From: a virus
Virus record (IMG/VR): IMGVR_UViG_3300036979_000430
Span: 1-52,127 of that record
Length of the DNA: 52,127 nucleotides
Reading direction: 5' to 3' (one strand)
The notes under the pieces were generated by a model that saw only the letters and a program-made list of their open reading frames with translations, had not been told where the DNA came from and did no database searches. Positions 1 through 52,127 of the stretch are shown here, piece after piece. A program made the position numbers and the translations under genes. Numbering within the stretch: position 1 is the first letter of the stretch; every line of letters begins with the position of its first letter.

Positions 1-19
1 GCATGACCTGGCCCACCGC

Positions 20-460
20 ATGGCGAATCCCGAACAGTTCCACGAGCTGGTAAGGACACTCCCGGAGTACACCCCATCCGAAGTCCCTCGGCTTGCCCCT
101 GGCGTTACCGAGAACAGTCCGCATTGGATACGGTGGACACCGGCACAGCGCCTAGCTCACGTGGATCGCGTGGCTGATGCCGTGGCCAGGTTGCGTGCTA
201 GTGCCATTGATGACGCCAGCATGATCAACGGGGGTGATGATTCGGTTATCAGCCAACTCAAGATTGGTCGCTTTTTATTTGAAAAGTCGCTGCAGGGTGT
301 TTGGCCTATGAATTTTGACACAATGAAGTCATCCGCCACCTGGGTGCTGCGAAACCCCGCATTGGCAGACGATCTGATCGCTTTGGCCCGCAGCGGTGAA
401 CTCAAGCCGGCGGCGCCTGATCGGGTGGTGGCTGAGTTTGTTGAAAAAAGGGGGGTATGA
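20..460 (+). CDS. Hypothetical protein, possibly 5'-truncated by the window edge
   Basis: I do not recognise this 146-residue protein. ATG at 20 is the first in-frame start, but the frame is open from position 2 (reading HDLAHR before the Met), so the gene may begin outside the window. It has no signal peptide or membrane segment. Residues 41-60 form an amphipathic, Ala/Arg-rich helix and the C-terminus is acidic/basic mixed. Its TGA overlaps the ATG of the methyltransferase (ATGA at 457-460), so the two are probably translationally coupled. Confidence 0.6.
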   Translation: MANPEQFHELVRTLPEYTPSEVPRLAPGVTENSPHWIRWTPAQRLAHVDRVADAVARLRASAIDDASMINGGDDSVISQLKIGRFLFEKSLQGVWPMNFDTMKSSATWVLRNPALADDLIALARSGELKPAAPDRVVAEFVEKRGV

Positions 461-1329
461 ATGAGCTGGCACTTTTCGCAGGCTATGGAGGCGGAATTCT
501 CGGCGGCTATCTGCTCGGGTGGCGAACAGTCTGCGCCGTTGAAGTTGCCCCAGACGCCAGAGAACGACTCATGGCCCGCCAAGACGACGGCAGCCTGCGA
601 CCCTTCCCGATCTGGGACGACGTGGTCTCCTTTGACGGGAATCCTTGGGCTGGACGTGTGGATGTCATCAGTGGCGGTTTTCCATGCACCGACATTTCCG
701 CCGCTGGCAAAAAAGCAGGCATTGCCGGAAAGCAATCAGGACTCTGGAGTGAGTTTGCTCGGATCATTGGCGAGGTTCGACCCCGCTACGTCCTCGTGGA
801 AAACTCCCCAGCTCTCGTTGCTCGGGGGCTTGGAACCGTTCTCGGAGATCTGGCCACGCTGGGGTTTGATGCGCGATGGGGTGTGCTGGGAGCAGATGAA
901 ACCGCCCTCGCGACTCATTGCGGAGAGATCCCGCTCTGCCACGAGAGGGACCGAATCTGGATCGTGGGTTGCCGACAAGGCACCGACCCCGACGGTTTGC
1001 GGGAATTACAACCGCAAAGGGGCCAGTCCAACGAGTGGAGACGGATTGGCGACGTGGGTGCGGCAGCGCTTGCCGACGCCCATATGTCACGACGCCAAGG
1101 TTATGGGCCCGTCCGAGCTGGATCGAAACTCGGTGTGCCTTGCTGCAATGGTGAAGTGGCCCAAAAACAGCCAGCAACCTGGTGGTCCGCTGAACCCGGA
1201 ATGGGTCGAGTGGCTCATGGGGTGGCCAATCGGGTGGACCGACTTAGGGGCCTTGGAAACGGGCAGGTTCCAGCAGTGGCAGCACTCGCATGGGAGACCT
1301 TGGCGCAATCTTTGATTTGCGACCGGTGA
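457..1329 (+). CDS. DNA (cytosine-5) methyltransferase
   Basis: This enzyme would transfer a methyl group from S-adenosylmethionine to carbon 5 of cytosine in DNA, a common phage defence against host restriction. Of its 290 residues, motif I is FAGYGGG (residues 7-13). The catalytic Pro-Cys lies in SGGFPCTDIS (C77), and the usual ENV motif appears as ENS (115-117). Motif VIII is HERDRIWIV (162-170) and motif X is RLRGLGNGQVP near the C-terminus. The target-recognition segment between VIII and X is short (about 90 residues). The start is coupled to the upstream stop by ATGA. The whole gene overlaps a second long open frame in the +1 frame, annotated separately. Confidence 0.92.
   Translation: MNELALFAGYGGGILGGYLLGWRTVCAVEVAPDARERLMARQDDGSLRPFPIWDDVVSFDGNPWAGRVDVISGGFPCTDISAAGKKAGIAGKQSGLWSEFARIIGEVRPRYVLVENSPALVARGLGTVLGDLATLGFDARWGVLGADETALATHCGEIPLCHERDRIWIVGCRQGTDPDGLRELQPQRGQSNEWRRIGDVGAAALADAHMSRRQGYGPVRAGSKLGVPCCNGEVAQKQPATWWSAEPGMGRVAHGVANRVDRLRGLGNGQVPAVAALAWETLAQSLICDR
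461..1315 (+). CDS. Alternative-frame protein overlapping the methyltransferase (candidate dual coding)
   Basis: A second 284-codon frame lies inside the methyltransferase gene, in the +1 frame from ATG at 461. It reads as an ordered sequence rather than noise. It begins MSWHFSQAMEAEFSAA and continues with an SWKTPQ segment near residue 115. TWPRWG-type spacing then appears as IWPRWGLMRDG, followed by two PTP motifs (PTPTVCGNY, LPTPICHDA) and LNPEWVEWLMGWPIGWTDL near the end. From memory, proteins with this motif order are annotated in many phages next to or inside Dcm-type genes. Both frames keep family-like motifs over about 850 bp. Whether the second frame is translated, or is a conserved shadow of the first, cannot be settled here. 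Confidence 0.45.
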   Translation: MSWHFSQAMEAEFSAAICSGGEQSAPLKLPQTPENDSWPAKTTAACDPSRSGTTWSPLTGILGLDVWMSSVAVFHAPTFPPLAKKQALPESNQDSGVSLLGSLARFDPATSSWKTPQLSLLGGLEPFSEIWPRWGLMRDGVCWEQMKPPSRLIAERSRSATRGTESGSWVADKAPTPTVCGNYNRKGASPTSGDGLATWVRQRLPTPICHDAKVMGPSELDRNSVCLAAMVKWPKNSQQPGGPLNPEWVEWLMGWPIGWTDLGALETGRFQQWQHSHGRPWRNL

Positions 1330-1422
1330 CATTGCGCATCTGTAACACCGCTTTCCAAAAGCGGCGGCCATGGCTTACGATTGGGAGACGGCAGCAGCCG
1401 GCCACCACCGCACCAAACCACG

Positions 1423-1719
1423 ATGGCAGCAAGCATCTCTTTTGATGATTTTGAAGCACACGACCAACGCATTACGCAGCTTGAGCAGGGGCTCTCAGAG
1501 CGGCCCGTTACCTACGCGGTGCAAGACAGCATCCTGAACCGTTTAGCGGCACTGGAAGACCGCCTACTAGCCCCTGACGACCAGCCCACTTACGACCAGC
1601 TCAGCACCGTGGTCTTACGGGCCGAGTATGACGCCTGGCAGCGGGTCAACCCTGGCGCCGATGTGGTGGAGTGGACGATCCATTTCGCCCGCACACGGGG
1701 CATGGGGGTGGCAGCATGA
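1423..1719 (+). CDS. Small hypothetical protein with coiled-coil-like N-terminus
   Basis: A 98-residue protein of unknown function. A TTG at 1381 would add 14 low-complexity residues, so ATG at 1423 is preferred; no clear Shine-Dalgarno is present. Residues 8-45 (FDDFEAHDQRITQLEQ then LNRLAALEDRL) have heptad-like spacing. The rest is acidic with several Trp/Tyr. The stop overlaps the next ATG (ATGA at 1716-1719), placing it in the plus-strand operon. Confidence 0.6.
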   Translation: MAASISFDDFEAHDQRITQLEQGLSERPVTYAVQDSILNRLAALEDRLLAPDDQPTYDQLSTVVLRAEYDAWQRVNPGADVVEWTIHFARTRGMGVAA

Positions 1720-1982
1720 GCGGCCCCGCCTTCCCCGGCCCCCGTCGCTGGCGTGGCCACGACTATCGCATCAGGATTACCCCCGGCAACCCAAAGCCGG
1801 TCGCTCGCGTGGTTCATGGCTCTGTTTACGGGCGAGTGATTCGCGTGTTGTTCCTTTGCAATGCGGTCGCTGCGATCGCCACATGGACCATCGGTGCCCC
1901 CGTGGTGGCTCAGCGCATATTAATCGGGCTTTGGATGGCTTCCGCTGTGCTGGTGTTGATTGACGAGGTGCGGCAGCCATGA
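1716..1982 (+). CDS. Small membrane protein
   Basis: An 88-residue protein with a basic N-terminal 35 residues (PGPRRWRGHDYRIRI) followed by two adjacent hydrophobic helices, about residues 42-58 (VIRVLFLCNAVAAIATW) and 62-82 (VAQRILIGLWMASAVLVLI). It would sit in the inner membrane with a cytoplasmic basic domain. ATGA overlaps on both sides couple it to its neighbours. The function is unknown. Holin is possible on topology alone, but the genome's lysis genes appear to be elsewhere. Confidence 0.6.
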   Translation: MSGPAFPGPRRWRGHDYRIRITPGNPKPVARVVHGSVYGRVIRVLFLCNAVAAIATWTIGAPVVAQRILIGLWMASAVLVLIDEVRQP

Positions 1983-2425
1983 CCACACCCAACATTCGCA
2001 CTGCACTGGACACGTTCCAGCGGGCAGCCAATCACGGCCCCACCATTCTCGCCGCCCTGGAGCGGTTGATTGAACTGGAAGACACGGCCAGCACCAATGG
2101 CGCAGACCCTGATGCGACGGCATGGAATGACGCCGTTGCCACTGGCCGTGCCGCTCTGAAAGCGGATAAAGCCTACCGAGATCTTAACAAAACACTTAAA
2201 ATAGAAAGACCAGAACTAACAGACGTAGACCTCTGGGAATTATTGCCAAAGCAATTCAAAGATGATTTGCTGGAAATGTTGGGAATGGCAAGCCTTAAAC
2301 TGCCCCCACATTGTACCGCTGGGAGGTTGTTATTACTGCTTACTCCCAATTTACTAGCTGGAATCCGCGCCGTTATTGCTGCTGATCGTGAATTACTGAA
2401 CACCCCCACCAAGGAACAACTATGA
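1979..2425 (+). CDS. Hypothetical protein with N-terminal 'ALERL' module
   Basis: A 148-residue protein. The first ~60 residues (RTALDTFQRAANHGP, LAALERLIELEDTAS, WNDAVATGRAALKA) match the pattern of the N-termini of two other products in this window, at 2422 and 50433 (PTPRAALERLLARLD; PTVHDALARLVELDD), each ending in a helix with Ala-Leu-Lys/Ala. The remaining part is unrelated to those and AT-richer. No catalytic motif is visible. It is coupled to both neighbours by ATGA. Confidence 0.6.
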   Translation: MTTPNIRTALDTFQRAANHGPTILAALERLIELEDTASTNGADPDATAWNDAVATGRAALKADKAYRDLNKTLKIERPELTDVDLWELLPKQFKDDLLEMLGMASLKLPPHCTAGRLLLLLTPNLLAGIRAVIAADRELLNTPTKEQL

Positions 2426-4290
2426 CCATCCCAACGCCCCGCGCCGCCCTGGAGCGGTTGCTCGCCAGGCTTGATGAAACAACCGACAAAGATGGTCCCG
2501 TGCCGGCGTGGATGGATTCCTATTGCACTGCTGTCCAGTCCCTGAAGGCTGAGCCGGAACTGGAGGGGCCAAGCCTCAATGATGTTGACGAGCTGTGCGC
2601 CGAGTTTGGGTTTCATCTTGACGGCGACCAGGGCGACGGTTTTGAGATCCTGCGCGACATGATCACCGCCGCTATTGCCCGCTGGCGTGCTCCGGTTGTT
2701 GAGCCCTTCACCCCGCCAGCGTCGGAGCAGGGTGATGCCTGGTGGCACGAACTCATCAGCGAGATTGCCAGGGTTCAGCATGTCGCGCAAGGCGAAGGCC
2801 AAGGGCCACGGTTTGACCTGGCCAAGGCCGTTAAGTTGTCGCGCCGTCCCACCCCGCCAGCGCCGGAGCCGCCCGCTGAATCCCTCGCGGCTCGCCCGCT
2901 ACTGGAGCAGGTATCCCGGCTGGGTCGTATCGGCGCTCCCACCATGAGCGAAATCGTAGTGATCAGCAACCGCGCCGCCGCTTGGCTGCGGCAGAATCCA
3001 CCAAGCCAGCCGGTGGCGATTGAGCCGAGGGGTTGCCCGACGCCAGGGGCCTGTTCGTGCGTTGAACCCACCCCGCCAGCGCCGGAGGTGGGGGAGTTGA
3101 GCACCGATTTTCGCTCTCTGTGTGCTGCTATGTTGTCATGGTGGGGCCTGTTGGCTCTCCCTGAATGCGCAAGGCCACAGGATCAGGCATTGTTTGACGA
3201 GCTGGGGCGACTGGCCCGCGCCGCCCTGAAGGCCGAGCCGGTGGCTACCCCCGCGACGCAAGAGCTTGACGGGGATCGCGTTCAGAAACTGGCCGCGATC
3301 ATCAGGGAGGCGGACCCCGCACGACTGCCCAGAGCATGGTCCCATCAGTTTGCTCAAGCGCTCCTGGCGCACCCAGGTTTTAGCGGCTGCTGCGATGGCC
3401 CCGCCGCCCCGCCAGCGCCGGAGCCGCCCGCCGAAGCCCTTGCCGCCCGCCCGCTGTTGGAGCAGGTAGCTGCAATGGCTGATTGCATCGGCGCCAAGAC
3501 CGTGGGCCAGATCACGGCGATCAGCAACCGCGCTGCCGTCTGGCTGCGGGAGAATCCACCAGGCCGGCCGGCGGCGATCGAGCCGACCCCGCCAGCGCCG
3601 GAGCCGGGGGAGGTGGGGGAGTTGGTGAACTCCCTCACGCTGATCGGCGACGGAATGAATGCCCTGAACCATGAGGCAGATTCGTGGGTCGTCGCCCGCG
3701 CCGCCACCCTGCTCCAGCAGCAGGAGTCCGGGCTGGCCGCCCTGCGGGGGGTGCCAGTGGGTGAGGATCTGCCAAAGCCCAACACCAAGGTGCTTGCGTT
3801 TTACCTCAACAAATTGGGCAAAGGGCGAACCATTTGCGCTATCTGGGTGCCCGCAAAGACGCGAGTAAGCGACAGCGATATTGACGAAGACCTTGAATTT
3901 GAATATGACGATGAAACAGATCAGTTCTACTGGCCTGAGGGCTGGTACGAAACAATCGAGAACTGGGAGGAATTTGGCTATCTCAAGGTTTATGAAGGCG
4001 AGGTGGTTTACTGGCAACCACTTCCAAAGTGGCCCGCCAACGCCCTGCCAGCGCCCCAGGCCGGGGAGGCCCAGCCACCCCACCCCACATTCCTAGACGC
4101 CATTCGACTGGCCCAAGGCTGCCACGACTATTCAGGCGGCCATAGCGGGCAGCAAGGGGAGGCGTTCCAGGACGGCGTCGGCACGGTTGTGGCTGTGCTC
4201 AAAAAGGCAGCAGTCGGGTCGTGGGATTCCCAGACCATGGCGGTGTTTGGTGTGGGGTCAGCGCCTCAGGCTGGGGAGGGGGAGGCGTGA
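2422..4290 (+). CDS. Mosaic protein with duplicated 70-aa modules, Pro-rich linkers and DUF551-like segment
   Basis: This 622-residue protein is built from reusable phage modules joined by PPAPEPP linkers. Residues 1-35 are an ALERL module. Residues ~50-95 (DELCAEFGFHLD to ILRDMITAAIARW) recur in the product at 32834. Two copies of a ~70-residue module follow (LAARPLLEQV, ISNRAA-WLR-NPP). A DUF551-like stretch begins PKPNTKVLAFY and closes with VVYWQPLPKWP. The C-terminal module is FLDAIRLAQGCHDYSGG. The linkers share an almost identical DNA stretch, CCCCGCCAGCGCCGGAG, in five places. The function is unknown; the architecture suggests a scaffold of small interaction domains. It is ATGA-coupled to the gene before and GTGA-coupled to the kinase after. 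Confidence 0.7.
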   Translation: MTIPTPRAALERLLARLDETTDKDGPVPAWMDSYCTAVQSLKAEPELEGPSLNDVDELCAEFGFHLDGDQGDGFEILRDMITAAIARWRAPVVEPFTPPASEQGDAWWHELISEIARVQHVAQGEGQGPRFDLAKAVKLSRRPTPPAPEPPAESLAARPLLEQVSRLGRIGAPTMSEIVVISNRAAAWLRQNPPSQPVAIEPRGCPTPGACSCVEPTPPAPEVGELSTDFRSLCAAMLSWWGLLALPECARPQDQALFDELGRLARAALKAEPVATPATQELDGDRVQKLAAIIREADPARLPRAWSHQFAQALLAHPGFSGCCDGPAAPPAPEPPAEALAARPLLEQVAAMADCIGAKTVGQITAISNRAAVWLRENPPGRPAAIEPTPPAPEPGEVGELVNSLTLIGDGMNALNHEADSWVVARAATLLQQQESGLAALRGVPVGEDLPKPNTKVLAFYLNKLGKGRTICAIWVPAKTRVSDSDIDEDLEFEYDDETDQFYWPEGWYETIENWEEFGYLKVYEGEVVYWQPLPKWPANALPAPQAGEAQPPHPTFLDAIRLAQGCHDYSGGHSGQQGEAFQDGVGTVVAVLKKAAVGSWDSQTMAVFGVGSAPQAGEGEA

Positions 4291-5267
4291 AACAAAAAGT
4301 GATTACCCCTGCAATAGCTAATTGCGCAAGATGCGGCGCAAAAGCTGTAGCTCTTGACTGGAATTTTCGCGATAGGTGGCGGGTTCATTGTGACAATGCT
4401 CACACCTCAACTAAGGAATGTGGGACGGTCCATCGCGCAATATGCCGATGGAATAACGCTCAGGCACGCATCGCCATCGAACTGGAGCAGCGACCATTGG
4501 TGGCGGCGGGATCACCGGCGCCGCCAGTGGCACCCTGCCCCTCATCGGCACCGTCGGCTAAAGGCGTCTTCATCGCGCTAGAGGGAATCGACGGCTGCGG
4601 CAAAACCACCCAGCTACAGGCCCTGCACCGATGGCTGCCCACCAGCGGCCTAATGCCCCCAGGCGCTCGGCTGATAGTGACCCGTGAGCCAGGCGGCACA
4701 GCTCTGGGCCAGGCCCTGCGGAAGCTGCTGCTGCACCCTCCCGCCACTGTCCAGCCAGCGCCTACTGCCGAGCTGCTGCTTTACGCAGCCGACCGCGCCC
4801 AGCATGTTGCCGAGGTGATCCGCCCGGCGCTCGATCGCGGGGATTGGGTGCTGTGCGATCGCTTCACCGGGTCCACCGCCGCGTATCAGGGGTATGGCAG
4901 GGGGCTGGACCTAGAGGCGATCTACGCCCTGGAGTCCATCGCAACCAGCGACATTCCATTCAGTCTGCAGCCCGACCTGACCATCTGGCTGGATGTGTCC
5001 CTCGCCGAGTCCCGCCGCCGCCGTGGTGGCCAACTGGCCGACCGCATTGAGGGGGAGGGGGAAGAGTTCATGGCCCGCGTGGATGATGGGTTCCTGGAGC
5101 TGGCCATGCAACGGGATTGGGCCCGAGTCAATGCTGATCAGCCCGTGGCCGACATGACAAAGACCTGCCGCAACATTATCCGCACCGCACTGGAAACCTG
5201 CAGAACACAGCAGCAGTCCGGTGCTATCCCCCGTTGTCCCAGTTCAGGAAGTAGTACCGGGCCCTGA
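4287..5267 (+). CDS. tmk: Thymidylate kinase fused to N-terminal Lar-like zinc ribbon
   Basis: The kinase part would phosphorylate dTMP to dTDP with ATP, feeding dTTP synthesis for phage DNA. From the GTG at 4287 (GTGA overlap with the previous stop, preceded by GGGGAGG) the protein has 326 residues. Residues ~1-60 hold CARCG, then CD and ECG, and end in AICRWNNA; this is the pattern of restriction-alleviation (Lar-type) zinc ribbons. Residues 98-305 are the kinase. Its P-loop is EGIDGCGKTT, the substrate loop is TREPGGT, DRFTGSTAAYQG binds the nucleoside, and an Arg-rich lid (RRRRGGQLADR) follows. A ~20-residue Pro/Ala linker joins the two parts. The fusion is unusual; the standard enzyme is about 205 residues. 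Confidence 0.88.
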   Translation: MKQKVITPAIANCARCGAKAVALDWNFRDRWRVHCDNAHTSTKECGTVHRAICRWNNAQARIAIELEQRPLVAAGSPAPPVAPCPSSAPSAKGVFIALEGIDGCGKTTQLQALHRWLPTSGLMPPGARLIVTREPGGTALGQALRKLLLHPPATVQPAPTAELLLYAADRAQHVAEVIRPALDRGDWVLCDRFTGSTAAYQGYGRGLDLEAIYALESIATSDIPFSLQPDLTIWLDVSLAESRRRRGGQLADRIEGEGEEFMARVDDGFLELAMQRDWARVNADQPVADMTKTCRNIIRTALETCRTQQQSGAIPRCPSSGSSTGP

Positions 5268-5442
5268 CGGTTCACCTATCTACCGCATTTGGGCTGGTCC
5301 CCATTGCGTCGAGGCCCCATCCGGTGGAGCCGCATGGCAGAAGCTGCGGGCCCTATGCAGGGATATTGGCATCACTTTGGCGGTTACGGGCGTTGCGGAG
5401 CCCACTGCAGGGCCCTCGCCGGTGCCTGATCCAGGTGTCTAG
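5221..5442 (+). CDS. Small hypothetical protein
   Basis: A 73-residue product starting with GTG inside the 3' end of the kinase gene (47-bp overlap, different frame). Residues 12-55 (PGPDGSPIYRIWAGPHCVEA, WQKLRALCRDIGI) look like a compact domain, followed by a Pro-rich tail. It is the last gene of the plus-strand operon. Its stop overlaps by 4 bp the stop of the convergent peptidase gene, leaving no space for a terminator between the two operons. Confidence 0.5.
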   Translation: MLSPVVPVQEVVPGPDGSPIYRIWAGPHCVEAPSGGAAWQKLRALCRDIGITLAVTGVAEPTAGPSPVPDPGV

Positions 5443-6161
5443 CTGAACAGCCACGCCCACCCGCTGGCGGGGCCCTCAACCAGCCATCTGGGATTCAAGT
5501 TCCGGTAGCTGTAGCGCTGCCCTCGTCCAGAGTCTTCGCCAATACGGCTCCAGCCACCGGCCACCAAATTGATCTCCCCGAAGGGATCGTTCACGATCCA
5601 ACTGCCGCCCTTGGTGGCATCGAACCCGTAGCAGGGTATCCAATGACCCCCGCCAGTCGGGGCGGTAACAGGACCATCCTGCAAGACGCCCATGCACAGC
5701 GGTAGGCCTGCCCTGATCTCTGCCTGAGCTTGTGAAGCCGTGCAATTTTGCACAAATCTTGCTTTGACGCCTAACGCTTTTAGTGCTTGCTGATGCGCAG
5801 CTTGGCTGGTGGTGTCCCCATAGCAATTGACCACCTTCACGTAGTCAAGATCATCACTGATCCCGCCCACCCCAAGGTACGCCAGGCACATTGCCAGGCT
5901 TGACGATTGGCACTGCCGCCATCCTTCGGGGCCGTTGTCCAGTTGCGGAAACCACGGGAAACCAGTCAATGGATTGGTGGCCTTTGGTATCAACGGTTCC
6001 TTGGGGGCAGGGTCGGCCCTGAACAGCTCCGCAAATTCCGCCACTTCAGACCCCGTCAGTTGCTCCTGCAGCCAGTTCCATGCCGCTTGCTGATGCGGAA
6101 GGATCGGGCTGGTGGTGGCCAGGGCTGCCGCGTCCAGCCTGATTGTCGGAGTTGGTGCCAT
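5439..6161 (-). CDS. C39-type papain-like cysteine peptidase, candidate endolysin
   Basis: A 240-residue protein. Residues 70-195 fit the Peptidase_C39-like fold: nucleophile C84 in RQCQSSSLAMCLAYLG, H173 in GGHWIPCYGFD, and D192 in VNDPFG. In phages such domains act as cell-wall peptidases. Lying last in the leftward operon, after small membrane proteins, it is the best endolysin candidate. The N-terminal 60 residues (LPHQQAAWNWLQEQL, AEFAELFRAD) are helical and may be a binding domain. There is no signal peptide, so export would rely on a holin. No lysozyme, amidase or transglycosylase was seen elsewhere. A structural or processing protease is the alternative. Confidence 0.75.
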   Translation of the reverse strand: MAPTPTIRLDAAALATTSPILPHQQAAWNWLQEQLTGSEVAEFAELFRADPAPKEPLIPKATNPLTGFPWFPQLDNGPEGWRQCQSSSLAMCLAYLGVGGISDDLDYVKVVNCYGDTTSQAAHQQALKALGVKARFVQNCTASQAQAEIRAGLPLCMGVLQDGPVTAPTGGGHWIPCYGFDATKGGSWIVNDPFGEINLVAGGWSRIGEDSGRGQRYSYRNLNPRWLVEGPASGWAWLFS

Positions 6162-6517
6162 CGCGGTTTACCTGCTGCCCTAGATTTCCCGGCAAGCTCA
6201 GCAACGCCAGAGACACCGTGCCGACCGCCGCTTTCTCCTGGAGCATTCAGCGGGTATTTGCTGTGCCAGGTAAGCGCGGTCTCGGCATCTTGGGCCGCGC
6301 CTTTGACCTCCTGCCCGGTGGCACAATGCTTAACGCGCATTGCATCCATCGAGGGGTTGTTGGGGTGACGGTCAAGATAATCAGCACCACCAGGGCCGAG
6401 ATCGTCAACTCTGAGCCGGTGATCATGACCAGGGGTGACACGCTGCCTGATGACCTAGTGCCGTGGCAGGAAGAGCTGCTGAAGGCTTTCCAGGGCCAGC
6501 CGGCCTAAGGTCAGGAG
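6162..6517. other. 356-bp gap without a confident gene
   Basis: Three short frames compete. On the minus strand, 6247-6441 encodes 64 residues with one hydrophobic helix (LTISALVVLIILTV) and a basic tail. A second minus frame to 6056 reads HPNNPSMDAMRVKHCATGQEV and overlaps the peptidase start. On the plus strand, 6143-6508 ends DDLVPWQEELLKAFQG. None has a convincing ribosome site. A small membrane protein of the lysis cassette (spanin or antiholin type) is the most plausible content, given the operon direction. Confidence 0.35.
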
Positions 6518-8197
6518 TTAAACGCCAAGCCTTGCCAGCAGTGAAGAATCAGCGGGCAGGTTACGGCGCACCAGGGCGTCGATGCTTGATGTTGCGTTGA
6601 TCAGCTCTAGCCCATAGGCGGTAAGGGTTTCGGTTGTATAAATTGCTTTTGAAAGAAGCGGATTGGTGTAAATTTGCGTCAAGGCGTCATAGGCGACCAT
6701 GGTAAGCATTAACGATCCGAACAAAGCGCCAGGCTGGGGATCCTCAGCAAACAGGCCCGCCACTAACTCTAGCCCATCAATGTTTCCATAAAGAGTTTCT
6801 AGCTTTTGACGCAAGTCGTTGTCTTGGGTAAGTTCCGTGAAGTCTTTTAGCTTAGCAAGGCCAAAGTTTTGGCGGTAGCTATTGTAACTCTGTAGCCTAA
6901 AATCTCTGCCCATTTCGATGGTCTGATATTCCGCCCCCATCAAGAAATCGGGGTTGTTCCCTAGGCTGATACGTCCCGCAGTCTGAACCGATGCGTTGCT
7001 GACGATGCTGGCCAGACCTTCCGCCTCCAGTAGCTCATTATTCCACCGATAGGATGAATGCTGCACGGTTGCGTCATTGACAATTAACTGGTCCGGAACA
7101 AGGCCATGCCAGCGATATAGCAGGTTGAATTCAAGTGCTATCCAGTTGGTGCGATACCAGGGCTGACTCTCAGCAAAGCTGGTATCAAACCGAAACAATG
7201 AATCCCCTGTTATGTGATTTATGTAATCTTCAATAGTCAGCTTTAGCAGTAGGCAGGTATTTATCATGCGTGCCGTTTGGAATAGTCGCTCGTCATCATC
7301 TCCCCAGTTAAGGTCAGGGATTCTGCTCAGTTCTTGGCAGATGCGGTTGTGCTCCCGCAAAAAAATGGTGCTCAGAGCCACATACCCTACCGATGAGTTC
7401 CCCCGATCAAGGCCGGTTGCATAGAGCCTATCAAGCCTGGCATTACGTTGCGCCGTGGTCAGGGTGCCAGGGGGGAAGCTCTTGTCTAGGGCTGTCTTTA
7501 CCCATTCGGTGCTGCCGTGCGGATACAGCCCCTTGCCAGGGATCGTATTGCCACTGGAATCCAAACAGCTATATTTAGCCTTAACTTGCCATTCGCCTGC
7601 TTCATTTCGCTCTCCTAGATAGTCGGGATATTCCTCCCTGTTTATGATTTGAGAGCTTAGGCGTCCTCCAGAGTGACTTCGTAAACACCGAGCTTCGTGC
7701 TCATACAACCCATATATCTGACAGAGATCAACATCATGGTTGGAAGTATTTTTGCGTCGGTCGTCGGGGTCGGTGCGCAGAACGCTGTCGGTGAACCATT
7801 GGGCGAAGAACATGAACAGAACGGATGAGCGATCCGTCTGCATTGCCTCACCCCTGGCGAAGAGGGACGTGATAGGGCCCCATTTGCCCGGTCCGCTTAG
7901 AGCGTCGTCAGGTAGTGCCGCAGTCCAGCTCTCGCAGGCAGGGGGTAGGTGACGCGCAGAGAATTGGCGATCTGTCAGCGATGGCCAGGATGTGTAATCT
8001 GAAACCGGGCCATTGGGGCCACCTTTTACAACCGCCACAGGAGACCAAAGGCTGAACGGCCTGGGGCGGGCGGTTGTGGAGCTGGCCAGCAGGTTGGTGA
8101 TGGATCGGTTGATCCACGCTCCTAGCCAGGGGATTGCCGAGGCCCGCACGAGGAGCCTGCGCAGCGACCGCGACCGTATCAGAACCGACAAGAGCAT
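6518..8197 (-). CDS. Cyclooxygenase-like (animal-type) haem peroxidase / fatty-acid dioxygenase family
   Basis: A 559-residue member of the animal haem peroxidase family, closest in motif order to prostaglandin H synthase. It has a hydrophobic N-terminal membrane-binding stretch (IPWLGAWINRSITNLLAS) and then YTSW, where cyclooxygenases have YKSW. FFAQWFTD (Q133, D137) follows, with the HDVDLCQIYG loop and FLREHNRIC (280s). Next come LTIEDYINHITG and NLLYRWHGLVPD (Y361, W363, proximal H364), and the C-terminus reads SYNSYRQNF and LYGNIDGLELVAGL. The catalytic Tyr and proximal His positions are kept. The distal His of FAQHFTH appears to be Asp137, and the aspirin-site Ser is replaced by Ala. 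ATG at 8197 is chosen because AGGAGA lies 7-8 bases upstream; an ATG at 8245 lacks this. In the family, haem oxygenates or peroxidises fatty acids; the activity here is unproven. Confidence 0.88.
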   Translation of the reverse strand: MLLSVLIRSRSLRRLLVRASAIPWLGAWINRSITNLLASSTTARPRPFSLWSPVAVVKGGPNGPVSDYTSWPSLTDRQFSARHLPPACESWTAALPDDALSGPGKWGPITSLFARGEAMQTDRSSVLFMFFAQWFTDSVLRTDPDDRRKNTSNHDVDLCQIYGLYEHEARCLRSHSGGRLSSQIINREEYPDYLGERNEAGEWQVKAKYSCLDSSGNTIPGKGLYPHGSTEWVKTALDKSFPPGTLTTAQRNARLDRLYATGLDRGNSSVGYVALSTIFLREHNRICQELSRIPDLNWGDDDERLFQTARMINTCLLLKLTIEDYINHITGDSLFRFDTSFAESQPWYRTNWIALEFNLLYRWHGLVPDQLIVNDATVQHSSYRWNNELLEAEGLASIVSNASVQTAGRISLGNNPDFLMGAEYQTIEMGRDFRLQSYNSYRQNFGLAKLKDFTELTQDNDLRQKLETLYGNIDGLELVAGLFAEDPQPGALFGSLMLTMVAYDALTQIYTNPLLSKAIYTTETLTAYGLELINATSSIDALVRRNLPADSSLLARLGV

Positions 8198-8213
8198 TAG
8201 CTTTTCTCCTGTG

Positions 8214-8423
8214 TCACGGATTGTGAGTGCGGTTTGGTACGGCAATGCCTAGCGCTGTGGTGGCTGCGCCGGTAAGGGCAACGATTGCAACGGTGCGGCT
8301 TTCGGCGCAGGCCCTGCCGCCAGCATGTTTGGTGCAATTCCACCAGTCAAGAACGCCAACTCCTGCGGCAGCCAGTAAGCAGAAGCCGGCAAACCCAAGA
8401 CACCAGCTTACGTAGCGTGTCAC
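8214..8423 (-). CDS. Two-helix membrane protein, holin candidate
   Basis: A 69-residue protein with two membrane helices, residues ~7-26 (WCLGFAGFCLLAAAGVGVL) and ~42-60 (VAIVALTGAATTALGIAV), joined by a short Cys-containing loop (CTKHAGGRACAESR). GTG at 8423 is chosen because it overlaps the upstream stop (GTGA) and has GGAGG just before it. Position between a coiled-coil membrane protein and, two genes on, a peptidase fits a holin. Small size and topology are the only other support. Confidence 0.6.
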   Translation of the reverse strand: MTRYVSWCLGFAGFCLLAAAGVGVLDWWNCTKHAGGRACAESRTVAIVALTGAATTALGIAVPNRTHNP

Positions 8424-8881
8424 CCCCTCCACCTCACCAGTGGTGGTGGCAGGATAAGGCGGGAATCCTTTTCTGGATGGCGTTCAAGCCAGGCGGGCAG
8501 GCCAGCAAACAGCGCACCCGCAACCGTGCCTACAACAGCAGCCAACAACGCATAAGCAAATACTTTTTTATCTAATTCTTCGACCTTTTCAACGGTAGTT
8601 TCGTAATTTTTTAGCCTTAACTGAATCTCCTGGATCTCAAGCTCATGTTTATGTGATTGGTTTAGGTACTGCGTTTGTAGCGCTTGATGAGCTTCTGCCG
8701 ATTTGTCTATCTTGTCTTTGATCTCTTTTTGCCCATCTTCTACTCGCTCAAGTCGATCACCCTGCTTCGCCACTGCATCAAGCTTTTCGCATAACCTTGG
8801 CAGCAATGCAACCAATAAAGACACACCTTCTGGGCTTGGCGTCTGCACTCCTTGTAGACCTTGCAGTAAATCTTCACTCAC
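8420..8881 (-). CDS. Coiled-coil protein with C-terminal membrane helix (XhlA/holin-accessory-like)
   Basis: This 153-residue protein starts at GTG 8881, seven bases after GGGGGAGG. Residues ~20-110 are a long charged coiled coil (CEKLDAVAKQGDRLERVED, HELEIQEIQLRLKNYE). One membrane helix follows (VFAYALLAAVVGTVAGALFA), then a short polar tail. Coiled coil plus C-terminal anchor is the layout of haemolysin XhlA-type holin accessory proteins. It overlaps the 43-aa membrane gene upstream and the holin candidate downstream, forming a compact lysis-type cassette. Confidence 0.65.
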   Translation of the reverse strand: MSEDLLQGLQGVQTPSPEGVSLLVALLPRLCEKLDAVAKQGDRLERVEDGQKEIKDKIDKSAEAHQALQTQYLNQSHKHELEIQEIQLRLKNYETTVEKVEELDKKVFAYALLAAVVGTVAGALFAGLPAWLERHPEKDSRLILPPPLVRWRG

Positions 8882-9005
8882 AATCCAACCTCCCCCGCAT
8901 CCAGCGCCGCACACCCGGCACCGCCGTCAGAATACCCCAGGCAGGCAGAAACAAAAGCAGATGCCACGCTGTCATCGCCAGTAGATCGTCAGGGATTAGT
9001 CTCAT
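8874..9005 (-). CDS. 43-aa single-helix membrane protein
   Basis: This short gene runs from ATG 9005 to TGA 8874. It has a short polar N-terminus (MRLIPDDLLAM) and one hydrophobic helix (WHLLLFLPAWGILTAV). The tail is strongly basic (RRWMRGR). It overlaps the start of the next gene by 8 bp in another frame, typical of coupled lysis genes. It could be a small holin, pinholin or antiholin. Position and topology are the only evidence. Confidence 0.5.
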   Translation of the reverse strand: MRLIPDDLLAMTAWHLLLFLPAWGILTAVPGVRRWMRGRLDCE

Positions 9006-9086
9006 CCGTCGATAATCCCAGCCATGCGTTACAAGGGTTTACGCTCTGGCTCAGCTTTCCAGATGCCGCAGCATTGCCATCAGGGG

Positions 9087-10436
9087 CTAATTTGCTGGCA
9101 GGACATCTTCAGAAACCTTGACCGAGATGAACCCATCATTCGGGAACGTCTCAACCCTGCCATCGGCATAGGTCACCCGGAACTCGGCCTCATACACGCC
9201 AGCATTGGCGGTTTCGCCCGTTTGCCACTGGTATTCCACCGTTGGCGTGCCAGTTGCGGTCACTACCACCGCCGGAGCGTCAATCACAGTGGCCCCACCC
9301 CTTGACCGTCGCGCTCTTACTTGAAACTCCACGGTCGCACCGGTTAATACCACCGTTGCCGGCTTCAGCTTGTAGCGGAGTGATGGAGATGTATCATTCC
9401 GCTTGATGTAAAACGTGTCCACTGAAACCTCGTTCACGGTGAGCCCGCCATCGCGGGACATAGCCAGTTTGCCGCCATTTGCTGAATCGCCAGGGAAGGC
9501 AAAGCGAGTGGCAATCAGGCTCGGCCCACGCCCGACAACTATCGCCACGCCTGACGCTGTACCTGTAGCGCTTGCAGTGGACCGACCGACCCCGATTGCA
9601 CCAGCTAATCCAAACGCAGCGCCTAACGCGGCCACGATCGCAGCACCTTGCCCTGCTGCCGTTGCAACGCCGGTAACCGTGGCCGCAAAGGAAAGGATCC
9701 CAGCGCCCTGCCCTGCCGCCGTGGCAGCGCCAGAGGCAATCCCGACAACAACCAGTATTCCTGTACCGCTTGCCGATGCCTCCGCAAAGCCAGCAGATGA
9801 CCCAATTCCGGCGGTAACCCCTCCGCTAGGGCTTTGCCCCTGTGCTGTTGCCCCACCCGTCGCCGATCCGGCGGCAGCAGCAATAGACGCGGCCTGACCG
9901 CTTGCAGATGCCACACCTGCCGAAGACCCAGTGGCGACAGCGCTGGACTGGCCTTGGCCAGACGTGGTCGCAGCGCCGCTCGAAACACCGATCCCGACTG
10001 CCACCGATCCACCAATGGTGCCGTCACCGATCGCGGTTGCCGTGCCTGCCGCCGATCCAGTCGAAGCGGCAGTGGACAGCCCCTGGCCAGATACTGCAGA
10101 CGATCCCGCCGAAGACCCGGTAACGGCGGCAACAGGCTGGCCCTGGCCCGATACTGCGGCGCTGCCTGCCGACGATCCAACGGCGCTTGCGACAGATCCG
10201 CCAACCGCGCCGACACCGCTTGCCGTTGCGGCACTTGCCGCTGTCGCATAGGCGGCGGCAATAGACGCACCCTGCCCTGTAGTTGTGGCGGCGGCAGCGG
10301 TTGAGCCCGCAGAGTTGACTGTGCTAGCCCCCTGCCCCTGGGCGCCGGCAATACCCGCTGAAGACCCTGCGGCGCTGGCTATTCCGGGTTCGCCACCTGC
10401 CCCTGTACCGAGTTGCGGTACCCTGATGCGCAGCAT
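9087..10436 (-). CDS. Repeat-rich tail appendage protein with BppU-like C-terminal domain
   Basis: A 449-residue protein. Residues ~15-300 are imperfect ~22-residue repeats of Ala/Gly/Ser with the theme GSSAG-A-ASGQG-S-AAA, an extended fibrous segment. The last ~125 residues are a compact beta domain (TSPSLRYKLKPATVVLTGATVEFQVRAR... EAEFRVTYADGRVETFPNDG), the pattern of the BppU-type N-terminal immunoglobulin-like domain of baseplate proteins. It is likely a tail-fibre or baseplate component reaching the host surface. The repeats are recombination-prone and generate long antisense open frames that I disregard. It precedes the lysis cassette. Confidence 0.7.
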   Translation of the reverse strand: MLRIRVPQLGTGAGGEPGIASAAGSSAGIAGAQGQGASTVNSAGSTAAAATTTGQGASIAAAYATAASAATASGVGAVGGSVASAVGSSAGSAAVSGQGQPVAAVTGSSAGSSAVSGQGLSTAASTGSAAGTATAIGDGTIGGSVAVGIGVSSGAATTSGQGQSSAVATGSSAGVASASGQAASIAAAAGSATGGATAQGQSPSGGVTAGIGSSAGFAEASASGTGILVVVGIASGAATAAGQGAGILSFAATVTGVATAAGQGAAIVAALGAAFGLAGAIGVGRSTASATGTASGVAIVVGRGPSLIATRFAFPGDSANGGKLAMSRDGGLTVNEVSVDTFYIKRNDTSPSLRYKLKPATVVLTGATVEFQVRARRSRGGATVIDAPAVVVTATGTPTVEYQWQTGETANAGVYEAEFRVTYADGRVETFPNDGFISVKVSEDVLPAN

Positions 10437-10437
10437 G

Positions 10438-11172
10438 TCAGTCTCCGATCAGGGGCGGGCGGTTGCGGAAGGGATGGTTGGCGGGAAGGCTGAAAACAAG
10501 GCCCCACTTCCACGCGAGGTATCCTTCAATGGTCTTGCGCTCCCGCAAGGTTGGTTGAAAAAGTGTAATCAACACCTCTGAAATTTTCCCCCGCCAGCCC
10601 CGGTTGGCTTCGGTTCTGTCGTTTCCTATCCAAATCGTGCTCCTACTAGCGCTCGCCGCAAGATCGTCCGCCCACACAAATGGCGTCGAAATCGTGGGCA
10701 ACGGAGCTACAGTAGTCGAATCATTGCCATTCAGAAAAACCTGACGCGCCCCAAACCATTGGTTAGAAACTTCTACGAGAAAAAGACTGTCATTTCCGGT
10801 GAAGGGGTATGACAGCAGCCCGCCATAGCCTACAAACGGACTTGGCCCTTCCCAATGGGCAACACCAAAAGTCCTCCCCGCGTTAAATGCTGTGCCGGTC
10901 CAGGTCAACCTGTTATTGTTGATTGCGGCTCCATAATTTATCGCGGGCTGATTGTTTAATCCGCTCGCAGTATAGGTCGGTCGCTGCGTAGAAGTTGCGG
11001 TCAAGTGTCGCCCGTTGCCGCTCTTGTCTCGCCAGTCCGTGACCGCGCTGCTCACTGTCGCTATTGTGGCCAGATCGGCGGCGTCGTACCACGCACCAAG
11101 GCGCAGTGCATTCGGCAACCACAGCCGCCCCTGCAACCGCGCCTCGTCCACTGGCGAAAGCCCGCGTGGCAC
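10438..11172 (-). CDS. LamG/concanavalin-like lectin-fold tail protein, receptor-binding candidate
   Basis: A 244-residue protein with the phage laminin-G-like layout. It has WYDAADLATI, then VTDWRDKSGNGRHLTAT and GLNNQPAINYG, and ends with RGKISEVLI, IEGYLAWKWGL and LPANHPF. These jelly-roll domains are common at the tips of tail fibres, where they bind glycans. It starts one base from the previous gene's stop and ends one base before the repeat-rich tail protein, so the three are co-translated. Confidence 0.75.
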   Translation of the reverse strand: MPRGLSPVDEARLQGRLWLPNALRLGAWYDAADLATIATVSSAVTDWRDKSGNGRHLTATSTQRPTYTASGLNNQPAINYGAAINNNRLTWTGTAFNAGRTFGVAHWEGPSPFVGYGGLLSYPFTGNDSLFLVEVSNQWFGARQVFLNGNDSTTVAPLPTISTPFVWADDLAASASRSTIWIGNDRTEANRGWRGKISEVLITLFQPTLRERKTIEGYLAWKWGLVFSLPANHPFRNRPPLIGD

Positions 11173-11591
11173 TAGCTAACATCCTCGTTGTAGGTGCGGA
11201 TGTAAAGTTCGTTTCCACTTGCGGCGGTCGAGATGCCTGCGTTGTTCACGATTTGGAATATTAGTGGAAACGGATAAACCCTGATCATTTTGAACGTTAT
11301 AATTTTTGCGCTTGCGGTCGTCGTCAACCCTTCTGTATAGGTGTCAAAAGACCCGCCGTTAAGATCGGGCATGTCAACTCCATCTCCGCTATAAACGCGC
11401 AGCGTAATTGAGCCGCCCGTCAATGGGGTAAGCGACCCCAACTTGACTGTGACAATCCCATAAAGATCCTTGTTGCCGCTGTTGTCGTAGGTGATCGCTG
11501 ATCCGGCAGAGCCGTTTGCCAGCGTGTTGAACGTTGTACCAGCGAGGTTGGATGACCTGGTGCTGGGCGTTGACCACTTTGCAACTGCCAT
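11172..11591 (-). CDS. Tail-associated beta-rich protein
   Basis: A 139-residue protein rich in Thr, Ser, Gly and beta-prone stretches (LYGIVTVKLGSLTPLTGGSITLRVYSG is the core), ending in an acidic tail. The pattern resembles small tail-tip proteins found with fibres in other siphoviruses, but I cannot name a family. GGGAG lies seven bases before its ATG. It shares single-base stop/start overlaps with the genes on both sides. Confidence 0.6.
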   Translation of the reverse strand: MAVAKWSTPSTRSSNLAGTTFNTLANGSAGSAITYDNSGNKDLYGIVTVKLGSLTPLTGGSITLRVYSGDGVDMPDLNGGSFDTYTEGLTTTASAKIITFKMIRVYPFPLIFQIVNNAGISTAASGNELYIRTYNEDVS

Positions 11592-12049
11592 CAGACGCTC
11601 CCCCGAGCAATGCCAATGTCACGGGTTGTGACTTCGCCAACCCCTTCCACCTCCGCCCATGATTGATTCACGTCTGCGAGTGCCATCAGTGCATTGCGGG
11701 TGTCAGTTGTCAAAATTCCGGCAAGAACCAGGCCGCCGAGTAAGTTAGTTATTGAATCATGTATTTCAGGCTCGCTAACCGGTATTGTTGATGTCTGAAT
11801 AATTGTGTCGCGCAAAACAATACAAGCACCGCGCACTTGTTGCGGCGCCTCAATGTTTTCGGCAGTAAGAATAACTGCCGCCCATTCAGACGTAGAGAGT
11901 AGAATCTTCCTGGCGTCATAGGTTGCTACGTCGGCCAGCCTTGTTGGCAGGCTGGGGTCTGGTGCATTGAGCGCAGCGGCGACTTCCCTTTCTGCAATCC
12001 CAGCGAACTGCGCTACCTTTGCCGCAATCTTTTGTTCTCGTGTCGTCAT
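11591..12049 (-). CDS. Hypothetical structural-module protein
   Basis: A 152-residue, mostly helical acidic protein (KIAAKVAQFAGIAEREVAAAL, ITNLLGGLVLAGILT) with no recognisable catalytic motif. It lies between two fibre-type genes and begins with an ATGA overlap from the tiny gene upstream. Its role in the tail or adsorption apparatus is inferred from position only. Confidence 0.55.
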   Translation of the reverse strand: MTTREQKIAAKVAQFAGIAEREVAAALNAPDPSLPTRLADVATYDARKILLSTSEWAAVILTAENIEAPQQVRGACIVLRDTIIQTSTIPVSEPEIHDSITNLLGGLVLAGILTTDTRNALMALADVNQSWAEVEGVGEVTTRDIGIARGSV

Positions 12050-12117
12050 CTTTCACCTATGCGAATCCGCCTTGAACGCGGCCAGACATATACCTGCCAG
12101 ATCAAAGGCATCATCAT
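12046..12117 (-). CDS. Very small (21-23 aa) protein with strong ribosome-binding site
   Basis: Three consecutive ATG codons follow GGAGGA directly; the third (12111) has ideal spacing. The product, MPLIWQVYVWPRSRRIRIGER plus up to two extra Met, is aromatic then strongly basic. The gene overlaps the upstream stop (TGATG) and ends in ATGA with the next start. It may be a true mini-protein, or a leader whose translation couples its neighbours. Confidence 0.4.
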   Translation of the reverse strand: MMMPLIWQVYVWPRSRRIRIGER

Positions 12118-12551
12118 TCCTCCGTGATGGCGGTAGCCGTGGTCAGTCGTGGTGTTACGCCTGCAGCAATCGCAATAGTCGGGCTGATTGCCCCCTTGTA
12201 CAGCACCAACGCGGCGCCCGAAGAAGCAACTCCAACCGAGAAGTGTGTTGCGGTCGCAGTGCCAGCCGTGCAAGCCGGGAAGTCGATATTCGCCGCAGGT
12301 GACACTGAGTTGTCCGTCACCGTGAATCCGGCACTGGATCGCGCAACCCCGACGCGGGCATAGCCGGTGTAGGACACCTCACTGGTGGCCTGCGTACCTA
12401 CCTCGCCGGGGTCTGCGGTGTGCAGGGAGAAGAAAAGCTGCCCCGCCGTTGCTGAACCCCGCAATCCGGTCGCATCGCCGATGTTGGCGATGTTGGAATT
12501 TTGGAACACCAACTGCAGATACGCCGTTTCAAAGGCATTTGACTTGGACAT
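12114..12551 (-). CDS. Phage tail-fibre-like protein (NAFETAYL family)
   Basis: A 145-residue protein of a common phage family. It opens SKSNAFETAYLQLVFQNSNIANI, continues LFFSLHTADPGEVGTQATSEV and YTGYARVGVARS, and closes with TPRLTTATAI. Members are small virion proteins often annotated as tail fibre, usually encoded near capsid genes as here. AAGGAG lies five to six bases before the ATG, one of the few classical ribosome sites in the region. Confidence 0.7.
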   Translation of the reverse strand: MSKSNAFETAYLQLVFQNSNIANIGDATGLRGSATAGQLFFSLHTADPGEVGTQATSEVSYTGYARVGVARSSAGFTVTDNSVSPAANIDFPACTAGTATATHFSVGVASSGAALVLYKGAISPTIAIAAGVTPRLTTATAITEE

Positions 12552-12597
12552 GGGTCTCCTTGGAAGTGTTTAGCGGCGGGCCGCGTCGATCACTGCC

Positions 12598-12798
12598 TTA
12601 GCTTTCCGCCCACGCCTCATCAGCCGCCGTTGCCGGATCATCCGCCGCAAACCTGCCGCCTGTCACCCGCGCCCGTTTCCGGCCATGGGCGGCCTGGGTG
12701 GGCCTTGCGGGGGGATCTGCAGCAGGCCCTTGTATCTCAGGTTCAACCGCTGATTGCCGTGGACTGACTTCGTGGCCGTAGCCGATCGGGAAATTCAT
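12598..12798 (-). CDS. Small hypothetical head-module protein
   Basis: A 66-residue protein with a Pro/Ala-rich first half and a C-terminus KRARVTGGRFAADDPATAADEAW. That ending (Arg-rich turn, then ADDP and EAW) is a pattern I have seen in small phage proteins encoded between major capsid and connector genes. The stop codon lies inside one copy of the GGAAAGCT junction motif (12600-12607). Confidence 0.5.
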   Translation of the reverse strand: MNFPIGYGHEVSPRQSAVEPEIQGPAADPPARPTQAAHGRKRARVTGGRFAADDPATAADEAWAES

Positions 12799-12857
12799 TG
12801 TGCTTCTAGCAGAAAGGGCCCCGAAGGGCCCTGGGTGATCGTGAATCGCTTAGCAGA

Positions 12858-13547
12858 TCAGTCGCTAGGAACCAGTGCCACCGTGTTGGTACCCACCGGT
12901 ACGGCGGCGCCATTGGTCACGGTGCCAGTCGCCGAGGCGCTGGTGATATTGGACTGAACGCTGGCGTATTTGAAGGTGGTCGAGGTTACTTCCGTAATGG
13001 CAAAGGTGCCATTCACCAGCGGGTTAGAGCAACCCACCGTCACAACCTCGCCGACCAGCATGGTGTGAGCAGCCGACAGCGTGATGGTGACCACGTTGGA
13101 AGTAAGCGCCACGTTACTGATCGCCAGGTTGCCGGTGCCAGGACGAACCCGCACCGCAGCAACCCGCACGTCACCAGACACCGATCCAGCGGCTCGGACG
13201 GCATCGCGGATTTGCTTGCCACCAACAACCACCTCGTTAGGGTTGGATTGCCCAGTTCCAATCGCAATCACGCCAATGTTGGCGTAGGCGGAAGCGGAAC
13301 TAAGGGCAGCACCCTCAGCAACGTGAGCAGCCTGCAGGATGTAGCCACCAGCGGAGTTACTGGACTGGCCATAGGCCACCAGTCTCCAGTCATTCTGGGC
13401 TGCCAGGTTGGTAGTGAGCAACCGAGCGGCCCCGGTGCGAGTTTCAGCAACCCGGCCACGGGCCCCGGCTTTGACATCGCCGACCATGATGGTCGTTGCG
13501 TCCAGTTGATAGCCCTTTCGGGGGGCCAGTCCAGTTGCGCGTGGCAT
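12858..13547 (-). CDS. Putative capsid decoration/structural protein
   Basis: This 229-residue protein is encoded right after the major capsid gene. The N-terminal 140 residues are Ala/Val-rich (YQLDATTIMVGDVKAGARGRVAE). The C-terminal ~75 residues are a beta domain (LSAAHTMLVGEVVTVGCSN, NGTFAITEVTSTTFKY). The same domain pattern occurs inside the major tail protein at 27072 (FDAAHGITVGRRIVVKD, NGSFVVTAV). A head-decoration role is inferred from position and from the frequency of such Ig-like domains on phage surfaces. Confidence 0.55.
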   Translation of the reverse strand: MPRATGLAPRKGYQLDATTIMVGDVKAGARGRVAETRTGAARLLTTNLAAQNDWRLVAYGQSSNSAGGYILQAAHVAEGAALSSASAYANIGVIAIGTGQSNPNEVVVGGKQIRDAVRAAGSVSGDVRVAAVRVRPGTGNLAISNVALTSNVVTITLSAAHTMLVGEVVTVGCSNPLVNGTFAITEVTSTTFKYASVQSNITSASATGTVTNGAAVPVGTNTVALVPSD

Positions 13548-13592
13548 GAATCAGTACCTCAAAAAATCAGAGAATGGATAAAAAGGTGATGA

Positions 13593-14513
13593 TCAGGCTG
13601 TCACCGGTGCATTGGTGATCCCGTAGGCGCGAGCAGCACTGCGCCCGTTCATGATTGCTAGGCCGATTGACCAGTCGATTCGCGTGCGATCAACAGGAGC
13701 ATCGGAGACTTCCCCGAACTCCTTGATGTCAATCCCGTAGCCACCAGCAGAATCAGGGCCTTGGATGCCGGTAACTTCCATGTCGCCATAGGACACGCAG
13801 TAGATACTGGTGCGGTCGCTGCTGGAAGCTTCGGTGAAACCTTGGATCTGAACGTTCTGGGCGTTGGTGTCAGTAACAACAATGCGAGCATCGTTGTAGT
13901 AGGTGACCCGACGGCCAAAGGCATCCTGCTCATAAGTCATGAACCCACCGATGGCGGAATTACGGCTGGCAGCCGTAAGGCGCCGCCGCATCGTTTTGTT
14001 CATGTGCAAGACCTTGTTGTCCCCATCAACCGCGTCAATCAGCTCATCAAGACCAGTGAGCGGAAGGGCGCCGTTGATATTAATGGCCTGGGAGCAGTCG
14101 GTCGGGAGCCGCTTTCTAAGGCCGTCAAACGACCGAGGATCAACCGCAACATCGCCGTTGATCATGTAATCCTCAAATGTAAGGCGCATTGAGCGCACTT
14201 TCATCGTGATCTGATCAGCCCTGGCTTGCCGGCCCTTGTTTTTGATGATTTGAATATCCACGTCGATGTCTCCACCGAAGTAGGACAGTCGTTCGTATTG
14301 AGGATTGATGACGCCATAGCTGGGGTCGTAGGTTTCGTTTAGAGCACGAAAACCAACGCCAGGCAGTTCATCTTCGGTGCCGTAGTCCAGTCCGCCCATT
14401 ACATTGGTAAAGGGCACCAGACCGATCATCTCGCTTTCAGCAAGACCGCGAATAACGGCCACCCGCTTCTGATTTTCATCAGTTTTGGCGGCCTCCAGAA
14501 TAGTGAGTCCCAT
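13593..14513 (-). CDS. Major capsid protein
   Basis: A 306-residue protein consistent with an HK97-fold capsid protein of the class lacking a large N-terminal delta domain. It has a helical start, then LVPFTNVMGGLDYGTEDELPGVGFRALN, a long central helix region and MNKTMRRRLTAASR. Near the end are a beta-rich axial-type segment (GRRVTYYNDARIVV) and SIYCVSYGDMEVTGIQGP. It follows a scaffold-type gene, the usual partner. No Shine-Dalgarno is visible before the ATG. The 150 bp upstream carry repeats described separately. Its position downstream of all tail genes is unusual. Confidence 0.8.
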   Translation of the reverse strand: MGLTILEAAKTDENQKRVAVIRGLAESEMIGLVPFTNVMGGLDYGTEDELPGVGFRALNETYDPSYGVINPQYERLSYFGGDIDVDIQIIKNKGRQARADQITMKVRSMRLTFEDYMINGDVAVDPRSFDGLRKRLPTDCSQAININGALPLTGLDELIDAVDGDNKVLHMNKTMRRRLTAASRNSAIGGFMTYEQDAFGRRVTYYNDARIVVTDTNAQNVQIQGFTEASSSDRTSIYCVSYGDMEVTGIQGPDSAGGYGIDIKEFGEVSDAPVDRTRIDWSIGLAIMNGRSAARAYGITNAPVTA

Positions 14514-14665
14514 CGGGAAAATTCAGGTGAAGGTCAGGGGGGGTGGCATCACGCCAAAAGGTTCACCGCAAGGCATCACGCCGAGCTGCTTAATTTGGGA
14601 TCGGCCTAGGCATCACACCATCAGCCGATCCCTGTTGTCGGATATTTCCCGACCGTCTAAGCCGT
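14514..14665. repeat. Leader of capsid gene with three near-palindromic GGCATCACGCC repeats
   Basis: The gap between scaffold and capsid genes holds GGCATCACGCC at 14545-14555 and 14572-14582, and the variant GGCATCACACC at 14609-14619. A fourth exact copy lies at 15481-15491, nine bases before the scaffold start. The 11-mer pairs with its own complement at 8 of 11 positions. A protein or RNA control site for the two head genes is plausible. I see no terminator or classical promoter here. Confidence 0.5.
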
Positions 14666-15472
14666 TCAGTCGAACGCTGTGGAAATTGCCTGACCAGCAG
14701 GCACCGTGAGCAGATCAACTCCGCTGCTGCTCATGCGGCCATCACGCCCGGAGCGTGCCCCGCCTCCGCTACCCATGGCGGGCTCAAAGTGAAGGCCCCA
14801 GTACGGGTCCGTCTGCATCCGCTTAAACCATTTAGTCGGCTCGTACCGCAGGCCGGTTACGGAGTCGATCTCAGGATTGCCCTTGGCGTCAACGACCACC
14901 AGGGCGCCGTCTTCGATGCGGAAATTAGTGCCGAACCGACCCCAGACACCATCAAAAGGCGTGGATCCATCGAGGGGGCTGATCTCCACCCGTCCCTTGG
15001 CATTAAGGAAAGCCTTCTCGGCTTGCTGCTTCACAAGCTGCCGCTCGTGTGCCTCACGTTCGGCGATCAGCTCTTTGTTTGACTGCTGAAGCTGGGCGCT
15101 GTACTTAGCCTCAATCTGCTCTTGCGCAAGCCGTGCCTGCTGCTCAATCAGCTCTCGTCGCGTCTGCTCCTCCTTGGCCTTGGCCTCAGCCGCTCGCACC
15201 GCCTCGGGGTTGGTGGTGGATAGCTCCCGTAACTGGGCTTCTAGGGCACCCATGCGGCGCTCCTTGTCGCGGTTGGCTTCCCGTTCACGCTGCAATGCGT
15301 GCTTGACTCGGGCCAAGTCGTCGCCTTCGCCCTCGCCTTCGCCACCACCAGGCGCGGGATCGCTGCCCCCTGCAGCACCTCCAACACCACCGCCGGCACC
15401 AACACCGGTACCACCCTCGCTGCCAGTCTCAGGGCTCTGGAGGGTGAACTGTTCAATCCAACGTGTCTTCAT
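14666..15472 (-). CDS. Capsid scaffold-type protein
   Basis: A 268-residue protein with three parts. Residues ~12-50 are Gly/Glu-rich linker. Residues ~50-155 are a long charged coiled coil (HALQREREANRDKERRMGAL, KKE-rich repeats to ERQLVKQQAEKAF). The C-terminal ~110 residues are globular (GSTPFDGVWGRFGTNF, YEPTKWFKRMQTDPYWGL). A coiled-coil protein encoded immediately before the major capsid gene is the standard place for the scaffold that guides procapsid assembly. The alternative is a minor head protein. Confidence 0.7.
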   Translation of the reverse strand: MKTRWIEQFTLQSPETGSEGGTGVGAGGGVGGAAGGSDPAPGGGEGEGEGDDLARVKHALQREREANRDKERRMGALEAQLRELSTTNPEAVRAAEAKAKEEQTRRELIEQQARLAQEQIEAKYSAQLQQSNKELIAEREAHERQLVKQQAEKAFLNAKGRVEISPLDGSTPFDGVWGRFGTNFRIEDGALVVVDAKGNPEIDSVTGLRYEPTKWFKRMQTDPYWGLHFEPAMGSGGGARSGRDGRMSSSGVDLLTVPAGQAISTAFD

Positions 15473-15503
15473 TTGGTCGGGGCATCACGCCCGCGAGCAA
15501 CTA

Positions 15504-15526
15504 CGCTCAAGCTTTCCGGCTTAGCG
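15504..15526 (-). promoter_or_regulatory. Hairpin with GGAAA loop overlapping a stop codon
   Basis: On the minus strand CGCTAAGC pairs with GCTTGAGCG (8 bp, one bulged base) around the loop containing GGAAA. The TAA stop of the 46-aa gene lies inside the left arm. It is one of the GGAAAGCT junction copies and lies 32 bases before the scaffold start. Confidence 0.45.
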
Positions 15527-15661
15527 ATTACCCCGTGGCTTAGGTCGCTGGCGGCGCTCCTGCTCCCGTTCAGCGGCGGCCATGCGGTTGGCAAGCTGCC
15601 GGGTCTGGACGGTTTCGACCAGGGCTTGGAAGGAGTCGGGCTGGGGCTGGGGGTTAGTCAT
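15521..15661 (-). CDS. 46-aa hypothetical protein
   Basis: A short gene from ATG 15661 to TAA 15521. After a Pro/Gln start it forms one helix (DSFQALVETVQTRQLANRMA) and ends very basic (QERRQRPKPRGNR). It begins seven bases after the previous gene's stop and precedes the scaffold. It is a candidate small head or assembly protein; no family recognised. Confidence 0.5.
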   Translation of the reverse strand: MTNPQPQPDSFQALVETVQTRQLANRMAAAEREQERRQRPKPRGNR

Positions 15662-15667
15662 TTTGAT

Positions 15668-16354
15668 TTAAGAAGGCTTCCAGTTTTCAAGCGTATAGGT
15701 AAGTGTCTTATCTTCGATAGAAACAGAACCGCTACCGTTAGGATTGTTTGTATAAACTATTTTTTTGGTAAATTCGTCATCAAAATAAAAAGCAGCAATA
15801 AAAACAGGCGGAAGAACTTTGTTTTCGTAAGTTATGTTTGACAATTCAATAATTGTAACTCCTTCCGGGTCGGGTAGCTCTGTTTTGACTACGGTTACTG
15901 TATTAATATATTCTAATGTAATGCCAAATAAATTGTTTCCTGGATTAAGCGCAATTATCTCATTTAAGTCACTATCGCTTGAGGCCCAGATAAATATATG
16001 GCGTTCAACTTTTGGGGGAGGGCCTGACAGGCTTACATTTCCTACTGTCGATCCGTTTACCTTTACTGTATAACTTATGGGTATTTGCTTAACTTGTACT
16101 TGCTTAAGTCCAGGAAAACTATATTCTACATAACTAGAAAAAATAATAGCAAACACTCTTTCACTACCAATAAAACTAGGCTCCTCCCATCGTTGCTTCG
16201 CCAATATCCCATTATCTACCTGCATCACCCGCCGCAGTTCCTTGCCCTTATCCGGCTGCCGCTTCTGCTTCTTTGCCCGGTTCCTCAGAATCCGCGCCTT
16301 CACCTGTTCCAGGATTTCCCACGGCACCGGATTGATGTCAACAATCAGGCTCAT
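15668..16354 (-). CDS. AT-rich hypothetical protein of the tail-tip region
   Basis: A 228-residue protein. The N-terminal ~50 residues are basic (ILRNRAKKQKRQPDKGKELRR). The remainder is beta-rich with many Ile, Asn and Tyr codons ending in A/T, clearly lower in GC than both neighbours. Position after tail-tip genes, with an ATGA-type overlap to the gene upstream (16351-16354), suggests a virion protein. The composition suggests recent acquisition of the ORF body. Confidence 0.55.
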   Translation of the reverse strand: MSLIVDINPVPWEILEQVKARILRNRAKKQKRQPDKGKELRRVMQVDNGILAKQRWEEPSFIGSERVFAIIFSSYVEYSFPGLKQVQVKQIPISYTVKVNGSTVGNVSLSGPPPKVERHIFIWASSDSDLNEIIALNPGNNLFGITLEYINTVTVVKTELPDPEGVTIIELSNITYENKVLPPVFIAAFYFDDEFTKKIVYTNNPNGSGSVSIEDKTLTYTLENWKPS

Positions 16355-16749
16355 CCTTGCGCCAGCAGTAGCACATAGCTCTTGCTCTGCCCTGCCTGCA
16401 AGGTGTCAGGCGACGGCAGTAGCATCACCCGATCGGGATAGGTGCGATTGTCCACCTGCAGCACAATCGCGTCGTAGGTGAACCCACTGCCGGTAGCTGT
16501 GAGCGCCATTGTGAACGCGGGCAGCTCATAGCGTGCATTGCCGCTGTTGAAACTGCCGGTGCCGATCGTGCCTGTTAGCTCCGCGTACCCATTTCCCGCC
16601 GCCAGCTTTACCGCATTCCAGGCGCTGATCAGGCTGGCCTGGGTTAGCACCGTGCCGCCACGCGACGCCAGGAACATCCTGTAGGTCTTCCCCTCATACG
16701 TGAGCTGAGCCTGCTTGCCTAGCGCGTCAGGCGAAATCAAAACGTCCAT
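16351..16749 (-). CDS. Small tail protein, paralogue of the next upstream gene
   Basis: A 132-residue beta-rich protein. YEGKTYRMFLAS, ISAWNAVKLAAGNGYAELTG and LQAGQSKSYVLLLAQ align in order with the 147-aa product at 16779-17222 (YAGKKARLCLAT, TAQWDAVEKSGNGYARCEW, LAAGTSRPYTVKLF), so the two genes look like a tandem duplication that has diverged. Family members are virion-associated. The role is not known. Confidence 0.6.
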   Translation of the reverse strand: MDVLISPDALGKQAQLTYEGKTYRMFLASRGGTVLTQASLISAWNAVKLAAGNGYAELTGTIGTGSFNSGNARYELPAFTMALTATGSGFTYDAIVLQVDNRTYPDRVMLLPSPDTLQAGQSKSYVLLLAQG

Positions 16750-16764
16750 AGGTGCCCCTGCTTA

Positions 16765-16783
16765 CCTGAGCTTTCCGCTCAGG
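16765..16783 (-). promoter_or_regulatory. Perfect 7-bp hairpin with GGAAA loop overlapping a stop codon
   Basis: Minus-strand CCTGAGC-GGAAA-GCTCAGG. The TGA of the 147-aa gene (16779-16781) is part of the stem and the next gene starts 16 bases later. There is no T-run, so it is not an intrinsic terminator. It is the cleanest structured copy of the GGAAAGCT junction motif. Confidence 0.5.
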
Positions 16784-17222
16784 CCGTCACCGTGAACCCA
16801 TCAGTAAACAGCTTCACTGTGTAAGGGCGGCTTGTTCCTGCGGCCAAGGTGACGAGGGGGTTTTCGGTTAGCACAAACGAAACACCCGTATTCCAGGTCA
16901 CAACGCCACCACCACCGATGGTGCCGATCACCAGATAGGCCGCGTTCCAGCTTAATCCCGCGCCTCCAGATGAGGCAATAAATTGGCAGTTCTGGGTTTC
17001 AGCCTCAAAACGTCCTGCTCCGCTGCTGTAATCTCCCTCAGGGATTGTCCATTCGCAACGGGCATAGCCATTACCACTCTTTTCGACGGCATCCCATTGC
17101 GCCGTGGTTGAATCAAGATCCTCTACCGTGCTTGTTGCCAGGCATAGCCTGGCTTTTTTACCTGCATAGCTGGCGGCAAAAATCCGCCCCGCCTCAAAGG
17201 GGGTTTGAATCATTGCAGGCAT
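16779..17222 (-). CDS. Small tail protein, paralogue of the next downstream gene
   Basis: A 147-residue beta-rich protein with the YAGKKARLCLAT, NGYARCEWTIPEGDYSSGAGRFEAE and AGTSRPYTVKLF segments shared with its neighbour at 16351. Two possible Met starts lie three codons apart (17222 and 17213). The gap upstream carries a GGAAAGCT copy at 17246-17253 followed by CTGCAGCAG. A tail-tip or fibre-base location is inferred from context. Confidence 0.6.
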   Translation of the reverse strand: MPAMIQTPFEAGRIFAASYAGKKARLCLATSTVEDLDSTTAQWDAVEKSGNGYARCEWTIPEGDYSSGAGRFEAETQNCQFIASSGGAGLSWNAAYLVIGTIGGGGVVTWNTGVSFVLTENPLVTLAAGTSRPYTVKLFTDGFTVTA

Positions 17223-17286
17223 GGCATTCTAGCGATAGCTGCTGCAGCTTTCCAGTAAACAGCAGCCCATTAATTAGCGCCGGTGA

Positions 17287-17562
17287 TCAGCCCAATCCAA
17301 TAGGCCAAATATCACCGGTAGATTGCAACTTTACCGCAAGCGCAAATATAACAGACGGATCGTAGCCGGCTGTGATATTGGACACCCCTGCAGTATTTGT
17401 TGGATTTGCAAAGGATAAATTAACTCCAGCACCAACACCTGCAGACCCACTTGGGGCAACCGTTTGCTGTGGCGCCAACCCCCTGATGGCTGTAAGTGTT
17501 CCAGCGGATGACCCAGAACTCCAAGGGCCGCCGCTAACGCTTTGTGCAGTGGTGATAGTCAT
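17287..17562 (-). CDS. Small Gly/Ser-rich tail-region protein
   Basis: A 91-residue protein of low complexity: Ser/Gly/Thr-rich first half (SSGSSAGTLTAI), then ANPTNTAGVSNITAGYDPS and a hydrophobic stretch FALAVKLQ. Its ATG overlaps the stop of the 323-aa gene (ATGA at 17559-17562). It is probably virion-associated; no family recognised. Confidence 0.5.
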   Translation of the reverse strand: MTITTAQSVSGGPWSSGSSAGTLTAIRGLAPQQTVAPSGSAGVGAGVNLSFANPTNTAGVSNITAGYDPSVIFALAVKLQSTGDIWPIGLG

Positions 17563-18530
17563 CCAACGGTTCTTGCAAGAAACACTGTATTGGTCGCAAT
17601 ACTGTTCACAAATCCTAGCTTCACAAGTTCTAAGATTTCATACTCTTCAGTGCCGGCGGTAACTGTTGCATTATCCTGAATGGCCATGGTGTTACTTGTC
17701 TTGATTGCAGAAAAACCAAAATCAAGCGGCAAGTCTGTCGTGTGGATGCTTGAAAGCCTGAGTCCGTTGAATACAGGATTGTAATTGCTTGGAGCTGCTG
17801 GGTTTGCAGCAGTTGTCCAGCCCGGCATCACAAACCCTTCATCACCGAAAGTCGTAGTACCGTTGGTGCCAGCATTTCTAGGCATGGAATATGAACTAAC
17901 CCGCCTTGCTGAAGTGTAACCAGTTGCAGACGTAGCATTGTTCAGGCTTGAGCCCAAAAGCAAGGCCCGTCTGGTTCTGCTCAGGCACGCGAAGCCACCT
18001 GTATAGCCATCAATGACTACTCGATAAAATCCTTCGTGGTATCCGATTGCTAGGTCGTATAAAGTCCTAAAGGTTGTACCGGCAGGATCAATCGTAAACG
18101 TAAAGTAGTCCGTACCAGTCCTGATAACAAAGAAAGTCCGACCCGATGACGTGTAGCGAGTACATGAAAACGAGACAGCAGTATTCAGCGTCAACAATTG
18201 CACCGCACCATTAAGAGCAGTTGTTACGTTGTCAAAAAAATCTAAGTATTGCGTACCTGATGGAACATCGGTCCCAGTATTCCACCCGCTTACGATTCTA
18301 ATCCAAATACCTACGGTGCTAACCGTAAACCAGTAGTAAGTTTTGCCGTAAGTCTTTGAATTGTCGTAAACAACCTCAAGCACTCGATGCTCCCGCCCAC
18401 CAGACGAAAACGAATCAAACCATGCGGTCATTAGCCCCGCGCCGATGAAAGCATCTCGCAGATCGTCGCAGACAGAAGTAGCGGCCCAGGGGGCGGCAGC
18501 AGATGCGTAAACTTGTTTGGTAACGGCCAT
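17559..18530 (-). CDS. Tail-tip-region protein
   Basis: A 323-residue protein that begins AVTKQVYASAAAPWAA and is rich in Thr, Ser, aromatic residues and beta segments throughout (YYWFTVSTVGIWIRIVSG, YFTFTIDPAGTTFRTLYD). There are no transmembrane helices. It starts two bases after the stop of the large hub-type gene. It is a likely structural component of the tail tip or base; not recognised beyond that. Confidence 0.55.
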   Translation of the reverse strand: MAVTKQVYASAAAPWAATSVCDDLRDAFIGAGLMTAWFDSFSSGGREHRVLEVVYDNSKTYGKTYYWFTVSTVGIWIRIVSGWNTGTDVPSGTQYLDFFDNVTTALNGAVQLLTLNTAVSFSCTRYTSSGRTFFVIRTGTDYFTFTIDPAGTTFRTLYDLAIGYHEGFYRVVIDGYTGGFACLSRTRRALLLGSSLNNATSATGYTSARRVSSYSMPRNAGTNGTTTFGDEGFVMPGWTTAANPAAPSNYNPVFNGLRLSSIHTTDLPLDFGFSAIKTSNTMAIQDNATVTAGTEEYEILELVKLGFVNSIATNTVFLARTVG

Positions 18531-18532
18531 GG

Positions 18533-21406
18533 TTAAATCTCCTCAAGGAAAATTGTGAGGGTCAGCGTGACGAACGATGTCCCAGGACTTTGTTTGATCA
18601 ATCTAACATAAACAAGGCCATCGCTATCTCCTTGCATTACTGGAACCGAGTTTCGTACAATCGTTTGATTGGCTTGTGTCGTTACAGTTTCAGAATATGG
18701 CCTATTTTCGCCTAGGTCAATGATCGCCTGTAGGTTGCCGCCAGAAACGCTCCTTGAGTCCGCCGCTCGTTGATCACTGGTGCGATAAATCCTGACCCAT
18801 GAAGGTTCGGATACATTGACGGCTAGCAGTTTTGATAGCTTGCCAACGCTCACCGCAAAATCGGCAACACCAAATTGCGCAAGATCCGGTGTTGTGAAGG
18901 TCTTGGTAGTGCGGGACCCCATCGCTACGCTTGGGCCCATGGTGGTGATCACCCCCGATCCACTGCCAGCCATCAGCAGGGTAGCGGACTCGACCGGGCC
19001 AAGGGTGGTGATGACGCCAGAGCCGCTGCCAGCGAAGCAGTCCACCCCTCCGGTGAGCGTGCCGTATGACGTTGAGACGCTTACTAGCGAAACCGTCACA
19101 GGTCTCACGTCGTACTCTGCCGTCAGCAACCAGGCCAGCGATCGAGACACGCTCTCGCGTTGAACCACCTCTGTAACGGCACCCACAACGGTGGCTTTGG
19201 TAACCGCTGCCGCATACACGTCACTCCCCGCTCCCGCAGTCCCCAGGCTGCTCCAGATGCCGCCCGGTACCGCAGGGTCAAAGCCGCTCGGTGCCGCGAT
19301 CGTGTTTGCCAGCGCTGGGCTGGTGCTTACCGCTGGGGTCAGGGTTGACAGGTTGGTGGCTGGCACCACCATGGGGAACCAGTCAGCCCCGCTTGCGCCG
19401 GCCACCAGGCCCGCACCGCCGTCGAGCATGGCGTCACAGCCGGCAACCAGACCCTCTGCGTCAAAGCCATAGGTGATGCCATTGGCCCTGAATTTGCCAA
19501 TAGTTCCCGCCGCCTCGATAAAGAACACCGCCAGCGGTTCACTGGGGATGTTGCGAAACTCAGTGGTGATGGACTTGCCGTTGGCCATCCCCGACAGGAT
19601 CGAGTGCGCCACTCCGCCGTAGGTGTAGGCGGCAGCGCTGCTGTCACCATCTACAAACGTCATGCCAGTGCCATTGTCGCCAGCGCCATCAGCGGGTCGC
19701 AGGTAGCTGTCTGGGGCGTACTGCATGTCATGCTTGCCCGTGCTACTTGTGCCGCCCTGGCCAAACTGCAGGGTTATGAACTGAGGCTTTGTCTCACTCC
19801 TTGGGTTTGCTTTCTCTAAGCTGCTGTTAGTGGTTATGTCGTTTTGGATGTTGTCTAGTTTGTTGTTTTGTTCGTCAACTTCTTTCGGTGGGACGGGAAT
19901 TTGCCCGCGCCCTATATTGATTACTGTTTCACTGCCACTGCAAACTAGGGTGGCCATTCGATTGATTAAGCTTAAGGTGCCAACAATTCTGGCGCTATCG
20001 TTGCTGTATTTGCTAACTTTTTTCATCGTTGCCGCAGCGATCGTCTTTCCTGATGACGTTGCTCCCCAAGCTTGGTAGACGGTGGTTCTTTGTAGCGTTA
20101 TATCAGCTGCCTTGTTTTCTGTTTTATCAACTATGGTCTTTCTTATTAAGAAGTTTCCTCCAGGGATATTGACACCATCGTAGTTTTCAATAGAAAGGCC
20201 ACCAGCAAAAGCGGTCAATGGCTCATATTCTTCTGTTGCCTGCCGCGTCTCTACCGGCCCGTCTTCGGTGATCTTGTAAGACTTGGAGACCCTCGTCTCC
20301 CTGACTTGCAATGCACCAGGGTTGTAGCCAACACCAGCGCCGCTTTCACGTTTTGACTTCCATTCGGTTGCATTTACGGCACCACTGCAGGTGGTTATAT
20401 CTGATTTTGACCCGGAAAGTACGTCTTGCTTTTGACGTTTGCCATCCTTGTCCGTATATTCTTTTGTTTCGTAATAGCTTGTATTAACTGACTTGGAAAC
20501 AAAGCCAATAGAATCTTGTTTGGTTACCTTGGTATCGCCTTGCTTAATTTCGTATTCGATCTCATAGACTTGCGCTGGACTGATTGTCACTTGCATGGTC
20601 CAGTCCCTTGCGTAACTAGGTCCAGCTTCAGGATTATCAGTGTTGTTCCAGTTAACCGCCGCGTCACCCGGATTCTTGGGCTTGTAGTTCGGTGGCGCCT
20701 CAACCGCCGTGTAGTTGACCAGGATCTCATCCGGTGCTGCGGGATCACCGATCGGCTCCATTGTGATCAGGTCACCCATCACCAGCAGTGGCCCCGTACT
20801 GGCCGGCGTCCGCACCTTTCGCAACCGCAGCGTCTCTGCCGCATCAATGAAGCCATAGAAACCCATTTCGCCAAGTATCCGACTGGCAATGTCCAGATAG
20901 CCATCGGATAGGTCGATGCTGTCCACTGCCTTGGCACCCGTGATGGGAGGGTTGCCACCCGCCTCGGCGATCCCACAGCGGTTCAGGCAGGTGGCTACCA
21001 CGCTGCTCAGAAAGCAGATGTGCGGTGTTGATCCCGCCGCTGTTGGCTCAACCGGCGTCCACTGGGGGTATTCATCGGCGTAGTAAATCTCAGCCTTTAC
21101 CAGATCCCACGTCAGGGCCAGCAGGCATCCAACAGTCAGGATGGTCTGGTTTTCGATCGGGTCGCTTTCGGCCTTGATCACCCGCAAACGCCTTGGGAAC
21201 CGGGTCAGGGTGCCGCCAGGCAGCCGCACCCCCAACTCGATCTCGGTGCCCTTGGCCGGCTGGATGAGGCCGCCGATCACCACCTCCCCCTGCGTGCGCA
21301 GGAGGCCAACCCCAGGTTGCACCGGATCGTCGGATAGCTGGCCACTGATCACGGGCCCCAGATTGCAGAACACCTGGGCGCGAACATCAATGACCCCAGC
21401 TGGCAT
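18533..21406 (-). CDS. Large tail-tip/hub protein
   Basis: A 957-residue protein encoded after tape measure and a 254-aa tail gene, the usual slot of the tail hub or tip attachment protein. Residues ~1-250 (AQVFCNLGPVISGQLSDDPVQPG, FPRRLRVIKAESDPIENQT, LGEMGFYGFIDAAETLRLRK) resemble the hub-like part. A mixed central region holds a charged YYETKEYTDKDGKRQK stretch. The C-terminal third contains two AGSGSGVITT-GP repeats and beta-rich sequence. It starts on the last base of the previous stop. No catalytic motif was found. Confidence 0.65.
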   Translation of the reverse strand: MPAGVIDVRAQVFCNLGPVISGQLSDDPVQPGVGLLRTQGEVVIGGLIQPAKGTEIELGVRLPGGTLTRFPRRLRVIKAESDPIENQTILTVGCLLALTWDLVKAEIYYADEYPQWTPVEPTAAGSTPHICFLSSVVATCLNRCGIAEAGGNPPITGAKAVDSIDLSDGYLDIASRILGEMGFYGFIDAAETLRLRKVRTPASTGPLLVMGDLITMEPIGDPAAPDEILVNYTAVEAPPNYKPKNPGDAAVNWNNTDNPEAGPSYARDWTMQVTISPAQVYEIEYEIKQGDTKVTKQDSIGFVSKSVNTSYYETKEYTDKDGKRQKQDVLSGSKSDITTCSGAVNATEWKSKRESGAGVGYNPGALQVRETRVSKSYKITEDGPVETRQATEEYEPLTAFAGGLSIENYDGVNIPGGNFLIRKTIVDKTENKAADITLQRTTVYQAWGATSSGKTIAAATMKKVSKYSNDSARIVGTLSLINRMATLVCSGSETVINIGRGQIPVPPKEVDEQNNKLDNIQNDITTNSSLEKANPRSETKPQFITLQFGQGGTSSTGKHDMQYAPDSYLRPADGAGDNGTGMTFVDGDSSAAAYTYGGVAHSILSGMANGKSITTEFRNIPSEPLAVFFIEAAGTIGKFRANGITYGFDAEGLVAGCDAMLDGGAGLVAGASGADWFPMVVPATNLSTLTPAVSTSPALANTIAAPSGFDPAVPGGIWSSLGTAGAGSDVYAAAVTKATVVGAVTEVVQRESVSRSLAWLLTAEYDVRPVTVSLVSVSTSYGTLTGGVDCFAGSGSGVITTLGPVESATLLMAGSGSGVITTMGPSVAMGSRTTKTFTTPDLAQFGVADFAVSVGKLSKLLAVNVSEPSWVRIYRTSDQRAADSRSVSGGNLQAIIDLGENRPYSETVTTQANQTIVRNSVPVMQGDSDGLVYVRLIKQSPGTSFVTLTLTIFLEEI

Positions 21407-22170
21407 CAGGCGGCCCTCCGCTTCACCTTGACCGAGACGATGTAGCGATCAACAACAACCCCGCCGCTGACGATCCGATCCCGCTCAAGACTCAGGCCAT
21501 CCACCGGCCAGTAGTCGGTCGGGCCGGGTCGGCTGGCGATGGTGCTGGTGAACCATGCCTTGATCGTTGTCCAGCCGGCGGCATCGGTGACCCCCTTGAT
21601 ATTGCGCACTTCGCTCGCCACTAACGGGCCCCGTGTCACAAAACCGCCCGTAGAGGTCGGCTCCAGGCTTGGGCCATCCTCGTAGGCTTCTGGCTGCTCC
21701 AACAGCGCCAGGCTGGTGGCCCCCAGCGAGAATGTGCCGTAGGCAGGTAAGAAGGCATCACCCGCCAGTCTGCCTTTTTCGTTCTGCCGCAGCACAACCG
21801 CCAACTGCTGCGCCGCGTCGATCAGGGTGAAATTGACCTTCACCCATGCACCCGTTGTTTCGCCCGCTGGGGCCCCGGTGAACCAGCACCCCAGGCTGGT
21901 GACGCTCCGGCCATGGGCGGCACAGGTAAGCGACACGGTGGCACCTACCGCCCGACTGGTCAGAGTGGGTGCTTCCAGGATCTTGGCCGCCTGCCAGGCA
22001 TCAAAAATGCTGCAGCACGTCGCCCACTGCGCTGGTGTGCATAGCCCGGCCACGGTGAAACGCCGCGCCGTCAACCCCTGCTCGGTTTCCGCTTCGGCAT
22101 AGCCAAATGGCTGCGCCTGGAGGTATCGCAGTGTGAGGGTTGAGCCGCCATAGCTGAGCTGAATGCTCAT
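21406..22170 (-). CDS. Tail protein, distal-tail-like by position
   Basis: This 254-residue, beta-rich protein lies between the tape measure and hub genes, where siphoviruses encode the distal tail or tip-attachment protein. It carries repeated Trp/Cys positions (TPAQWATCCSIFDAWQ, SLGCWFTGAPAGE). The C-terminal strand is basic (DRYIVSVKVKRRAA). No sequence family was recognised, so the assignment is positional. Confidence 0.55.
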   Translation of the reverse strand: MSIQLSYGGSTLTLRYLQAQPFGYAEAETEQGLTARRFTVAGLCTPAQWATCCSIFDAWQAAKILEAPTLTSRAVGATVSLTCAAHGRSVTSLGCWFTGAPAGETTGAWVKVNFTLIDAAQQLAVVLRQNEKGRLAGDAFLPAYGTFSLGATSLALLEQPEAYEDGPSLEPTSTGGFVTRGPLVASEVRNIKGVTDAAGWTTIKAWFTSTIASRPGPTDYWPVDGLSLERDRIVSGGVVVDRYIVSVKVKRRAA

Positions 22171-22180
22171 CAGGGCACCC

Positions 22181-25027
22181 TCAGCGGATTCGCTGCATCG
22201 TCTGCTGCAGCTTCAGGCTGGACCCGTCCCCCCGAACCCCTACCGATACGTTCCATGCTTTGCGCCGCAGCTCAGCTACCTCTTGGCTCAGGTTTCCAAC
22301 CGCCATCGCTAGATGCGCCATCGCCGGATCGGGCCCCGCACGCAGCACCCCCGCACCGCCCAGGGCCCCGGATTCCTTCAGCCGGCTGGTCACGTGGGCC
22401 GGGATGACGGTGCCCTTTGAGGGTGCCGTCCAGAGGCTGTTCATGGGGCGGTTGATCAGGGATAGGGCACCCGATGCCGACAGGAACGACTCCTGCCCCA
22501 GACTCATCCCGCTCGGGCCGTCATTGATTCGGTAGGTGCCGCCCGCATCCACCGGGCCACCAGTGAACCTCGCAGGGGGCAGGCCGGCGGCGGCATTCAG
22601 TGAGTTGTAGAACGATCGAGCAGCATCGGCAGCGTTGCTCATGTTGCTGGCCAACCCTGCGGTCTGGCTCCTGGCCTGGCCCGTAGCTTTGGCGGCATCA
22701 CCGATGAAGCCGGTGATCTTGTAATACCCCTCACCGGTGTCCTCTACCTGTAGGCCGGTGTCACGGACTAGGCCCTGGAAGGTTTTGGCTTGGTTCAGGG
22801 GTGTCAAGAACGAGTCTTGGTAGCTGTTGAACTGCTCCCTAGTGCCCCTGGCTGCTTTGAAGGTGCCATCAGCGGCTAGCGCCAGATTCTTGGCGGCAGC
22901 TTCGGCCTTGATCTGGTTCTGGGCGGTTTCGTTTGTCACCCCAGCGATCAGCGACTCTACCGCTTGAATTTTGGTCAGAGTTTCTAGCTTGGTATTGGCG
23001 GCTTGTAGGCTGAGTTGAGCTTTTTGTATTTCAACTTCTGCCTTTGCGGCGGCTACGGTATCACTTGCTAATTGGGCAGCTTTCAAATCTAAAACAGCCC
23101 TTTCTAGGTCTAGCTTTGCGCTGCTCGCCGCTGAACCGGCGTCAAGCTGTGCTTGCTCTTGCTGCAATGCCAGCAGAACCCTTTGCAACTCCTGCTGCTG
23201 TACCAATGCGTTGTACTTGAACGTAAGGGCAGCCCTGTCAATTTCGTCACCTTGACGCTTGATTGCATTTATCTCACCTTCACTTGCGCCGCGTTGTTGC
23301 GCTTGCTGTAGTTCGTATGTATTGCGATTCCGAATAATACCAAAACGCGAGTCTTCCAGGCCGATCAGCGCCTGGCCTAGGTTGATACCTGCCTGGCTGA
23401 CCTTTACCTGTTGATCAATTTGCGCCTTGGCAAGATCACTGTAGGCTCCTGCGAGCTTCCTGGCGTTTTCGTTGGCGACTTGATCCGCTAAGTTCTGGCT
23501 TCGCTTGTTGCCAAGGATCTGCCCTGCAATCACTTCTTTTTCTTTCTCTTTTGCGGTAATCTCAGCTTGCGCTTGTTTTTGTTTATCAAGCTCTGCGTTT
23601 ATTTCTTTGTTGCCGTCAAGCAACTTGTCAAGTCCAGGTATTCGTGAAAGCTCAGACAATCCCCGAAACGGGTTTAACAGTTTTTGCAATCCTTCACCAA
23701 CAGGCGTTGCAAGAACCTTGCCAATATTTGACCCTGCTATTTCTGCTAATTTTGCTGCAATAGAAATAGCCTTGGCAAGGTCAGAAAATTGTTTTGAAGC
23801 TCCGGGTAGTGCCGTATTAACTTGTCCGGCTAAGTTTTTGGTGGCATTAACAACCTGATTGAATCCGCTTGCTATTGTTTCTGATGCAATTTCGCTGGCT
23901 GCTTTCGCTTGACCGGTTTTTGTTATTTGGTTATCAAGCAGCTTGTTGTAGGTCTCAAGATCGTTCAGGATGGGCTGCAACGCAGTTTGGCCTTCGATAT
24001 TAAATAAAATCGCCAATTTATCGGCAGTGCCCCCCCCCTTTGCTTTGATCTCTTCAAGAATACCGCCTAAACCCTTGGCCTTTAGGTTTGCAAAATCAAA
24101 GCTAATTCCCAGTTGACTGGCTAATGCCTTGGCCTCTTCCGTTGGCTTAATGATTGAGCTAAGTGCTTGACGCAAGCCAGTAAATGTCTGCGCAATGGGT
24201 ACTTTCTTTAGCGTATCTGCCGCAACTGCGGCATTTAGTTCTTGATAAGAAACGCCAGCGGCTGCCGCAAGGGATGCAAGGTTGCCTATTTGTTCACCGT
24301 ATTGGGCAACAGTAATAACGCCATCGTTTTGCGTTTGAATGAAGCTATCAACAATCGCTGTAGCATCTTTTGCGGCTAACCCGTAAGCATTGATAACACC
24401 TGATACGGCTTCAGATACAACCCCAAGTTCGGCAAAGCCTCCTTTTGCGCCTAAAGCAGATGCGCGTAAAATTTCGACGTTTTCCGCTGTTGAGCTAAAA
24501 CCGCTAGACGCTACGTCGTATGATGCTTTGAGTAAATCAGCTTGGCTTACATTATTGTTTAGCTCATTTGAGAGACCCAGTAGGGCTGAGCTTAATTCTT
24601 TAGAGTTAACCCCAAGCGTGCGAACCGCCGCCCCTGCGGTGTCAAGTTCGGTGACAGCTTGACCAACAAAAGTGATTGCTTGATATAGGCCAATAAACGC
24701 GGCTGCCTGCAAAGCCACGCCTTCTACAGCCTTGCTAAAGCCGTTCATCGCGGTGGCCCCGCCTGCCATGGCAGCATCTACCTGCGCCTGCGCCTGCGCT
24801 ATTTGCCTCTGCGCTGCGACAAACTCCTTAGAGCCGATGACCGACTTCTCCAAGGTCTGATTTAGCTCATTCAGCCGGCCACGCAGCCCGGTGATCGTCT
24901 GGTCGCCGCTGCTAAACCCTTCCTTGAACTGCTGCCCCGCTTGCTTCCCCGCCTGCCCGATCTGCCGCGAGGCATCGAGCACGCCCTTCACATCGGCGGT
25001 AACCCTGACGACCCACTCGTTTGCCAT
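22181..25027 (-). CDS. Tail tape measure protein
   Basis: A 948-residue, helix-rich protein that would set tail length and occupy the tail lumen. Residues ~1-120 are coiled coil (QAGKQAGQQFKEGF, QRQIAQAQAQVDAAM) with a hydrophobic segment near 105-130. Residues ~130-330 match the TP901-type minor-tail core (SNELNNNVSQADLLKASYDVAS, VISEAVSG-type turns, GVINAYGLAAKDATAIVDSFI). A long charged coiled coil spans ~470-720. By the usual ~1.5 angstroms per residue the tail would be near 140 nm. It begins one base after the upstream gene's stop. Confidence 0.88.
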   Translation of the reverse strand: MANEWVVRVTADVKGVLDASRQIGQAGKQAGQQFKEGFSSGDQTITGLRGRLNELNQTLEKSVIGSKEFVAAQRQIAQAQAQVDAAMAGGATAMNGFSKAVEGVALQAAAFIGLYQAITFVGQAVTELDTAGAAVRTLGVNSKELSSALLGLSNELNNNVSQADLLKASYDVASSGFSSTAENVEILRASALGAKGGFAELGVVSEAVSGVINAYGLAAKDATAIVDSFIQTQNDGVITVAQYGEQIGNLASLAAAAGVSYQELNAAVAADTLKKVPIAQTFTGLRQALSSIIKPTEEAKALASQLGISFDFANLKAKGLGGILEEIKAKGGGTADKLAILFNIEGQTALQPILNDLETYNKLLDNQITKTGQAKAASEIASETIASGFNQVVNATKNLAGQVNTALPGASKQFSDLAKAISIAAKLAEIAGSNIGKVLATPVGEGLQKLLNPFRGLSELSRIPGLDKLLDGNKEINAELDKQKQAQAEITAKEKEKEVIAGQILGNKRSQNLADQVANENARKLAGAYSDLAKAQIDQQVKVSQAGINLGQALIGLEDSRFGIIRNRNTYELQQAQQRGASEGEINAIKRQGDEIDRAALTFKYNALVQQQELQRVLLALQQEQAQLDAGSAASSAKLDLERAVLDLKAAQLASDTVAAAKAEVEIQKAQLSLQAANTKLETLTKIQAVESLIAGVTNETAQNQIKAEAAAKNLALAADGTFKAARGTREQFNSYQDSFLTPLNQAKTFQGLVRDTGLQVEDTGEGYYKITGFIGDAAKATGQARSQTAGLASNMSNAADAARSFYNSLNAAAGLPPARFTGGPVDAGGTYRINDGPSGMSLGQESFLSASGALSLINRPMNSLWTAPSKGTVIPAHVTSRLKESGALGGAGVLRAGPDPAMAHLAMAVGNLSQEVAELRRKAWNVSVGVRGDGSSLKLQQTMQRIR

Positions 25028-25028
25028 A

Positions 25029-25475
25029 TCAGGTCCCCGGTGTCACGACGTACTGGGTGGGGTTGGTCCAGGCGATGGCGTACTGATCAAGCACCCCCAG
25101 CCCCTCGCCTGCGGGATCCCCGCCGATCGGCACCGCACGGCAACCGGGCAGCAGGCTGATGATCCGCTGCGCCAGCGACTGCAGGGCCGTCATGTTGGCC
25201 GATGGCGACCATTCGGACACGTAAAGGCGGAACTGTGGATTGAGGCCCGTCTCGCCCGTGGCATAGGTCTCGGTGGCGTAGTCAGGATTGGCCAGGATCA
25301 CCACTTCCAGGCCCGCAACGGCCACCCCCTCGGGGAGCTTCTCATTGCGCCGCACCACTGCAATGGCAGGGATCGCCGCGCCGCCCCGTGGGGTGTAGCT
25401 GCCCAACGCCGGGGCCACCACGGCATCACCCGCCAACAAATCGAAGATGCCTTGGGCGGTGGTCGGTAGCGTCAT
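25029..25475 (-). CDS. Tail terminator/completion-type protein
   Basis: A 148-residue protein (MTLPTTAQGIFDLLAGDAVVA, GLEVVILANPDYATETY, FRLYVSEWSPSANMTALQSLAQRIISLLPG). The layout of a helix, central strands and a terminal helix with LPG resembles tail-completion proteins of the lambda-U type. These normally lie just before the major tail gene; here it lies after it and directly before the tape measure, separated by the moron cassette. A GGAAAGCT copy (25481-25488) precedes its ATG. Confidence 0.5.
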   Translation of the reverse strand: MTLPTTAQGIFDLLAGDAVVAPALGSYTPRGGAAIPAIAVVRRNEKLPEGVAVAGLEVVILANPDYATETYATGETGLNPQFRLYVSEWSPSANMTALQSLAQRIISLLPGCRAVPIGGDPAGEGLGVLDQYAIAWTNPTQYVVTPGT

Positions 25476-25532
25476 GCCACAGCTTTCCCGGCAGGCTGCT
25501 GCAAGCGGTTTGGGGGCAGGGTGGCGTTGCGC

Positions 25533-25562
25533 TTGCTAAGCGGCTTACGGATGGGGTATGAT
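25533..25562 (+). promoter_or_regulatory. Candidate sigma-70-type promoter of the plus-strand moron
   Basis: TTGCTA at 25533-25538 and TATGAT at 25557-25562 are separated by 18 bp and point rightward. Transcription would begin near 25569, giving a leader of about 87 nt before the ParB-like gene at 25656. The -10 box is good and the -35 box weaker. Position upstream of an isolated plus-strand operon supports it. Confidence 0.4.
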
Positions 25563-25655
25563 CCGATCATGCGGAACAAGCGGGGTTGCACCCCCGCCCG
25601 CCACTGGTCAACGACTGCACCCACTCGCACAGCCGCATCGGCTGAGTCTATCACC

Positions 25656-26471
25656 ATGGAATCAAAAACAGTTCTGATCACGCCTGAAATCGCAAAAAGC
25701 CTGTTAGCTCAAAACCCAAGCAATCGACCATTTACAAAAAGCAACTTAAATTATCTAAAATCACAGCTAAAGTCTGGGCAATGGAAGTTAACGCATCAAG
25801 GAATTGCCATATCGGAAGAAGGCTTTATACTTGACGGCCAACACAGGCTTAAGGCCGTGCAAGAAACCGGCATTTCCGCCCAAATGCTTGTGACCACGAA
25901 TATCAGTGAAGACGTTTTTTCAGTTCTTGATACGGGTAAAAAACGTAATGGCGCTGATATTTTAGCAATAAATGGAGCACGCAGTACACATTGCATGGCG
26001 GCAGCGATTAAGGGCTTTCTTCTTTACAAAAACCATCCTAACCTAGTATGGACCGGCTCCATTGGTAGTCTAGCCACAAATTTTCACGTACTAGAAGAAT
26101 ACAAATTAGACCCAGAAGGCTGGCAGTTAGCAACTGCGCTAGCTGTAAAATTTCAAATGAATGGCATTGTTGTCCCAGGCCCGTTCGGCTGCTTGCTTTA
26201 CTTGGCCAGGGAAAAAGGGCATGAGCTGTCAGGGCTAGAGCAATTTGCCGAAAACCTTAAAGAAGGCGTCGCACTGCAAAAACACGATCCAATACTCGCT
26301 TTCAGGAATAAATGCTTTTTATCTTTGGGCAAAAAACAGTATCCGCAAGCCTGGCTAGCAAATTACATCAAACTGTTTAATTACAGCTTTAATGGGCAAG
26401 AACTAAGAATTTTCAAACAACAAGAGTTTCCCCCCATGCCTCCTGTCGCTAGTGCTTTCAGCGGAACTTGA
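25656..26471 (+). CDS. ParB-like (DGQHR-type) domain protein, moron gene
   Basis: This 272-residue protein is markedly more AT-rich than the flanking tail genes. Residues ~1-95 carry the ParB-like nuclease-fold pattern: FTKSNLNYLKSQLKSGQW, ISEEGFILDGQHRLKAV (the DGQHR signature), LVTTNISEDVFSVLDTGKKR. The C-terminal ~170 residues are helical. Phage proteins of this type are usually of unknown role; some relatives in other systems bind DNA or hydrolyse nucleotides. ATG 25656 is chosen because the upstream in-frame part is antisense-like GC-rich sequence. It is the first gene of a three-gene plus-strand cassette inside the leftward tail operon. Confidence 0.75.
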   Translation: MESKTVLITPEIAKSLLAQNPSNRPFTKSNLNYLKSQLKSGQWKLTHQGIAISEEGFILDGQHRLKAVQETGISAQMLVTTNISEDVFSVLDTGKKRNGADILAINGARSTHCMAAAIKGFLLYKNHPNLVWTGSIGSLATNFHVLEEYKLDPEGWQLATALAVKFQMNGIVVPGPFGCLLYLAREKGHELSGLEQFAENLKEGVALQKHDPILAFRNKCFLSLGKKQYPQAWLANYIKLFNYSFNGQELRIFKQQEFPPMPPVASAFSGT

Positions 26472-26476
26472 AAGCT

Positions 26477-26650
26477 ATGTCAATCCGCAAAGACGGCCGT
26501 TGCATGATTCAGCTCACGATGGCGCCAGACCTTTACGCAGCCGTGCGTGAGCACTGCCAAAGGCTTGACAAGCCTGTAACGGTCTGGACTCGGGATCTTA
26601 TCCGCCAGGCTCTTTCCACCGATTCACCACCACCCTCAACCATGCCATGA
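26477..26650 (+). CDS. Small ribbon-helix-helix-type DNA-binding protein
   Basis: A 57-residue protein with the beta-strand then two-helix pattern of CopG/Arc repressors: CMIQLTMAPDLYAAVREHCQRL, then VTVWTRDLIRQAL. It is a likely transcription regulator of its own cassette, or an antitoxin-like protein. The ATG at 26477 lies five bases after the previous stop. It overlaps the next gene by ATGA. Confidence 0.6.
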   Translation: MSIRKDGRCMIQLTMAPDLYAAVREHCQRLDKPVTVWTRDLIRQALSTDSPPPSTMP

Positions 26651-26994
26651 GTAAAGATAAAAAGCATGTCTATGAAACGAAGTTTAACGATAAAGGGCTA
26701 AAAACCCTCAATCGAGCGGCAGTATTGCTAAAGCTTGACGGAATTGAAGATGTGTTCAAAGTTGCTTTAGAAAAAGTATGCAGTTACGCAGAAGCTTACA
26801 ATAGAGGTAACACAAAAGTAATTTATTGCTTGCCCGAATTGGCAAAGCTAATGGAAGACAACCCCGAGTTCATCGAAGCCCTCTGCGAGGAAGGCGTAGT
26901 CGAATGGCTGACGCCGTTTGTCTTGGGTAAATCCAGGCAGGGCGCCGAAGTCCTGGAGGCTCACGGGCAGTCTGGTGATGCCGATCAACGCTGA
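26647..26994 (+). CDS. Hypothetical moron protein
   Basis: A 115-residue, AT-rich, helical protein (YETKFNDKGLKTLNRAAVLLKLDGIEDVFKVALEKV) with an acidic middle (LPELAKLMEDNPEFIEALCEEGVVEWL). The family is not recognised. It is ATGA-coupled to the ribbon-helix-helix gene, so a toxin or effector paired with that regulator is possible but not shown. Confidence 0.55.
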   Translation: MSKDKKHVYETKFNDKGLKTLNRAAVLLKLDGIEDVFKVALEKVCSYAEAYNRGNTKVIYCLPELAKLMEDNPEFIEALCEEGVVEWLTPFVLGKSRQGAEVLEAHGQSGDADQR

Positions 26995-27008
26995 GCCATA
27001 ATCGCCAC

Positions 27009-27033
27009 AAAAAAGCCCCAGCACTGCCGGGGC
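27009..27033 (-). terminator. Intrinsic terminator after the major tail gene
   Basis: On the minus strand GCCCCGGC-AGT-GCTGGGGC (8-bp stem including one G-U pair) is followed by six T. It lies 39 bases beyond the major tail stop and would end leftward transcription before the convergent moron cassette. Full termination would leave tape measure and downstream tail genes needing their own promoter. Confidence 0.75.
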
Positions 27034-27071
27034 CCTATCAAATCAGTTGTCCGGGATTTCCGGAGCACTGA

Positions 27072-27905
27072 TCACAGCAGGTCAAGCCCTGGCTTGCCGT
27101 AACCGGCCAGGTTCACCGTGTACTTGATCACGGTGCCGGCTTCCTGTGCGGGCTGGTAGCTCTCAAACACGCCAAACCCGTACTCTACTTGATGCCCGTT
27201 GTAAGGGCCGATCAGGGCGTACTCCACCATCAGTTTCTCACTAAGGTTTAGCTCCTCGCATAGCCGCATCGCACGCCACGCAGAGGAGTCGAAACTGGCC
27301 GCGCCGCTCAGTGTCCAAGTCTTGTCCTTGGCGGTTGCGATCGGTGTGGCATAGCCCGCAGCCTCATCGTCGTAGGTGGTGATGGATTCCTTGGTCGTGG
27401 TGTTACTGGGCTGGGCATTGGTCAGCCCCTTTAGCTGGAATGGGTGATCGGTGCCATCCAGTACCAGCGACAGAGAAACCACGCCAGCGGCGACGGGAGC
27501 GGTGGTGATCGCTGAGCCGGTCAGGGCGTAAGACAGGGTGTGCGGGGATGTGGTAGTCACAGCCGTAACCACGAACGAGCCGTTGAGGGTGGCGAAGGGA
27601 GCGGGGAGATCCTTGACCACAATCCGCCGACCCACGGTGATGCCATGGGCGGCATCAAAGGTCAGGGTAGCGAGGCTGGTCGTTGTGACGGCATTCGTTA
27701 CCGCTTTGGTGCCAACTCCAAAAGCGAAGGTATCACCCGTGCCAGCGGTGAGAACTTTGGCGGTTGCGGATTGAATAGTGGTGTTGTCAATGAGTTTGCC
27801 AGCGCCAAGCGGGCCAAGGTTGACGCGAGTGAGATCTACCGCTGAAGACTTGAGAGGCGTGAAATAAAACCGGTAGTCAAAGGCCTGATGCCATTGCGTG
27901 GTCAT
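27072..27905 (-). CDS. Major tail (tube) protein
   Basis: A 277-residue protein encoded between the tail chaperone and tape measure genes, with typical tube-protein sequence. It has YRFYFTPLKSSAVDLTRVNLG, a central beta insertion (TLTFDAAHGITVGRRIVVKD, LNGSFVVTAV), and TTYDDEAAGYATPIATAKDKTWTLSG. It ends YGFGVFESYQPAQEAGTVIK with a TVNLAGYGKP strand. The ~75-residue inserted domain resembles the C-terminal domain of the product at 12858. It is followed by an intrinsic terminator, consistent with a highly expressed gene. Confidence 0.82.
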   Translation of the reverse strand: MTTQWHQAFDYRFYFTPLKSSAVDLTRVNLGPLGAGKLIDNTTIQSATAKVLTAGTGDTFAFGVGTKAVTNAVTTTSLATLTFDAAHGITVGRRIVVKDLPAPFATLNGSFVVTAVTTTSPHTLSYALTGSAITTAPVAAGVVSLSLVLDGTDHPFQLKGLTNAQPSNTTTKESITTYDDEAAGYATPIATAKDKTWTLSGAASFDSSAWRAMRLCEELNLSEKLMVEYALIGPYNGHQVEYGFGVFESYQPAQEAGTVIKYTVNLAGYGKPGLDLL

Positions 27906-27992
27906 GATCGTGCCGGCTATACCGGGGCGTTACCTCGCAGTGTTCCGCCATGGCTTAAGCCCTGACAGCGGCTTAGGCCGGAAAGCTGGGGC

Positions 27993-28256
27993 ATGGCCTC
28001 ATATCCTCGCGGCGTCAGCCACTGCCCCCACAATGCTCAGCGCCCGTATCAGGCGCGGGTGTGGTGGGCTGGTCGTCGCTGGTCATTGGGCTACCACCAG
28101 ACGATCCAGGCGGCAGCGCAGCAGGTAGAGGACTGCTACCGGGAGATTGAGCGATGGGCAGCCATGAGCCTGCCGCCGCCCATGCTGGCGTTGCAGCATC
28201 GGGAGCGGATGGCACAAGCAAAGTCACCACCCGCTGCGGATCATCCGCCAACCTGA
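27993..28256 (+). CDS. Small AP2-like basic protein, antisense to the chaperone extension
   Basis: An 87-residue plus-strand frame whose residues 20-60 (YQARVWWAGRRWSLGYHQTI, AAQQVEDCYREIERW) have the three-strand plus helix pattern of AP2/ERF-type DNA-binding domains seen in cyanobacterial and phage proteins. A GGAAAGCT copy lies just upstream in plus orientation (27980-27987), as before other real genes. It overlaps antisense the low-complexity C-terminus of the frameshifted chaperone frame. The strand assignment is therefore contested. Confidence 0.45.
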   Translation: MASYPRGVSHCPHNAQRPYQARVWWAGRRWSLGYHQTIQAAAQQVEDCYREIERWAAMSLPPPMLALQHRERMAQAKSPPAADHPPT

Positions 28257-28785
28257 AGGCCCGCACCTGGCCGGCGGCGGTATCCTCGGCCAGCAGGAGC
28301 CCCCGCCAGCCGTCCTGATGTTCGACTGGGGCCAGCAGTAGCGCATCATCCGCCAGTAGGGCCAGCGGCGTGGGTGGGTTCACCCCTTCCCCGGCGGTAG
28401 CAAGCGCGTCGTAGAAGGCCATCGCAAAGCCTGGGATCTGTACCTGCTGCCCTTCGCAAAGAGCCAGCATCGCCGCGCCGGCCTCCGCAGGTGGCCCGGA
28501 AGTCGCTTCCCCGCCCACCTTCGGCGGTAGGAACCAGCAGAAGTCCTCCATCTCCCACGGCTCGGCCCGCTTGTCCGGGTCCCGATGCGCGTTGGCGTAC
28601 CAGGCGGTGAGGTTGGCGATTGGCCGTTCTGCTGCGTGCTTGCGCTTCCTTCCCTCTTCAAGCGCTTCCCATATGAAGGTTTCGGGGCACCAGGCAAATC
28701 GCTCACGGGCGAAGGCGGGGTTGTGGGGCCAGAGGTCGTTGAGTCGCCAGAAGATGGCACCCCAGTCGGTTGGGGCAGGTCGGGC
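28015..28785 (-). CDS. Tail assembly chaperone, -1 frame extension (lambda T analogue)
   Basis: The frame entered after the -1 slip at 28785 reads PTDWGAIFWRLNDLWPHNPA, then IANLTAWYANAHRDPDKRAE and FCWFLPPKVGGEATSGPPAEAG, clearly protein-like. The zero frame over the same DNA becomes low-complexity Ser/Pro/Arg. The fusion would be 188 residues of the zero-frame protein plus 256 from this frame, 444 in all. In lambda the G-T fusion recruits tail tube subunits to the tape measure. The last ~60 residues are Pro/Ser/Gly-rich. Confidence 0.75.
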   Translation of the reverse strand, partial: ARPAPTDWGAIFWRLNDLWPHNPAFARERFAWCPETFIWEALEEGRKRKHAAERPIANLTAWYANAHRDPDKRAEPWEMEDFCWFLPPKVGGEATSGPPAEAGAAMLALCEGQQVQIPGFAMAFYDALATAGEGVNPPTPLALLADDALLLAPVEHQDGWRGLLLAEDTAAGQVRAFRLADDPQRVVTLLVPSAPDAATPAWAAAGSWLPIAQSPGSSPLPAALPPGSSGGSPMTSDDQPTTPAPDTGAEHCGGSG

Positions 28786-29348
28786 TTTCCCAGGCTGTCG
28801 GCCATTGCCTGCAGGGCCGCCTCGGGGTCAGCCGGCGCCGCCCCGCCGCGTTGCTCCTTGAGCATGAAAACGTAGACGGCATTCCGAAGCCCCTCGGTTA
28901 ATCCCAGGGTCTGTTCGTCGGTCCACTTGGCGCAATCGGGATCCACCTTGCCCAGCCGGTACACGATCGCTGCGGTAACCAGTCGGGTGACCTGGGCTTG
29001 ATTCTGGACCGACAGGCGGTTGTCAATGTCCCTGATCAGCCGGTGCTCCCGCAGTCGGATCTGATCTTCCAAGGGCTCCAGCACCACGGGGATGCCGATA
29101 TGGCGGGCCATCAGGCGGGCGGCCACCAGGTTGGCGGTAGCCTCGGGCAAATCGTCTGCCTCGCGGATGATCTGGGCCAGCCGGTGGGTCTGCTCGGTCA
29201 CCGTGGACTGGTAGTCGATCTCATCAACCAGGATCCGCTCACCGGTCAGCAGGCAGTTGAAGACCGGGAATTGCAGGATGCCGGTGGTTGCGTCCCCCAC
29301 GTCCTCGACCGTGACTTCTGGCGGGGCGGTGACAAAGGGGAGGGGCAT
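28380..29348 (-). CDS. Tail assembly chaperone, zero frame (lambda G analogue)
   Basis: The first 188 codons encode a helical protein: TVEDVGDATTGILQFPVFNCLLTGERI, IREADDLPEATANLVAARLMARHIGIP, WTDEQTLGLTEGLRNAVYVFMLKEQ. It lies between the neck genes and the major tail gene, the place of lambda G. After the slippery heptamer the zero frame stays open to 28380, but this portion reads as Pro/Ser/Arg-rich filler and may be only a by-product. ATG 29348 follows a stem-loop junction and a CAAGCC leader shared with the gene at 36538. Confidence 0.75.
   Translation of the reverse strand: MPLPFVTAPPEVTVEDVGDATTGILQFPVFNCLLTGERILVDEIDYQSTVTEQTHRLAQIIREADDLPEATANLVAARLMARHIGIPVVLEPLEDQIRLREHRLIRDIDNRLSVQNQAQVTRLVTAAIVYRLGKVDPDCAKWTDEQTLGLTEGLRNAVYVFMLKEQRGGAAPADPEAALQAMADSLGKPDLPQPTGVPSSGDSTTSGPTTPPSPVSDLPGAPKPSYGKRLKREGSASTQQNGQSPTSPPGTPTRIGTRTSGPSRGRWRTSAGSYRRRWAGKRLPGHLRRPARRCWLFAKGSRYRSQALRWPSTTRLLPPGKG
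28785..28791 (-). promoter_or_regulatory. Programmed -1 ribosomal frameshift site GGGAAAG
   Basis: The minus-strand heptamer G-GGA-AAG, in frame with the 322-codon gene (AAG is codon 188), is identical to the lambda G/T slippery site. Slippage by one base enters the frame encoding the conserved extension. The frame geometry was checked from the coordinates. Confidence 0.8.
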
Positions 29349-29366
29349 GGTGCCAGCCTGGCTTGC

Positions 29367-29388
29367 GGCTTAGCTTTCCGGCTTAGCC
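29367..29388 (-). promoter_or_regulatory. Hairpin with GGAAA loop overlapping a stop codon
   Basis: Minus-strand GGCTAAGC and GCTAAGCC pair at 7 of 8 positions around CGGAAA. The TAA of the gp10-like gene is inside the left arm. It is a copy of the GGAAAGCT junction motif, 19 bases before the chaperone start. No T-run follows. Confidence 0.45.
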
Positions 29389-29823
29389 CCGTGCCACGGC
29401 CAGTGAGATGCGCTGCTGCAGCCTCTCGCCCAGTGGGTACGCAGGGATCCCCGGCACCTGCACGGTGCCATTTACCGCATCGGTCCACTGCCTGGCCGGC
29501 AAGATGGTGCCATTGCGCAGCCTGGCCCCCTCATGCACCGCAGTGGCGTAGTCGGCGCTCCACCGGGCCTCGATTGAGTAGGCGTCAGGGAATGAGTAGG
29601 TGCCGCTCTGGCGCAACGTGCCAAGGTCCACGATGTTGCGCGGGCTGCCGACCACCCCTACCCGGCGCCGTGTCTCCCGTGGCCATGACCATGCCGGGGG
29701 GTTGAATGATGCTTGGTACCGGGCGAACAGCTCAATGAAGGCAGCGCGGGTGATCTGCCGCAGCTTCTGATCCAGCTCTCCAGGGCTGGGGCCTGTCACC
29801 GTGGTTTCGACGCGGATGCTCAT
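29383..29823 (-). CDS. Tail completion protein, HK97 gp10-like
   Basis: A 146-residue protein with the HK97-gp10 pattern: helical start (LDQKLRQITRAAFIELFARY), then IEARWSADYATAVHEGARLRNGT and PARQWTDAV, where VHEG and the Pro-Ala-Arg-x-Trp motif are characteristic. Such proteins act at the head-tail joint or in tail completion. It lies between a neck gene and the chaperone, in the normal order. Confidence 0.75.
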   Translation of the reverse strand: MSIRVETTVTGPSPGELDQKLRQITRAAFIELFARYQASFNPPAWSWPRETRRRVGVVGSPRNIVDLGTLRQSGTYSFPDAYSIEARWSADYATAVHEGARLRNGTILPARQWTDAVNGTVQVPGIPAYPLGERLQQRISLAVARG

Positions 29824-29826
29824 GGG

Positions 29827-30294
29827 TTAGACCGCGGTGGATAGGGCGGCCTTGAACTGATCCCCCAGGGCCTCCCGCAGCTCCGCACCGATGCCGCCCA
29901 CGCCGTAGGGAAACTCCAGGATGCGCAACTGCCCCTGCTCAGCACCATCGGCCAACGTGGGCAATACCGTCAGGTCGGTCCACACCGCCTGCCCCGTGGC
30001 CCCCGGCAGCATCCCGGCAGGGCGGTAGCCGGTTTCCGTCCAGCTCAGCGAGGCGCCGGCCACCAGCCAGCTTGCATTGCCCAGCAGGGCCCAGCGGGTG
30101 ACAAACCCTTCGAGCATCAGTGACCCGGCCTGGACGCCAGGTAGATCCTGCTCGCTGCGCCCCTGAGGCTTGACGAACGCCTCCACCACCACGGCAGGGC
30201 CAGCAGCAGGCACGCCATCGCGCAGGGTGGTGATCACCCCAGGCGGCGCCCAGAGCATCCGCAGGTTGGCGTATTCGGCGAAGTCGGTGGCCAT
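29827..30294 (-). CDS. Putative head-tail joining (neck) protein
   Basis: A 155-residue beta-rich protein (FAEYANLRMLWAPPGVITTLRD, AVVVEAFVKPQGR, GSLMLEGFVTRWALLG). No motif is diagnostic. The position between an adaptor-like gene and the gp10-like gene suggests a head-completion stopper. It overlaps the upstream stop by one base and is followed three bases later by the gp10-like gene. Confidence 0.5.
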   Translation of the reverse strand: MATDFAEYANLRMLWAPPGVITTLRDGVPAAGPAVVVEAFVKPQGRSEQDLPGVQAGSLMLEGFVTRWALLGNASWLVAGASLSWTETGYRPAGMLPGATGQAVWTDLTVLPTLADGAEQGQLRILEFPYGVGGIGAELREALGDQFKAALSTAV

Positions 30295-30779
30295 CAGCTA
30301 CGAACCAGCATTGCCTGTCCGCCGCCGACTGGTTGGATGCCCAGGGTCTGGAAGATCCGGCCTTTTAAGGTCGCCAAACGACCGGCGAGCACGGCGCCTG
30401 CCGTCCCACCAGAACCGCCGCTTTCGTACTTCACGCGCAAGAGGTCGGTATTCCACTCCAGCACGTCCGCCTTGCTCTTCAGGTCGTCGCGGGTAAGGGT
30501 CGCGCCAGGGGCGGGGCCTTCGTAGGTTGCTGCATTCAGCAGGTGCTCCCGGCCCGCCTCCACCCGGTCTGCGTAGTCCGCCTCCAGGGCCTCGATCTCG
30601 TCGATCCATCGTTGCACCTGCAGAACGGTAGAGGCAGAGATCAGCGCCACCCGGTTGAGGATGGAAGTCAGCTCGGTCTGGTTGGTCACCGACAGCGGCC
30701 AGCCGGCATAGCCCCGGATCAGCTCGCGGTCATCGCGTGGTGTCACCCGCCAGAGGCTGTTTAGAGCTGGGATTGACAT
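30294..30779 (-). CDS. Putative head-tail adaptor
   Basis: A 161-residue, predominantly helical protein (TSILNRVALISASTVLQVQRW, IDEIEALEADYADRVEAGREHLL) with a C-terminal ATLKGRIFQTLG. Position at the start of the neck gene block and helical content fit an adaptor; no family was recognised. The divergent plus-strand basic-protein gene begins 73 bp upstream. Confidence 0.45.
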   Translation of the reverse strand: MSIPALNSLWRVTPRDDRELIRGYAGWPLSVTNQTELTSILNRVALISASTVLQVQRWIDEIEALEADYADRVEAGREHLLNAATYEGPAPGATLTRDDLKSKADVLEWNTDLLRVKYESGGSGGTAGAVLAGRLATLKGRIFQTLGIQPVGGGQAMLVRS

Positions 30780-30851
30780 GGCGCCGCACGATCTGCTGCA
30801 GGTTTCCAGGAAAGCTCAAGCAACGGCACACCGCCCCCCCCCATAACTCGC

Positions 30852-31442
30852 ATGGCACGGACCTACAAACGCGACTCAGCTGGTCGTTTCTCTGGTGGCG
30901 GCGGTGGCGGAGGCAAAGGGAAGTCCGCAGCCGGCAACAAGGCCAAGTCAGCCAGTGGTAGCCCAAAGAGCAGCGCCGCTGCCAGCAGGGCCACCAACAA
31001 GGCACGGGCGGGTGACTTGGCGTCGAAAGGCACCAGCGGCCTGGGATCTCGCGTGAAGGTCAAGGGCTTTGCTGGTGGCAAAGCGGCTCAACAGCGAGCC
31101 GGTGGGTTGCGGGTTGCCGGGACCGCCACTGGCGGTGGCATTGCGAACACGGTGGGACGCGGCGGCAAGATGAGTGCAGCGCAGCAATCAGCAACTACCG
31201 CAGCCAAAAGGCGAGCTAACACCGAAGCAAGCCGCGCCACCAATAAAGGCGGCAAGCCGGCCCGCACCAATAAGAGCGCCGTCAGCGCTGCGAAGGCCAA
31301 GTACAAAGAACTGAGTGGTCGCAGTCGCAAGAGCAGCCCATTCCGCTCAGCGCAAGAGAACCGGACCGCCGCCGGTGCAAGCCGGAGCCTAAAATCCATG
31401 ATCGCCAAACGCGGCGCAGGATCCACACCTAAGAAGCGCTGA
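30852..31442 (+). CDS. Highly basic protein, related to the 455-aa basic protein
   Basis: A 196-residue protein almost entirely Lys, Arg, Ala, Gly and Ser. It starts MARTYKRDSAGRFSGGGGGG, the same pattern as MARKYSRDNRGRFASGG of the minus-strand gene at 36180, and ends RSLKSMIAKRGAGSTPKKR. It is a likely DNA-binding or DNA-condensing protein, possibly packaged with the genome. It lies on the plus strand inside the leftward head operon, preceded by a GGAAAGCT copy (30809-30816) in the same orientation and followed by a second basic mini-gene. Confidence 0.65.
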   Translation: MARTYKRDSAGRFSGGGGGGGKGKSAAGNKAKSASGSPKSSAAASRATNKARAGDLASKGTSGLGSRVKVKGFAGGKAAQQRAGGLRVAGTATGGGIANTVGRGGKMSAAQQSATTAAKRRANTEASRATNKGGKPARTNKSAVSAAKAKYKELSGRSRKSSPFRSAQENRTAAGASRSLKSMIAKRGAGSTPKKR

Positions 31443-31482
31443 TCACCACACCTGGAAACCCCAGGTAGTCACCGGATACACC

Positions 31483-31614
31483 ATGAACAAAGGCAAAGCA
31501 GGCAAAGGAATGGCCATGGGCAAGGCGGGTAAGGGTGGCAAGGCTTCCATGCCTGCCATGCCCAAGAAGGCCAAGGCGAGCAAGGCCAAGGCCAAGACAA
31601 TGAAGGCGAAATGA
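31483..31614 (+). CDS. 43-aa lysine-rich, histone-H1-like mini-protein
   Basis: Short plus-strand gene: MNKGKAGKGMAMGKAGKGG, then PKKAKASKAKAKTMKAK. About a third of residues are Lys with Ala, Gly and Met between, like the tails of bacterial H1-like proteins. It is encoded 40 bp after the 196-aa basic protein, and its stop abuts the convergent minus-strand gene. Nucleic-acid condensation is the obvious hypothesis. Confidence 0.55.
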   Translation: MNKGKAGKGMAMGKAGKGGKASMPAMPKKAKASKAKAKTMKAK

Positions 31615-31905
31615 TCAGCCGGCAGGGGCGGATAGCGTCTCCTGGGAGGCTTTCATTCGCCAGCCTGTTTCCTCTGGGTCGTGCGCCTCTGCCCATTCAC
31701 GCGCCGCAGCTTTAGTAGGGAATGGGCCCGCGTGTCCAGACCCGTCAAGCGCCAGGCCGCCATCCTGCGGATAGGCAACCTTGCCTTTACCAGCCCAGAC
31801 CGCATCAGGGAACATGCCCTCGCTTGCGTCCCAGCATCGGATCACCGCAAACCAGCCGTCTACGGCAGGCATCGGATCCCAGCACCAGTCAGAAGGCTGT
31901 GTCAT
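31615..31905 (-). CDS. Small hypothetical protein (GWFAVIRCWD type)
   Basis: A 96-residue protein with ordered sequence DGWFAVIRCWDASEGMFPDAVWAG, followed by GPFPTKAAAREWAEAHDPE. This pattern recurs in small proteins of phages and prophages without known function. It overlaps the HNH gene by ATGA. Confidence 0.6.
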   Translation of the reverse strand: MTQPSDWCWDPMPAVDGWFAVIRCWDASEGMFPDAVWAGKGKVAYPQDGGLALDGSGHAGPFPTKAAAREWAEAHDPEETGWRMKASQETLSAPAG

Positions 31906-32231
31906 TGCTGTGATCCTAGTGTTTCCGCCCCAAGCCAGCCCCTAATCCTGCCAGCTCGATCGGCATCAAAAAACGGCTGGGCCTCATACCAGCCCCAGAC
32001 CTCGCAATGGTTCTTGGCCACGTTGCACGGTGCGCAGGCCGGCACTAAGTTGGTGCGCTCGGTCGTCCCACCCCTGGCCTTAGGGTTCACGTGATCAAGC
32101 GTCACCTTCTCAGGCTGGCATCCGCAGTAAGCGCAGGAGCCACCCCAGGCGTCGATGATCTCGCGCCTGAAAGAGCTTTTGGTGACCCTTTTTGTGACCA
32201 GCACCGCCCCTTCGATACGGTGGCCCGCCAC
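31902..32231 (-). CDS. HNH endonuclease
   Basis: A 109-residue protein with the complete HNH core. SCAYCGCQP provides the first metal-binding Cys pair, VTLDHVNPKARGG the catalytic His, and NLVPACAPCNVAKN the Asn and second Cys pair. In siphoviruses such proteins often assist terminase in packaging; this one is 11 kb from the terminase genes, so a homing or other nicking role is also possible. GTG 32231 follows the upstream stop directly. Confidence 0.8.
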   Translation of the reverse strand: MAGHRIEGAVLVTKRVTKSSFRREIIDAWGGSCAYCGCQPEKVTLDHVNPKARGGTTERTNLVPACAPCNVAKNHCEVWGWYEAQPFFDADRAGRIRGWLGAETLGSQQ

Positions 32232-32420
32232 CTAGGCCAGCCTCTGCAGCCAGACCCGTGCGGATGTGTTGATCGCCCGTTCAAGCATCGTGACGACCTT
32301 GTGTCCGACCTTCACGGGCATCGTGGTGGCCACATCCCGCAGCACCTGGCGGGTGGCCTCCTCATCCCGTGCGCTTACGGTGGCGTGCAGGGTCAGGAAG
32401 GCACGCAGGTCAGGGGGCAT
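32232..32420 (-). CDS. Small hypothetical protein
   Basis: A 62-residue helical protein (MPPDLRAFLTLHATVSARDEE, TRQVLRDVATTMPVKVGHKVVTMLERA). ATG 32420 is chosen because upstream in-frame sequence is Cys/Arg-rich and overlaps the divergent leader. Its stop abuts the HNH start. No family recognised. Confidence 0.5.
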   Translation of the reverse strand: MPPDLRAFLTLHATVSARDEEATRQVLRDVATTMPVKVGHKVVTMLERAINTSARVWLQRLA

Positions 32421-32583
32421 GGGGCCGGGGCGTTTCCATAGCTTGCCGTAGTGGCTTAGGGAAGTGCAATGGCTTAGGATGGGGGAGCCGGGGGTCCTTG
32501 CGCTGGCGGTTCCGAGCGTCTGACGCTTATGACCGCTGCCTTGTCCCCTCCGGCACCCATTCACCACCACCGAGGATTCGACG

Positions 32584-32805
32584 ATGCAACCCAGAGCACA
32601 GCACCTGGAATGGTGCAAGAAACGCGCCTTGGCCTATGTGGATCAGGGCTACCTGCAGCAGGCGCTGGAGTCAATGCTCAGCGATCTCAGGAAGCACCCC
32701 AAGACTGCAGATCACCCAGGCATTGTGCTTGCCGTGGGCAAGGTGGCGATTGGAGACCTGGCCACGAGCGGGCAGGTGCGCGAGTTTATTGAAGGCTTCA
32801 ACTGA
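32584..32805 (+). CDS. Small conserved phage protein (EWCKKRAL family)
   Basis: A 73-residue protein of a family that I recall as frequent in phages: HLEWCKKRALAYVDQGYLQQAL, SMLSDLRKHPKT, then a terminal REFIEGFN. The function is unknown. First gene of a three-gene plus-strand cassette. No Shine-Dalgarno; the upstream sequence is rich in CCACC. Confidence 0.65.
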   Translation: MQPRAQHLEWCKKRALAYVDQGYLQQALESMLSDLRKHPKTADHPGIVLAVGKVAIGDLATSGQVREFIEGFN

Positions 32806-32833
32806 CCACACACCCACCTATTCATCGCCACCG

Positions 32834-33463
32834 ATGACCAATCCAGAAAACCCCAGCACCGCCCCCGTTGCATGGTGCCGATCCGATGAGTTTGCTCAAT
32901 TTGCCCAGGGACGGGAATATCTTCTCGCCTTCAGTGAGCATCACCCCGACTGCGACATGCCGTTGTACGCGCAACCCCAGGCCAGCACCGCCCCAGACGC
33001 AGACCGGGCAGAAGGGCCGAAACCCGGCGATATTGCTGAGCTGTGCGCCGAGTTTGAGTACCACATTGACAGCGACGACTACCACAGTATTGGCATCCTG
33101 CGCGACATGATCACCGCCGCTATCGCCCGCTGGCGTGCCCCGGTTGCTGAGCCCGTGGCAGCCCAGGACACCGAAATAGATTGGAAGAGCATGACCGCTC
33201 GCATGGACTTCGGCATGGCCAATGCTGAGGCCAGTGCAGCTGCCGCCGCTGCCTGGAACCAGCGCAGCGCCTGGCAGCCGATTGAAACGGCGCCTAGGGA
33301 TGGGAGCCAGATCCTTGCTTGGGATGGCGACGAGCTGCTGATCGCCTGGTGGTGTGACGGCGGCAGATGGATAAGCGACAACCTGCAGCAATACCATCCA
33401 GGGGAGTACGAAAACCCAACCCACTGGCAGCCCCTCCCCAGCCCTCCGCCCATCACCCCCTAG
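32834..33463 (+). CDS. Mosaic protein with DUF551-like C-terminus
   Basis: A 209-residue protein. Residues ~65-105 (AELCAEFEYHIDSDDYHS, ILRDMITAAIARWRAPV) are nearly identical to a module of the 622-aa protein at 2422. The C-terminal ~65 residues (AWQPIETAPRDGSQILAWDG, IAWWCDGGRW, THWQPLPSPP) match DUF551-type domains. The function is unknown. It shares the module vocabulary of the left-end operon although it is 28 kb away. Confidence 0.65.
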   Translation: MTNPENPSTAPVAWCRSDEFAQFAQGREYLLAFSEHHPDCDMPLYAQPQASTAPDADRAEGPKPGDIAELCAEFEYHIDSDDYHSIGILRDMITAAIARWRAPVAEPVAAQDTEIDWKSMTARMDFGMANAEASAAAAAAWNQRSAWQPIETAPRDGSQILAWDGDELLIAWWCDGGRWISDNLQQYHPGEYENPTHWQPLPSPPPITP

Positions 33464-33473
33464 CGACTGAACA

Positions 33474-33689
33474 ATGGACCACCCCAGCCTCCAGCCCTGC
33501 CCCCACTGCGGCAGCAGTACGATGGACCCAGCCACCTGCTTGAACTGGCGCACTGAGATTGTTGGCTCATTTCGCCGCTACCGCTGCGTCCTGCCTCCAC
33601 CCCATGGCTCCTTGGTAATCCGCACCTGCTTCGGTCCGAACGGCACCTGCGGGGTGGATTCGGCAAGCCCGGATACCATCACCCCCTAG
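33474..33689 (+). CDS. Small zinc-ribbon-like protein
   Basis: A 71-residue protein starting with QPCPHCGSSTM, then a second Cys in YRCVLPP and a late CFGPNGTC; at least two Cys pairs suit one zinc site. It lies 10 bp after the DUF551-like gene and overlaps the end of the convergent MuF gene by 11 bp. The exact role is unknown. Confidence 0.5.
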   Translation: MDHPSLQPCPHCGSSTMDPATCLNWRTEIVGSFRRYRCVLPPPHGSLVIRTCFGPNGTCGVDSASPDTITP

Positions 33690-34809
33690 CTGCCCGCCTC
33701 ACCGCGATCTCCCCCACGGCCTCGCTGAACGTCCGCCCACCCCTCGGGGCATCCAACGGCGTTGAGGGTTGCACACTGCGCTTGCGATCGGGGAACAGGT
33801 AGCGCTCGCTGGCGGTTGGGGCGGTCAGGGCACGCTGCAGCAGCCCCCTGGCCCGTTCTTCGCTGATCCCCTCTGCCTTAGCCAGGGCCTTGATGCCGGC
33901 TTCATGTTCACCGCGCCAGAAGTCACCATCGAGCAGGGTGTCGCGGATCACCGGGTCATCCTCCTGCACGTCATCGGCTGATAGCGGCACGGGTATGCAG
34001 CGGCATTGCGGGTGGGCAGGGATGACCACCTGATCGGCTGGGAAGATGCGGCCATGGCGGCTGAGGCACCACCGGCAGGCACGCTCATCGGTAGCGGCAA
34101 CCCAGCGAACGTAAGCAAACCCTTCGGCCAGGTTGTGACCAAGGGCCCCCTTGACATAGGCATTGGCCAGCTCCGATCGGGCAATTACCTCGGCACGCTG
34201 GCGGAGCCCCATCCGTGAGGTCTTGCCTGCCGCGTCGGTTGTGCCCTCCAGTGCTTCGACGATCTGCCGCTCCAGGCGCTTGGGGCCCCAGCCACGGGCG
34301 ACACCTTCGCTAACGATCTGGGCGATCTGATCCCTGAACCGTGCGGTTTCGCCCTCCATGAAGGCGGTAGCGGCCTGGGTGGCGGCCCTGATGGCCAGGG
34401 GATTGGCCCCAGCGAACTGGGCAGCGGCACCGGTGACGATGGTTTGCAGGGATGCGGCAGCCTCACCGCCAATGCTTAGGGCCTCAACCAGATCAGTGGT
34501 GAATGAACGCTGCCAGGCGGCGATCTCCTCCGGCGGCAGGAACTGCTGAGCATCCCGCAGGATCGCCCGGTACTTGGCGGTCGCTTCGGCGGATGAGTAG
34601 GCGCCAGGGGCTCTGATGGGGTTGCCCTCGGGGTCGGTGGCTGATGGCCCCACGGCATTGACGTAGGCCGCGTAGTGCCGCCTGAGGTCCCGCAGGATGC
34701 GATCTAAGGCTGTGCGCAGCATGGCGGCGGTGTTGGACACCATGCGCTCTTCCAGCTCGTCCAAGATGGCGGCGTAGCTGTCAACGCTGCGGATGATCCG
34801 GTCGCTCAT
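33679..34809 (-). CDS. MuF-type minor head (head morphogenesis) protein
   Basis: A 376-residue protein. The N-terminal half is helical (YAAILDELEERMVSNTAAML). Residues ~205-285 are the MuF domain, with AEVIARSELANAYVKGAL, then VAATDERACRWCLSRHG and VIPAHPQCRCIPVP; its paired Cys and HPxCRC motif are diagnostic. MuF proteins associate with the portal and are injected or structural. A C-terminal ~85-residue tail (ISEERARGLLQRAL, PDRKRSVQPST) is basic. The portal gene lies 4.5 kb upstream, further than usual, because of the small-gene nest in between. Confidence 0.85.
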   Translation of the reverse strand: MSDRIIRSVDSYAAILDELEERMVSNTAAMLRTALDRILRDLRRHYAAYVNAVGPSATDPEGNPIRAPGAYSSAEATAKYRAILRDAQQFLPPEEIAAWQRSFTTDLVEALSIGGEAAASLQTIVTGAAAQFAGANPLAIRAATQAATAFMEGETARFRDQIAQIVSEGVARGWGPKRLERQIVEALEGTTDAAGKTSRMGLRQRAEVIARSELANAYVKGALGHNLAEGFAYVRWVAATDERACRWCLSRHGRIFPADQVVIPAHPQCRCIPVPLSADDVQEDDPVIRDTLLDGDFWRGEHEAGIKALAKAEGISEERARGLLQRALTAPTASERYLFPDRKRSVQPSTPLDAPRGGRTFSEAVGEIAVRRAARG

Positions 34810-34812
34810 GCG

Positions 34813-36180
34813 TCAGCGGCGGCGAGCCTGTTCCATTTGACGGACGTCATCCCGAAAACGCTTATCGGCTTTTGCGCGTCGAGTTGCTGCCGCTTTTTCA
34901 CTGCGTGTCAACGCTGGAGCGGTGGAGCTTTTCCCCCTTCGCTTAAAAAGGTCAGCGGCTGAAAAATCAGGATTGTTCTTGCCTCGTCTTGCGTAACTTG
35001 CATAGCTATCTGCTGCGGATCGAAGTGAGTTGGCACGATTTACCAGCCTGCGATTAGCAGGATTGTAACGATCAACGGTATCCGCAACACGCTCAGCAGC
35101 TTTTGCCCTTTTTTCAGTTGCACGAGCGCGGCGCTCAAATGAACCCTGGCTTAGATCGGGTTGCGACCGCTTAACAGACTTAGCCGCTACCGCCTTCGCT
35201 TTACCCCCTGGCAGCGCCGGCCTCCCACCACGGATCGCCTTACCCCCCTTGCCGCCAGCCAGCTTCGGCGTCGCATCGCGCACAATCGACGCCATCTCCC
35301 GCGCAGATCGAGCATCGCTTTGCGCCAGTTCACGCAAGCCGGCCCGCAGGGTGGGGCCCACCTTCCCGCCCTTGGCGACGGCACGCACCCGTGCCCCGGC
35401 TTCCTTGGCGGCACCCGCGCCCGCTGGCGTTCGGCGGATCTTCTGGCCGGTGATGGATTCAATCTCTCGAATGCGTGCGGCATCGGCCCTGGCCAGGTTG
35501 CGCAGGGTTTTACCCAGGGTGTTGGTGAGCGATCCGGGCCGCTGCGCTGCTGGCAGTCTGGTGCTCTGAGTTGCGTTCACAGGCCCCGGCTTCTGCCCCT
35601 TCGGCTTGGCCATGGTGCCCCTCGGCATCGCCCCCTTCACCGCCGTCCGGTTCCGTTCCCTGCTGGCCTTCAGGTAGGTGCCAGCACGCTTCACCGCCCC
35701 ACGTTGCGCCGGTGATGCCCCTTGTCCCGCTTTGGCCCTGGCACGCCCCAGGCTGGCCCTTGCCGCCAGCGTCCCCCCGGTGGCCAATGGCTCCGCGCTC
35801 TTGCCGGGTTTGACGCGACCCAGCATCTGCCGTTGTATCGCCATCGTCTGCTGTCGTTGCTGCCGTGCTGCCCCGCGCTTGCCGGCGCCTTCGTTCATCT
35901 TCTGGCCCGATAGCCGAGCACGAGAGACGCCACCGGTCTTGGGGCCCCGGATCCTGGAGCCTGGGGCCTGGGTCGGCTTGGCGGTGGCGGCAGGTTTGAC
36001 GGCCCTTCTGGTCTTGCCACCCTTGCCCACGGTGCCGGCCCTGGGAGCTGCTGGCATTTGGCTTGTCTGCGTCGCCCGCTTATTCCCCGCTGCGGTCTTC
36101 AGCCTGCCGCCTCTGGCGGTTGCCCCAGTCCCGCCGCTGGCAAACCGGCCACGGTTGTCTCGGCTGTATTTCCGTGCCAC
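34813..36180 (-). CDS. Large highly basic protein (455 aa)
   Basis: This protein is dominated by Arg, Lys, Ala and Gly over its whole length. Blocks include MARKYSRDNRGRFASGG at the start, LGKTLRNLARADAARIRE and LRELAQSDARSAREMASI in the middle (two related helices), and a charged C-terminus (RAKADKRFRDDVRQMEQARRR). The start is GTG 36180, fixed by similarity to the plus-strand basic protein at 30852. It lies four bases before the MuF gene and is probably virion-associated, perhaps packaged with DNA. A strong hairpin with a T-run directly precedes the start codon. Confidence 0.65.
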   Translation of the reverse strand: MARKYSRDNRGRFASGGTGATARGGRLKTAAGNKRATQTSQMPAAPRAGTVGKGGKTRRAVKPAATAKPTQAPGSRIRGPKTGGVSRARLSGQKMNEGAGKRGAARQQRQQTMAIQRQMLGRVKPGKSAEPLATGGTLAARASLGRARAKAGQGASPAQRGAVKRAGTYLKASRERNRTAVKGAMPRGTMAKPKGQKPGPVNATQSTRLPAAQRPGSLTNTLGKTLRNLARADAARIREIESITGQKIRRTPAGAGAAKEAGARVRAVAKGGKVGPTLRAGLRELAQSDARSAREMASIVRDATPKLAGGKGGKAIRGGRPALPGGKAKAVAAKSVKRSQPDLSQGSFERRARATEKRAKAAERVADTVDRYNPANRRLVNRANSLRSAADSYASYARRGKNNPDFSAADLFKRRGKSSTAPALTRSEKAAATRRAKADKRFRDDVRQMEQARRR

Positions 36181-36214
36181 AAAAAAGCTCAGCTAGGGGC
36201 GCTAGCTGAGCTTT
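36181..36214 (-). terminator. Intrinsic-terminator-like hairpin abutting a GTG start
   Basis: Minus-strand AAAGCTCAGCTAG pairs perfectly with CTAGCTGAGCTTT (13 bp, 5-base loop) and continues into a run of six T. The T-run ends at the GTG of the 455-aa basic protein. It also contains the GGAAAGCT junction motif on its outer edge. It may terminate leftward transcription, attenuate it, or hide the start codon. Confidence 0.7.
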
Positions 36215-36230
36215 CCTTTGCCTGCCGCTG

Positions 36231-36338
36231 CTACGGCTTCTTGATCGTGCCCTTGATGCTGGGGCCCTTGATCACCTGGCGTACGCCATCAGCGGGCCGG
36301 AGGCGGCGACCGATGGCGGTGACGACTGGGGCGGTCAT
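36231..36338 (-). CDS. 35-aa basic mini-protein
   Basis: Short gene with start ATG 36338 overlapping the upstream stop (ATGA) and TAG at 36231. Product TAIGRRLRPADGVRQVIKG then SIKGTIKKP, net basic. Coupling and clean frame support it; no function is suggested. Confidence 0.45.
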   Translation of the reverse strand: MTAPVVTAIGRRLRPADGVRQVIKGPSIKGTIKKP

Positions 36339-36538
36339 TCGCCCACCAAGCCGTCGCTTTCAAACTCGCCTTCGACTTCTTCGGCTTCAACTTCATCGGC
36401 AGCCAGGCCAGCCAGGGTCAGCTCAGCCTTGGTAACTTCCAGCACGCCAATGACTTCAAATACGCTGCATCCCGATTCTTCAATCAGATCAGTAACGGCC
36501 TCGTGCAGGACTTCGGCAGGGGTGATGAGTTCGGACAT
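36335..36538 (-). CDS. Small acidic protein
   Basis: A 67-residue acidic protein (MSELITPAEVLHEAVTDLIE, LAADEVEAEEVEGEFESDG). The leader (AAGCTAAGGCG, then CCGCAAGCC) resembles that before the chaperone gene at 29348, suggesting a duplicated junction element. Function unknown. It is coupled by ATGA to a strongly basic mini-protein, so the pair might interact. Confidence 0.55.
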   Translation of the reverse strand: MSELITPAEVLHEAVTDLIEESGCSVFEVIGVLEVTKAELTLAGLAADEVEAEEVEGEFESDGLVGE

Positions 36539-36559
36539 GGGGGTGGCTTGCGGTACGCC

Positions 36560-36796
36560 TTAGCTTACTGCCTCCCGCTCCCGGCGGCGCAACTTGGATC
36601 GAGCAACCCGGGCCGCCCGATCCGCCCGACCCTGGGGGGTGTGGATCCGCCAGCACTCCCAACAGTGCTCGCCGTGGGTGCCGGTGTGGAGGCGCGGGCA
36701 GGTGGCGCAGGGGCGTAGCTCTACCGGGGGCAGGAGACCTGCCTGGCGGGCGCGGTAGCGGCGCTGGCGATCGGCGGCGGTGGGGTCAGTTGGCAT
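36560..36796 (-). CDS. Small zinc-finger protein
   Basis: A 78-residue protein with CATCPRLHTGTHGEHCWECW (two CxxC pairs separated by 12 residues) flanked by Arg-rich helices (DRQRRYRARQAGLLPP; RVARSKLRRREREA). It is a probable nucleic-acid-binding zinc protein of a type I have seen repeatedly in cyanobacterial phage genomes. ATG 36796 overlaps the upstream gene by 11 bp. Confidence 0.6.
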   Translation of the reverse strand: MPTDPTAADRQRRYRARQAGLLPPVELRPCATCPRLHTGTHGEHCWECWRIHTPQGRADRAARVARSKLRRREREAVS

Positions 36797-36968
36797 TGGT
36801 TGCCATGCGGTATCTAATAACCGCGTCCCGTGCGGCATGGCTGGCGTTGGCGGCACGGCGGTAGGCAGGGCTCCAGCCCTCGCGGCTTCGGATTCGATCC
36901 CCAGCCTCGATAAGGGCAAACTGGGCAGCCACTAGGGCGGCCAGCAGGTCGGCGGTGGGGTCAGTCAT
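36786..36968 (-). CDS. Small helical protein
   Basis: A 60-residue protein (MTDPTADLLAALVAAQFALIE, SPAYRRAANASHAARDAVIR). ATG 36968 overlaps the preceding stop by 8 bp. A longer in-frame start at 37031 would run through the upstream gene and is not favoured. No family recognised. Confidence 0.5.
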   Translation of the reverse strand: MTDPTADLLAALVAAQFALIEAGDRIRSREGWSPAYRRAANASHAARDAVIRYRMATNAN

Positions 36969-37116
36969 GGGATTGGGCAGCACTACGCCGGTTTTTGACC
37001 TGCTGCCAGAACCGGATGGCAGCTTGCTCAAATTCCCGGTACTCGGCTTTCAGGTTGGCGGCGTTGGCGCCATTCGGGTGGATTGTGGGCAGCGTGACGG
37101 GGGCGGGGGATTCCAT
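36961..37116 (-). CDS. 51-aa hypothetical protein
   Basis: Short gene from ATG 37116 to TGA 36961: APVTLPTIHPNGAN, then LKAEYREFEQAAIRFWQQV. The LPTIHPNG start followed by an aromatic helix resembles small phage proteins beginning PTIHLNG. It overlaps the next start by 8 bp. Confidence 0.5.
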   Translation of the reverse strand: MESPAPVTLPTIHPNGANAANLKAEYREFEQAAIRFWQQVKNRRSAAQSHD

Positions 37117-37150
37117 TAGGGCGATGAATAGGGTTTGCTGTTGCGGGGCG

Positions 37151-37369
37151 TTAGGCGGCAGGAAATTCCAGATCCTCCCACTGCTCCCAGGTAAAAATGC
37201 CTTGATCGTTTAATCGTCGTGCCATGGCCTGCGAGTCACAATCGCAAAGCTCAAGCTTGCTCCAGATGTAGCACCACAGGTCATCAAAGGAGCCGTCGCC
37301 GTCCTCCACCATGGCGAGCCGTGGCCAGGGTTGCCCCAAGGCCAGTCTGCAGGGGTCAGGGTCAGGCAT
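37151..37369 (-). CDS. Small acidic hypothetical protein
   Basis: A 72-residue protein with an ordered acidic sequence (MVEDGDGSFDDLWCYIWSK, CDCDSQAMARRLND, TWEQWEDLEFPAA). ATG 37369 overlaps the upstream stop by 8 bp. Function unknown. Confidence 0.55.
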   Translation of the reverse strand: MPDPDPCRLALGQPWPRLAMVEDGDGSFDDLWCYIWSKLELCDCDSQAMARRLNDQGIFTWEQWEDLEFPAA

Positions 37370-37568
37370 TGGAGCGCATGAGCTTGGGATAGGGCCCACC
37401 GGTCCTGACCAGCCACCCGGCACGCACCAGGTCTTCGGCGGCATCAAGAACAGATGCAACACGGAAGTAGCCGAGCAGGTCAACCGAATCAACGTGGATG
37501 CCGGGGCGAGCATCAAAGTATCCCTTGGGGGCTTCGCGGATCCACTGTGGGGATTGATTAGGCATCAT
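37362..37568 (-). CDS. Small hypothetical protein
   Basis: A 68-residue protein (WIREAPKGYFDARPGIHVDS, VLDAAEDLVRAGWLVRTGG) whose second half resembles a winged-helix recognition helix plus wing. Two Met codons at the start (37568, 37565) overlap the upstream stop. Regulator is a guess only. Confidence 0.5.
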   Translation of the reverse strand: MMPNQSPQWIREAPKGYFDARPGIHVDSVDLLGYFRVASVLDAAEDLVRAGWLVRTGGPYPKLMRSNA

Positions 37569-37839
37569 CCCCCCATGGCGCCGCTTCTAGTGCATCAAGC
37601 ATTTCCTCTTTGCAAAACAAAAACCGGTGCGCCGTGCAAAGGAGCGATGCTGCCGCCGTTCCCTCTTCTGCAAGTTCGGATATAAAGGTGCCGATAAAAT
37701 ATTCCACTTCGGCGCGTGGCTTCCCTTTGGTGAGCGCCAAGAGTGCATCGGGTCCTCCTGCTTTTTTTTCAAGTTCCCAGTAAAAATCTTCCGCGTAATG
37801 GCGTCGGGCTGTTTCGAATGCTTCGGAATAATCGGCCAT
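37558..37839 (-). CDS. Small hypothetical protein
   Basis: A 93-residue helical acidic protein (ADYSEAFETARRHYAEDFYWEL, EVEYFIGTFISELAEEGTAAAS). ATG 37839 is preferred over an upstream start at 37935 that would add Pro/Gln-rich sequence. No family recognised. Confidence 0.5.
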   Translation of the reverse strand: MADYSEAFETARRHYAEDFYWELEKKAGGPDALLALTKGKPRAEVEYFIGTFISELAEEGTAAASLLCTAHRFLFCKEEMLDALEAAPWGDDA

Positions 37840-37907
37840 GGTGTTGTTCTGTCGGGTGGATAGCTGGGATGAATCCGCCAAGCTCACGGCGCCTGGCGGG
37901 TTGGGGG

Positions 37908-38123
37908 TCAATCCTTGAACATTTCCATGCAGCAACCGAAGGTGCCCATTCGGTTTACCTCTTTGCTAAACGTGATGGTTTGCGAGCGCTTGCCATTCTT
38001 GGATATAAAGTCGTATCCGAACGAGTTGCCTCCGCTGACATCTTTGTCAGATTTACGAATTCGCCTCCATCCATCGGACTCGGCGTCGGCGATGGTGGCG
38101 TAGCTGGTGCGTTCTTTGGTCAT
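37908..38123 (-). CDS. Small hypothetical protein
   Basis: A 71-residue, relatively AT-rich protein with an alternating basic/aromatic pattern (GWRRIRKSDKDVSGGNSFGY, DFISKNGKRSQTITFSKEV) and a Cys-rich end (FGCCMEMF). ATG 38123 follows CACCACC rather than a Shine-Dalgarno. Function unknown. Confidence 0.5.
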   Translation of the reverse strand: MTKERTSYATIADAESDGWRRIRKSDKDVSGGNSFGYDFISKNGKRSQTITFSKEVNRMGTFGCCMEMFKD

Positions 38124-38231
38124 GGTGGTGATTCTGTCGGCCATGATTTGAAGGTGTCGATGATGAATTGAGCAGCTGAGCGCTGCAGGCTGGCCGAGGG
38201 GCAGGGCCAGCGGGCAGGGGTCAGGGGTGGG

Positions 38232-38420
38232 TCAGGCGGCGACGCTGTAGCCAACAGATGCAACCACTGCGCCGGGGTGGAGTGCGGCAAAGCGAGCACG
38301 GATTTGGGCTGCTTCGGGGGCGTTTGCGATCCCGTCAGCGAGGGTGGTAGTGGTGTAAACCCAGCGGTGAGCAACTTTGGCGCGAGTGGTGGCGTCGATG
38401 CGGTAAGCGGTAGTGGCCAT
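38232..38420 (-). CDS. Small hypothetical protein
   Basis: A 62-residue protein (TTAYRIDATTRAKVAHRWVYTT, IRARFAALHPGAVVASVGYSV). The Tyr/Arg strand followed by an Ala-rich helix is a compact fold. Its ATG again follows an ACCACCACC-type leader. No family recognised. Confidence 0.5.
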   Translation of the reverse strand: MATTAYRIDATTRAKVAHRWVYTTTTLADGIANAPEAAQIRARFAALHPGAVVASVGYSVAA

Positions 38421-38484
38421 GGCTTGCTGAGGGTGGTGGTGGTTGGTTGCCCCCGTGTCGCTGGGGGCGGAGCGGGCCAGGGGC

Positions 38485-38682
38485 TCACCCCTTGGGCGGA
38501 GTGACCCGGTAGCCGTGGGTCCGCAGGAGAGCCACGGCAGCGGCCAGTTCGGCCTCAGTAGCGGCGCCAGGCAGCGCCGGGGCGGATGGTTTCAGCTCGT
38601 CGGCCAGGCCCCGGTAGAGGCGGGCATCGGCTTGTGCCAGGTCCCGAAGGGTGGCGCGGAGGGTGTCGGTGATGGCGCCCAT
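38485..38682 (-). CDS. Small helical protein
   Basis: A 65-residue protein: TDTLRATLRDLAQADARLYRG, then EAELAAAVALLRTHGYRVTPP. The first helix resembles the LRDLAQAD helices of the 455-aa basic protein (LRELAQSDARSARE, LRNLARADAARIRE), so they may share an origin. It lies downstream of an intrinsic terminator and the 38792 repeat, so it probably has its own promoter. Confidence 0.5.
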   Translation of the reverse strand: MGAITDTLRATLRDLAQADARLYRGLADELKPSAPALPGAATEAELAAAVALLRTHGYRVTPPKG

Positions 38683-38791
38683 AGGTGGGAGTGCGGTGGT
38701 GGTTGGTTGCCCCGGACTACTGGGGCGGTTCGGCTCGGTTTAACGCCTGTAGCCGGCTGGCGGTTCGGGGCTCGTTTGCCCCTGCTTTCAA

Positions 38792-38812
38792 ATAGTAGCC
38801 GGTCCGTTACGG
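38792..38812 (-). promoter_or_regulatory. 21-bp repeat, copy 1, candidate promoter/operator
   Basis: Minus-strand core CCGTAACGGACCGG followed by CTACTAT. The same 21 bases occur at 39197-39217. CCGT-A-ACGG is a short palindrome and TACTAT resembles a -10 box. It follows a terminator (38869-38891) and precedes the gene at 38682. Confidence 0.5.
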
Positions 38813-38868
38813 GTTGGGAGGGGAGGCGTGGGACAGTTCACAGATTGTTGTGATTGGTGGCGGGCATG

Positions 38869-38891
38869 AAAAAGCCCCTCAGGTGAGGGGC
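38869..38891 (-). terminator. Intrinsic terminator
   Basis: Minus-strand GCCCCTC-ACCT-GAGGGGC (7-bp GC-rich stem, 4-base loop) followed by five T. It lies 23 bases after the stop of the 78-aa gene at 38914 and separates it from the next small gene. Confidence 0.8.
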
Positions 38892-38913
38892 GAAGACTGA
38901 CGCGGGCAAAGGC

Positions 38914-39150
38914 TCAAGCGATAGGGCCTTGGGCCAGCGCGTAACGGACAGCGGCGATGGCAGAGGGAAAGGCGCCGCCGATTTCCTCTTGTGCGTCGGT
39001 ATTTGTGACTTCCCATGCGCAACCACGGCGAGTAGCGCGGGCGGCAATCATGTAGTCGCAGCCGAAGACCCAGACGGTGCTGTCAACGACTTTGACGTTG
39101 ACCAATCCTGCGCGGCGGATGGATTCGATCTGGGCAATGGTGCTGGTCAT
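38914..39150 (-). CDS. Small hypothetical protein
   Basis: A 78-residue protein (TSTIAQIESIRRAGLVNVKVVD, GCDYMIAARATRRGCAWEV, AIAAVRYALAQGPIA). Two strands with Cys and a final helix suggest a small alpha/beta fold. It lies 47 bases after copy 2 of the 21-bp repeat and ends just before a terminator, so it may be a single-gene transcript. Confidence 0.55.
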   Translation of the reverse strand: MTSTIAQIESIRRAGLVNVKVVDSTVWVFGCDYMIAARATRRGCAWEVTNTDAQEEIGGAFPSAIAAVRYALAQGPIA

Positions 39151-39196
39151 GGCTGGCGGTTCGGTGGTGGTGGCCAGGGGCTTGCCCTGTCTCCAC

Positions 39197-39217
39197 ATAG
39201 TAGCCGGTCCGTTACGG
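39197..39217 (-). promoter_or_regulatory. 21-bp repeat, copy 2, candidate promoter/operator
   Basis: Exact second copy of the element at 38792-38812, 405 bp away and in the same orientation, just upstream of the gene starting at 39150 and downstream of the portal stop. Confidence 0.5.
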
Positions 39218-39263
39218 CCTAACGGGATCCAGCCCGACCACTTCACAATGCGTCACGATCCGG

Positions 39264-40760
39264 TTAGTCCGAATCCTCCCCCAGCTCCACCTCATCCAGC
39301 GGTGTGGTGGTGTCGTCCCTGCCTGGCGTTGGGGCCCCCATCATCGGCCGCTCCCGGTTGATCCTGGCCATTTCATCGCCCACGCTGTTGGTTGACTTGT
39401 TGAACCCACCACGCTGCAGCGCCTCGACAGCGCTCTCCTGGCTGATCAGCTCGACGCCACCGGCCAAGGCCTGCAGTGCGGCGGCACCCTGCGCGTCCAG
39501 CGGGGCGGCGAAGGCGTTTTCATCCATGGTCAAGCCGGCGCCTACCGCCAGCTTCTCGCCGGTGTAGAGGCACCAGATAGCGAAAATGCTTTGCATCACC
39601 GACTTCTTGCGCTCGCCCATCGCCTTAATACTGACCTGGGTGCGGCCTCCCTCAAGCTGTGATTGGGTGGCGGTCTTGGCGATCTTGCTTTCCCCCGTCA
39701 AGAATCCCAGAAGTTGCTGATCAATCAGCTCTTTCACCTCCTTAAGCTGCTCCCGCTGCTCGGCCAGTGACGTAGCCGCAGGCTCGCGCCAAAAGAAGTC
39801 GCCGTCCTTGTCAACCCTGATGACCGTGTTAGGTCCAATCACCAGCGGGGCGGCAGCCTGCCCATCCATCGACGGCAGCCCACCTTTCTCGACCGGCACC
39901 GGCATGGCGCACTTGTGCGTTTTCTCCTTCAGATCGCTTCGCATCTGGTAGTACTCGATGCAATGCTCCACCACCTGCCGCAGGGGGAGCGCACCTTGGC
40001 CGAAGCCGGCCTTCTCGGCGCTGTACCAGACCACTGGGCAGATTTTCAGTGGCTGCTGCTTGGAGTCCAGATACTGCCCGTCGTCCACCTTCTGCATTTC
40101 CATGGAACCATCAGCACGCTTCACTAACCGGTAGAGCGTCCACTTCCCAGGCTCGATCACCCGGTAGCGCTCCTCGTACTCCACCCCAAAACCGCCATCC
40201 TCGCTATCAACTTCCGCCCATTCCAGGAACGTGCAACGGGTCACCACCTCAGCCGAATCCACTACGTCGGTCTTCCAGTTCAGACAGGTTGCGCGGGTGC
40301 GGCTGACCAGGTACGGGCGCCGCCTGAGTGCTGCCTCAGTGGCCCCATCGGTGGGATTGCCGCTTGGCATCTCCACCAGGATCGGGACGGCGCCATCGCG
40401 CAGGCACAAGGGGTCCACGGTGAGCCAGAAGGCTTCCAAGGAGTTACCCTCTAGGTCTACGTTGTCTTGAACCGCCTCAAATGTTGCCGGCGGATCCTTC
40501 AGCTCGGAGCGCGACAGCACCCCCGCGAAACCTTCCAGGCCAGCCCTGAAAAAGTCGCTGAACACAGCGCGACCCAATCGGCCCTCATAGGCGGTAGGTG
40601 GCTCGGCTGGCTCCGGCGGCAAATATTTGCGCTTGACACCATCACCACGCAGGCAATACCAGGCGTCATGCGCACGCTCTAGGTCTTCGTTGTGCTCCCG
40701 CAGTACCGGGTGCTGGAAGCTCGGCAGCTTGGGGTCAGTACCAGAATGCTTCGACTTCAC
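39264..40760 (-). CDS. Portal protein (DUF4055 type)
   Basis: A 498-residue protein matching the DUF4055 portal class. It has HDAWYCLRGDGVKRKYLPP, DFFRAGLEGFAGVLSRSEL and TVDPLCLRDGAVPILVEMP. CPVVWYSAEKAGFGQGALPL and VEHCIEYYQMRSDLKEKTH lead into a late helical hairpin (AEQREQLKEVKELIDQQLLG). The portal forms the dodecameric DNA gate and the docking site for terminase. The start is GTG 40760; a GGAAAGCT copy (40788-40795) lies between it and the sigma-like gene upstream. Confidence 0.85.
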   Translation of the reverse strand: MKSKHSGTDPKLPSFQHPVLREHNEDLERAHDAWYCLRGDGVKRKYLPPEPAEPPTAYEGRLGRAVFSDFFRAGLEGFAGVLSRSELKDPPATFEAVQDNVDLEGNSLEAFWLTVDPLCLRDGAVPILVEMPSGNPTDGATEAALRRRPYLVSRTRATCLNWKTDVVDSAEVVTRCTFLEWAEVDSEDGGFGVEYEERYRVIEPGKWTLYRLVKRADGSMEMQKVDDGQYLDSKQQPLKICPVVWYSAEKAGFGQGALPLRQVVEHCIEYYQMRSDLKEKTHKCAMPVPVEKGGLPSMDGQAAAPLVIGPNTVIRVDKDGDFFWREPAATSLAEQREQLKEVKELIDQQLLGFLTGESKIAKTATQSQLEGGRTQVSIKAMGERKKSVMQSIFAIWCLYTGEKLAVGAGLTMDENAFAAPLDAQGAAALQALAGGVELISQESAVEALQRGGFNKSTNSVGDEMARINRERPMMGAPTPGRDDTTTPLDEVELGEDSD

Positions 40761-40807
40761 CAGCGCCCATAACTAGCCTGCTACTGGAGCTTTCCGCCCA
40801 CGGCTGT

Positions 40808-41920
40808 CTACAGCTTCACCGCCCTGGGATGTGGCTTGCGCTGGCTGCGGCCGAACAGCGATGGCTGCACCACCGGGGCGGGCGCGGGCCTGGGTTGCCG
40901 TGGGCGGCGCTCGCGGGGGGTGGATGCGACGGCGGGCACGTCAAAGCCGAGCGTCGCCTGGCGGAACTGCCGCAAGGTCTTGCCCCGCAGTTGGGCCTTA
41001 AGGCGGTTGTGGAATTGGGCCATCGGTCCCGACGGATAGGCCACCTGCTTGAACGGGTTTTCTGCCCAGCGCTCCAACAAGCCACGATCAGCGGGCCGCA
41101 GGTTGGCGAATGCTGCCTCGACCAGGGCGTAAAGAGCCGGGGCCACCGGGTCATCGGTCGCTTCCGGCTGGTAATCGCTATACAGGGGCAAATGTGGATG
41201 GCCATCGCCAACGTCAAGGCTGACGCTGCCCTGCTGCATCGCCCCCATCATCTCGACAATCTCACCTTCGGTGAAGGCGGGGATGGCCGCAACGACCTGG
41301 GCCAGGGTTTGACCTTCAGTCAGGAGGCGCCGCACCTTGGGGTAGTGCTCACGCCACCGACTGGGCAGCTTCACCTCGTAGCCGTGGTCCCTGATGTGAT
41401 GCTTGATTGCCCCCTCAATAAACTGGCAGACGTAGGAGCTAACTGCAAAGGGGCGACCAGTGTCAGGGTTGATCCGATCGGGGTCATAGCGCCGGCAACC
41501 GTTGATTAACCCCTCCAGTGCAAGGCCGATGAAGTCCTCAAAGGGCCTTGAACAGCGCTGGCTCCACTTAAACGCCGCCTTCTTGGCTAGGCCTTCGTTC
41601 TCGATAATCAGCCGCTCGGATAGCTCAGTACGTGGCGGGCTGCCGGGCTTGGTCGGTTGCTCTAGGGGGCCTTCACGAACAGCTCGCCGCGATCGAGTAG
41701 GACGACGTGGCTTGGCGTCAGGTGGATCTTCACCTCCGGTGATGGCGGCGTCCAGCCCCCCCCGAACCGGAACACCTCCAGATGGCTCCCTTGCGACGAC
41801 TGGCGCAGCCTCCACGTCCCCGCCACTGGCTTGCCGACCAGTTGGGACAGCGGGGCCTTGGGGAGCTTCAGGGTTGCCATCGGTGGGTTGCGGTTTGGGG
41901 ATGGTGGACGAGTTTGCCAC
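40808..41920 (-). CDS. Sigma-70-like transcription factor
   Basis: From about residue 97 the product reads as a region-2-type sigma core: LIIENEGLAKKAAFKWSQ, FEDFIGLALEGLINGCRRYDP, FAVSSYVCQFIEGAIKHHIRDHG. A region-3/4-like helical part follows (LRPADRGLLERWAENPFKQV). The last 40 residues are a Pro/Arg-rich tail. It could direct host RNA polymerase to phage promoters. The first ~95 residues are Pro/Ala/Gly-rich and overlap another well-ordered frame (41662-41880), so the true start may be internal; the GTG at 41920 overlaps the upstream stop by one base. Confidence 0.65.
   Translation of the reverse strand: MANSSTIPKPQPTDGNPEAPQGPAVPTGRQASGGDVEAAPVVAREPSGGVPVRGGLDAAITGGEDPPDAKPRRPTRSRRAVREGPLEQPTKPGSPPRTELSERLIIENEGLAKKAAFKWSQRCSRPFEDFIGLALEGLINGCRRYDPDRINPDTGRPFAVSSYVCQFIEGAIKHHIRDHGYEVKLPSRWREHYPKVRRLLTEGQTLAQVVAAIPAFTEGEIVEMMGAMQQGSVSLDVGDGHPHLPLYSDYQPEATDDPVAPALYALVEAAFANLRPADRGLLERWAENPFKQVAYPSGPMAQFHNRLKAQLRGKTLRQFRQATLGFDVPAVASTPRERRPRQPRPAPAPVVQPSLFGRSQRKPHPRAVKL
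41662..41880 (-). CDS. Small hypothetical protein overlapping the sigma-like gene
   Basis: A 72-residue frame with ordered sequence: MATLKLPKAPLSQLVGKPV, GSHLEVFRFGGGWTPPSPE, HVVLLDRGELFVKAP, a plausible beta-barrel-like protein. It lies inside the 5' part of the sigma-like gene in another frame, where that gene reads as low complexity. One interpretation is that this is the real gene here and sigma translation starts later at a non-ATG codon. Confidence 0.5.
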   Translation of the reverse strand: MATLKLPKAPLSQLVGKPVAGTWRLRQSSQGSHLEVFRFGGGWTPPSPEVKIHLTPSHVVLLDRGELFVKAP

Positions 41921-42210
41921 TAGGAAGCCTCCGCGCCCGCTCGCGCTGCTGCATCCCTGCGAAGAACGTCCAGCGCCTCAACAGGCAGGAAGATGCGACC
42001 GGCGTCATCCTCGCCAAGCACAGGGCACGCCATCTGGTATTCCCAGTGCTTGCTCTTGGTCATTCCGTGAGGCCTTGCCCCCACATATTTAATGTTGGTG
42101 ATCGGGATCATCACCGACCAGTCCTGCTCCAACAGCCAATCAACAACCGCAGGGGGTGGCAGGTGCGGGTCGCGGGGGGTGTCCATGGGTTGGGTGGGTT
42201 GGGAAATCAT
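41920..42210 (-). CDS. Small hypothetical protein
   Basis: A 96-residue protein (AVVDWLLEQDWSVMIPITN, GMTKSKHWEYQMACPVLGED, IFLPVEALDVLRRDA). Either ATG 42210 (ATGA overlap with the upstream stop) or ATG 42186 (MDTPRD) may be used; the second lies in the repeated CCCACCCAACCCATGGACA leader found before neighbouring genes. No family recognised. Confidence 0.55.
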   Translation of the reverse strand: MISQPTQPMDTPRDPHLPPPAVVDWLLEQDWSVMIPITNIKYVGARPHGMTKSKHWEYQMACPVLGEDDAGRIFLPVEALDVLRRDAAARAGAEAS

Positions 42211-42605
42211 TCTCCTTCCTGCTCAGAATGGTTGGTCAAGTTATAGGCTTGCGCCAAAAGTAATACGCTAACAGCGTGACACGCACCAGCGGCATGTACT
42301 GCAGAAAGATCAGTTTCCAGGCATTGCGCAAGAATCCTTTGCATCAGATCCTCTTCGGGGTCCGGGTGAACATCCTGCTCAGGTTTTGGTGTCACAAGCG
42401 GCAAAGCGGCGATTCTCAGCCCCCAGTTCCCATCCTGTCGTTGATGCCATTCACCAACGCGGATACTGCGCCCGTCGTCAGTTTCAACTTCAATGAATCG
42501 GGGGCCCTCTGGCCCCGGCGGGCCGTCGAAGACGATGTTGATCGGTGCAGGGGTGTCCATGGGTTGAGTAAGTGGTTCAGGTGTGAACAAAGTTTCAAGG
42601 GGCAC
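42207..42605 (-). CDS. Conserved hypothetical phage protein (FDGPPGPE family)
   Basis: Up to 132 residues; the conserved part begins at M16 (42560): INIVFDGPPGPEGPRFIEVE, RSIRVGEWHQRQDGNWGLRI, then an acidic helix. I recognise this N-terminal pattern (FDGPPG, GRFIEVE, GEWHQR) from small phage proteins of unknown function. It is preceded by the repeated ACCCATGGACACC leader and is ATGA-coupled to the next gene. Confidence 0.6.
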   Translation of the reverse strand: MPLETLFTPEPLTQPMDTPAPINIVFDGPPGPEGPRFIEVETDDGRSIRVGEWHQRQDGNWGLRIAALPLVTPKPEQDVHPDPEEDLMQRILAQCLETDLSAVHAAGACHAVSVLLLAQAYNLTNHSEQEGE

Positions 42606-42610
42606 GCCGC

Positions 42611-42859
42611 TTAAAGCGGACGCTCAAGTCGCTCTTTTATTTTATCCCAGCCGATACCGTTATTCATCGCCAGCGCTTTAGCCGCACCCAACTGCTCAGT
42701 CGTCATTTGCTCCACTGGCACCCCTAAAGGAATTTCACCCGCAGCAGTCCAAAGAACGGTGGCGCCACCTTCGACGGCGTTGATCAATCCGTCCAGCTTG
42801 GCCAGGGTTAGGCGCGGTGGATTGTTGTCCATGGGTTGGGTGGGGTGGGTGGTGGTCAT
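42611..42859 (-). CDS. Small hypothetical protein
   Basis: An 82-residue protein (LAKLDGLINAVEGGATVLWT, MTTEQLGAAKALAMNNGIGWDKI). ATG 42859 or ATG 42832 (after the repeated leader) may be the start; the first nine codons (TTTHPTQP) look like translated leader. A helical fold is likely; function unknown. Confidence 0.5.
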   Translation of the reverse strand: MTTTHPTQPMDNNPPRLTLAKLDGLINAVEGGATVLWTAAGEIPLGVPVEQMTTEQLGAAKALAMNNGIGWDKIKERLERPL

Positions 42860-42862
42860 GGA

Positions 42863-43300
42863 CTACTTCTGATGGGTGCCTTCAACGCCGCGATCCATTC
42901 GAGCGCGGGTGCGGTTGTGCAGATGATTTTGGGCGGCCTCAAGATGGGTTAAGGCGGCGGCATTTTCAAAGCAGTTGTAAGGCCCGGCCTGAAAAGAACG
43001 AAGGCGATCAATCAAGATCGCAAGCAATGCTGTCTCGGTGATGCCGTTGACGCCTACCTCATTGATAGGGCCGTTTTGAAACAAAAAAGGGAATACGCTC
43101 GGCCCTTTATCTGAGAAGCCTATGAAGGCGGCCGAAGGATTGTTCCTGGGATTGAATCCACTGATCATATAAAAGTGATGGGCCCCGCCAGCGCCGGGAG
43201 CATCTTCAACCGTGATCTTGAGCTTGTCGTTAGCGGGGTTGACGATGTGGTCGGTGAGTTCGCGGGTCATGGGTGTGCCCTGGGTGGGTTGGGTGGTCAT
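42863..43300 (-). CDS. Acb2/Tad1-like cyclic-nucleotide sponge (anti-CBASS/anti-Thoeris candidate)
   Basis: A 145-residue protein. The last ~50 residues (AGPYNCFENAAALTHLEAAQ, HLHNRTRARMDRGVEGTH) match the helical-hairpin domain of Acb2/Tad1-like proteins. Known members bind immune cyclic nucleotides and block host CBASS or Thoeris signalling. The N-terminal ~80 residues (KLKITVEDAPGAGGAHHFYMI, FLFQNGPINEVGVNGITETALLAI) form an extra domain common in phage homologues. ATG 43300 overlaps the terminase stop; ATG 43270 (MTREL) is an alternative. It would act in the infected cell's cytoplasm. Confidence 0.78.
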   Translation of the reverse strand: MTTQPTQGTPMTRELTDHIVNPANDKLKITVEDAPGAGGAHHFYMISGFNPRNNPSAAFIGFSDKGPSVFPFLFQNGPINEVGVNGITETALLAILIDRLRSFQAGPYNCFENAAALTHLEAAQNHLHNRTRARMDRGVEGTHQK

Positions 43301-44865
43301 CGAAAACCGGGAATGCTGGATCGCCGCCTAGGCGGCGGCTCCGACCGGGCCGGCGGGACGTGGGTGCCGTGGCCGTAGGTGGCGGTGGTGACCCTCATCG
43401 GGCCGGTGCTGGCGCAGAAGTTGAGGGCCTGCGTGGTTTCATCCACTAGGTCGTCAAAGGTGCCGGAAGGGAAGGCCAGTAGCTGGCCCACGTACTCTGC
43501 CAGCCACGGGGCATGGCGCGGCAGGAATACGCGGCCCTGACGGAACAATGGCGAGGCGGCTTCAGCTCGGGCGGTTTTACCGCCAAGGGGGTTGACGGCA
43601 TGAACAGCGCAGCCAGATTCGCGCTTGAGGGTGTCAATGATCGCTGATCCATTGGCCTTGTCTTCGATCAACAGCTCATTGAAGCCCCACACCGGCTTCA
43701 GTAGGCGCAACAGGTCGAGGGTGTCATTGAAACCCATGCGGCGGTTCACCTGATCAATCCTGAACATCCCTTCCTGGGTTTGCAGCCATAGGCCGATGCC
43801 AACCATGTCGCTGCCGACCGAATCTTTGAAGGTGGCGTCCACTGAGGCCAACTTGCGGATGCCGTACTCAGGCAACTTGACATCCCCCTCTTCCCCCTTC
43901 TGGCCTGGCAGCAGGAAGTACCGCAGGGTGTCGCGGCTAAAGATCGTGCCAGCGCTTTCGGTTGGTGCCTGCTGATAGATCGCCTCCCAGTCACGGCGGG
44001 GGGTGTTGGCCCGCTTGCGCTCGATCCAGGTCTCATCAAAGCGGGTGGGGTCTAGTGCCTGGCCAGGGGCCCGGTCGTCCCGTTCACTGGTGACGGTACG
44101 CGGGAAGGGTTTGATGGTGTTGGCGGCCACTGCCTGGATTGGCAGGCTGACTACATGCCAGGGTTCGCATTGCGCTTCGAGCCCTTCTTTTTCCAGCTCT
44201 TCGTTTTTGGCCAGCAGGTAACCGATCAGGTCGTTGCTATGCCAGCGAGTGTGAACGATCACCACGGCGTTACCGGGCTCTTCCCGTGTTGACAGGACCG
44301 AATCCCACCAGGAGTGAACCTGCCGGCGCCAGGCGGCGGAATCGGCCATCTCGCGGGACTTGATCGGGTCATCAACGATGATCAGATCGCCAGGGTTACC
44401 GGTGCCTCCCCCGACGCCAGCGGTCCACAGGCCACCGATGCCGGAGGTCCCCCACTTCTTGACGCCACCGGAGGTAGGGGAGAGTGCGCCACCTGAGGCG
44501 GTGAAGTAGTCGCGGGCATCCTGGCTAAAGCCTTCGGCCAGGGTGGCGGTATGGCAGCCGATGCCGACCGACTTGTTTGGATACCGGCGTAGGAAGTAGC
44601 CAGGCAGGAAGATCGAGAAGATCGTGGACTTGTAATGGCGCGGGGGGAGTTCCACCATGAGGCGGCGCAGCTCACCATCGGCAACACGCTGGCCCAGGGC
44701 CACCAGGCGGTAAGTGTGGGGGCTCCAGGGAAAGGATGGGCAGACCGAGCGGATGTAGTCCTCAAAGCTGCCCACGATGGGGGGTTGAGTCTTGCTGGCG
44801 TTGGCGGTGCGCTCCAGCTCCAGCATTGCGAGGCGTGCGGATGCTGTGGGGGCGCGGGTGATCAC
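43297..44865 (-). CDS. terL: Terminase large subunit
   Basis: A 522-residue packaging motor. The ATPase part has MVELPPRHYKSTIFSIFLPG (a variant Walker A), DLIIVDDPIKS (Walker B) and AVVIVHTRWHSNDLIGYLL (coupling motif). The nuclease half has SVDATFKDSVGSDMVGIGLW, LLIEDKANGSAIIDTL and DDLVDETTQALNF, supplying the acidic metal ligands. It cuts and translocates concatemeric DNA into proheads through the portal. It is ATGA-coupled to genes on both sides. Confidence 0.93.
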   Translation of the reverse strand: MITRAPTASARLAMLELERTANASKTQPPIVGSFEDYIRSVCPSFPWSPHTYRLVALGQRVADGELRRLMVELPPRHYKSTIFSIFLPGYFLRRYPNKSVGIGCHTATLAEGFSQDARDYFTASGGALSPTSGGVKKWGTSGIGGLWTAGVGGGTGNPGDLIIVDDPIKSREMADSAAWRRQVHSWWDSVLSTREEPGNAVVIVHTRWHSNDLIGYLLAKNEELEKEGLEAQCEPWHVVSLPIQAVAANTIKPFPRTVTSERDDRAPGQALDPTRFDETWIERKRANTPRRDWEAIYQQAPTESAGTIFSRDTLRYFLLPGQKGEEGDVKLPEYGIRKLASVDATFKDSVGSDMVGIGLWLQTQEGMFRIDQVNRRMGFNDTLDLLRLLKPVWGFNELLIEDKANGSAIIDTLKRESGCAVHAVNPLGGKTARAEAASPLFRQGRVFLPRHAPWLAEYVGQLLAFPSGTFDDLVDETTQALNFCASTGPMRVTTATYGHGTHVPPARSEPPPRRRSSIPGFR

Positions 44866-45470
44866 ACCACCGGCCCCACACGCTTGACCGCCCAGTAGGC
44901 GCCATCCCCTGGGTAGAAGCTGGCGTCAATCAACTGGGCACCCTGCAGTTCTGCCATGCGCTTGCTGGCGACGAACTGCGGGCAATCCCACCGGGCCTGT
45001 AGCTCGGCCATGGTGAGATGCGGCGTCAACCCTGCGCGGATGCGTGGCCCCAACCAGTCAGCCAACTCCAGGCAGTCCAGCAGGGTTTCAGATGGCACCA
45101 GCCGGCGGCGGGACAGGAGGCTGCGCACCAGGTCGGTCATGCTTCCCCCCTCCGGCGGAACCACTCGCAGGGGTGCTGGCCAAAAGCCGTGGCGTCGCAA
45201 CACCTCACCGCCTACAACCTCGTAGCGGGGCAGCCTTGACGGAAACCGCAATCGGCCTAGACGCCAGTGGTAAGCATGGCTAAATGGATCCTTGACCCAC
45301 AGCACCCTCAGCCAAGCCTTAGCGATCCACCCCGTGTCGCAAGTAATCACCTCCCCTGTCTCTGGGTTGCAGGCCATTACGTTCCTGATCTTGCGACCCG
45401 TGGCGTCGTAGACCGTGGCGCCGAATCCATAGGCAGCCCAGAACTCCCTGGGATAGATCATCGCCATCAT
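44862..45470 (-). CDS. Hypothetical protein between terminase genes
   Basis: A 202-residue protein. Residues 1-90 (REFWAAYGFGATVYDATGRKI, CDTGWIAKAWLRVLWVKD) are beta-rich and the C-terminal ~90 (LADWLGPRIRAGLTPHLTMA, ELQARWDCPQFVASKRMAELQ) look like a winged-helix DNA-binding domain. Lying between small and large terminase genes with ATGA overlaps on both sides, it may bind packaging-site DNA. No named family. Confidence 0.55.
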   Translation of the reverse strand: MMAMIYPREFWAAYGFGATVYDATGRKIRNVMACNPETGEVITCDTGWIAKAWLRVLWVKDPFSHAYHWRLGRLRFPSRLPRYEVVGGEVLRRHGFWPAPLRVVPPEGGSMTDLVRSLLSRRRLVPSETLLDCLELADWLGPRIRAGLTPHLTMAELQARWDCPQFVASKRMAELQGAQLIDASFYPGDGAYWAVKRVGPVV

Positions 45471-46051
45471 GCTTCCCCCTCGACAGCAGGCATCTCAAGG
45501 CCACGAGCGTTGATCTGCAACAATACCCGGCTTTCATCCTCCGGCGTCAAGCCAGCGGCGGCGATGGCATCCACCACGGCGGCAATGGTCTTGCGTTCGG
45601 TGCGGCGTTCGGCGGCGGCATCGCTGAAGTGATCACGCAACCTGGGGTGATGGGTTAGCAGCCAGGTGGCGGCCCAGGCGTTTGGTGCTATGCCATTTGC
45701 AGGGTCTCCAACTGCCGCAACCTGCAATCCAGATAGAAGGTTTTGGCACTTTTCAGCATCTGCCAGGAAAATAGCTTCCCGAAATTGATACTCAAGGCTG
45801 TCTTCGCCTTTCTCGTCTGCGTTTTGAATCCAACGACTGGCAGTTGATCGGCCAATCCCAAGCCGATCTGCGATTAAGGCGACAGGAAAACCATGCCCCG
45901 CCTCCAGCTTGGCTTTTGCCACCAGTTCGGTGGTGAGCTTGCTTGGGCGACCAGCGGGCACAGGTTGTAGTGGTGGCGAATGGTTGCCGGATGGGACGCC
46001 CCCTGTAGATGTACCCCACAAGGGCCACCCGGCCCCCACATCATAAGCCAT
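45467..46051 (-). CDS. terS: Terminase small subunit
   Basis: A 194-residue protein. After a Pro/Gly-rich N-terminus comes a helix-turn-helix: GRPSKLTTELVAKAKLEAGH, ALIADRLGIGRSTASRWIQ. A helical middle (AIFLADAEKCQNLLSGLQVA) and AATWLLTHHPRLRDHFSD follow, typical of phage small terminases. It would recognise the packaging site and present it to the large subunit two genes downstream. Confidence 0.8.
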   Translation of the reverse strand: MAYDVGAGWPLWGTSTGGVPSGNHSPPLQPVPAGRPSKLTTELVAKAKLEAGHGFPVALIADRLGIGRSTASRWIQNADEKGEDSLEYQFREAIFLADAEKCQNLLSGLQVAAVGDPANGIAPNAWAATWLLTHHPRLRDHFSDAAAERRTERKTIAAVVDAIAAAGLTPEDESRVLLQINARGLEMPAVEGEA

Positions 46052-46082
46052 TGCCGCCGTTTTGGAAGGGCAGCAACGCAGA

Positions 46083-46769
46083 TCAAGCCTTCGCCAGTGT
46101 CACCCCAGCATCCTGCATTTGGTACTTGCCATCACCGTAGGGGGCGTCACAGGGCGCCCCTTCGTAGAACAGCGCCTGACAAATGCCCTCGTTGACGTAG
46201 ATGCGGCAGTCTGCCCCGCTGCTGTTGCTGATCTCCAAGGTCAGGTGTCCCTCCCAGCCGGCTTCGCCGGGGGTTGTGTTCACAATGATGCCGCAGCGGG
46301 CGTAAGTGCTTTTGCCGATGTAGACGGCTGTGACGTTAGGGGGTAGCTTTTGTCGTTCGAGCGTACCGCCAAGCCCGTAAGTGTGAGCGGGGAGGATGAT
46401 AAAAGATCCGGCCCGTTCGTCATGGTGCAGCTCTGCCGGCGCCAGACAGCGATCATCAAACGCCTTGGGATCCACGATCAGGCCAGGGACGTGCCGGAAG
46501 ACGCGGAAGTCGTGCGGATCTAGGCGTAGGTCGTAGCCGTAGGAGCTGGTGCCGTAGCTGATGACCTTGCGCTTGGAGTGGCCGTAGGGAGCATGGCCCG
46601 GAAGTGGGTTCTCCACCTCCCGGATCTTCCCCGGCTCAAACGGGCTGATCATGCCCTCGGCGGCGAGCTGACGGATGCGCCAATCGGGGATGGAGCTGGC
46701 TAGGTGCGGATTGCGGATAGTGCCTATGCCAGGGAAAAAAGCCTCTTGCTGCTCGGGTGTGGCGGTCAT
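46083..46769 (-). CDS. dcd: dCTP deaminase
   Basis: A 228-residue protein of the dUTPase/Dcd superfamily. It has SSYGYDLRLD, then SFIILPAHTYGLGGTLERQ and VYIGKSTYARCGIIVNTTPG. EAGWEGHLTLEISNSSG contains the catalytic Glu, and CRIYVNEGICQALFYEG closes the core. It converts dCTP to dUTP, supplying dUMP and then dTMP, so it connects to the thymidylate kinase at the left end. ATG 46769 is chosen because upstream in-frame sequence is His/Pro-rich antisense-like, and the start overlaps the previous stop (ATGA). Confidence 0.9.
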   Translation of the reverse strand: MTATPEQQEAFFPGIGTIRNPHLASSIPDWRIRQLAAEGMISPFEPGKIREVENPLPGHAPYGHSKRKVISYGTSSYGYDLRLDPHDFRVFRHVPGLIVDPKAFDDRCLAPAELHHDERAGSFIILPAHTYGLGGTLERQKLPPNVTAVYIGKSTYARCGIIVNTTPGEAGWEGHLTLEISNSSGADCRIYVNEGICQALFYEGAPCDAPYGDGKYQMQDAGVTLAKA

Positions 46770-46948
46770 TTGGTGGTGGGGGTGATGGGTTCGTAGATGA
46801 CGCGGGCACGGTGCTGAGCGATCTGGCGTAGGTCCGTCCAGAACGGTGCTTCGTGATCCGGGGGCAGGATCAACGCCTCGGGGACGCCAGCGGTGTTGCG
46901 CACGTTGAGGATACGCAGGCCCCAGCCGGGGGTCTTGGGGGTGGTCAT
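46766..46948 (-). CDS. Small hypothetical protein
   Basis: A 60-residue protein (GWGLRILNVRNTAGVPEALIL, FWTDLRQIAQHRARVIYEP), ATGA-coupled to dcd downstream and to the gene upstream. A compact alpha/beta sequence; no family recognised. Confidence 0.5.
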   Translation of the reverse strand: MTTPKTPGWGLRILNVRNTAGVPEALILPPDHEAPFWTDLRQIAQHRARVIYEPITPTTK

Positions 46949-47202
46949 GGCTGGGGCAATACGTCGGGCGGGCTGACGCGCAACCAGGCGGTTTCCATAT
47001 CCCGCCCAATGTCACGCACACCGCGCCATTGGGTGTTCTTGGGCTTGGTCACACTGCGCAGCCTGGCGAGTCCATTGTCGATCTTGTCAACCTGCCAATC
47101 CTTCAGGCGCGGAGATCGCCAGACCTCGCCAAGGCGGAAGCGGTCGGCAGGGGGTGGGGCTTGAGTTTCGCAGGGGTTCATCAGCCAGTCAGGGGTGAGC
47201 AT
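46945..47202 (-). CDS. Small hypothetical protein
   Basis: Up to 85 residues (RFRLGEVWRSPRLKDWQVDK, GLARLRSVTKPKNTQWRGVR, MDTAW-like end written METAWLRV). The strand-rich, basic core with repeated Trp could be an OB- or SH3-like fold. Start at 47202 or 47181. The upstream gene overlaps by 14 bp. Confidence 0.5.
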   Translation of the reverse strand: MLTPDWLMNPCETQAPPPADRFRLGEVWRSPRLKDWQVDKIDNGLARLRSVTKPKNTQWRGVRDIGRDMETAWLRVSPPDVLPQP

Positions 47203-47530
47203 GGGGAGTAGTGGCGGGTGGCCTCATCTTCACAATCTCCTCCAGCTCAGATCGAGCCCGGTCCAGTTCGCGTTTTTGGCGTTCAACATTTTCATTGGCC
47301 TGCTTCAGTAGCTCAAGGTACGCGGCTTCCCATGTCTTGTGATACTTGTCAGATTTTTTATGCTGGGAAGTTAATGTCTCCGCCACATTGTCACGACTTC
47401 TCCACTCTACCTTGATCCACAAAAACTTTTCGGTTTCTTTGACCACTAAAACAGGTACAATTCTCGCTCCCCATCCTTCGATTTTCCACCAAGTCGCGGT
47501 TTGCTGCTCAGTGGTGTTGGTGTTGGTCAT
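47189..47530 (-). CDS. Small protein with coiled-coil C-terminus
   Basis: A 113-residue protein. The N-terminal half is a strand-rich domain (WWKIEGWGARIVPVLVVKET, FLWIKVEWRSRDNVAETL). The second half is a charged coiled coil (ELLKQANENVERQKRELDRA, RSELEEIVKM). AT-richer than neighbours. ATGA-coupled upstream. Confidence 0.55.
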   Translation of the reverse strand: MTNTNTTEQQTATWWKIEGWGARIVPVLVVKETEKFLWIKVEWRSRDNVAETLTSQHKKSDKYHKTWEAAYLELLKQANENVERQKRELDRARSELEEIVKMRPPATTPHAHP

Positions 47531-47718
47531 TCTGCTTCAGTTTCGGTGGTGTAAGTAAATACAGCGTGGCGAGTTATTGTGTAATCCATGTCACATTCCC
47601 CGCAAGTTACTTCGGCGGTATCACATAGCTCAAAATCATGGTCAATATCCCAAGGCTCTGTATTGATTGCCCCGCAAATCGGACAGACGGGGTTGGGATT
47701 GTCGCGGCAAGTAATCAT
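47527..47718 (-). CDS. Small zinc-ribbon protein
   Basis: A 63-residue protein with CPICGAINTEPWDID and VTCGECDMDYTITRH, two CxxC pairs about 25 residues apart, typical of a zinc ribbon. The rest is acidic. It may bind nucleic acid or a host protein. ATGA overlaps on both sides. Confidence 0.6.
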   Translation of the reverse strand: MITCRDNPNPVCPICGAINTEPWDIDHDFELCDTAEVTCGECDMDYTITRHAVFTYTTETEAE

Positions 47719-48110
47719 GGTTCAATCCTCAATTCACATTCAAAAGCAATAATCGGCGGCGGCTCAACCACCCCATCAGTCGGGCCCGGCCTAGCGCGGC
47801 GCTGACAGTCTGCGCAGCCATAGGCCCAATCAAACTGCCCGTCTTCCTTGACGCCGGCACCGGGGCAGCCGAGCACCTCCCAGCCGTGGGCGCGGACGTG
47901 GGCGGGGCGGTTGGGGCCATGGCGATGAAACCGGATGCGGCCGTCATGGCGCATGGACTGGAGTCTGTAGTCAATTCGAGCCGCCTTTGATCCACCCCAA
48001 TCTCCACCAGGAGGCGTCAAATTGGGGTCAGAAAACGGATGCAGGTCGCTATCCCGCAGCGACAGCCAGATCAACCAGTCCAGCTCGTCGGTGCTCACGG
48101 GGTCAGGCAT
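47715..48110 (-). CDS. Small hypothetical protein with zinc-site Cys pair
   Basis: A 131-residue protein: STDELDWLIWLSLRDSDLHP, a basic middle (RIDYRLQSMRHDGRIRFHRHG) and a Cys-containing part (EVLGCPGAG, YGCADCQRRARP). The middle reads like a winged-helix wing. ATG 48110 overlaps the upstream stop; a longer frame to 48479 is antisense-like Arg/Pro-rich sequence and rejected. Confidence 0.5.
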   Translation of the reverse strand: MPDPVSTDELDWLIWLSLRDSDLHPFSDPNLTPPGGDWGGSKAARIDYRLQSMRHDGRIRFHRHGPNRPAHVRAHGWEVLGCPGAGVKEDGQFDWAYGCADCQRRARPGPTDGVVEPPPIIAFECELRIEP

Positions 48111-48573
48111 TGGGCCTCCGCAGCTCCCGGCCAACGGCCAGTGCCATGGACTCCCTCCCTGGGTCGATCGGTTGCCACCCTGCCTGGATCTCTGGCTGGT
48201 GGCACCCGACCGCGTAAAGAACGTCTGCAGTGGTGCTGGCGCCCCCGTACAGCTCGCTGAAGTAGGCGGCGATTTCGTGGGCCGCCGCTGCTGCACCATC
48301 GCGGCAGGTTGCGCACGGGGTCGAGCAGGGCCGGGCGCCGTCGCCGTCGCGGTCTGGGGCCATGGCAGCGCAAAGGGCGCGGGCGATGCGATCCGAGAGG
48401 GTGGGGTCAACCGTGGCCGGCTGCTCAGTGTGCGTGGGCATCGCCCACGGCGCTGCCTTCTGCGGCGCTGGCATGTCACACCAGGGGCCAGGCTTGTTGC
48501 GGTATTGCCAGGACCCGTCGGCGTTCTGTCGGACTGTTGAGCCTGCTGGGATAGGGGGGAATTGATCGCTCAT
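48103..48573 (-). CDS. Hypothetical protein
   Basis: A 156-residue protein: STVRQNADGSWQYRNKPGPW, Cys pairs in ARPCSTPCATCRDG, and helical ends (LSDRIARALCAAMAPD; AAAAHEIAAYFSELYGG). The CSTPCATC cluster may hold a metal. It is coupled to the membrane-protein gene upstream by ATGA. No family recognised. Confidence 0.5.
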   Translation of the reverse strand: MSDQFPPIPAGSTVRQNADGSWQYRNKPGPWCDMPAPQKAAPWAMPTHTEQPATVDPTLSDRIARALCAAMAPDRDGDGARPCSTPCATCRDGAAAAAHEIAAYFSELYGGASTTADVLYAVGCHQPEIQAGWQPIDPGRESMALAVGRELRRPNA

Positions 48574-48776
48574 GGTTCAGACGGCGGCGGGCTTGGGATG
48601 CGCTCGCCGAAGTAGGGCTGGTAGCCACCAATACGCTGAGGCCTGATCGGCAGCGGTGGACTGCTTCCCCGGCGGCGAGCATTGAACTCGCGCCAATGCT
48701 CATTCCGGGTTTGAAGAAACACAAAAATCCACGTCGAAGCAGATATGGCTAAAAGGCCAAGCAGGAGATCAGCCAT
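48570..48776 (-). CDS. Small membrane protein
   Basis: A 68-residue protein with an N-terminal membrane helix ([19 protein letters not shown]) and a basic/Pro-rich cytoplasmic tail ([34 protein letters not shown]). ATG 48776 overlaps the upstream stop by 8 bp. Function unknown; the early-region position argues against a lysis role. Confidence 0.5.
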
Positions 48777-48978
48777 TGCTCCCCTCCAGTTCGGTGGCGA
48801 TGGCGAGCAGTTTTCTGTGATCCTGCACAAATTGCATAAGGGGCGCGGCGGCGCGGATTGCCGCGGCGGCAACCACATCCGGGCTGGCGGAGAGGTTGCG
48901 ATACTGATCCCAAAATGCTGCAATGACCGCGTCTTTCAATTTCTGCGCGGCGGGGCTCAGTGGCTTGGGGGTGGTCAT
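48769..48978 (-). CDS. Small helical protein
   Basis: A 69-residue protein ([43 protein letters not shown]). Because of the frameshift in the gene upstream, it appears fused to that gene in one open frame. ATG 48978, 40 bp after the restored stop of the upstream gene, gives a self-contained product instead. Confidence 0.5.
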
Positions 48979-49018
48979 AATCCAAAGGCAAAGAATTAAA
49001 GGGCAAAAGGGTAAAGAA

Positions 49019-49767
49019 TTAGTCCTGGGGGAGGCAACAGACGCGGAAACCGATGTAGTTGTAGCGGTTGACCGGGAGGATGCTGAAGCGGCAGGCCGAA
49101 CGGCAGTACGCGGGGTGGTCGTTCCACGCCCCGCCGCGCAGCAGTCTTTGGACTTTCCCAGGCTGCAATCCTCCCAGGCACTGCCGTCATTGGGGGCGCC
49201 TTCGTAATCGCTGTGCCAGTGGTCCTGGCACCACTCCCAGACATTGCCGTGCATGTCATGCAAGCCCCAGGCATTGGCGGGGTAGCTGGCCACATCAACA
49301 GTCTCGGAGTCGTTGTAGTTGGCCTGCTCCGGCGTCAACGTGGCCCCAAAGTAAAACGGTGTGCTACTGCCGGCACGGCAGGCGTATTCCCACTGGGCTT
49401 CACTTGGCAGCCCGTAGCGCTTGCCCGTGCGCTGGCTCAGGCGGCGGCAAAACTCCTGCGCGTCGCGCCAGCTCACCATCTCTACCGGTCGCTGGTCGCC
49501 CTTGAAACAGGAAGGATCGGGTTCCAGGTCGCGCTCCACCTTCGGCCAACCCGCCACCGTCCGCCACTGGGCCTGGGTGGTCGGTGTCTGGGCCATCCAG
49601 AAGGCCCTCAGCGTCACCTGATGCTGGGGGCCTTCATCGTCGAACCGATCCGGCTCGCTCTCTGGAGAGCCCATCAGGAAGCTGCCGGCAGGGATCGGCA
49701 ACATGGTGATGGCAATTCCATCCCACCCTGGCTTTAGCTCTTGCTCGAATGTCATGGGGTTGGTCAT
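49019..49767 (-). CDS. FGE/sulfatase-modifying-fold protein with DGR-type variable C-terminus (apparent 1-base frameshift)
   Basis: The first ~208 codons encode a formylglycine-generating-enzyme fold: [78 protein letters not shown] and [17 protein letters not shown]. At about 49145 the frame breaks. Adding one A to the AAA in TCCAAAGAC restores [12 protein letters not shown] and then the canonical ending NYIGFRV, with a stop at 49019. The restored protein would have 249 residues. This family, used as a C-type-lectin-like display fold, is a typical target of diversity-generating retroelements. Without the correction, the open frame runs into the next gene. It is ATGA-coupled upstream. Confidence 0.8.
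49022..49138 (-). other. Variable region (VR) of diversity-generating-retroelement type
   Basis: The C-terminal 39 codons of the FGE-fold gene in the restored frame. At positions where template repeats of this protein class have AAC (Asn), the codons here are NNC: AAC GAC CAC, TAC, TGC, TTC AGC ATC CTC, GTC AAC, TAC AAC TAC. Framework codons (RGG-W, CRSA, IGFRV) match the family. This is the footprint expected of adenine-directed mutagenesis. No template repeat or reverse transcriptase is visible in the window. Confidence 0.65.
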
Positions 49768-49940
49768 GGATCAAGTTCCTCGGCGATTTGATGTAATTGA
49801 TTTCGATCCAATGGCATCCTGGAGCAGCCCAGAAAAACCATTGCACGCAAGGCTTGGGCGGCAATTTCGGGGGCGTTAGGTCCGTACCCCTTAATAGCGG
49901 CCAGGATTGCTGTGGCTTCAGGGCTTAAAAGTGCGGTCAT
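49764..49940 (-). CDS. 58-aa hypothetical protein
   Basis: Short gene from ATG 49940 to TGA 49764: [40 protein letters not shown], then an acidic end. Helical throughout. ATGA overlaps link it to the gene before and to the FGE-fold gene after, so it is in the same translational unit. Confidence 0.55.
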
Positions 49941-50095
49941 GGGGTGGTTTCCGGGGCTGACTGCACAACCTGGCGGAGAAACTCAATTTCGCCCTCCTGT
50001 AAATCCTCACTGACCACGTACCCAGCGGGCTTGAGCGGATCGAGGTCTTGACATTGCAGTGCTTCGACGGCTTCGGCATCAGTATCAAATGTCAT
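49937..50095 (-). CDS. 52-aa acidic protein
   Basis: Short gene from ATG 50095 (ATGA overlap upstream): TFDTDAEAVEALQCQDLDPL, PAGYVVSEDLQEGEIEFLR. Strongly acidic, a composition often seen in DNA-mimic or anti-defence mini-proteins, but nothing more specific supports that. Confidence 0.5.
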   Translation of the reverse strand: MTFDTDAEAVEALQCQDLDPLKPAGYVVSEDLQEGEIEFLRQVVQSAPETTP

Positions 50096-50433
50096 GGGGC
50101 CTCGTTGGGTGTGAAGGTTGGCGCCACCGGGGCGGGCGGCAGCCGGGAGAAGTGGGTGTGGTGACCGGGCCAGTCGTTGTCGTTGGGGGTGCCAGCCCAT
50201 GGCGCATCTACATCCATGATCGGGAACAACCACCACAAGGCCGGCCCATCGTCCTCGTGCCATTGCTCGGCGGGGATAGCGACCTCTGGGGCTAGGGCTT
50301 GGCGGGCTTGGTGCATGGCCTGGTACCAGTCGTTGGTCCACTGCGGATCGGTCCCGATTTCAAATCCCGTGGGCGCCTGATCGTCCAGTTCAACCAATCG
50401 GGCCAAGGCGTCATGGACGGTGGGGATGGTCAT
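50092..50433 (-). CDS. Hypothetical protein with ALERL-type module
   Basis: A 113-residue protein. The first ~45 residues (MTIPTVHDALARLVELDDQ, WTNDWYQAMHQARQALAPE) share the module of the products at 1979 and 2422. The C-terminal half (EQWHEDDGPALWWLFPIMDV) is Trp/Pro-rich. This connects the right-end gene nest with the left-end operon in vocabulary. ATGA overlaps on both sides. Confidence 0.6.
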   Translation of the reverse strand: MTIPTVHDALARLVELDDQAPTGFEIGTDPQWTNDWYQAMHQARQALAPEVAIPAEQWHEDDGPALWWLFPIMDVDAPWAGTPNDNDWPGHHTHFSRLPPAPVAPTFTPNEAP

Positions 50434-50864
50434 GGCCTAACCTCCCGGTCCTGCGGTTCCGCAGCCTGCTGCAGCAGCTTGGCCTCCACAGCCTTAGCCC
50501 ATCGCCAAGGGCTCTGGCCCGCTTCCATTCCGGCATTGAACATATCAACAAGCAAAGAATACATCTCGATTTTGTCTATAATTGTAAAGTCAATTTTGTC
50601 AAGTTTGCGGTCTTCCATCATGCGATCAAACCACGGCTCAAAAGCAGCAAAGTCGCGCAAGTGGCCATCAGCGGGATCACCCTTGCCCCATGGACTAACA
50701 GGCCAGCCTGCGCTTTCGTCAGGCCAGGATTCACGCCAACCGCAGCGGCCAGGCCGAAAGCTGGTGAAGAATTGGCCATAGGGCAGGAACAGCCCACCCT
50801 GGCCGCTGTTGTCCCACCAGAAGCGACCGATCTGGCCGCCGTTGGAGTCGATGCGGAAGGTCAT
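50430..50864 (-). CDS. Hypothetical protein
   Basis: A 144-residue protein. The N-terminal ~70 residues (FRIDSNGGQIGRFWWDNSGQ, FLPYGQFFTSFRPG) are strand-rich and aromatic. The C-terminal half (FDRMMEDRKLDKIDFTIIDK, IEMYSLLVDMFNAGMEAGQ) is helical and AT-richer. ATG 50864 overlaps the upstream stop. No family recognised. Confidence 0.55.
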   Translation of the reverse strand: MTFRIDSNGGQIGRFWWDNSGQGGLFLPYGQFFTSFRPGRCGWRESWPDESAGWPVSPWGKGDPADGHLRDFAAFEPWFDRMMEDRKLDKIDFTIIDKIEMYSLLVDMFNAGMEAGQSPWRWAKAVEAKLLQQAAEPQDREVRP

Positions 50865-51148
50865 AGCTTCACCCCCAACGCAGGCGCCTGCCCGGCCAAC
50901 CACTCTTCCACAGCAGCCAGCGCTGGCGAGGGAATTAGGTGGCTGCCGACAGGGCACCAGAGCCACCGGTCCCTGTCGGCAGCAAAACCGAGGGGGCTCC
51001 AGGAACAGGTTTGATCAAGGAGAACGCGCTTCCCAATGCGTCGGCGAAACCGCACTACCCAAAGACGGGGATCCTGGCCATGGGCCCAGGCGGTGACGGT
51101 AAGGCCGATAGACGGATCGGCATAGATGGTTTGCTCAAGTGTGCTCAT
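50861..51148 (-). CDS. Small protein, paralogue of the adjacent upstream gene
   Basis: A 95-residue protein (QTIYADPSIGLTVTAWAHGQ, DPRLWVVRFRRRIGKRVLLD, PALAAVEEWLAGQAPALG). Its layout of a TIY start, TVTA strand, WxVxF strand and AxxEWL helix parallels the next gene upstream (TTIYTGPADGWHLTITARAA, WALKFTYST, AIAEAWLKANPVP), suggesting tandem duplication. Function unknown. Confidence 0.55.
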   Translation of the reverse strand: MSTLEQTIYADPSIGLTVTAWAHGQDPRLWVVRFRRRIGKRVLLDQTCSWSPLGFAADRDRWLWCPVGSHLIPSPALAAVEEWLAGQAPALGVKL

Positions 51149-51447
51149 GGCTTCACCCCCCTAAAGTCGAGCCCAGGCACAACCGTGGCAGTCACCACAC
51201 GGTTAGGTACCGGCACGGGGTTTGCTTTGAGCCAGGCCTCGGCAATGGCGCGGGTCTCACTGTCTGCTAGCGGTTGCCACTGGCGCAGCCCCCACCCAAT
51301 CTTGTCAATCCAGGTGGTGTGCCGGTCCTTTTTGCGCCCGCTAGTGGTGCTGTAGGTGAATTTCAGGGCCCAGCGACCCACGGCGGCGCGGGCGGTGATG
51401 GTCAGGTGCCAGCCGTCGGCGGGGCCGGTGTAGATGGTGGTGTTCAT
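51145..51447 (-). CDS. Small protein, paralogue of the adjacent downstream gene
   Basis: A 100-residue protein with an N-terminal strand pair (TTIYTGPADGWHLTITARAA, RWALKFTYSTTSGRKKDR), a middle IDKIGWGLRQWQPLA and a helix (TRAIAEAWLKANPVP). See its probable paralogue at 50861. It is ATGA-coupled on both sides. Confidence 0.55.
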   Translation of the reverse strand: MNTTIYTGPADGWHLTITARAAVGRWALKFTYSTTSGRKKDRHTTWIDKIGWGLRQWQPLADSETRAIAEAWLKANPVPVPNRVVTATVVPGLDFRGVKP

Positions 51448-52127
51448 GGCGAAGAATGGGTTGATACGGGTTCAGCAGCCTTGCGGCGGGGTTTCTTCTT
51501 AGCCACCTGCTCAGGCAGCACCTGCCCCTTGATGCGGGCGTAGCGGGCGTTGACGGCGGCCCAGACTTCCTCATCCAGGAACTCAAAATGCACCGTGCCT
51601 TTGAGGTGTGCTTTGAACTTGAAGAATCCCCAGGTGTACCACTCACCAGGCCAGAAGATGCCATCACCGGCTGGTTTCTCGGGTTGAGCCACCTCGTCGT
51701 AGCTGCGACCCGTGATGAAGCACAGCGCCTTGATCAGGTCGCGGATCTCATCGCTTTGGCTGCCGTAGGTCTTGATGTTGACGCCACGGTTGTCCCAGGC
51801 ACGCTCCGCCATGTAGGCGCGGATGAAGCGGCGGTTGAGCATGTAGCCGCTGTTCGTGACCCAGCCCTCCACACCCCAGCGGTTTTCCTTGGTGTGCTTG
51901 GTGAGGCTGTCGATGGCTTCCTCTACCGCACGATCAACCCGCTGGTCTTGGGTGCCGGCGACGATCTGGAGCATCCGGTAGATGTTCCGTTCAGTAAAGG
52001 GGATTTTGCTCTGCTGCTCAACAAAGGCATTGATGTCCTTTGCAAGCTGGCTGGTGGCCATCTGCGCGGGCAGGAACTCGGCAAAGACGTGCTTCCAGGC
52101 TGTCTTCTGCAGATCCTTGCGAAAGCG
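51444..52127 (-). CDS. DUF4942-type protein, 5' end beyond the window
   Basis: 227 residues are visible; the frame stays open to the window edge (RFRKDLQKTAWKHVFAEFL precedes the Met at 52061), so the start is probably outside. The C-terminal part matches DUF4942: NRGVNIKTYGSQSDEIRDLI, KALCFITG, EWYTWGFFKFKAHLKG, VHFEFLDEEVWAAVNARYA, RIKGQVLPE. In some phages and plasmids this domain accompanies methyltransferase or restriction-related genes; its biochemical role is not established. The C-terminus is basic (KKKPRRKAAE). Confidence 0.75.
   Translation of the reverse strand, partial: RFRKDLQKTAWKHVFAEFLPAQMATSQLAKDINAFVEQQSKIPFTERNIYRMLQIVAGTQDQRVDRAVEEAIDSLTKHTKENRWGVEGWVTNSGYMLNRRFIRAYMAERAWDNRGVNIKTYGSQSDEIRDLIKALCFITGRSYDEVAQPEKPAGDGIFWPGEWYTWGFFKFKAHLKGTVHFEFLDEEVWAAVNARYARIKGQVLPEQVAKKKPRRKAAEPVSTHSSP

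Follow-up and report, generated by a model that had tools for sequence, protein, structure and literature searches.

The window, as we call the whole stretch of DNA analysed here, is a virus record of 52,127 bases with terminase, portal, capsid, tape measure and endolysin genes, and it encodes on its minus strand (6518..8197) a probable haem fatty-acid dioxygenase of 559 amino acids. According to Pfam and COX-2 matches, an AF2 model and alignment, this protein very probably belongs to the bacterial 10S-dioxygenase (10S-DOX)/cyclooxygenase (COX)-like clade. The best overall explanation, which we consider fairly probable, is that the gene is a horizontally spread cargo of freshwater cyanophages, encoding a membrane-bound 10S-DOX-like dioxygenase whose hydroperoxides would aid damage to the host membrane.

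The gene and the predicted structure of its product

The open reading frame is intact, comprising 559 codons from an ATG at 8197; the protein would have 575 amino acids if an upstream TTG were the start. Residues are given here in P0001 numbering, which adds 16 residues. The strong Shine-Dalgarno sequence described in an earlier note on this DNA is present as AGGAG (~8206..8210, minus strand), 8 nt before the ATG. The protein matches the Pfam family An_peroxidase (E=1.1e-39) and human COX-2 (E=5.9e-60 with the single sequence and 1.3e-105 with the family profile), and its AF2 model reached a pLDDT of 90.9 and a pTM of 0.91. The earlier note had also proposed a comparison of structures; in a Foldseek search of the PDB, the folds closest to the model were COX-2 and COX-1 (E ~1e-33, TM ~0.75-0.8), whereas MPO and LPO matched it far worse. 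The intact frame, these matches and the model together bear out the claim of a full-length animal-type haem peroxidase. Three helices at the N-terminus of the model (residues 8-24, 26-35 and 39-54; overall ~8-54) are predicted to bind the membrane in a monotopic manner.

Assignment to the bacterial 10S-DOX-like family

The residues that matter for the assignment are Gln149, Asp153 (distal), Arg281, Tyr341, Tyr377 (catalytic), Trp379, His380 (proximal), Val517 and Ala521. In an alignment of 42 sequences, comprising the phage copies and bacterial relatives, Tyr377, Trp379 and His380 of the FxxxY and YxWH motifs are invariant. Asp153 takes the place of the distal histidine (FTDS) in all 42, a count for which it was partly selected, as the genome-scan pattern included AQWFTD; the distal aspartate is also found in plasmid relatives recovered by tblastn without this pattern. 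Ala521, at the position of COX Ser530, is invariant as well. The central YIxxIT and terminal DA-x-x-Q motifs are present in the phage protein, as is Arg281 at the position of COX Val291 (arginine in 35/42), and the COX Gly526 position is occupied by Val517. The carboxylate anchor of COX, Arg120, is replaced by Leu53 at a position that varies within the family. None of the COX-defining residues Arg120, His207, Gly526 and Ser530 is kept in the phage protein.

These features resemble those of a characterised Nostoc 10S-dioxygenase, which has the motifs FTDSF, YIxxIT, FxxxY and DA-F-x-Q, alanine at the Ser530 position, a branched residue in place of Gly526 and, distinctively, an arginine at Val291, and which turns oleic and linoleic acids into 10S-hydroperoxides (PMC13049297, a 2026 review). 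The clade-typical aspartate and alanine, the 10S-DOX signatures and the loss of Arg120 thus point to a bacterial COX-like dioxygenase and not to a cyclooxygenase. The earlier note had correctly read the YRWH motif, FAQWFTD with aspartate at the distal histidine and alanine at the aspirin-site serine, but its cyclooxygenase label does not hold, since all four COX-defining residues are absent and the two substitutions are typical of the clade. For the same reason we rejected the view of the protein as a COX with odd substitutions: distal aspartate and alanine at Ser530 are normal for bacterial 10S-DOX enzymes. By analogy with the characterised Nostoc enzyme, fatty-acid dioxygenase activity is likely. 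The COX fold, the predicted membrane-binding helices and a probable role as a fatty-acid oxygenase, all put forward earlier, are therefore supported.

Distribution among cyanophages and evidence for exchange

Five different pattern sets returned the same eight IMG/VR contigs besides the window; these come from other metagenomes and carry the dioxygenase at 82-87% identity, and no more distant viral homologues were returned. With nine contigs in IMG/VR, the window included, carriers are rare, which implies that any benefit to the phage must be conditional. The nine represent two unrelated cyanophage backbones, one PSS2/S-CBS2-like and one S-LBS1-like. Group A, with a GP7-family capsid, consists of the window, L003 and L010; group B (L004-L009) has, where sequenced, a phrog_15 terminase, a phrog_21 portal and other capsids. 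In the window, the major capsid protein (13593..14513, minus strand) is 45% identical to that of cyanophage PSS2. PSS2, S-CRES and S-CBS2 cyanophages are among the nearest annotated relatives of the portal protein (39264..40760, minus strand; phrog_145) and the large terminase subunit (43297..44865, minus strand; phrog_38; nearest Synechococcus phage S-CRES3 and PSS2). The group B terminase is 67% identical to that of the freshwater Synechococcus phage S-LBS1, and each of the two backbones has close relatives among picocyanobacterial phages. The dioxygenase is much more similar between the two groups than their backbones are. Contiguity of the gene with phage DNA, which the earlier note had left to be checked, follows from the nine contigs of independent metagenomes with consistent phage neighbours; it is confirmed that the reading frame is real, has a COX fold and lies inside an authentic phage contig.

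One contig (L096/L192) has a capsid 99% identical to that of the window and cleanly lacks the dioxygenase: its two-transmembrane (two-TM) gene is followed directly by a convergent gene, the pattern of a single-gene insertion. Because the flanks join there, the inserted cargo can be placed at approximately 6509..8213, essentially the ribosome-binding site and the reading frame. The slot is empty in 14/16 spanning contigs of group A (the window counted among the 16) and in 12/17 of group B, where the carrier rate is biased upward, three of the carriers having come from the enzyme search. Among the phage copies, dN/dS is ~0.10-0.16 for most pairs by a simple Nei-Gojobori estimate. The allele of L010, a group A contig, has 96% DNA identity to that of L004 from group B and 80% to that of the window, with a window-like N-terminus. 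This pattern shows that alleles recombine between the phage lineages, which in turn implies shared hosts. Taken together, these comparisons indicate that the gene is an optional but functional cargo under purifying selection, and the empty sites in close relatives support the earlier suggestion of a cargo gene.

Cellular origin

A phylogeny with bacterial homologues, also proposed in the earlier note, nests the phage clade among Synechococcus genes: in the maximum-likelihood tree, the phage copies group together (100/99) within a larger clade (100/100) that apart from them holds only Synechococcus genes. The nearest homologues are those of Synechococcus CS-1325, J7-Johnson and Tobar12-5m-g, which we take to be freshwater strains; they have 64-74% identity and the same motifs. 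Unlike the phage-borne copies they are chromosomal, two of the loci clearly so by their neighbour genes. The gene is rare in the Synechococcus family: 400 genomes yielded three full-length homologues and a handful of fragments. In one of the three, the J7-Johnson copy (L017:130-1803), an in-frame TGA may mark a pseudogene or be an error of sequencing. The best explanation of the tree is that a Synechococcus-type picocyanobacterium was the donor of the phage gene.

Gene neighbourhood

Two genes upstream of the dioxygenase, the holin-like genes of the earlier note, encode proteins with hydrophobic segments, which are plausibly of holin type. The nearer one (8214..8432, minus strand) encodes a putative holin-like protein of 72 amino acids with two hydrophobic segments, and its homologue adjoins the dioxygenase in 5/9 carriers (the window, L003, L006, L007 and L010). 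The other (8420..8914, minus strand) encodes a coiled-coil-like protein of 164 amino acids with one C-terminal hydrophobic segment, and each of the nine carriers has a homologue of it upstream of the dioxygenase. The evidence that relates the two-TM gene to A28 of S-LBS1, which lies beside the lysozyme of that phage, is only suggestive (hmmsearch 3e-5 with seven proteins; hhalign probability 10%). Upstream of this cassette, a protein rich in Ala, Gly and Ser (9087..10436, minus strand), probably tail-fibre-like, is long, repetitive and poorly conserved save for its C-terminal ~110 residues.

On the other side, a C39-like peptidase (5439..6161, minus strand) matches the PHROG endolysin family phrog_10051 (E=5e-52), in agreement with the C39 neighbour named in the earlier note. 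Between it and the dioxygenase lies, in the window lineage, the convergent gene (6218..6508, plus strand; GTG start, 96 amino acids), whose frame is conserved in nine relatives, both carriers and non-carriers, and which sits at the boundary of the late region; the earlier note had overlooked it. A minus-strand membrane reading frame at 6247-6441 was rejected, as stops interrupt it in both L096 and L128 whereas the plus-strand frame is conserved. The statement that the genes run in the same direction up to the peptidase therefore does not hold. In group B, the dioxygenase lies within the structural module, between the tail-fibre/coiled-coil genes and the tail terminator; an endolysin is near it only in the backbone of the window, across the convergent gene. 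A group B relative (L152) has a C39-like reading frame ~9 kb downstream, and in S-LBS1 the lysozyme is ~9 kb from the slot, which there holds an integrase (L228:10085-10939); this position may be a cargo hot spot. The earlier description of a lysis-type cassette thus stands only in part: a holin-like neighbour in five of the nine carriers and the C39 endolysin downstream fit it, but the convergent gene interrupts it and group B carries the gene in a structural module. The location in group B and the interrupting gene argue that the common theme is a late region by small membrane-type proteins and not a lysis operon.

Elsewhere, the window encodes a tail tape measure-type protein (22181..25027, minus strand; PhageMin_Tail), a phage sigma factor (40808-41920, minus strand), a C5 cytosine methyltransferase (457-1329, plus strand), a thymidylate kinase (4221-5267, plus strand) and a dCTP deaminase (46083-47021, minus strand). 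A further protein (48769-49767, minus strand) contains a formylglycine-generating enzyme-like (FGE-sulfatase) domain (E=1e-42); it may be a receptor-binding or diversified protein of the C-type-lectin fold.

Proposed function and alternative explanations

From its position, the dioxygenase gene would be transcribed with the late structural genes, and late expression at a membrane is likely on this ground. The N-terminal helices would dock the enzyme onto the host membrane. As in the Nostoc homologue and COX, peroxide-activated haem would generate a Tyr377 radical. A C18 unsaturated fatty acid, oleic or linoleic, would lose an allylic hydrogen to this radical and, on addition of O2, become a hydroperoxide. 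That the hydroperoxides help to injure the host membrane or make it permeable as infection ends is a guess, as is any benefit to the phage; signalling or competitor exclusion may be the benefit instead. We propose only tentatively that an oxylipin-forming haem dioxygenase serves cyanophages as a membrane weapon late in infection, its hydroperoxides, made from host lipids, setting the time of lysis or completing it, or else acting on neighbouring cells as signals or poisons; direct help in lysis is no firmer a proposal.

Rather than acting in lysis, diffusible oxylipins might act outside the cell, inhibiting competitors or grazers or excluding superinfecting phages. The formation of 10S-hydroperoxides from oleic or linoleic acid by 10S-DOX (PMC13049297) is consistent with this, as is the reported change of oxylipins on viral infection of diatoms (PMC11123003). 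The exchange of alleles between two phage lineages, with the shared hosts it implies, points the same way, but no downstream lyase or synthase was found in the phage, and we regard this explanation, although it is the chief alternative, as unlikely.

Less likely again is that the protein, instead of oxygenating fatty acids, works as a true peroxidase and rids the phage of peroxides, above all under light-driven oxidative stress. Cyanobacterial hosts have a high oxidative load, the Pfam family is named An_peroxidase, and some bacterial relatives adjoin catalase-like genes. However, the distal histidine of COX and mammalian peroxidases is aspartate here, which makes peroxide detoxification less likely; Tyr341, Tyr377 and the membrane helices, which a plain peroxidase does not need, are retained, and the MPO and LPO folds fit far more poorly than COX.

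It is very improbable that the protein is packaged or enzymatically dead and has a structural or membrane-anchoring role, as the position between tail-fibre and tail-terminator genes in group B might suggest, because the catalytic residues are invariant, dN/dS is 0.10-0.16 across the phage copies and close relatives exist without the gene. An assembly chimera or host contamination, which the cellular origin of the gene and its rarity in phages might suggest, was rejected as having a negligible probability, given that nine contigs of different metagenomes agree in their phage neighbours and that the phage copies form a clade of their own.

Novelty and significance

The dioxygenase was not found by tblastn in 50,697 annotated phage records (INPHARED), and no PHROGs family matches it. 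The premise that no phage-encoded cyclooxygenase is known thus holds, in that annotated phage records contain no homologue and the gene is not already described there. In the open-access literature we found no earlier report of a phage COX or oxylipin gene; subscription papers could differ. The enzyme family is known, and its use as a recombining cyanophage cargo is new within the reach of these searches. Animals, fungi, plants and bacteria are known to carry out oxylipin chemistry with COX-superfamily enzymes, but no annotated phage was found to do so. If the late membrane weapon is real, it would be the first enzyme of the COX superfamily encoded by a phage and would give phages direct access to oxylipin chemistry. 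With a conserved, recombining and selected copy present in two unrelated cyanophage lineages, one can now test whether enzymatic oxygenation lets phages alter the lipids of their hosts; lysis, competing phages and the chemistry of freshwater plankton might all be affected. The gene is also an example of cargo exchanged between phages that share a host. Its product, carried by viruses of freshwater cyanobacteria, is a bacterial relative of the human enzyme that aspirin inhibits.

Comparison with known systems

Among viruses, the alpha-dioxygenase/haem peroxidase enzymes of the giant viruses Yasminevirus and Orpheovirus belong to the same fold superfamily, but they have only 13-16% identity, represent a different subfamily and occur in viruses of eukaryotes. 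S-LBS1, a cyanosiphovirus of Synechococcus TCC793 from Lake Bourget, has tape measure, tail and portal homologues in common with group B in addition to its terminase, but carries its integrase, and not a dioxygenase, between the tail fibre and minor tail protein U.

With animal PTGS1/2 the phage enzyme shares the fold and the counterparts of catalytic Tyr385, Tyr348, Trp387, proximal His388 and Gln203, but not those of Arg120, His207, Gly526 and Ser530. The profile alignment begins at residue 58 of the COX-2 chain, past the N-terminal part in which the EGF-like domain lies.

Compared by motifs, the phage enzyme is close to the linoleate 10S-dioxygenase of Nostoc punctiforme (B2J5P4), with the FTDS aspartate, YIxxIT, FxxxY, the terminal DA-x-x-Q motif, alanine at Ser530, arginine at Val291 and N-terminal membrane helices in common. 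The two differ at the Gly526 position (valine in the phage, isoleucine in Nostoc) and the Tyr504 position (valine and phenylalanine, respectively). A separate catalase-related lyase processes the Nostoc linoleate product, although such a partner is not obligatory (PMC13049297). The phage-borne copy has no neighbouring gene of this kind, and neither a catalase-related lyase nor another hydroperoxide-processing partner was found in the window or the viral loci. P450-like genes adjoin the bacterial relatives L014, L022, L071, L077 and L095, which suggests oxylipin operons that have not been described. Catalase-like or P450 genes adjoin several bacterial relatives of the phage dioxygenase, and as enzymes of these kinds process hydroperoxides, we count this neighbourhood in favour of a dioxygenase.
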